From positions 1-22,106 of IMG/VR virus record IMGVR_UViG_3300003937_000219: DNA of 22,106 nt; one strand, written 5' to 3'. Under the pieces are notes generated by a model, which was given only the letters and a program-made list of their open reading frames with translations, was not told where the DNA came from and ran no database searches. Position numbers and translations under genes: made by a program. The stretch comes from a virus. Below, piece after piece: positions 1 through 22,106 of this stretch (positions are counted from its first letter, which is position 1; every line of letters begins with the position of its first letter).

Positions 1-1
1 A

Positions 2-172
2 AGCGATGCAAAGAAGGACCTAGTTAAAGGTACAGTTGCTGACTTGAAAAAGAAAGTCGGTGGTATTGGTGGTATTATGAAAACTGCGGCAGGTTCATCT
101 GGTTTCTTACCAGCATCCAAACAGTTCGCACAAGACATGATTGAAAAAGCAATCAAGGACGCTGACAAATAA
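2..172 (+). CDS. C-terminal part of an unknown protein (partial)
   Basis: An open frame enters from the left edge of the window and ends at TAA 170-172, giving the last 56 residues of a protein (ends EKAIKDADK). The visible part is rich in Lys, Ala, Asp and Gly, with a glycine-rich stretch (VGGIGGIM) near its middle, and has no membrane segment or motif that I recognise. It is too short for a family call. It sits upstream of the replication block and is followed by a hairpin with a T-run that could end its transcript. Only the reading frame and its stop support this call. Confidence 0.6.
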   Translation, partial: SDAKKDLVKGTVADLKKKVGGIGGIMKTAAGSSGFLPASKQFAQDMIEKAIKDADK

Positions 173-185
173 TCATAAAAACCTA

Positions 186-214
186 TTGACTTTGTAAGTC
201 ACTTATGTTAATAT
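186..214 (+). promoter_or_regulatory. Sigma-70-like promoter P1 upstream of the dsbA-like gene and polymerase
   Basis: TTGACT at 186-191 and TAATAT at 209-214 are separated by 17 bases, with TGT immediately before the -10. The expected start is near 220-222, inside the hairpin at 217-240. It would drive the dsbA-like gene, DNA polymerase and methyltransferase-like gene. Confidence 0.6.
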
Positions 215-216
215 AT

Positions 217-243
217 AAAGAGTGTGTAAAAGCACTCTTTTTT
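217..243 (+). terminator. Stem-loop with T-run: terminator of the upstream gene or 5' hairpin of P1
   Basis: AAAGAGTG at 217-224 pairs perfectly with CACTCTTT at 233-240, leaving an 8-base loop, and T continues to 243. This is the form of an intrinsic terminator for the gene ending at 172. It also lies almost exactly where P1 transcripts should begin, so in those messages it would be a 5' terminal hairpin, either protective or attenuating. Sequence alone cannot choose between these roles. Confidence 0.6.
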
Positions 244-268
244 ATTGTCCAACTTATAGGAGATTTAT

Positions 269-529
269 ATGTCAATTGACGCAATTAACGAAGAAGAAAA
301 AGCAAAACTCATTCAATTAGTGAACGAAGGTTGTTTGGTTCTACAAGAATGTGAAGACCTGAAAGGTGGATTACGTGATACTGTAAGAGCAATTGCTGAA
401 GAAATCGATGTTAAACCATCAGTATTGAACAAAGCAATATCTGTGGCACACAAAGCCAAATTAGCAGAGACTCGTGCCGACTTTGAAGATATGGAAACTA
501 TCCTAGAAACAGTAGGTCGCACTCTTTGA
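269..529 (+). CDS. dsbA: DsbA-like double-stranded DNA-binding protein
   Basis: This 86-residue protein matches in size and layout the T4 DsbA family, a small dsDNA-binding protein implicated in T4 late transcription. The similarity I recall is in the C-terminal half: a helix with R-x-x-V/A-R and EEIDVKPSVLNKAISVAHK, followed by the acidic segment ADFEDMETILETV, comparable to the T4 segment with ELGVDGKMFNRLLALYHK and an acidic tail. The N-terminus is acidic. A ribosome site (TAGGAG) precedes ATG 269. Its stop overlaps the TTG start of the DNA polymerase gene, so the two are probably translationally coupled. Expression is likely from P1. No part is missing for the family's size. The call rests on remembered family features, not an alignment. 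Confidence 0.6.
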   Translation: MSIDAINEEEKAKLIQLVNEGCLVLQECEDLKGGLRDTVRAIAEEIDVKPSVLNKAISVAHKAKLAETRADFEDMETILETVGRTL

Positions 530-3333
530 GTTATGTAGATGCTTTCTACAACAAAGACAAAGACATTGTTCAAGTTGTAGAACGAATTAAAGGTAAACGT
601 GTTTACAGTGATTATCCAGCGTGGCGTACTTTCTATGTGAAAGACCCACGTGGTGACCACACAAGTATTCACGGTGATAAAGTTCGTCAAATCAAATGTA
701 AACGTCTCAAAGACCTCCATAAAGAACGAAAGATAAACGTAGGCAAAACATTTTACGAAAGTGATATGAAGCCTGAAGTTAAGTGTTTGAGTGAGAACTA
801 CAACGGCGTAGAATCACCAAAACTTAATACTGCTTTCTTCGATATTGAGACTGACTTTGATGCGACTAAAGGCTTCGCTGACCCTAGTGACCCGTTTATG
901 GCAATCACAGCCATTACGGTTCATTTACAATGGCTTGACTTACTTGTCACACTCGTAATCCCACCAAAGGGTATGCGTGAGGGCGAAGGCTTAGAAGAGG
1001 CACAACGCATTTGTTCACAATTCGAAAACACAGAACTATACCTAAGTGAAGCAGATATGCTCAATGACTTCTTAGATGTGATTGAAGATGCTGATGTGTT
1101 GACTGGTTGGAACTCTGAAGGTTATGATATTCCATATACTGTTAATCGAATTACTAGAGTACTGAGTAAGTCACATACACGCAAGATGTGTTTGTGGGAT
1201 TTAGTACCTCAGAAACGTAAGATTGTAAAATATGGTAAAGAACAAGAAACATTTGACTTGTTTGGTAGAATTCACCTCGACTACTTAGAACTCTATCGTA
1301 AGTATACTTACCACGAAATGCATTCATATGCACTTGATACGATTGGTGAACATGAAGTAGGTGAACAAAAAGTTGCATATGATGGCACACTCGACCAGTT
1401 ATATAACAATGACTTCTACAAATTCGTAGCCTATAACAGACAAGACGTTGCACTACTTGATAAGATTGATAAGAAACTAAGATTTATCGAATTAGCAAAT
1501 GAGATTGCACACGATAATACAGTGAATATCAAAACAACAATGGGTGCTGTTGCTGTTACTGAACAAGCAATCATTAACGAAGCACACAGACGAGGCATGG
1601 TTGTTCCTGACAGAAAAAGACGTGAATGGTCAGATGATGATGTTGATTTGAGTGATGAAGAATTACATGACTTAGAAATGCAAAAGGCCGCAGGTGCTTT
1701 CGTGGCAGTTCCTAAGAAAGGTTTACAGAAGTGGGTTGCAGGTATTGATATCAACTCTCTTTATCCATCAGTTATTCGTGCAATGAATATGTCGCCAGAA
1801 ACTATCGCTGGACAACTAAGACCAGATTTGACTGAAAAGATGATTGGTGACCGAATTAAAGAAGGCAGAAAAACTGGTGCTAAAACATATGGGTCTTCTC
1901 AAGCATGGGATGAAACGTTTAGTTCAGAAGAGTTTCGTGTTCTAAATGAGAAAGACAAAGCAAGTAGAGTTACGTTAGTACTAGAAGATAGTCCATACGA
2001 AGACATGAAAACAACTCAAACAGTATCTGGTGCAGAAGCATATGACTTGATATTCAATAGCGGATTGAACTGGACTGTGACTGCAAATGGCACTATATTC
2101 AAACAAGACGTACAAGGTATTGTCCCTAGTTTGTTAGAACGTTGGTATGCAGAACGACAAGTGATGCAACAAAGCAAAAAGAAGGCTATTGCAGATGGTG
2201 ATAAAGAACAAATCGCTTACTGGGATAAACGACAGTTAGTTAAAAAGATTAACTTGAACTCTCTGTATGGTGCGTTGTTGAACCAAGGTTGTCGTTTCTA
2301 TGATAAGCGTATTGGTCAGAGTACAACACTTACGGGTCGTTGTATTACTCGACATATGGGTGCGAAAACAAATGAAGTTATCGCAGGTCATTACGACTAT
2401 AAAGGTCCAGCAGTTATATATGGTGATACAGACTCCATTTACTATTCAATGTATCCCGTGTACCAGCAAGAGATTGATGATGGTTCTATAGAGTGGACTA
2501 AAGACAAGGTCTTAGAGTTATATGACGAAGTAGCAAATCAAGTGAATGCTAGTTTTCCAGACTTTATGAAAACGTTCTTTAATGTTCCTAGAAAAGAAGG
2601 CGAGATTATCGTTGCTGGTCGTGAGAACTGTGCCACACAAGGTATCTTTATTAAGAAGAAACGATATGCAATGCTTATCTATGATGATGATGGCGAACGC
2701 CGTGATATAGATGGCAAACCAGGAAAGATTAAAGCGATGGGTCTTGACCTTAAACGTTCTGATACTCCTGGTTATATGCAAGATTTTCTCAGTGAAGTTC
2801 TACTGAAAGTATTGACTGAAGGAACACGTGAAGAAGTCATTAAAATGGTCAAAGAGTTTAAGAAAGAGTTTAGAGCAAAGCCAGGTTGGGAAAAAGGTTC
2901 TCAATCTCGTGTGAACAATTTGACTTCATATAAGAACCGTGTGAATGCCGCTAAGAAGGCAATGGCTAAAGATATGAATGCGGGCGGTGATGCATCTAAG
3001 AAAGACAAAGTACATCTTCCTGGTCACGTGTCAGCCGCATTGAACTGGAATATGTTACGTGAACTTAACCAAGACAAGTATGCAGTAGAGATTGTAGATG
3101 GTATGAAGTGTATCATTTGTAAACTAAAACCAAATACGTTCAAGTTAAAGAGTGTGGCATATCCAATTGATGCTACAAAGATACCACAATGGTTTCAGGA
3201 TTTGCCATTCGACCACGAGTTGATGGAACAAACGATTGTTGATAAGAAGTTAGACAACTTGATTGGTGTTTTGAATTGGGATATGAGTGATGCAAATGCA
3301 TCCGAAACTTTTGACAACTTGTTTGATTTATAA
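526..3333 (+). CDS. 43: Family B DNA polymerase with 3'-5' exonuclease (T4 gp43 type)
   Basis: This 935-residue protein is the phage replicative polymerase. The exonuclease domain starts with FFDIETD (D106, E108) and includes the GWNSEGYDIPY and YNRQDV motifs. The polymerase domain carries motif A DINSLYPS (D408, SLYPS 411-415), motif B KKINLNSLYGALLNQG, motif C YGDTDS (D634, D636), and the KKRYAM motif after it. The C-terminus ends ETFDNLFDL, resembling the clamp-binding tail of T4 gp43. Length is close to T4's 898 residues. The start is TTG at 526, overlapping the previous stop as TTGA; the first in-frame ATG is about 80 residues later and would remove part of the N-terminal domain, so TTG is preferred. 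The clamp that should bind its tail is encoded at 3929. Confidence 0.97.
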   Translation: MSYVDAFYNKDKDIVQVVERIKGKRVYSDYPAWRTFYVKDPRGDHTSIHGDKVRQIKCKRLKDLHKERKINVGKTFYESDMKPEVKCLSENYNGVESPKLNTAFFDIETDFDATKGFADPSDPFMAITAITVHLQWLDLLVTLVIPPKGMREGEGLEEAQRICSQFENTELYLSEADMLNDFLDVIEDADVLTGWNSEGYDIPYTVNRITRVLSKSHTRKMCLWDLVPQKRKIVKYGKEQETFDLFGRIHLDYLELYRKYTYHEMHSYALDTIGEHEVGEQKVAYDGTLDQLYNNDFYKFVAYNRQDVALLDKIDKKLRFIELANEIAHDNTVNIKTTMGAVAVTEQAIINEAHRRGMVVPDRKRREWSDDDVDLSDEELHDLEMQKAAGAFVAVPKKGLQKWVAGIDINSLYPSVIRAMNMSPETIAGQLRPDLTEKMIGDRIKEGRKTGAKTYGSSQAWDETFSSEEFRVLNEKDKASRVTLVLEDSPYEDMKTTQTVSGAEAYDLIFNSGLNWTVTANGTIFKQDVQGIVPSLLERWYAERQVMQQSKKKAIADGDKEQIAYWDKRQLVKKINLNSLYGALLNQGCRFYDKRIGQSTTLTGRCITRHMGAKTNEVIAGHYDYKGPAVIYGDTDSIYYSMYPVYQQEIDDGSIEWTKDKVLELYDEVANQVNASFPDFMKTFFNVPRKEGEIIVAGRENCATQGIFIKKKRYAMLIYDDDGERRDIDGKPGKIKAMGLDLKRSDTPGYMQDFLSEVLLKVLTEGTREEVIKMVKEFKKEFRAKPGWEKGSQSRVNNLTSYKNRVNAAKKAMAKDMNAGGDASKKDKVHLPGHVSAALNWNMLRELNQDKYAVEIVDGMKCIICKLKPNTFKLKSVAYPIDATKIPQWFQDLPFDHELMEQTIVDKKLDNLIGVLNWDMSDANASETFDNLFDL

Positions 3334-3875
3334 TGAGCAATACTTACACAGACTTGATTCAGAGACGGGCGAGAAACAAAGAGTCAGATGAATGTTATAC
3401 ACCATCTGACCAAGTTCAACCACTTCTGAAATACATCGATAAAGATAAAACTTATTATGAAGCGACTAGTGGAACATCTAATCTAATCGTAGATGGCTTT
3501 AACAACAATGGATATAAGATAGTACCAAGTGAGGGTAAAGACTTTTTCGATTGTGAGCCAGATGATGTGTATGATGGAATTATAACTAATCCACCATATA
3601 GTATCAAAGATAAGTTTATAGAACACTGCTATGCCCTAGGTAAACCATTCGCATTGTTATTGCCTGTAACGAGTTTTCAAGGTGGGAAACGAGGTAGAAT
3701 GTTTATAGAGCATGGTATGTCTACACTTGTATATAATAATCGTGTAGACTTTACAGGAAAGGGTAATCCAACATTTGGTAATGCTTGGTTTATGCATGGG
3801 TTTTTACCCCCTAATACGATTTATTGGGTAGATAACCCTAAACAAAGTAAGAAAACCAAGTCAATTATAGGTTGA
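3333..3875 (+). CDS. SAM-dependent DNA N6-adenine methyltransferase-like protein
   Basis: The 180-residue product has the layout of a short class I methyltransferase acting on amino groups of DNA: an N-terminal DECYTPSDQV segment, a degenerate SAM-binding motif (YEATSGTSN, 42-50), and the catalytic NPPY motif at 86-89 preceded by DGIIT. A strand-forming FALLLPV segment follows, as is usual after NPPY. There is no obvious target-recognition domain, so it is smaller than most restriction-associated enzymes. It begins at ATG 3333, sharing one base with the polymerase stop (TAATG), and its own TGA stop lies within the -35 box of the next promoter. It could protect phage DNA or mark it for regulation. 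Motif I is weak, so its activity is inferred. SAM could come from the metK product nearby. Confidence 0.7.
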   Translation: MSNTYTDLIQRRARNKESDECYTPSDQVQPLLKYIDKDKTYYEATSGTSNLIVDGFNNNGYKIVPSEGKDFFDCEPDDVYDGIITNPPYSIKDKFIEHCYALGKPFALLLPVTSFQGGKRGRMFIEHGMSTLVYNNRVDFTGKGNPTFGNAWFMHGFLPPNTIYWVDNPKQSKKTKSIIG

Positions 3876-3901
3876 CAAACGGTAATGGAATATGTTATAA
3901 T
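3872..3901 (+). promoter_or_regulatory. Sigma-70-like promoter P2 of the sliding clamp gene
   Basis: TTGACA at 3872-3877 and TATAAT at 3896-3901 are perfect consensus hexamers with an 18-base spacer ending in TGT. The TGA stop of the methyltransferase-like gene (3873-3875) lies inside the -35 box. An AGGAG ribosome site at 3916-3920 precedes ATG 3929. Confidence 0.85.
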
Positions 3902-3928
3902 TAATGAAATCAATCAGGAGAACTAAAC

Positions 3929-4684
3929 ATGCGTGATATTTTAAAAGATATTGTAAAACATACACACTCACTTGGAATTATCCAAGCGGCTAAAGTGACA
4001 ACAGATGCTGAAGGAACTACAATCGATGCAATGGACGATGACCGTACTGTTGTTTTGCGTGGTAAACTACATTCACCTGTTGCTGAATTCGAAGGTAAGT
4101 TTGGTCTAGGTAGACTAGGCGTACTTAACGGACTACTTAGTTATAGCAGTGAAGACAAAGAAGGCAACATGGTACAATCTGAAGTCAAGGTTGGTACAGA
4201 AACACGTAATGGTGAAGATGTAACTACTGAACTAAACTTCTCAATGCCAGGTGGCTTCGATAGTTCGTATCGTGTAATCGTATCAGAACTAGTAGACGCA
4301 CAAATCAAAACTGCAAGTTTTCGTGGTGCGGCATGGAATGTAGAGATTATGCCTACACAAAAAGCAATCAAAGACCTACAATACTTTGCAGGTATTCTTG
4401 GTGCTTTTGACCCGTTACTTACTGCAAGAACAGTTAACGGCAACTTAGTATTCTTTATTGGTGATAGTTCAACAGATAAAGTAGAACTTCCATTTGCAAG
4501 TAACGTAGAGGGTGAACTAAAGACAGGTTGGTCATTCCCATTGTCAACAGTTCTAACTATTCTTAAACTAAGTGACACAAGCACAATGAACATGAAGATT
4601 TCAGACCAAGGTGCTATGATGATTGCAGTTGATAGTGGGTTGGGTATGTATGAATATATTTTACCAGCAAAAGCAGGTAACTAA
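3929..4684 (+). CDS. 45: DNA polymerase sliding clamp (T4 gp45 type)
   Basis: This 251-residue protein is most likely the processivity clamp that encircles DNA and tethers the polymerase. Support comes from the overall length (T4 gp45 has 228 residues), the alternating beta-strand pattern across the whole chain, the segment FGLGRLGVLNGLLSY that resembles the clamp's F-D-L-x-x-L/F-L-x-x-L turn, the central aromatic hydrophobic segments, and a C-terminal MKISDQGAMMIAVDSG strand pair typical of clamps. It lies directly downstream of the replication genes with its own strong promoter, which suits a protein needed in many copies. Clamp loader genes (gp44/62) are not in this window, unlike the classic T4 order. 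The family identification rests on pattern and context. Confidence 0.85.
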   Translation: MRDILKDIVKHTHSLGIIQAAKVTTDAEGTTIDAMDDDRTVVLRGKLHSPVAEFEGKFGLGRLGVLNGLLSYSSEDKEGNMVQSEVKVGTETRNGEDVTTELNFSMPGGFDSSYRVIVSELVDAQIKTASFRGAAWNVEIMPTQKAIKDLQYFAGILGAFDPLLTARTVNGNLVFFIGDSSTDKVELPFASNVEGELKTGWSFPLSTVLTILKLSDTSTMNMKISDQGAMMIAVDSGLGMYEYILPAKAGN

Positions 4685-4686
4685 AT

Positions 4687-4694
4687 TATAAATA
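4687..4694 (+). promoter_or_regulatory. T4 late-type promoter box upstream of the DUF465-like gene
   Basis: TATAAATA at 4687-4694 matches the T4 late consensus exactly, lies three bases after the clamp stop, and is followed by a ribosome site AGGAG (4714-4718) and ATG 4725. In T4 such boxes are read by the gp55/gp33 complex with the clamp. A chance octamer is possible in AT-rich DNA, but the intergenic position supports it. Confidence 0.55.
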
Positions 4695-4724
4695 CATCAG
4701 AGAGGTCTAATATAGGAGAAGCAA

Positions 4725-4934
4725 ATGACTACACCCGTAAGACCAGACGTTGACGAAAAGAAACGTACACGCCTCATATATTTAAAGAAACAACACAGAG
4801 ACCTAGACAACGGTATAACTACTGCATACAATATGCGTACTGAAGACCTAGTAGTTTCTAAACTTAAGTTGAAGAAGTTGCATCTAAAAGAAGAAATTCT
4901 ACGGCTAGAAGAAGAGTTAGCAGGAAACTTGTGA
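4725..4934 (+). CDS. Small YdcH/DUF465-like coiled-coil protein
   Basis: This 69-residue, highly charged helical protein has the YdcH/DUF465 pattern: YLKKQHRDLDNGI in the first helix, a short linker, and then LVVSKLKLKKLHLKEEILRLEEEL, the L-K-x-x-K-L-x-L-K-x-E-I second helix typical of the family. The family is widespread in bacteria and found in marine T4-like phages, with no firm biochemical role. It starts at ATG 4725 with AGGAG at 4714-4718 and overlaps the apt gene at GTGA (4931-4934). A late-type promoter box lies just upstream. The two-helix hairpin is what I can see; function is unknown. Confidence 0.7.
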   Translation: MTTPVRPDVDEKKRTRLIYLKKQHRDLDNGITTAYNMRTEDLVVSKLKLKKLHLKEEILRLEEELAGNL

Positions 4935-5482
4935 CTATTATAAAACCTACACCAAAAACTATTCAAAATTTGATTAGAGTAATACCAGACCATCCTAGGC
5001 CTGGTGTTCTCTATCAGGATATGGCTAGTATATTTAATGCACCTCAAGGTCTTCAACATGTAATGACTTTGTTTTCAGACTATATTGAAGAAAACAATAT
5101 TCAATTTAACAAAATCATTGGGCTAGATGCTCGTGGTTTTCCTATGGCAGGTGCATTAAGTTCACAAACTGGTATACCATTTTCTATGGCTAGAAAGAAA
5201 GGTAAACTACCAGGTGAAACTATCTTTACACAATATGAACTAGAATATGGAACTGATGAATTACATCTACAGAAAGGTGCAATACAAAGAGGTGACAAAG
5301 TTCTGGTCATAGATGATGTTATTGCAACTGGTGGGACACTAGGTGCTGTGATTACATTAACTGATAGATTTGGTGCTGATATTAGTAGTATACTAAGTAT
5401 AATGGAACTAGAGTTTTTAGGTGGTGGTGCTAAGTTACGAGACGAAGGCTACGATGTATACTCTATACTCCAAGAACAATAA
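4931..5482 (+). CDS. apt: Adenine phosphoribosyltransferase
   Basis: This 183-residue enzyme would convert adenine and PRPP to AMP and pyrophosphate, a purine salvage step in the cytoplasm. Family hallmarks are the N-terminal IPDHPRPGVLYQDM (18-31) with the proline-glycine-aspartate segment of APRTs, IIGLDARGF (62-70) forming part of the substrate loop, the RKKGKLPGET loop (88-97), and the PRPP-binding VLVIDDVIATGGT (124-136). Length equals that of bacterial APRTs. GTG at 4931 is the likely start because it overlaps the previous gene's stop and the first residues align with the family N-terminus. It is cotranscribed with metK. Adenine arises from breakdown of SAM-derived nucleosides, so the pairing with metK is suggestive. 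Confidence 0.95.
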   Translation: MTIIKPTPKTIQNLIRVIPDHPRPGVLYQDMASIFNAPQGLQHVMTLFSDYIEENNIQFNKIIGLDARGFPMAGALSSQTGIPFSMARKKGKLPGETIFTQYELEYGTDELHLQKGAIQRGDKVLVIDDVIATGGTLGAVITLTDRFGADISSILSIMELEFLGGGAKLRDEGYDVYSILQEQ

Positions 5483-5497
5483 CATAAAAGGGTTTAA

Positions 5498-6580
5498 ATG
5501 AACAACTATATTTTTACAAGCGAAAGTGTAAGCGATGGACATCCAGATAAAGTTTCTGACCAGATTAGTGATGCATTAGTTGATGCAGGACTAAAGAATG
5601 GCGATGAAACTACTCGTGTTGCTATCGAAACACTTGTAACCACTAACCACGTAACGGTAGCGGGTGAAGTAAAGAACTTTAACGTAGATAATGTAAAAGA
5701 TATTATACGAGATAAAGTTAAAGAAATTGGCTATGAACAAGAAGGATTTCATTGGGATAATTTAAATATCTATAATGAAATACATTCACAATCAGGTGAT
5801 ATTGGATTAGGTACTGATGACTTTGGTGCAGGTGACCAAGGCATTATGTTTGGCTATGCAACTAATGAAAACGATGCAATGCTACCAGCACCAATTTACT
5901 ATTCACATGAAATTCTAAAGAAACTAAAAGAACTTAGATTAGATGGATATGATTTCTTACTTCCAGATGCTAAGTCTCAAGTAAGTATTCAGTATGTTGG
6001 TGGTCGTGTTCAACGAGCAGACCAAATTGTAGTAAGTACACAACATAAACAGGGCTTTATGCATAGTCTTAAAGCACCAGTGAAAGAAGCAGTCAATAGT
6101 GTAATGGGAGATTTAATAGATGACAATACTAAATGGCATATCAATCCTACAGGCAATTTTGTCATTGGTGGTCCTGATGGTGATACAGGACTCACCGGGC
6201 GTAAGATTATCGTTGATACTTATGGTGGCTATGCTCCCCATGGTGGTGGTGCTTTTAGTGGAAAAGACCCCACAAAAGTCGACCGAAGTGCCGCCTATAT
6301 GGCACGGTGGTTAGCAAAGAATGTTGTAGCAGACAATATGGCAGATTGGTGTCAAATTCAATTGTCATATGCTATTGGTGTAAAAGAACCAACAAGTATC
6401 TATATAGATAGTAATGGACACAACAGAACTATTCAAAAGTTTATCGAAGAAAACATTGACCTAACACCAAAGGGTATCATTGATAGATTTGATTTATTCA
6501 AGTTTTATGGTTATAGTGAAAACTGTATCTACGGACACTTTGGCAACAAAGATGTACCATGGGAAAAGATTGGATGGTAA
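5498..6580 (+). CDS. metK: S-adenosylmethionine synthetase
   Basis: This 360-residue enzyme makes S-adenosylmethionine from ATP and methionine. It shows the N-terminal ESVSDGHPDKVSDQISD (9-25) with the ATP-binding histidine and aspartates, the GAGDQGIMFGY loop (110-120), and the phosphate-binding GGGAFSGKDPTKVDRSAAY (249-267). It is somewhat shorter than the roughly 384-residue bacterial enzyme, but all three domain motifs are present and it reads through without breaks. A ribosome site (AAAGGG) precedes ATG 5498, fifteen bases after apt. Phage SAM synthesis could feed the methyltransferase-like protein at 3333 or other methylations. Some T4-like and larger phages take the opposite route and destroy SAM, which makes a complete synthetase notable. 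Confidence 0.96.
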   Translation: MNNYIFTSESVSDGHPDKVSDQISDALVDAGLKNGDETTRVAIETLVTTNHVTVAGEVKNFNVDNVKDIIRDKVKEIGYEQEGFHWDNLNIYNEIHSQSGDIGLGTDDFGAGDQGIMFGYATNENDAMLPAPIYYSHEILKKLKELRLDGYDFLLPDAKSQVSIQYVGGRVQRADQIVVSTQHKQGFMHSLKAPVKEAVNSVMGDLIDDNTKWHINPTGNFVIGGPDGDTGLTGRKIIVDTYGGYAPHGGGAFSGKDPTKVDRSAAYMARWLAKNVVADNMADWCQIQLSYAIGVKEPTSIYIDSNGHNRTIQKFIEENIDLTPKGIIDRFDLFKFYGYSENCIYGHFGNKDVPWEKIGW

Positions 6581-6601
6581 CAATTGAAAAGGAGAAATAT
6601 T

Positions 6602-7069
6602 ATGGCAAAGACACTTAATCCAAATTCATGGTTTGGCACGCCAGAAGAAAAAGAACGAGCGATTGCTAGGCGCATCACCGATGAAAAAGAACAAGCAATT
6701 GCACTAGAAGAAATCAATTTCAAGTATGGTCATACAGACCAACATACTTACGACAAGAACATGGCTACACATAAAGGTGAACAGTATGTTCGAGTTATTG
6801 GTATGGAATTAGACAAAGATAAACCAGGACAAGGTTTCTTTGAGTTAGATTTCAACGACCAATTCGTAGAATATCTTGCACAGAATGGCTATGAAGGTTT
6901 AGAACAAGAACAAATCGTTGATAATTGGTTCAATGATTTATGTAAGAACATTGTACTAAATGATTTAGAAGACGAAGAAGGCATTAGAAGAAGCGTAATG
7001 TCTGATAGCAAAGATGGACTAATCATTAGTAAAGTCAAAACTGACAAGGATACTTCAGAATATTATTAA
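6602..7069 (+). CDS. Conserved-looking phage protein of unknown function
   Basis: The product has 155 residues, starting MAKTLNPNSWFGTPEEK. I chose ATG 6602 over the upstream in-frame TTG 6584 because a strong AAAAGGAG (6587-6594) sits 7 bases before this ATG and would otherwise lie inside the coding sequence. The protein is acidic and soluble, with no signal peptide or membrane segment. The C-terminal half is helical and acidic (NDLEDEEGIRRSVMSDSKDG). I recognise no domain. It follows metK by 21 bases and is followed by promoter P3. Confidence 0.75.
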   Translation: MAKTLNPNSWFGTPEEKERAIARRITDEKEQAIALEEINFKYGHTDQHTYDKNMATHKGEQYVRVIGMELDKDKPGQGFFELDFNDQFVEYLAQNGYEGLEQEQIVDNWFNDLCKNIVLNDLEDEEGIRRSVMSDSKDGLIISKVKTDKDTSEYY

Positions 7070-7071
7070 AC

Positions 7072-7100
7072 TTGACCATTTTAACAAGTTGTGTTATAAT
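7072..7100 (+). promoter_or_regulatory. Sigma-70-like promoter P3 of the RNase H and accessory operon
   Basis: TTGACC at 7072-7077 and TATAAT at 7095-7100 have a 17-base spacer ending in GTGT. The upstream AAAC extends the shared -35 pattern. A GAGG ribosome site (7124-7127) precedes ATG 7133. It could drive the whole run to 11663, since no terminator is visible inside it. Confidence 0.8.
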
Positions 7101-7132
7101 AGTAGTAACTTTAATACAGTAGTGAGGAATAC

Positions 7133-8131
7133 ATGAGTACCTATATCTTAGTTGATTCGTTTAATATGTATCACAGAGCCAAACACGTAGCAATGCGTGG
7201 TGCTAATATTGATATGAAAATCGGTATGGCATACCACATTATGCTTAGTAGTGTAAAACTATGTTATAACAAATTCAATGCAGACCATGCCGTGTTCTGC
7301 CTAGAAGGTCGCAGTTGGCGTAAAGACTTCTATGAGCCATATAAGAAGAATAGAAAAGTTGCTCAAATGGCTAAGAGTGTTAGAGAGCAAGAAGAAGACC
7401 AAATCATGTTCGATGCCTATGCAGACATGGTAGAGTTTTTAGATACAAAAACTAATGTAACTATGTTACGAAATCCAGAAGCAGAAGCAGACGATATGAT
7501 TGCTTTGTTTATTGAGGCGCATCCAAATGATAATCATATTATCGTATCAAGCGATAGTGATTACTTTCAACTTATCACTGACAATGTAACTATGTATGAT
7601 GGTGTACAAAATCGTATCATTACTAAAGATGGTTTCTTTAAAGATGATAAGAATATGACCCCTATCAAAGAGAAGAAGACTGGTGAGATTAAAGAGAAAG
7701 TAGACCCGAAGTGGGCATTGTTTGAGAAATGTGTCCGTGGCGATACATCAGATAATATCTTTTCAGCATATCCTGGCTGTCGTAAGAAAGGTACCAAGAA
7801 CAAGATTGGTATGTTAGAAGCATTCGCAGATAAAGATGCTGGTGGTTTCAACTGGAATAACTTTATGTTACAACGCTGGACTGACCATAATGGTGAAGAA
7901 CATACTGTCCGTGAAGACTATGAACGCAATGTTAAACTAGTAGACTTAACGGCTCAACCACATGAACTTAAAGTAAAGTTTATTGAAACTATTGCAGAGA
8001 ATAGTATTCCTAAGACTAATGCTGGTGTTGGTATGAACTTCTTAAAGTTCTGTGGCATACATGATTTACAAAATCTTGCTAAGTCACCTGACGAACTTGC
8101 TAAAATACTTAACAATCCGTATCCGTCTTAA
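7133..8131 (+). CDS. rnh: RNase H / 5'-3' flap exonuclease (T4 rnh type)
   Basis: This 332-residue protein belongs to the 5'-3' exonuclease/FEN family that removes RNA primers in lagging-strand synthesis. Metal-binding acidic residues are visible: D8 in VDSFNMYHRA, the cluster NPEAEADDMIA (E116, E118, D120, D121) and SSDSDYFQL (D141, D143). The WRKDFYEPYKKNRK segment (62-74) matches the basic arch of the T4 enzyme, which has WRRDFAYYYKKNRG. A later aspartate-rich KCVRGDTSDNIF is the helix-hairpin-helix entry with the second metal site. It is slightly longer than T4 RNase H (305), with a lysine-rich insert near 180-195. Its stop shares a base with the next start (TAATG). Confidence 0.92.
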   Translation: MSTYILVDSFNMYHRAKHVAMRGANIDMKIGMAYHIMLSSVKLCYNKFNADHAVFCLEGRSWRKDFYEPYKKNRKVAQMAKSVREQEEDQIMFDAYADMVEFLDTKTNVTMLRNPEAEADDMIALFIEAHPNDNHIIVSSDSDYFQLITDNVTMYDGVQNRIITKDGFFKDDKNMTPIKEKKTGEIKEKVDPKWALFEKCVRGDTSDNIFSAYPGCRKKGTKNKIGMLEAFADKDAGGFNWNNFMLQRWTDHNGEEHTVREDYERNVKLVDLTAQPHELKVKFIETIAENSIPKTNAGVGMNFLKFCGIHDLQNLAKSPDELAKILNNPYPS

Positions 8132-8850
8132 TGCATTTTATATTTGACGTAGATGGTACTCTAACACCAAGTAGAGATAGAATAGATGAAGACTTTAGAC
8201 TATGGTTCTTAGAGTTCATCAAGTGGAATAATGTTTACTTAGTTACAGGAAGTGATAGAAGTAAAACAGAAGAACAAGTTGGTGAAGAAGTATTTGAAAA
8301 GGTAGAATGTGTATACAATTCTTCTGGCAATACCAAATATAAAAATGGTATATGCGTAATGAATTCAAAAAACTTAGAACTGCCACGTGATGCGTATGCT
8401 TTCTTATTAAAGAAATCTATTAGTAGTGATTTTGATATCGCCACAGGCAATCATTTTGAAGCAAGACCAGGACTATTAAACTTTAGTGTTGTTGGTAGAA
8501 ATGCTAACAGAGTACAACGAAAGAAGTATGTTAAGTTTGATACTACAACTAATGAAAGACAAAAGATTTCTGATGAATTTAACAAAAAGTTTACTGGTAA
8601 GTTTGGTCTAATATCACAGGTTGCAGGTGAAACAGGATTAGATATTATTGAGATGGGTAAAGACAAAGCACAAATATTAAAGGATTTTACATTCCAAGAT
8701 AAGTTGATATTCTTTGGTGACAACATACAATGGGGCGGCAACGATTATGGCATTGCACAAGCAATTGAATATGGTCCATATGCGTACAGTGAATGTCACA
8801 ATGTAAAGAATTGGAAAGAAACTTGGAAGATACTAAAAAGATTTAAATGA
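8131..8850 (+). CDS. Eukaryotic-type phosphomannomutase-like HAD phosphatase/mutase
   Basis: This 239-residue protein matches the eukaryotic phosphomannomutase (PMM1/PMM2) branch of the HAD superfamily, not the usual bacterial ManB family. It has FDVDGTLTPSRDRID (D6 and D8 as nucleophile and acid/base), VTGSDRSKTEEQ (GSD at 40-42), the cap signature R-x-G-x-L-N-x-S-x-x-G-R (R112 to R123), and C-terminal FFGDN and GGND (202-205). These are in PMM order and spacing. The family interconverts mannose-6- and mannose-1-phosphate, a step toward GDP-mannose; the phage substrate is not known. It is tightly coupled to RNase H upstream (TAATG) and to the next gene (ATGA). A general sugar phosphatase is the alternative. 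Confidence 0.82.
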   Translation: MHFIFDVDGTLTPSRDRIDEDFRLWFLEFIKWNNVYLVTGSDRSKTEEQVGEEVFEKVECVYNSSGNTKYKNGICVMNSKNLELPRDAYAFLLKKSISSDFDIATGNHFEARPGLLNFSVVGRNANRVQRKKYVKFDTTTNERQKISDEFNKKFTGKFGLISQVAGETGLDIIEMGKDKAQILKDFTFQDKLIFFGDNIQWGGNDYGIAQAIEYGPYAYSECHNVKNWKETWKILKRFK

Positions 8851-9380
8851 TATATACGAAAGAAATAGTTAAAGATAAGTTTTGGATTGTAGAGAATTCA
8901 GGAGTTAAAATAGGAACAATACGTTTCTGTTCGTCTGATGATTTTGAATTGAATTTGAGAGACGATGAACTATCAACTAACGAGCATATATCATTGTCTG
9001 AACTTACCTCACGTTTTGGTGAAAAGATACTAGAAGCAAAAGAAACTACTGTAAAGATTGTTGATGAAAACAAAGTAGGACCTCGTGGTGGATGGAATAC
9101 TTCACCAGCAGATATCGATGGCTATCCTTCTAAACATGTAGTATATAATACTGAAACAATTGAACTAAAAGACAAACAAATACCAACTTATACCAAAAGT
9201 GCGACAAGCAAAGTAAGATATGCCGCTGGATACTATGGAGTAAGATTTCCAAGTGACTGGCGATGGTTTTATGGCGGTAAACTAGAAACACTAAATACAT
9301 GTGATTTCATAGGACCTTTTAAAACGAAATCAGAAATGCAAACTGAAACATTATTGGCGAACAAACGAGATGGATTATAA
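8847..9380 (+). CDS. Unknown phage protein, aromatic C-terminal region
   Basis: The 177-residue product begins at ATG 8847, overlapping the previous stop as ATGA. The N-terminal 75 residues are acidic and strand-rich (KFWIVENSGVKIGTIRF). The C-terminal part is rich in glycine and aromatics (AAGYYGVRFPSDWRWFYGG), followed by CDFIGPFKTKSEMQTE. No signal peptide or membrane segment is evident. I cannot place it in a named family. Its position between the sugar-phosphate enzyme and the SGNH-like pair suggests it belongs to the same accessory operon. Confidence 0.75.
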   Translation: MIYTKEIVKDKFWIVENSGVKIGTIRFCSSDDFELNLRDDELSTNEHISLSELTSRFGEKILEAKETTVKIVDENKVGPRGGWNTSPADIDGYPSKHVVYNTETIELKDKQIPTYTKSATSKVRYAAGYYGVRFPSDWRWFYGGKLETLNTCDFIGPFKTKSEMQTETLLANKRDGL

Positions 9381-9561
9381 AAGTTTAAAAGATTTTCTAG
9401 CAACAATCAAACGTATAAATCTAAGAGGCGATAACAAGATAGTATTGCCAATGAAAGATGCAATAGATATTCAAAATGATATTGCTTTACTATTACTAGA
9501 ACTAAAAGATAAAGACTCAGGAACAACTAAAGTTTTTGATGGTGGAACCTTTGATAAATGA
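9370..9561 (+). CDS. Small unknown protein in the accessory operon
   Basis: A 63-residue frame starts at ATG 9370, overlapping the previous gene by 11 bases, and ends in an ATGA overlap with the first SGNH-like gene. It is helical in its middle (MKDAIDIQNDIALLLLELKDKD) with a glycine-containing tail. The double overlap is the best evidence that it is translated. No family is recognised. Confidence 0.65.
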   Translation: MDYKSLKDFLATIKRINLRGDNKIVLPMKDAIDIQNDIALLLLELKDKDSGTTKVFDGGTFDK

Positions 9562-10286
9562 TTGGTATATTTGGTGATAGTTTTAGTGATGAAATTGATA
9601 CTAGTATAGGTGGATATCTAGGAGGCTGGCCATCTGCTTTAGGTAAGTTGTATGATGAAGAAATAGAGAATTTTAGTGAATCATCTACATCTATTTCATA
9701 TAGTTATCAAAAATTCTGTGAGCAAGATTTAAGTAAATATTCAAAGGTTGTCTTTGTTGTTACCTATCCAACTAGACAACTTCTTATTAATAACGCAGAA
9801 CACAAATCAATACAGTTTCAAGGTGATGTAACTCGGTCGATTCAACATAACAAAGACTTTAATATAGACTTAACCTTATCAGACAAACGTGTATTAGAAT
9901 ACCAAGAAAACATAACTGCATTTTATCCTGACACATGGAACTTCGTTAAAAGAGCAGTAAAAGGTGATGTTTTACACTCGCATAAGAATGCTCTAGTATT
10001 GGACGTAGAATTACTAGGTACTATAACTACTTTAGGATTAAATACTCCTATGGCTCCTTGGTTTACAACACCAAAAGGTGAAGAATGGCATACTAAATAT
10101 ATAGAGACTGCCGAACTAGGAAGAGTGTGTCATTTTAGTACGCAACAAAATATAGAGTTAGCAGTTCTTATTAAAGATTACTTTGATAATGGGATTGATA
10201 TACATAATGAGATTAAATGGCACACAGATAAATATTTTACTATACCAGAATCAATGGAAGATGCTGGTCTTAAATTGAGAAGGTAG
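9558..10286 (+). CDS. SGNH/GDSL-like protein, first of a tandem pair
   Basis: The 242-residue product opens with MIGIFGDSFSDE, whose GDS block fits the nucleophile serine of SGNH/GDSL hydrolases, followed by a NFSESSTSISYSYQ segment and the hydrophobic strand KVVFVVTYPTRQL. A late histidine in CHFSTQQN could be the catalytic one. The usual aspartate three residues before that histidine is absent (GRVCH) and no G-x-N-D block III is visible, so hydrolase activity is uncertain. If active, it would cleave or transfer an ester, perhaps on a polysaccharide or lipid. It overlaps the upstream gene at ATGA and is four bases before its paralogue. Confidence 0.7.
   Translation: MIGIFGDSFSDEIDTSIGGYLGGWPSALGKLYDEEIENFSESSTSISYSYQKFCEQDLSKYSKVVFVVTYPTRQLLINNAEHKSIQFQGDVTRSIQHNKDFNIDLTLSDKRVLEYQENITAFYPDTWNFVKRAVKGDVLHSHKNALVLDVELLGTITTLGLNTPMAPWFTTPKGEEWHTKYIETAELGRVCHFSTQQNIELAVLIKDYFDNGIDIHNEIKWHTDKYFTIPESMEDAGLKLRR
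10170..10208 (+). repeat. Repeat copy A: 3' segment of the first SGNH-like gene
   Basis: Bases 10171-10208 match 10871-10908 at 36 of 38 positions by eye; the copies are exactly 700 bases apart. They encode KDYFDNG followed by I or F and DIHN in both genes. Confidence 0.85.
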
Positions 10287-10290
10287 TCAA

Positions 10291-10983
10291 ATGATTGGAA
10301 TATTTGGTGATAGTTTTGCATATGAAGGTCATGGCTCACATGTAAATGTAGGATGGCCCACATATCTTTCTGATTTATATAACGAAGAAAATCAGAACTT
10401 TTCAATCTCAGGTTCATCAATTCCTTACAGTTATCAATTACTTTGTGAGAAAGACTTAAGTATATACTCAAAAGTTATATTCATTGCTACAGAACCACGT
10501 AGACTCCACTTTGTAGATAAAAAAACTAATAAAGAAATGTTATGGAATGGTCGTGATGTACCTGGTTCAATAATATGTAATTCAGTCGATACTTATTCTT
10601 CATATGACACATCTTACGATGGAGTAGCCCTAAGATACCAAGAATACATAACGGCAATGTATCCTGATAGTTGGAAGTGGATGGCTAAAGCAATGAGAAA
10701 TGATGTTGTTCGTAAACACGAAAATTTATTATTATTAGATATATTCGAACTATCATTTATAAGTAACTTGGGCGCACCAGATAGGCCATGGCATATTGAT
10801 TGGACAGAAGACAATAATATTAGAAGTTGTCATATGACAAAATTACAGAATAGAGAACTTGCAGGATATATTAAAGATTACTTTGATAATGGATTTGATA
10901 TACATAATACATTAAAGTCTGATACTGTAAAAGAATACTATACTGAACCTTTGCACCATGAATCGGGATTTGTAAAAAAATGA
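10291..10983 (+). CDS. SGNH/GDSL-like protein, second of a tandem pair
   Basis: This 230-residue paralogue of the preceding gene starts MIGIFGDSFAYE and keeps the same order of elements: GDS block, NFSISGSSIPYSYQ, the strand KVIFIATEPRRL, and a late CHMTKLQNRELAG histidine. The shared C-terminal KDYFDNG-x-DIHN is almost identical even in DNA. As in its partner, the residue three before the late histidine is not aspartate (RSCH). A GAGAAGG ribosome site (10277-10283) lies before ATG 10291, and the stop overlaps the next gene as ATGA. Roles may have split between the copies, since the middle regions differ. Possible functions are acyl esterase or deacylase, or a binding protein with a GDSL fold. 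Confidence 0.7.
   Translation: MIGIFGDSFAYEGHGSHVNVGWPTYLSDLYNEENQNFSISGSSIPYSYQLLCEKDLSIYSKVIFIATEPRRLHFVDKKTNKEMLWNGRDVPGSIICNSVDTYSSYDTSYDGVALRYQEYITAMYPDSWKWMAKAMRNDVVRKHENLLLLDIFELSFISNLGAPDRPWHIDWTEDNNIRSCHMTKLQNRELAGYIKDYFDNGFDIHNTLKSDTVKEYYTEPLHHESGFVKK
10871..10908 (+). repeat. Repeat copy B: 3' segment of the second SGNH-like gene
   Basis: This is the second copy of the 38-base near-identical segment that begins at 10171. The two differ at two adjacent positions. It supports tandem duplication or continuing gene conversion. Confidence 0.85.
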
Positions 10984-11663
10984 TTGATACAAAAACATGG
11001 GTATTTGGTACTACATCAGAATTAAGTAAAAAGATTATAAGCAATGTAGAAGAGCCTATTCTATTTGGTAGACATAATGTAGATTACAGTGACCCAGATA
11101 AATTCATAAAAGAACATGTAGTTGATGATAACCCAATTGAAATGATTGTTAATATTAATCTTCCACATATGTCAGGTTTTGTACCTTTAACTAACATCAA
11201 CGAATTTAATAATCTTTTTGTAGAACAGAATAGTAATATATTCTTCTTTTACAAACTACTTACTGCTACTGCTGATATGAAGAAACCAGTGAAGGTTTGC
11301 TTTATAACAAGTACTTTTCCTAATACATCTTGTGTGAAAATGAAGAAAGACGTATCATCACAAGACCACATAGAAAGTGTTATTGGGTTTCAAAATTATT
11401 TTACTTATGCTAGTACTAGAGCCATTCAACAGTTTGCATTCTTTTCTAGGACCAATGAATATACAAAGTCTATAGGTGTTAGTCCGTCAGGTATAAATGA
11501 GAGTAACATAGACGAATACGCAAGAAGAATAACAAATATAGTTAAAGAAGACCGAGTAGATAAACAATGGGGTTGTGTATACGATTTAAGTAGACCAGAA
11601 GGTTGGTCAGAAACATGGCCAGATGCTGATATATGTAACGGTTTTTGGTTTTTCTATAACTAA
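10980..11663 (+). CDS. Degenerate short-chain dehydrogenase/reductase-like protein
   Basis: The 227-residue product has the outline of an SDR fold: an N-terminal strand and turn WVFGTTSELSKKI (7-19) in place of the nucleotide-binding TGxxxGxG, a D-rich second strand region, EMIVNINLPHMSG resembling the NNAG strand, VCFITST (106-112) with the catalytic-serine strand, FTYASTRAIQQF (141-152) in place of Y-x-x-x-K, and a GVSPSGINES segment like the PG-x-I/V-x-T turn. The lysine of Y-x-x-x-K is arginine (R147), so classic redox activity may be altered or lost. It overlaps the second SGNH-like gene at ATGA and ends the accessory operon. The fold call is inferred from motif order. Confidence 0.5.
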   Translation: MIDTKTWVFGTTSELSKKIISNVEEPILFGRHNVDYSDPDKFIKEHVVDDNPIEMIVNINLPHMSGFVPLTNINEFNNLFVEQNSNIFFFYKLLTATADMKKPVKVCFITSTFPNTSCVKMKKDVSSQDHIESVIGFQNYFTYASTRAIQQFAFFSRTNEYTKSIGVSPSGINESNIDEYARRITNIVKEDRVDKQWGCVYDLSRPEGWSETWPDADICNGFWFFYN

Positions 11664-11699
11664 AATAACCATTATATACGTATGTTATAGGGGAAATTA

Positions 11700-11707
11700 G
11701 ATAAATA
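11700..11707 (+). promoter_or_regulatory. Possible T4 late-type promoter box upstream of 11736
   Basis: GATAAATA at 11700-11707 differs from the T4 late consensus only at the first base. A start a few bases on would leave a short leader with GAGG (11724-11727) before ATG 11736. No TTGACA-like -35 is found here. The evidence is a single octamer in AT-rich DNA. Confidence 0.35.
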
Positions 11708-11735
11708 AGAGTATAATCAATACGAGGATACTCAT

Positions 11736-12023
11736 ATGGCTAGACCTAAACCAACGATAATCTTAGAGCATACAGATAATCAAACATATCGCAGTGAGCA
11801 AGTACTTAAAGCAACCGCTGTTTACTCCGTCTTTTATAAGGGGGTAGCCATTAACTTACGTAGCCTAAATTCATTGGTTAATTTTCCTGGTCCAAAATAC
11901 AAGAAAGTATCATTCAGTAATCCTGGACACGCAATCAACTTAGCACAACGATTAAATAAATTGTTTAGATGTGATGATTTCGAGGTATACATACTTACCA
12001 AGGGTGACAAACTAGAGTTGTAA
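11736..12023 (+). CDS. Small conserved-looking phage protein, basic
   Basis: The 95-residue product starts MARPKPTIILEHTDN and includes FPGPKYKKVSFSNPGHAINLA, a pattern I associate with small proteins of unknown function in marine T4-like phages. It is basic and soluble, ending with a strand region EVYILTKGDKLEL. It has a GAGG ribosome site and a possible late promoter box, and it is followed two bases later by the next gene. Its function is unknown; a nucleic acid-binding role is conceivable given the charge, but no motif proves it. Confidence 0.75.
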   Translation: MARPKPTIILEHTDNQTYRSEQVLKATAVYSVFYKGVAINLRSLNSLVNFPGPKYKKVSFSNPGHAINLAQRLNKLFRCDDFEVYILTKGDKLEL

Positions 12024-12025
12024 AA

Positions 12026-12415
12026 GTGAATAAGAGAGAGTTAATAAACTATATTAACAAACACACAACTGGAAAAACAGCAGGCAGAAAAGAAATTACT
12101 ATTAGTGATATCTTTATCAGCGCCCGTTCTGATGCCGGCTTTAGAGTGTCACCACTAGGCAGAGATATTCTTTCTAAACATTTCACCAAATATAACATAG
12201 AACTAAAGTTGAATTCAACTACCTTACATAAGCATAGACAAAATGCAATAGGAACAGGCAACCAAATACTTACACTTGATAAGTATCTTAAAACACCATA
12301 TTATCTAAACAGGTCTAAACTAGTTCTATTTGAAGAAGTTGCCGCGGCTGAACTCTCAATGATTGATGGTGACATAGAACTATGGCTACGAAATAAAACT
12401 TTTTATTCTGATTAA
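12026..12415 (+). CDS. Unknown phage protein
   Basis: The 129-residue product uses GTG 12026, two bases after the preceding stop, consistent with coupled translation; no clear ribosome site precedes it. The chain has a mid region SPLGRDILSKHFTKYNIELK and a C-terminal segment TPYYLNRSKLVLFEE followed by a helical stretch with DGDIELWL. These resemble conserved turns in small proteins of marine T4-like phages that I cannot name. No enzyme motif is visible. Promoter P4 starts just after its stop. Confidence 0.65.
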   Translation: MNKRELINYINKHTTGKTAGRKEITISDIFISARSDAGFRVSPLGRDILSKHFTKYNIELKLNSTTLHKHRQNAIGTGNQILTLDKYLKTPYYLNRSKLVLFEEVAAAELSMIDGDIELWLRNKTFYSD

Positions 12416-12419
12416 GAAC

Positions 12420-12458
12420 TTGACAAATCCTCGAATCGATGTATACTATAAGTATAGT
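12420..12458 (+). promoter_or_regulatory. Sigma-70-like promoter P4 with an inverted repeat at the start site
   Basis: TTGACA at 12420-12425 and TATACT at 12442-12447 are 16 bases apart. The inverted repeat ACTATA-AG-TATAGT (12445-12458) overlaps the -10 and the expected start. The same repeat occurs in P9. An AAGAGGA ribosome site precedes ATG 12481. Confidence 0.75.
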
Positions 12459-12480
12459 TAATCATTAAGAGGACAATAAC

Positions 12481-12735
12481 ATGACTAATCCGTACAAATT
12501 CAAAGTCTTTGTTAAACAATTCAACGAATCAGCAAATCTACAAGAAAATCAAATGCCAGATGGAAACTCTATCAACTGGAATTTTGTTGATGCAGACATG
12601 TGTTTGCGTGGATGGGATGTTGCCTTCGGTCGTGATGAATGGGATTCTATTTTCTGTAAAATGGCAGATGATTTCATCCTTAATGATGCGGCCTCGAAAT
12701 TAGAGGTTCTTAAAAAAGAATATTTGGGTCAATAA
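12481..12735 (+). CDS. Small unknown protein with its own promoter
   Basis: This 84-residue acidic protein begins MTNPYKFKVFVKQFNES and contains a tryptophan-rich middle (NWNFVDADMCLRGWDVAFG). It ends in a helical segment LEVLKKEYLG. The start is supported by AAGAGGA seven or so bases before ATG 12481 and by promoter P4. Promoters lie both before and after it, so it is probably a single-gene unit. No family is recognised. Confidence 0.7.
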   Translation: MTNPYKFKVFVKQFNESANLQENQMPDGNSINWNFVDADMCLRGWDVAFGRDEWDSIFCKMADDFILNDAASKLEVLKKEYLGQ

Positions 12736-12744
12736 GTGAAAAAC

Positions 12745-12772
12745 TTGACAAATCCCCGAATCGTGTTACAAT
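12745..12772 (+). promoter_or_regulatory. Sigma-70-like promoter P5 of the MoxR-like gene
   Basis: TTGACA at 12745-12750 and TACAAT at 12767-12772 have a 16-base spacer ending in TGT. The spacer start (AATCCCCGAATCG) closely resembles that of P4. GAGAGG precedes ATG 12802. Confidence 0.75.
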
Positions 12773-12801
12773 AATAGTATATTAAATAGAGAGGTTAAGT
12801 T

Positions 12802-13926
12802 ATGAAAGTATCAACAAACGATTTAGATGTGAGAGTAGTTCGTCCTAGTGATGTACGTGCCGAGATTAATTACGCTATGAACCGAAAGCGTCCGGTATTC
12901 ATATGGGGACCTCCTGGTGTTGGTAAATCAGAAATTGTAGATAGCATTACCCAAGAACGTTCTGGGTTTATGATTGACCTTCGTCTCGCTCTTATGGAGC
13001 CCACAGATTTACGAGGTATTCCATACTTCAATGAGAAGAATGGTACTATGGAATGGGCCACACCTTCAGATTTGCCTAGCCAAGAACTTGCTGACCAATA
13101 TGAAAGTGTTGTTCTTTTCTTAGATGAAATGAACCAAGCACCACAATCAGTTCAAGCCGCGGCTTATCAGTTAATTCTAAACCGTCGTTTAGGTTCTTAT
13201 GTGCTACCAGATAACGTGTTAATCGTTGCGGCTGGTAACCGTGAAAGTGACCGAGGTGTTGCATATCGTATGCCTTCACCACTTGCTAACCGTTTTGTTC
13301 ACCTTGAAATGGGTGTTGACTTCGAAGATTGGCAGACTTGGGCATTAGAGAACAAAATCAGTGCCGATGTGGTTGGTTTCTTAACGTCTAACAAGATGGA
13401 CTTATTCAACTTTGACCCACGTCAGGCGAGCCGTGCCTTTGCTACTCCTCGTTCTTGGACTTTTGTTTCTGAAATGTTACCACAAGAAGGTGAAGAAATT
13501 TCACAAAGTCGTTTACATGACTTGATTGCTGGTACAGTTGGTGATGGTGTTGCTACTAAGTTTATGGCTCACAGAGCCTTGTCAAGTAAGTTGCCTGTTC
13601 CTTCTGATATCTTAGATGGTACAGTTACAACTCTTTCATCAGAAGCACGTGAGATTTCAGCGATGTTCTCGTTGACAACTTCACTATGTTACGAGTTGAA
13701 AGACTTTGTAGACCGTAATGGTAAAGACAAAATGGATGAGTTATATAGCATGGCTAATAACTTCTTTAAGTTTATGATGGAAAACTTTGATACTGAAATG
13801 ACAGTATTAGGTGGTCGTACTGCTCTTAAAGTTTACAAACTTCCATTAGAGCCTCGTAAAGTGCCTTGTATTGAAGATTTCTTCAAAAAGCATGGTAAAC
13901 TTATCATCGAGGCCCATAACGCCTAA
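12802..13926 (+). CDS. MoxR-type AAA+ ATPase
   Basis: This 374-residue protein is an AAA+ ATPase of the MoxR type, which work as chaperone-like remodelers with VWA-domain partners. Walker A is GPPGVGKSE (36-44), Walker B VVLFLDEMNQ (103-112), and sensor 1 lies in IVAAGNRESDRG. The conserved LMEPTDLRGIPYF segment and the APQSVQAAAYQLILNRR helix also match the family. The C-terminal 150 residues are helical and ATPase-lid-like. The likely partner is the VWA protein at 20597, 6.7 kb downstream, which is under a related promoter. MoxR/VWA pairs are common in tailed-phage genomes, but their viral role is not settled. Confidence 0.92.
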   Translation: MKVSTNDLDVRVVRPSDVRAEINYAMNRKRPVFIWGPPGVGKSEIVDSITQERSGFMIDLRLALMEPTDLRGIPYFNEKNGTMEWATPSDLPSQELADQYESVVLFLDEMNQAPQSVQAAAYQLILNRRLGSYVLPDNVLIVAAGNRESDRGVAYRMPSPLANRFVHLEMGVDFEDWQTWALENKISADVVGFLTSNKMDLFNFDPRQASRAFATPRSWTFVSEMLPQEGEEISQSRLHDLIAGTVGDGVATKFMAHRALSSKLPVPSDILDGTVTTLSSEAREISAMFSLTTSLCYELKDFVDRNGKDKMDELYSMANNFFKFMMENFDTEMTVLGGRTALKVYKLPLEPRKVPCIEDFFKKHGKLIIEAHNA

Positions 13927-13931
13927 AAGAA

Positions 13932-14022
13932 TAGCCCACTAGGGGGCTGCCGGGATACGTAGGGTATCAGGTAATCCTAGACTACAGGAGACGGGAGGCT
14001 AACAGAAATGTTAGTCTCCTTT
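13932..14022 (+). ncRNA. Candidate structured RNA: four consecutive stem-loops
   Basis: This stretch between the MoxR-like and ligase genes is GC-richer than its surroundings and folds by eye into four local hairpins: AGCCC 13933-13937 with GGGCT 13944-13948; GATAC 13954-13958 with GTATC 13964-13968; TCCT 13975-13978 with AGGA 13986-13989; and an 11-bp stem 13994-14004 with 14009-14019 capped by GAAA. The first loop (CTAGG, 13939-13943) can pair with CCTAG at 13976-13980, and the second loop (GTAG) with CTAC at 13982-13985, so a compact or switching fold is possible. It could be a small RNA or processed 3' UTR of the MoxR message, or a leader control element. I match it to no known RNA family. 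Confidence 0.5.
13993..14022 (+). terminator. Likely terminator hairpin with GAAA tetraloop after the MoxR-like gene
   Basis: GGAGGCTAACA (13994-14004) pairs with TGTTAGTCTCC (14009-14019), one pair being G-T, around a GAAA loop, then TTT. The stem is strong but the T-run is short, so termination may be partial or the hairpin may protect an RNA 3' end. Confidence 0.6.
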
Positions 14023-14036
14023 ACTGTATGTCCCTA

Positions 14037-14065
14037 TTGACTTTCCTTGATTTTTATGGTATACT
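14037..14065 (+). promoter_or_regulatory. Sigma-70-like promoter P6, probably giving a leaderless message
   Basis: TTGACT at 14037-14042 and TATACT at 14060-14065 are 17 bases apart. The expected start falls on or next to ATG 14072, and no ribosome site lies between. It would drive the ligase, halogenase, acyltransferase-like and ketosynthase genes. Confidence 0.7.
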
Positions 14066-14071
14066 GGTGTA

Positions 14072-15457
14072 ATGATATTTGAAACTATAAAAAACCAATC
14101 ACAATTACATCGGCATAAAACCGCAGTAATTTGTGGTGACAAAAAATATACCTACACTGAACTTATTGAGAGTGTAGAAAAACTGGCTGCCGTTATGTCT
14201 ACTGCATTTCTTCCAGGTGACAGATTATTATTTGCTAGTGGTAAAGAATATCATTATATTAGAATGGTATTAGCATGTGACATTCTCGGTGTAACATTCA
14301 TGCCTACATTTCCAAATCTGCCAAAAGATGTAGTAGATGGAATAGTAGAAGCAAGTTCACCAGACCATATTATACTAACTGAGGCTGATGCTTTAGCCTT
14401 AGAACCACATAACAAAGCACTGATATATTCTAAGAAAACCGACCATACATACACAGTATTATTCACAAGTGGTACAACCGGTAAACCTAAAGCAGTTGCA
14501 CATACGAGTGCAGGATGTTTGATGGCATGTTTCAATAGTATTAGTGTGTATCAAATGAGTTCAAATGATGTAATACTATCTCAATTACCACCATCAACCG
14601 TAGGAGGTTTGTATCTATACGCACTTCCAGGACTAATTAAAGGTTGTACAGTTGTAATCGAACAGTTCAATCCTAGACGATTTGTAAAGTTATGTGAAGA
14701 ATATAAACCAACAATAGGCATAATTGTTCCAGCAATGATACTTGCTATGCAGAATTTAAAGACATGGAATGAATTAGATATGTCTCATTGGAGAGAACTA
14801 AGTGTTGGTAGTACAATTATACCAGAAGAAATGTTAGACATTCTATTCAGTAAAGGTGTCCCTGCCATCAGAGATTTATATGGGTGTACGGAAACTCAAG
14901 TTCCAGCATTCACATTCTTAATTGAACCAGATACTGAACACAAATTACAACTTGAATGCAATGACCAATATGAATACAAATTAGATAGACATGACCAGTT
15001 ATGGTTAAAAAGTCCTCTACTAATGAGCAACTATCTGAATGCAGATGCAGAACTAGACAGTGATGGTTTTTGGTGTACAGGTGATGTATTTGAACGCAAG
15101 TATAATAAACTATTTTACAAGTCTCGCAGAAAAGATTTAATGAAAATCAACAGTCATAATGTATCACCAATTGGTATAGAAAATGCTATATTAGTATTAG
15201 ACGGTGTTGATGAAGTATGTGTAATATCTAAAGAACGAGGTTTAGGTGAAAAATATATCGTAGCAATTATAAGTAGTCAGGACCCACAGATAAATAAATC
15301 GTTAGTGATGAATTCTATAGAAAGTAAACTCATGCCATATGAACTTCCTAAAGATATAATCGTTACTAAAGAAACTCTGCCTAGAAATCAGATGGGCAAA
15401 ATACAGAGACATGTTATACAAGGCATCTACGGAGAAGTCAATGAAGACCAAAGTTAA
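14072..15457 (+). CDS. Adenylate-forming (ANL superfamily) acyl ligase
   Basis: This 461-residue enzyme would activate a carboxylic acid with ATP to an acyl-adenylate, probably passing it to a thiol such as CoA or a carrier. Motifs run in family order: LFTSGTTGKPK (130-140) for ATP, YGCTE (270-274), TGD (336-338), SRRKD-L-MK (351-358), and PRNQMGKIQR with catalytic K443. The chain is short for an acyl-CoA synthetase (usually 500 or more), but both N- and C-terminal domains are present. In the hinge motif the usual glycine-rich segment reads KINSHNVSP, which may affect thioester formation. ATG 14072 has no ribosome site and sits at the predicted transcript start. The substrate is unknown; the operon's halogenase and ketosynthase suggest a fatty or aromatic acid. 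Confidence 0.92.
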   Translation: MIFETIKNQSQLHRHKTAVICGDKKYTYTELIESVEKLAAVMSTAFLPGDRLLFASGKEYHYIRMVLACDILGVTFMPTFPNLPKDVVDGIVEASSPDHIILTEADALALEPHNKALIYSKKTDHTYTVLFTSGTTGKPKAVAHTSAGCLMACFNSISVYQMSSNDVILSQLPPSTVGGLYLYALPGLIKGCTVVIEQFNPRRFVKLCEEYKPTIGIIVPAMILAMQNLKTWNELDMSHWRELSVGSTIIPEEMLDILFSKGVPAIRDLYGCTETQVPAFTFLIEPDTEHKLQLECNDQYEYKLDRHDQLWLKSPLLMSNYLNADAELDSDGFWCTGDVFERKYNKLFYKSRRKDLMKINSHNVSPIGIENAILVLDGVDEVCVISKERGLGEKYIVAIISSQDPQINKSLVMNSIESKLMPYELPKDIIVTKETLPRNQMGKIQRHVIQGIYGEVNEDQS

Positions 15458-17129
15458 AAAGATAGTTGTTGTCGGCGGTGGTGTAGGCGGTTGGCTATCT
15501 GCATCTTGGCTAAAAACAAAACATCCAGAACTAGACATAACCCTTATTGAAAGTGATAAAGTAGGAACTATTGGTATTGGTGAAAGTGTCTTACCTCGCC
15601 TAGGAACTATGTTAAGTGATATAGGGCTAGAAGAACGAGAGTGGATGTCTTATACACATTCAATATACAAACTTGGTAATAAATTTATTGGCTGGAATAT
15701 TCCAGGTAAAAGAGACCATGTTACTAATCACTGGTGGCCTTCTAAGTTTGATGAATCATATTATGGATTTTCTTATGCCTTACCAGAAGAACACTTAGCA
15801 TCAAGTTATTATAATCAATTAAAGACTACCGATTTGTTTTACAACTCTAAAGGTAAAGAAGGTGTTAATGATAAATGGAATGATTATTGGCTTCAATTAG
15901 CACGTGATGGTAGAAAAAACTTATGGGAGATTGCACAAGATACACAAGAGGCAACTTACTTGATGGACTACTGTAAGTCTCCTTATGACATGAATGACAA
16001 TCTGATGTTAGGTTCATGGGAAAGTCTAACATATCATATCGATGCAAATAGATTTCCGAAACTAATTAAAGATAGAGTTGCGATACCAAAAGGTGTTAAG
16101 CACATACATGGACATATATCTGAGATTAAAAAAGATGCCGACGGATACATATCATCTGTCGTAACAGACGCAGGCGAAGAATACAGTGGTGATTTATTTT
16201 TAGATTGCACAGGCTTTCATAGAGTTCTTACAAAAGAAATGGATGTCGAATGGAAACCTTATAATGAAATTACTACGGACAATTTAATCTTTGCACCAAT
16301 AAAATACAATGACCCAGTAAAAGAAATGCGTCCATATACTATGAGCAATGCAATGGATGAAGGTTGGTTGTTTATCATTTCATTATATAATAGAATGGGT
16401 TCAGGTTATATATTTGATGCTAGTGAGATATCTCCAGAAGATGCAATGAAGAAGTATAAAAAGTATTGGGAAGGTCACGAGTTTATAAGAGAACCTAGAC
16501 ATATAAAATGGGATGCTGGTAAATACGATACGCAATGGAATAACAATGTAGTATCAATCGGAATGACTGGTGGAATGATTGAACCTATGGAAGCAAACGT
16601 GTTAGCACTAGCACAGGCTGGTATGAAAATGGTTGAACGAATTATTTCACGTGCAGATGAAAATGATGAAGTGATTGGCAAAGCATCAATCAAGGCATAT
16701 AATAGTAACCTAAATTGGCTGTTCGATAACATAACAAAATTTGTAGACTATCACTATACTTTAAGTGACAGAACTGACACACCTTTCTGGGCTAAAAAAC
16801 ACCAAAGAGGCATTGATGAAAATCATAAAGAAGAAATATGGAAGCAGTATAGAAATCCTAGATGCACACCAGAATCAGGTGTACCAGATTATATGTGGGC
16901 ACAAGTAGCCGTTTCTATGGACAAGTTTGATGATGATGTTGAACTTCATGTTCGTCCAGACTTATTAGAGAAAGCAAACGAATCATTTGAATGGTTAAGA
17001 AAATCTAGTAAACGAAATGGAATATATGCACCAAACGCCTATGAATGGAATAAGAAAATGTTATTCGGTGATAGAACTCATAGTGAAGTACTAGAAGAAA
17101 GTTTAAAACCACAAGATGAAGATAGTTAA
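15441..17129 (+). CDS. FAD-dependent halogenase (tryptophan halogenase family)
   Basis: This 562-residue flavoenzyme resembles tryptophan 7-halogenase PrnA: GGGVGG (12-17) binds FAD, IGIGESVLP (44-52) matches the IGVGEATIP segment, and YKLGNKF puts K77 at the position of catalytic K79 of PrnA. Near 374-384, GMTGGMIEPMEA aligns with the LEPLES region (E381). The halogenase signature W-x-W-x-I-P reads W-L-F-I-I-S (309-314), though the following NRMGSGYIF matches. Marine cyanophage enzyme VirX1, a viral flavin halogenase that iodinates varied substrates, is the closest precedent I know. ATG 15441 with GGAGAAG just before it (15431-15437) is preferred over upstream TTG 15411. It overlaps the ligase by 17 bases and needs reduced flavin from the host or elsewhere. 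Confidence 0.9.
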   Translation: MKTKVKKIVVVGGGVGGWLSASWLKTKHPELDITLIESDKVGTIGIGESVLPRLGTMLSDIGLEEREWMSYTHSIYKLGNKFIGWNIPGKRDHVTNHWWPSKFDESYYGFSYALPEEHLASSYYNQLKTTDLFYNSKGKEGVNDKWNDYWLQLARDGRKNLWEIAQDTQEATYLMDYCKSPYDMNDNLMLGSWESLTYHIDANRFPKLIKDRVAIPKGVKHIHGHISEIKKDADGYISSVVTDAGEEYSGDLFLDCTGFHRVLTKEMDVEWKPYNEITTDNLIFAPIKYNDPVKEMRPYTMSNAMDEGWLFIISLYNRMGSGYIFDASEISPEDAMKKYKKYWEGHEFIREPRHIKWDAGKYDTQWNNNVVSIGMTGGMIEPMEANVLALAQAGMKMVERIISRADENDEVIGKASIKAYNSNLNWLFDNITKFVDYHYTLSDRTDTPFWAKKHQRGIDENHKEEIWKQYRNPRCTPESGVPDYMWAQVAVSMDKFDDDVELHVRPDLLEKANESFEWLRKSSKRNGIYAPNAYEWNKKMLFGDRTHSEVLEESLKPQDEDS

Positions 17130-17727
17130 AACATTTATAGGTAAGAATAGTTTTGAATTTAATCTTGTAGAATATGACCCAAGTCTACAGAGTGATTTAG
17201 AAGATTTCTGTAAGCGATGTGACCGAGAAGGTTACACCAATAACGCAAGTTTTAAAGCATTGAAACTTGGCAAATGGGGTAACTTAGAAAAGTGGTGGCT
17301 TGTTTATCATAAAGATAAGATTATCAGCATGAGTGGTGCCCATTATTTTCCACACTTACATTCTAACTGTTTTATTATATTAAGTAGAATGGCTACAATG
17401 AAGGCATATAATGGAATGGCATCGCCTTCTGTGTCGGCTAGAAAGATGCAACACAACTTTGCATTTGGAGTTTTTATGCCAGTTCAAATAGATTGGTGTT
17501 TAGAAATGGGTGCTACAGATATTATAGGAACTACCAACTCACCAAAAAACGACACAGATAGAAGTGGCACAATGTTTAAAGTCCACGAATATGCTGACAA
17601 GTTTTTTAAGATAGGTGACAAAGCAACTAGAATACATAAAGACTTTCCAAGTTACAATACACTACAAGATATTTGGAGATTTAATGTAAGAGACTTTGCG
17701 ACAATGGAAAAGATAAAATACAAATGA
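17116..17727 (+). CDS. GNAT-like acyltransferase-like protein (tentative)
   Basis: The 203-residue product starts at ATG 17116, overlapping the halogenase by 14 bases, and ends in an ATGA overlap with the ketosynthase. Its strand-helix pattern fits an N-acyltransferase fold: a first half EKWWLVYHKDKIISMSGAHYF like the beta-2 to beta-4 sheet with the typical DKII turn, then SRMATMKAYNG where GNAT proteins place their cofactor strand, followed by ASPSVSARKMQHNF-type helix and IDWCLEMGATDIIGTTN. The canonical R/Q-x-x-G-x-A pyrophosphate loop is not clear. If it is an acyltransferase, it could move an acyl group from the ligase/ketosynthase thioester to an amine. The fold assignment is inference. 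Confidence 0.45.
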   Translation: MKIVKTFIGKNSFEFNLVEYDPSLQSDLEDFCKRCDREGYTNNASFKALKLGKWGNLEKWWLVYHKDKIISMSGAHYFPHLHSNCFIILSRMATMKAYNGMASPSVSARKMQHNFAFGVFMPVQIDWCLEMGATDIIGTTNSPKNDTDRSGTMFKVHEYADKFFKIGDKATRIHKDFPSYNTLQDIWRFNVRDFATMEKIKYK

Positions 17728-18875
17728 CAGTATATATTAACGCAATTAGTGGTCTAACTCCTTTTGGTGACCTAGAAGACACATGGAAGGCAATAACAAA
17801 TGATGAAGTTTGTTACGGTCCTCTTACTAAATTTTCACATGATAAGAGCATCAGGTCTAAGGTTTCAGGTGAGGTTAAGTTTAATGCTGAAAACCATCCT
17901 ATCATAACTGAAAGAGAACAAGATAAAATGCCATCGTATATGCAATGGGCATTATCATCAGCAGATAAATTATTACACAAACAAGATTTAGAAAAAGACA
18001 GAACTGGTGTTCTTGTATCAACTGCCCTTAGTATGTATAACGAACCTCTACGAGCAAGTGAAAATAAGAATGTCAACACTTATACATTCACCCCAAATCT
18101 TATATCAAACAATATCAATATTAAATATGGTTTTACAGGACCAAGTACAATGTTGTCTAGTGCGTGTTCTACAGGACTGTACAGTATCATTATGGGTTGT
18201 ATGATGATTGAAACAGGACAAGCCGATAACATAATTGCTGGTGCATTTGATGATTCGATTTATAAGGATGCATATAAACAGTTCGGTAAACTAAGAGCAT
18301 TGTCAACAAAGTACAATGAAACTCCTGAAATAGCAAGTCGTCCATGGGATAAAGATAGAGACGGACTAGTTCTCAGTGAGGGTGGTGCATTATTTTTATT
18401 ATCAAAAACTAAGACAAAAGATACAATAGCAGAGATATCTGGATATGCAATGAATAACGATGCATTCCAGGCTGTTGCTCCGCATCCAGATGGGACTATG
18501 ATAGAAAAATGTATGAAAGATGCACTGTTTTATCGCACACCAGACTTAATCAATGCACATGCAACATCTACCCCTAAGGGCGATTATATTGAGGTGGATG
18601 CAATCAATAGATTAGGACTAGAAGATGTATGGGTAACAGCAAATAAGTCGCAAATTGGTCACTTAATGGGGGCTGCCGGTGCCATAGAGACTGCTTTAAG
18701 CGTACTTTCACTAGAAAATGACATTATTACTCCATCTTTAAACATAAATGAACTAGAAGATGGTTATAATATAAAATATACACCAACTACCATATCACAT
18801 AAAGTTAATTCAGTACTGTGTAATAGTTTTGGATTTGGTGGGACAAATGCATGTATTTTGTTATCAAAAACTTGA
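17724..18875 (+). CDS. Beta-ketoacyl synthase (FabF/FabB type)
   Basis: This 383-residue thiolase-fold enzyme condenses acyl thioesters, normally on acyl carrier protein, with loss of CO2. All catalytic residues are present in order: nucleophile C148 in SSACSTG, H279 in NAHATSTPKGD, K308 in ANKSQIGHLMGAAGA and H313 in the same segment, and the C-terminal NSFGFGGTNA glycine-rich turn. Length is a little under the roughly 410 residues of FabF, mainly shorter loops. It begins in an ATGA overlap and its TGA stop lies within the -35 of P7. No acyl carrier protein or ketoreductase is adjacent; only the degenerate SDR-like protein at 10980 hints at one. It might use host carrier protein to make or divert an acyl chain. 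Confidence 0.94.
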   Translation: MTVYINAISGLTPFGDLEDTWKAITNDEVCYGPLTKFSHDKSIRSKVSGEVKFNAENHPIITEREQDKMPSYMQWALSSADKLLHKQDLEKDRTGVLVSTALSMYNEPLRASENKNVNTYTFTPNLISNNINIKYGFTGPSTMLSSACSTGLYSIIMGCMMIETGQADNIIAGAFDDSIYKDAYKQFGKLRALSTKYNETPEIASRPWDKDRDGLVLSEGGALFLLSKTKTKDTIAEISGYAMNNDAFQAVAPHPDGTMIEKCMKDALFYRTPDLINAHATSTPKGDYIEVDAINRLGLEDVWVTANKSQIGHLMGAAGAIETALSVLSLENDIITPSLNINELEDGYNIKYTPTTISHKVNSVLCNSFGFGGTNACILLSKT

Positions 18876-18899
18876 CAAGATTGCAAAATGTGTTATACT
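18872..18899 (+). promoter_or_regulatory. Sigma-70-like promoter P7
   Basis: TTGACA at 18872-18877 contains the ketosynthase stop TGA (18873-18875); TATACT is at 18894-18899 after a 16-base spacer ending in TGT. It drives the gene at 18931. Confidence 0.85.
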
Positions 18900-18930
18900 C
18901 TTTATATAAGTTAATAAAGAAGTAGATATT

Positions 18931-19746
18931 ATGATAGACACATCGAACAAACATAGTTACACCCTTGAAAGAGAATCAAAAGTCGTTGTTTACTTTGGTA
19001 AATATGACTTCACCAATGGTGCTGAGATTATACATAATATAAAATCATCGGACAGTCCGTATTCATTTTCTAAAGATGAACTTCTTACGGCAGCCGTAGT
19101 GGCAAATAAATTCAATTCGAAGTATGTTAAAGCCGGTGGGACTTTTGATATAGTTGAAGGTGAATTTGTGAAGACTGCTTTCAGTAATAAAGACATTCTT
19201 GCTTCAATTTTGGTGAGTTATCCACATTTAATACTTGACGAAGACCGACAAAAAGCATCAGACATAATGAGATACTTAGAAGGTGAGTTTTCTTTTAAGA
19301 TACTTGCTGATACTTTAACTGAATTTGAAAGTAGTATTGCTACATTCTTAGGTGCAGACAGTGATTCATTAGCACAGATAATAGGTGTTGCGGCTTATCT
19401 TCCTACTTACTATGATAATGCAGTAAAAAATGATGAACTCCGTGAAAGAAGTTTTCATACTGGACATCTCGGTGAAGTTGGTGAGAAGATAATAACAGAG
19501 ATTGAAATACTTAGGTCAAAATACTTGGCAGAGACCGCATTTGGTGGCTCAGGTTACATGGTGAGTGCTATTACTACTGACGACCATAGAGTTAGTTTCT
19601 TTACTACTAATGATGATTTAGCAAACAGTAAAAAGAATGTTAAGGTTTCATGTAAAGTGAAATCACTAGGTACTGCTTGGAAAGAAGACACGATTAACGA
19701 AACTAGAGTTAATTACGTTAGAATTTTAAATGTAGCAGATTTATAG
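18931..19746 (+). CDS. Unknown phage protein with a possible OB-like C-terminal domain
   Basis: The 271-residue product begins MIDTSNKHSYTLERESK. Residues about 45-170 are mostly helical, with a conspicuous FSKDELLTAAVVANKF region and an acidic DEDRQKASDIMRYLEGEF segment. The last 90 residues form a strand-rich block (GEVGEKIITEIEILRSKYL, then MVSAITTDDHRVSFFTTNDD, then NVKVSCKVKSLG) that recalls an OB-fold tail seen in phage nucleic acid-binding proteins. This resemblance is from pattern only. It has its own promoter P7 and a weak ribosome site. No catalytic motif is visible. Confidence 0.65.
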   Translation: MIDTSNKHSYTLERESKVVVYFGKYDFTNGAEIIHNIKSSDSPYSFSKDELLTAAVVANKFNSKYVKAGGTFDIVEGEFVKTAFSNKDILASILVSYPHLILDEDRQKASDIMRYLEGEFSFKILADTLTEFESSIATFLGADSDSLAQIIGVAAYLPTYYDNAVKNDELRERSFHTGHLGEVGEKIITEIEILRSKYLAETAFGGSGYMVSAITTDDHRVSFFTTNDDLANSKKNVKVSCKVKSLGTAWKEDTINETRVNYVRILNVADL

Positions 19747-19755
19747 AGCCAAAAC

Positions 19756-19783
19756 TTGACAAACCACAGAACCATGTTATATT
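19756..19783 (+). promoter_or_regulatory. Sigma-70-like promoter P8
   Basis: TTGACA at 19756-19761 and TATATT at 19778-19783 have a 16-base spacer ending in TGT. AGAGAGG at about 19803-19809 precedes ATG 19818. It likely drives the 53-residue gene and the HD-domain gene. Confidence 0.8.
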
Positions 19784-19817
19784 ATATACATAATCAGAAA
19801 TAAGAGAGGTCACTTCA

Positions 19818-19979
19818 ATGTTAGAACAGTATGAAAATGAAATTAAAAAGTTAGAAATATTTCTTAAGACTTTTTCTGGTAACACTTCATCAGTAAAAAT
19901 GAAGAAGTATGCTATTGAGAAAAAGATTGCAGTATATAAAGACATTGTTAATGAAATGAAATTAATACTTGCTATATAA
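19818..19979 (+). CDS. Small coiled-coil protein, 53 residues
   Basis: ATG 19818 is preceded by AGAGAGG and promoter P8, and the frame ends at TAA 19977-19979. The product (MLEQYENEIKKLEIFLKTF to MKLILAI) is highly charged with heptad-like leucine and isoleucine spacing, so a helical hairpin or coiled coil is likely. It lacks the serine motif of a carrier protein. It is thirteen bases before the HD-domain gene and probably shares its message. Function unknown. Confidence 0.7.
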   Translation: MLEQYENEIKKLEIFLKTFSGNTSSVKMKKYAIEKKIAVYKDIVNEMKLILAI

Positions 19980-19991
19980 AGGATATAAATT

Positions 19992-20522
19992 ATGAGTGAA
20001 ATAGATATAAAATCAGTATTCCATTTTGCCAATCTAGCACACAAGGGCCAGAAGCGAAAATACACTGGCGAGGACTATATAGTCCATCCAATGGCTGTCG
20101 CTAGATTAGTAGAGAAGCATGGTGGGTCGTTGGACCAGCAGGCAGCCGCTTTATTACACGATGTAGTAGAAGATACACCACATACTTTGGCTGATATCAA
20201 TGCTTTATTTGGGCATGATATTGCTGAACTAGTTCGGTGGTTAACTGATACATCTAAGCCAGAAGATGGCAATAGGGCTGTTCGAAAAGGCATAGATAGA
20301 GACCGATTAGCACAAGCACCAGCAGAAGCACAGTTCATCAAGTTGGCTGATATGATAGATAACTCTGTTACTATTCAGATATTTGATAAACCATTTGCTA
20401 AGTTGTTTATGGCTGAAATGAAACAGTTAGTAGACTCCATGCATAAAGTTGCTGGTAGTTCATTATGGATAGATGCTAATGATGTGGTAACTAGATATTA
20501 CGAGCGTCCACAGTGGGACTAA
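19992..20522 (+). CDS. Small alarmone hydrolase-like HD protein (SpoT/MESH1 type)
   Basis: This 176-residue protein matches the hydrolase domain of SpoT and of the stand-alone MESH1 enzymes that degrade (p)ppGpp: AHKGQKRKYTGEDYIVHPMAVA (16-37), then ALLHDVVEDT (53-62) with the HD pair H56-D57 and E60-D61, FGHDIAELVRWLTD, and IKLADMIDN (116-124) with D120 as the last metal ligand. No synthetase, TGS or ACT domain is present, so it can only break, not make, the alarmone if it acts on it. A role in blunting the host's starvation response is the natural inference; a different nucleotide substrate is possible. A ribosome site (AAAGGA) precedes ATG 19992. Confidence 0.85.
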   Translation: MSEIDIKSVFHFANLAHKGQKRKYTGEDYIVHPMAVARLVEKHGGSLDQQAAALLHDVVEDTPHTLADINALFGHDIAELVRWLTDTSKPEDGNRAVRKGIDRDRLAQAPAEAQFIKLADMIDNSVTIQIFDKPFAKLFMAEMKQLVDSMHKVAGSSLWIDANDVVTRYYERPQWD

Positions 20523-20536
20523 GTATGCATCAAAAC

Positions 20537-20575
20537 TTGACAAATACTCGTTTTGGTGTATACTATAAGTATAGT
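20537..20575 (+). promoter_or_regulatory. Sigma-70-like promoter P9 with the same inverted repeat as P4
   Basis: TTGACA at 20537-20542 and TATACT at 20559-20564 have a 16-base spacer. ACTATA-AG-TATAGT at 20562-20575 is identical to that of P4. AAGAGGA precedes ATG 20597. Confidence 0.8.
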
Positions 20576-20596
20576 TAAAGATAAGAGGAATAAGAT

Positions 20597-21916
20597 ATGG
20601 GTCAACCACAAAAACAAGTAGCCACAGAAAGCGAATTAGATAGTGCATTAGATGATGTTCTAGCCGCTAATGGTATTGAAGTAGATGATACTCTACCAGA
20701 ACCTGTAGTATTTGATTATACTGACGAAAAAGTCAAAGAAATGATTGTGAGTAGTCGTGTTCGCCTTCTTATTCGTCACCCATTTTTCGGTACACTTGCT
20801 ACTCGATTGAAATTAGTTGAGGCAGAATGGTGTCCTACAGCCGCTACTGACGGCAGACATTTTTATTACAACTGTGATTTCTTCCGAACTATGACATCAG
20901 AAGAAATTGATTTCGTTGTTGGTCACGAAGTTCTTCACTGTGTATATGAACACTGTGGTGAGTATGGTCGTTTGATGGACATGGAAGAAAATTCACGTGA
21001 CATGAAACTTTGGAATATTGCGGCTGACTATAAAGTCAATCAAGCCCTAGTCGAATCACGTGTTGGTGTTATGCCAAAGATGGCATTACATGACCGAAAG
21101 TATTACAGGAGTTACACCGAAGAGATTTATGAACACCTTAAAGAAACTGGCGAGGGTGATGATAAAGAAACATTAGACCAGCACATGTTTGGTGACGGTA
21201 ACGGTGACGGCAAGAATGACCCAACTGGTCGTGGTGCTCCTATCAAAGTTTCTAAGCAAGAAGCCCAAGCGATTAAAGACCAGATGAAACAGGCTGTAAT
21301 ACAAGCGGCACAATCAACTGATGCCGGTACTCTTCCTGGTGATGTTAAAAGAATTATAAATGGCATGACTAATCCTAAAATGGATTGGCGTGAACTTCTT
21401 AACATTTCAATTCAAAGTCTTTTGAAAAGTGATTTCACATTTATGAGACAATCTCGTAAATCACAATCAATGGGTGTTTATCTTCCTGGTTCAAAAAATG
21501 AAGAAAAGATTGATGTTGCAATCGCACTTGATGTTTCTGGTTCTATTTCATCTACTATGATTGAAGAGTTTCTTGGTGAAATGTCTGGCATTATGCAACA
21601 GTTCCAAGACTTCAAAATTCGTGTTTGGACTTTTGATACCGAAGTAAATGGCGAGGGTTATAAAGAGTTTGACCCGTACAATGCCGATGAACTTAAAGAG
21701 TACGAGATTATCGGTGGCGGTGGTACTGACTTTGATATCAACTATCAGTTTATGAAAGATAATGATATTGAGCCTGATAAGTTTATTATGTTTACTGATG
21801 GCTTACCTTGGGATAGTTGGGGTGACGAAAGTTATTGTGATAGTTTGTTTATCATTCACGGTTCTGAAAGCATTGTCCCACCTTTCGGTGAACATGCATA
21901 CTATAGCGAGGGATGA
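20597..21916 (+). CDS. VWA-domain protein with metallopeptidase-like N-terminal domain (DUF2201 type), MoxR partner
   Basis: This 439-residue protein combines two parts. The N-terminal part has HEVLH (110-114), an HExxH zinc motif, with a conserved WNIAADYKVNQ helix after it, as in putative metallopeptidases of the DUF2201 kind. The C-terminal part is a VWA domain with the metal-ion site D-x-S-G-S (D312, S314, S316), a later GGGGTDF threonine and FTDGLPWD. An acidic linker with a glycine-rich DGNGDGKND run separates them. VWA proteins of this kind work with MoxR ATPases; the ATPase here is at 12802. The start ATG 20597 has AAGAGGA upstream and promoter P9. Whether the HEVLH site cleaves peptide bonds is unknown. 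Confidence 0.88.
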   Translation: MGQPQKQVATESELDSALDDVLAANGIEVDDTLPEPVVFDYTDEKVKEMIVSSRVRLLIRHPFFGTLATRLKLVEAEWCPTAATDGRHFYYNCDFFRTMTSEEIDFVVGHEVLHCVYEHCGEYGRLMDMEENSRDMKLWNIAADYKVNQALVESRVGVMPKMALHDRKYYRSYTEEIYEHLKETGEGDDKETLDQHMFGDGNGDGKNDPTGRGAPIKVSKQEAQAIKDQMKQAVIQAAQSTDAGTLPGDVKRIINGMTNPKMDWRELLNISIQSLLKSDFTFMRQSRKSQSMGVYLPGSKNEEKIDVAIALDVSGSISSTMIEEFLGEMSGIMQQFQDFKIRVWTFDTEVNGEGYKEFDPYNADELKEYEIIGGGGTDFDINYQFMKDNDIEPDKFIMFTDGLPWDSWGDESYCDSLFIIHGSESIVPPFGEHAYYSEG

Positions 21917-21917
21917 T

Positions 21918-22106
21918 ATGAATGTATGGGTTGGAACATTGTTAACAATACTATTCCTTATTATTGTATTCACACTCTTTGGCTTTACTGGCTTAACTTT
22001 AGTAATCCTGCCTTGGATGCTTTATATGTGGGCAACAGAAAAAGACTATCCAAAAAAGGTATGTCAGGCTTGTATAGAAGAAATACATATAGAAGCAATC
22101 AAATGT
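21918..22106 (+). CDS. N-terminal part of a small membrane protein (partial)
   Basis: An open frame begins two bases after the VWA gene stop and runs off the window after 63 codons. ATG 21918 is chosen as the earliest start in this frame; ATG 21922 is in another frame. The first 35 residues are strongly hydrophobic (VWVGTLLTILFLIIVFTLFG then TGLTLVILPWMLYMW) and suggest one or two membrane helices. A short hydrophilic part follows with two cysteines four positions apart (VCQACIEE). Function unknown. Confidence 0.6.
   Translation, partial: MNVWVGTLLTILFLIIVFTLFGFTGLTLVILPWMLYMWATEKDYPKKVCQACIEEIHIEAIKC

Follow-up and report, generated by a model that had tools for sequence, protein, structure and literature searches.

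The window analysed here is the whole of the 22,106-base IMG/VR virus record IMGVR_UViG_3300003937_000219. It contains four genes predicted to encode an acid ligase, a flavin-dependent halogenase-like enzyme, a GNAT-fold protein and a ketosynthase (KS), all on the + strand and overlapping by 17, 14 and 4 nt in order (Table 1). The start of the halogenase-like gene was placed at 15441, where its relatives begin; the mechanical open reading frame starts at 15411.

Table 1. Features of the four-gene operon and its surroundings.
Feature	Coordinates	Strand	Basis
MoxR-like ATPase, conserved left border of the insertion site	12802..13926	+	phrog_1297, 7e-96
Sigma70-like promoter, extended -10	14037..14065	+	TTGACT-N17-TATACT, 10/12 consensus positions
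Adenylate-forming (ANL) acid ligase, 461 aa	14072..15457	+	PF00501, 3e-42, and PF13193
Flavin-dependent halogenase-like enzyme, 562 aa	15441..17129	+	PF04820, 4e-83
GNAT-fold acyltransferase-like protein, 203 aa	17116..17727	+	AlphaFold2 and Foldseek
Beta-ketoacyl-ACP synthase (FabF-like KS), 383 aa	17724..18875	+	PF00109 and PF02801, 1e-32
Separate promoter-like site for orf271 (18931-19746)	18872..18899	+	11/12 consensus positions
VWA/metallopeptidase-like protein (DUF2201), conserved right border	20597..21916	+	Pfam

The -35 box of the predicted ligase promoter coincides with the position at which the original prediction began its interval, and TTGACTT ... TATAAT-like boxes occur at a conserved position before the ligase in nearly all of the 21 relatives inspected. 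Only about 6 nt separate the promoter from the ligase ATG, so that the transcript may be nearly leaderless, and the promoter-like site at 18872 implies that the transcription unit probably ends at the KS. The open reading frames, family matches and promoter-like boxes therefore confirm the arrangement originally described, of four overlapping genes behind one promoter, and the coordinates and residue calls given with it stand. The neighbouring orf271 was considered as a part of the module and ruled out by its own promoter-like site and by its presence where the module has decayed; the SGNH and SDR-like genes lying upstream (9558-11663) do not share the module's conservation.

Sequence motifs were called from an alignment-based audit of the module members. 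The ligase has motifs A3 (FTSGTTGKPK), A5 (YGCTE), A7 (WCTGD) and A8 (RRKDLMKIN) and the A10 lysine (NQMGK), and its nearest solved structures are 4-coumarate and fatty-acyl CoA ligases. The KS, for which both the NCBIfam and the PDB matches are FabF/KAS II, has Cys148-His279-His313 and Lys308. The catalytic residues of both enzymes are thus complete, as the original prediction had held. Nor are they disrupted across complete modules: those of the KS are intact in 18/18 distinct sequences, and the ligase motifs are kept except for P-loop variants, some ligases having lost the conserved P-loop lysine (SGTNGSPSA).

The 203-residue protein has no Pfam match. An AlphaFold2 model built from 23 sequences (pLDDT 90.9) matches GNAT structures in a Foldseek search of the PDB (E 2.3e-7, probability 1.00, TM about 0.5-0.6, TMt 0.60), so that the predicted fold is that of a GNAT, confirming the earlier description of this protein as GNAT-like. 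FeeM is among the fold matches, with a TM of 0.50. The cofactor loop of GNAT enzymes carries the signature Q/RxxGxG/A. Here the CoA-binding P-loop is degenerate and departs from that signature, reading AYNGMAS in the window and YRGMAS in relatives; it is also the low-confidence part of the model.

The best PDB matches of the halogenase-like enzyme are PyrH, LooH and VirX1. The GxGxxG motif is present (VVGGGVGGW in all module members), and Lys77 and Glu384 align with the corresponding residues of PyrH and are invariant in 17 aligned sequences, which bears out the earlier statement that the halogenase lysine and glutamate are kept. Two further signature motifs, whose alteration that reading did not see, are changed. 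In place of WxWxIP the window has WLFIIS, and every module member has WxFxI[SPTG], the second tryptophan thus being absent from the window's enzyme. The Fx.Px.Sx.G motif reads MIEPMEANV in the window, with its serine and glycine replaced in the module flavoproteins. Many relatives retain the shorter pattern FX[DE]PX[EFL] (FVEPME, FIEPME); in the window its phenylalanine is replaced by methionine. The structural model of this enzyme (pLDDT 69, residues 108-195 being poorly modelled) is too weak to indicate a substrate.

Given the loss of these two motifs the enzyme is named halogenase-like here, and its reaction may be either halogenation or oxygenation. WxWxIP has been described as blocking monooxygenation, and Fx.Px.Sx.G has been reported for active halogenases (PMC8407142), so that the changes in both would fit a monooxygenase, that is, an acyl-chain hydroxylase or epoxidase working in the same pathway. 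However, some true halogenases, Bmp5 among them, lack WxWxIP or have a variant of it (PMC8407142), the catalytic pair Lys77/Glu384 is invariant, and FX[DE]PX[EFL] survives in many relatives. On balance we consider a monooxygenase less likely than not, though it is a serious alternative to a halogenase.

IMG/VR was scanned with the KS, ligase and halogenase, and a scan with the adjacent MoxR gene gave a census of the site. The same gene order was recovered with identities of 55-100% for the KS, ligase and halogenase and 38-100% for the GNAT-like protein; these uneven identities suggest some recombination. The complete and unbroken order ligase, halogenase, (desaturase), GNAT, (desaturase), KS is found in 25 contigs, in all of them between MoxR and VWA, so that it is not unique to this contig. 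Further module contigs are cut by their own ends, and the contigs include near-copies of one phage; the distinct KS sequences number 18. In about 21 relatives the module is missing from the site and VWA adjoins MoxR. Seven contigs have a decayed variant, with a ligase that has no P-loop or C-terminal domain and with no complete module; in one of the seven, the truncated ligase is followed by a fragment of a distant halogenase (30%). The complete-module state undergoes about six changes on the MoxR tree. Purifying selection acts on each of the four genes (dN/dS 0.06-0.18 in six close pairs), and their order is conserved far beyond chance.

The DNA polymerase of the phage is closest (48%) to those of two jumbo myoviruses, Agrobacterium phage Atu_ph07 and Sinorhizobium phage Phosso, and module-bearing contigs reach 342,607 bases. 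These two phages are absent among the halogenase and KS matches listed. In the INPHARED collection the operon was found in no cultured phage. Matches to the KS and ligase in cultured phages have identities of 20-37%, many being in records that resemble bacterial DNA (most of these unannotated), and the halogenase matches are mostly lone cyanophage and pelagiphage enzymes. Nothing close turned up in 85,000 bacterial and archaeal species genomes, which were scanned twice with halogenase and ligase alignments; these scans needed short exact peptide patterns and could miss distant homologues. A viral ligase-halogenase-KS module was likewise not found in the literature searched, mainly open-access papers.

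An acyl carrier protein (ACP, PF00550) is encoded about 35 kb from the operon, adjoining HscB-like and IscA genes. It is present in 7/7 tested module-bearing jumbo contigs, including a 99.9 kb contig identical to the window, and in four of eight further module contigs; none of the other four (G025, G026, G030 and G032) covers the ACP locus, as judged by the presence of the HscB-like gene. Among contigs that cover this locus, an ACP gene lies within 2 kb of the HscB-like gene in 8/8 module contigs and in 0/6 that lack a complete module (Fisher exact p about 3e-4, or 1/3003), a statistic weakened by shared ancestry, which leaves only two supported independent contrasts (four on the best tree), all concordant and not significant. 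A looser choice of contigs gives 11/11 against 0/6. The gene content of module-free phages was judged from the KS and ACP searches. The ACP gene is cleanly missing between IscA and a porin-like gene in two very close relatives with a decayed module, which share 94% identity with the window phage in the HscB-like protein. The modifiable serine is kept in the ACPs (DSL or DSI, with ADSIDS in the window phage's 99.9 kb contig). The carrier-activating enzyme holo-ACP synthase (AcpS, PF01648) is encoded in two module contigs and was not found in a module-free relative of 342,181 bases. The co-occurrence of the ACP and the presence of AcpS support an ACP-dependent acyl pathway. In phages bearing desaturase-like genes, another type of ACP is encoded next to a radical-SAM gene; members of a 332-aa family and of a desaturase family, both of which adjoin the KS in other phages, are found there too.

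Ketoreductases of the adh_short_C2 family (PF13561) had no match in eight contigs, possibly incomplete, in a search that matched 13 control genomes, and a PF01613 flavin reductase had no match in the phage contigs searched. Host enzymes would therefore be required for these reactions.

Desaturase-like genes (PF00487), whose products have the three histidine boxes of membrane desaturases, are found in or beside the operon in several relatives, singly in three (L018, L036, L043) and as a pair in three others (L034, L040, L042). They are the main hint that the substrate may be an acyl chain, one that could not be seen from the window itself. In the clade to which the window belongs no desaturase lies beside the operon, so that this hint of a fatty substrate does not extend to that clade. 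A smaller set was seen in three settings: a different phage (L054-L057), the relatives with a decayed module, and a second cluster of the 342 kb phage. It comprises a mini-ligase and a GNAT-like gene, sometimes accompanied by a distant halogenase and a small membrane protein (DUF6356-like in L020). The common core therefore seems to be the ligase and the GNAT. One variant cluster contains a class IV aminotransferase gene.

We propose, with a probability of roughly one half, that these genes form the core of an ACP-dependent acyl pathway encoded by the phage. In this scheme the ligase would adenylate a carboxylic acid, most likely fatty or otherwise lipophilic in the desaturase-bearing relatives, and load it onto the phage's own ACP, which the phage AcpS would convert to the holo form in at least some phages. 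The flavin enzyme, together in relatives with one or two membrane desaturase-like enzymes, would then modify the chain by halogenation, or by hydroxylation or epoxidation. The FabF-like KS would extend the chain with host malonyl-ACP, host reductases completing the remainder, and the GNAT-fold enzyme may release the chain by transferring the acyl group to an amine, in the manner of FeeM. This last step is suggested by the use of acyl-ACP by FeeM-type N-acyl amino acid synthases (PMC8762209) and by the appearance of FeeM among the fold matches. A halogenated acyl amide, as the original prediction suggested, is a possible product, although two halogenase signature motifs are altered. During infection the pathway might serve membrane or lipid remodelling, or might make a secreted or inhibitory small molecule. 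The original prediction had joined acid activation, the flavin enzyme and condensation in one pathway, an idea that gains support from the conserved order, the purifying selection and the co-occurring phage ACP; its guess at lipids or acyl-carrier-bound chains is favoured by the in-operon desaturase-like genes of relatives.

A different substrate may be considered, with the ligase activating an aromatic or amino acid, the flavin enzyme acting on the ring as tryptophan halogenases do, the KS and GNAT building a polyketide-like or acyl-amide product, and the desaturases being additions. The nearest solved relatives, namely tryptophan halogenases and 4-coumarate ligase, agree with this, as does the aminotransferase gene of the variant cluster. 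However, the fatty-acyl desaturase-like genes within the operon and the FabF-like KS point to aliphatic chains, and the sequence similarity is too low for substrate assignment, which together make this version doubtful. We are equally sceptical of a general remodelling of host lipids, in which ordinary membrane fatty acids are raised or altered during infection with no dedicated product. The KS, ACP, AcpS and desaturase-like genes do have fatty-acid functions, and there are papers mentioning desaturase genes among phage auxiliary genes, but a ligase, a flavin halogenase-like enzyme and a GNAT in one operon are foreign to ordinary fatty-acid synthesis. That the four are unrelated cargo with no joint pathway is very improbable: the MoxR-VWA interval is indeed variable among relatives (empty, decayed or with swapped contents) and the uneven identities hint at recombination, but the order is fixed in 25 contigs, the frames overlap, dN/dS is low and a distant ACP co-occurs.

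The proposed ACP-dependent acyl pathway can be compared with several known systems. VirX1 and the stand-alone cyanophage and pelagiphage halogenases resemble the module enzyme in being phage-encoded PF04820 proteins with GxGxxG, the catalytic lysine and glutamate, and the same overall fold. VirX1 is nevertheless a distant, lone relative from another phage group (about 27% identity, within about 27-29% for these halogenases), and it keeps WVWNIP and FIEPLESTG, which are lost in the module enzyme; WVWNIP was read in the VirX1 candidate Syn10 CPUG_00131. The halogenase neighbourhoods of syn9/Syn10, HTVC008M and S-B64 have no ligase, GNAT or KS annotated alongside.

Bacterial type II fatty acid synthesis (FabF, AcpP, AcpS) has in common with the phage set a FabF-like KS with Cys-His-His, an AcpP-like ACP and AcpS; the phage set differs in adding the ligase, flavin enzyme and GNAT, and no FabG-like reductase was found in the contigs searched. 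In jamaicamide biosynthesis, JamABC forms a cassette of fatty acyl ligase, desaturase and ACP, with the halogenase JamD, in a bacterial modular PKS/NRPS context. This system appears to resemble the phage set in combining an acid ligase, a membrane desaturase, an ACP and a flavin halogenase. It differs in its modular PKS/NRPS, and alkyne chemistry is not claimed for the phage set. The fee cluster is not known to contain a flavin halogenase. That cluster and the phage set, in our working model of the latter, share a GNAT-fold enzyme, an ACP partner and an ACP-linked acyl donor (PMC8762209). The match of the GNAT-like protein to FeeM is structural only, at a TM of 0.5 common to many GNATs, and membership of the FeeM family is not claimed.

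As far as can be told, these protein families are known singly, and their combination in a virus, with its own carrier protein, is undescribed. A tentative wider reading credits large phages with a largely self-contained, ACP-dependent pathway to a natural product or lipid, comprising ligase, carrier, carrier-activating enzyme, condensing enzyme, flavin halogenase, desaturases and releasing acyltransferase. Its product, formed during infection, may be a new N-acyl compound, possibly halogenated. Most metabolic genes known from viruses strengthen a single step of host metabolism, and the phage halogenases described so far are, to our knowledge, orphans without a pathway. In this case the halogenase-like enzyme of a phage is accompanied by conserved partners, among them a carrier protein that is present or absent along with it, so that the enzyme's natural substrate becomes testable. 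If the product exists, it would be a specialised metabolite or lipid made by a virus.

In many of the relatives (L042, L036, L043 and others), some 60 bp before the ligase, the -35 box is enclosed by a hairpin (GGGAGAG...CTCTCCC), and the hairpin has a T run after it. Together the two form a terminator-like structure, which overlaps the operon promoter.

Smaller groupings of ligase and GNAT-like genes are found elsewhere, these being listed below together with other genes of the window and of its relatives. In the cluster at L056, the gene row is a small membrane protein, a 352-aa mini-ligase, a halogenase (29% identical) and a GNAT-like protein.

Features of the window and of related IMG/VR loci (L-numbers)
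Feature	Location	Strand	Remark
Mini-cluster without ketosynthase	L056:8736-12086		In a different phage
Second GNAT-like and mini-ligase cluster	L090:3809-5042	-	342 kb phage
Tandem pair of related SGNH-like proteins	window 9558-10983		
Phosphoribosyltransferase, complete S-adenosylmethionine synthetase, phosphomannomutase-family gene	window 4931-6580 and 8131-8850		
SbmA/BacA-family transporter gene	L091:17006-17980		PF05992, 1.7e-138
Family of ~330-340 aa proteins	L034:14935-15933, L077:1680-2681, L100:4061-5083		
HscB-like and IscA-like iron-sulphur assembly genes	L083:609-1478		

The SGNH-like pair is absent from L005, a relative that is 98% identical. The transporter gene lies near the module in the desaturase-bearing phages, and members of the family of about 330-340 aa, for which there was no Pfam match, adjoin the ketosynthase in one phage and an acyl carrier protein in others. 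The iron-sulphur genes are kept across these phages, whether the module is present or not.

Ligase homologues of only 341-369 aa occur at seven loci (L020, L021, L023, L124, L126, L139 and L173), all of them having lost the P-loop and lacking the C-terminal domain, with frames that are still open. The next gene is usually GNAT-like, with a second mini-ligase as well in several. These short homologues may represent either decay or repurposing of the ligase.

Follow-up and report, generated by a model that had tools for sequence, protein, structure and literature searches.

The β-ketoacyl synthase-like gene of this viral DNA would, in our preferred reading, encode the enzyme that extends the chain in a small acyl pathway, owned by the phage, dependent on a carrier protein, and acquired and lost as one unit. 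We give this reading a probability of about 0.58. The stretch analysed (the window) comprises 22,106 nucleotides and is IMG/VR record IMGVR_UViG_3300003937_000219. Its ketosynthase (KS) gene closes a tight cassette, in which genes for an AMP-forming ligase (LIG), a halogenase-like enzyme (HAL) and a GNAT-fold protein (GNAT) lie directly upstream, overlapping and on the same strand (Table 1). An earlier, sequence-only reading had described a complete ketosynthase with no carrier protein or reductase beside it, and made no mention of the cassette. It was correct in fact and half correct in interpretation: KS is complete, it belongs to a cassette, and its carrier lies elsewhere in the phage genome.

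Table 1. Genes of the window that make up or flank the ketosynthase cassette.
Feature	Position	Strand	Description
MoxR-type AAA ATPase, left landmark	12802..13926	+	in relatives with and without KS; outside the pathway
LIG, AMP-forming acyl/aryl ligase	14072..15457	+	first cassette gene; 461 aa; PF00501 E 3e-42, PF13193 E 3e-6
HAL, flavin-dependent halogenase-like enzyme	15411..17129	+	PF04820 E 4e-83
GNAT-fold protein, putative acyltransferase	17116..17727	+	203 aa; no Pfam match in window copy
KS, FabF-like beta-ketoacyl synthase	17724..18875	+	383 aa, ATG start; feature under study
vWA/peptidase-like protein (phrog_1314), right landmark	20597..21916	+	

KS matches two Pfam domains of its superfamily well above the gathering score of 20.8 that applies to each (PF00109, E 1e-32, 114.1 bits; PF02801, E 1e-23, 83.7 bits). 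Its catalytic Cys, His, Lys and His are C148, H279, K308 and H313, and these positions align throughout the tree set (22 of 22), which combines 10 phage KS with a small set of 12 references. Domain scores and active-site residues together assign it, by sequence criteria, to the condensing type of the beta-ketoacyl synthase superfamily, and confirm the completeness claimed earlier on the basis of these same four residues. The closest PDB relative is 4jga (FabF-type, 3-oxoacyl-ACP synthase 2; profile match, E 4e-70), and the SFGFGG loop is present, as in FabF/FabB-type synthases. Two FabF models score KS at 270 bits (TIGR03150, 270.3) and 271 bits (PRK07314); the former value lies below the curated equivalog cut-off of 493.75 bits. 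The NCBIfam model for the cispentacin acyltransferase subunit AmcF, by name a KS-fold acyltransferase, also matches, at 117 bits, and on that account KS might not condense or extend chains at all but act as an acyltransferase or loading partner. We regard this as very unlikely, since the FabF models score it far better than AmcF and the full Cys-His-Lys-His set is kept in 10 of 10 phage KS.

A tree with FabF, FabB and polyketide ketosynthases places the phage KS from 10 loci in a single clade of their own (support 100/100). The stem of this clade measures 1.45 substitutions per site, and the clade lies outside the FabF, FabB, KasA/B and type II PKS references, a small set of 12. Among the annotated phage and plasmid matches listed for KS in two annotated collections, identity reaches at most 37.4%; in one KS search the phage matches were mostly unannotated or bacterial-looking records, which served solely as outside references. 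Between the window and five relatives, dN/dS is 0.10-0.17 for KS, 0.07-0.12 for LIG, 0.07-0.22 for HAL and 0.08-0.31 for GNAT, and among three relatives it is 0.12-0.18 for the acyl carrier protein (ACP) described below (Nei-Gojobori; most pairs approach saturation at synonymous sites, and three gave no value). The range of 0.07-0.31 over the five genes therefore points to purifying selection on all parts. A recent host fabF copy under no selection, an origin that the sequence-only reading had raised, is ruled out by the tree with its long stem, the low identity of the annotated matches listed and the dN/dS of KS. The DNA polymerase is nearest (48%) to that of the 490-kb Agrobacterium phage Atu_ph07, from which we infer that these viruses are large T4-like phages; their hosts are perhaps marine alphaproteobacteria.

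Of the upstream genes, LIG carries the P-loop TSGTTGKPK along with WCTGD and PRNQMGK; its profile matches are to general acyl-CoA ligase models only, and the best NCBIfam names, fatty-acyl-CoA and o-succinylbenzoate ligases, all score far below cut-off. HAL, whose conserved start is probably at 15441 (562 aa), scores 280.3 against a cut-off of 21 bits for PF04820 and finds tryptophan 5-halogenase 8fov (E 6.5e-62) and VirX1 (E 4.8e-61) as PDB profile matches. The motifs GGGxxGW, GNKFxGW (with the active-site lysine) and EPMExN are kept in 8 of 8 HAL homologues. In all eight, however, the WxWxIP motif reads WxFxI, its second Trp being Phe, and a pattern search found the Trp4 motif YY...G[NS]YY in none. 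The Trp4 motif marks group A tryptophan halogenases (PMC8269204, in excerpt), and WxWxIP or its variants are missing from some true halogenases (PMC8407142, in excerpt). On both motif differences HAL is not a tryptophan halogenase proper; it is best described as a putative, halogenase-like enzyme, which might even oxygenate. Two genome-collection scans for a bacterial source (88 and 111 pattern matches) yielded no relative of HAL, which shows little, the patterns being narrow.

A sequence search of the PDB gave no match for the GNAT protein at E 5. An AlphaFold2 model built from 13 aligned relatives (mean pLDDT 89) is predicted to have the GNAT fold: the PDB matches listed are filled by GNAT structures (best match VIA, Z 11.7 over 150 residues, rmsd 3.2 to 2oh1). 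They are general GNAT proteins, and FeeM/LuxI enzymes are not among them, which excludes nothing.

The order LIG-HAL-GNAT-KS recurs in 11 of 11 viral-contig loci of the first KS scan, between moxR-type and vWA-type genes. Alignment-based scans added L022, with the same order, and the cut locus L023, whose contig stops inside KS; LIG fragments were also found at contig ends. More distant relatives carry LIG-HAL-DES1-GNAT-DES2-KS (L029, L131-L134 and G030, where L131 is part of record G033 and L133 part of record G029) or LIG-HAL-DES-GNAT-KS (L135 and G024). DES2 of L029 matches the desaturase family PF00487 (52 bits against a cut-off of 29.7). DES1 has no Pfam match; it matches DES2 at E 2e-14 and its histidine boxes H54xxxxH59, H91xxHH95 and H208xxHH212 are invariant in 4 of 4 sequences, with a structure model at pLDDT 50. 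By PF00487 or the three histidine boxes, both are classed as putative membrane fatty acid desaturases. They belong to relatives only, and neither whole record of the window's own lineage, G001 or G008, contains a match to the desaturase-like genes. A promoter scan of the window returned 32 sites against 30.6 expected, a chance level at which the extended -10-like sites before LIG (14037-14065) and after KS (18872-18899) are no evidence; the T4-type late promoter TATAAATA occurs once, at 4687, below chance.

Relatives without KS (KS−, as opposed to KS+) show what becomes of the site. In G027 and G028 the vWA gene directly follows moxR, leaving an empty cassette site, and in G026 the site holds one 210-aa gene only, GNAT-like by eye. 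In four KS−/HAL− loci (L039, L040, L042 and L043; 4/4) a LIG remnant of 341-357 aa persists, with its C-terminal domain lost and its P-loop broken (TNGSTLES, TNESTLES, TNRSTPEP or TSDFTDEL), whereas LIG in 12 of 12 KS+ loci checked is 454-463 aa long with an intact P-loop, TSGTxGxP. Catalytic LIG is therefore found where KS and HAL are. Counting against our preferred reading are the serine that replaces the P-loop lysine in 5 of the 12 KS+ LIGs and the GNAT-like genes that occur at the site without KS in L039, L040 and L042 (26-28% identity) and, by eye, in G026. So do the LIG scores below cut-off, the WxFxI of HAL and the lack of desaturase-like genes in the window's lineage.

Other genes occupy the site in some KS− loci. 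A 227-aa mini AMP-binding protein (L039:11832-12515, PF00501 E 1e-15; L042:11829-12512) adjoins a GNAT-like gene and a 93-aa gene, and in L043 a 255-aa protein that by eye resembles 2OG-Fe(II) hydroxylases (10971-11738; 36% homologue in G031, 71973-72638) replaces HAL-GNAT-KS.

The window record contains no PF00550 carrier domain, no PF00698 malonyl transferase and no PF13561 short-chain reductase, in agreement with the sequence-only reading, which had seen neither a carrier protein nor a malonyl transferase in the window. The further suggestion of that reading, a carrier encoded at some other place in the phage genome, is supported. G001 and G003 match the window at 99.93% identity over 14,383 nt, and in G001 (99.9 kb) an ACP gene lies at 28883-29113, 32 kb upstream of the KS gene (60896-62044). 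In the window's virus population and near relatives the distance is 32-35 kb. PF00550 is over cut-off in G001, G004, G008 and G012, where the gene lies between iscA and a porin-like gene, next to hscB, and the motif ADSIDS is invariant in 4 of 4 aligned sequences. Its domain match and DS[IL] serine assign the distant gene, from sequence, as a type II ACP. The first set of 12 records includes three with PF00550, and the second, of 11, includes one; judged by record ends and positions, the other KS+ records of those sets stop before the expected place of the ACP, and for G015, G039 and G040 the early end was judged from distances in relatives (40 to 53 kb).

To compare presence and absence, we counted only records that contain the moxR and hscB/iscA landmarks together (the latter seen as the iscA neighbour in G033 and G038), with further long contigs taken from an hscB scan and an AcpS scan. 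KS, HAL and ACP are all present in nine (G001, G004, G008, G012, G024, G029, G030, G033 and G038) and all absent in five (G018, G020, G026, G027 and G028), with no discordant record among the 14. Outside the count stand G025 (ACP present, no moxR), G023 (neither ACP nor moxR) and the contigs that carry AcpS (G031, G032 and G034-G037), among which a moxR match occurs in G037 alone (54%). In G018 and G020, searched end to end by tblastn, KS, HAL, ACP, AcpS and DES were not found, two control loci being positive for KS/HAL. Fisher's exact test gives 0.0005 if the records are independent, which they are not. On the moxR+vWA tree of the 14 records, the trait pair needs at least 4 changes, 3 of them forced by well-supported branches; taken by itself, KS requires 6 changes, 5 of them forced, across 23 records on the landmark tree. 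Within these genomes, the predicted ACP is thus present or absent jointly with KS, HAL and intact LIG.

The position of the ACP, adjoining hscB-iscA and not the cassette, counts against our preferred reading. Links of ACP to iron-sulfur cluster assembly are known in general, and hscB and iscA are direct ACP neighbours in the KS+ records read; the ACP might then serve that assembly, its match with KS reflecting coincidence or the shared gain of two unrelated islands. We consider this improbable. In KS− G018 and G020 the hscB-iscA-porin segment is retained at 62-95% identity and the ACP alone is gone, and G026, G027 and G028 keep hscB without PF00550, so that all five KS− records covering both loci lack a PF00550 match. 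At L018:8514-9386 an hscB-like and an iscA-like gene (by eye) are adjacent, hscB being 92-95% conserved, and the pair is kept with and without ACP.

Further carrier-type matches were noted in KS+ relatives. One lies about 27-30 kb downstream of KS in three KS+ records (G033:115041-115202, G038:3582-3743, G040:67218-67382); the five KS− records mentioned above have no PF00550 match. Another, in the KS+ 342-kb record G033 (L125, G033:238000-252000; spans 6062-7084, 7099-7260 and 9485-10117), is a further ACP beside a 340-aa protein that has a homologue in L029, encoded by the extra 332-aa gene of the cassette there (16309-17307); a third desaturase-like gene and, by eye, oxygenase-like genes are in the vicinity. 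The L125 genes might form a second linked island.

A carrier must be armed, and a holo-ACP synthase (AcpS) gene is present in two long KS+ records, at 9197-9574 of G008 and at 316 kb of the 342-kb G033; none was found in G026, which is KS− and also 342 kb long. The comparison is two against one, because most KS+ contigs end short of the AcpS region. A gene resembling ferredoxin/flavodoxin-NADP reductases by eye lies 3-7 kb from AcpS (L020:13449-14192, G031:102929-103699, G033:322614-323378); its product could supply HAL or the desaturase-like enzymes with electrons or reduced flavin.

The protein at 10980-11663 had been read as reductase-like with its catalytic lysine lost. By eye it does resemble a short-chain dehydrogenase/reductase (SDR) and has YASTR in place of YxxxK, which upholds the second part of that description; for the first there is no SDR match in Pfam. 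Its homologues are patchy among KS+ loci, with none in L006, L008-L012 or L029, so it is not a conserved partner, and the missing match and patchy presence together rule it out as the pathway reductase. Elsewhere in the window are a tandem GDSL-like pair (9558-10286 and 10291-10983; 44% identical, in some relatives only), phosphoribosyltransferase-like and MetK-like proteins by eye (4931-5482 and 5498-6580) and a phosphomannomutase/HAD-like protein (8131-8850; PF03332 E 1e-24).

Neither a PF00698 malonyl transferase (0 of 12 records) nor a FabG-like PF13561 SDR (0 of 19) was found in the phages, and this too counts against our preferred reading. Parts of the host fatty acid synthesis machinery are therefore needed in any case, and the host probably supplies malonyl-ACP and, if needed, ketoreduction. 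This dependence is also what favours a different role, in which KS loads from host AcpP and skews the chain length or flux of host fatty acids, LIG and HAL doing something else. The FabF models are the closest to KS, and Roseobacter prophages carry acpP, fabF and fabG (PMC8224337, in excerpt). We nonetheless think such a valve unlikely: the phage ACP comes and goes with KS, in every locus read KS shares its cassette with LIG and HAL, and it scores below the FabF equivalog cut-off. The sequence-only reading had proposed that KS may use the carrier of the host in this way, as a valve on its lipid synthesis; the proposal finds no support of its own and, given a phage ACP, is not needed.

Under the preferred reading of a phage-owned pathway, parts, order, catalytic motifs, purifying selection and the joint occurrence of ACP with KS, HAL and intact LIG are read from the sequences, and from them we infer the reactions, substrate, product and use to the phage. 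A 4'-phosphopantetheinyl transferase of the host or phage (AcpS, in two long KS+ records) would arm the phage ACP. LIG would adenylate a carboxylic acid, for which a fatty or short acyl acid is the likeliest candidate, and pass it to the ACP (or to CoA). KS would then condense the acyl group with host-made malonyl-ACP, possibly followed by a host ketoreductase, and HAL would halogenate or oxidise the bound or free product, on which the membrane desaturase-like enzymes of relatives would act too. Finally, the GNAT-fold protein would transfer the acyl group to an amine.

A more specific version can be offered tentatively, as a possibility towards which we do not lean. In it, this large marine phage lineage has a natural-product-like pathway, comprising the ligase, a dedicated ACP with AcpS, KS, the halogenase-like and desaturase-like enzymes and the GNAT acyltransferase, whose parts lie at least 30 kb apart and are gained and lost as one. 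Within infected cells it would make a halogenated or oxidised acyl amide, unsaturated in some lineages, which might act as a signal, block competitors or be a modified membrane lipid.

Comparison with known systems brings out likeness of individual parts. KS shares with FabF/FabB-type synthases (4jga) both Pfam domains, the four catalytic residues and the SFGFGG loop, but forms its own clade on a long stem, reaches about half the equivalog cut-off and lies outside a fab operon. HAL resembles VirX1 of cyanophage Syn10 (PDB 6qgm; characterised in PMC8407142, in excerpt) in being phage-borne and in having PF04820, the active-site lysine region and EPMExN; its identity to the phage records listed is 22-31%, and two Syn10 ORFs keep WxWx[IV]P, unlike the WxFxI of the HAL group. 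In Syn10 (L140) two halogenase-like ORFs are adjacent (1443-2966 and 2956-4548), one of them annotated as hypothetical. Of the halogenase neighbours shown in Syn10, HTVC008M and S-B64, none is annotated as a ligase, KS or ACP. The Roseobacter prophage sets likewise join a phage-associated carrier to a KS, though in the order fabG-acpP-fabF (PMC8224337, in excerpt); here KS is with LIG and HAL, the ACP is 30 or more kb away and fabG was not found. Ligase, discrete ACP, KS and, in relatives, desaturase-like genes recall the ligase-ACP-desaturase pathways of the jamaicamide type (PMC11837247, in excerpt), which are located in cyanobacterial PKS/NRPS clusters; the window's lineage has no desaturase-like gene in cis. 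N-acyl amino acid synthases use acyl-ACP (PMC8762209, in excerpt). Both of these last comparisons suggest, by analogy, a likeness of parts and not membership.

Single phage metabolic genes, namely halogenases, desaturases, acpP and fabF, are already known. Viral desaturases have been proposed (PMC7300359, in excerpt), and viral metabolic genes from a depth of 1,000 m include fabF, fabG and fabZ (PMC10653327, in excerpt). By title and abstract, the open-licence PMC papers listed gave such single-gene precedents and no description of a cassette of this kind. Within phage auxiliary metabolism, the new element is the distant, co-inherited carrier.

To our knowledge, the natural substrates of phage flavin-dependent halogenases are an open question, and the cassette is a likely partner set for these enzymes. 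Its five or six proteins form a testable minimal system. As a distant ACP is gained and lost with KS, these phages may operate their own small-molecule pathway in the host cell. If the split pathway is real, phages can own carrier-based acyl biosynthesis, and not only tune the pathways of their hosts.
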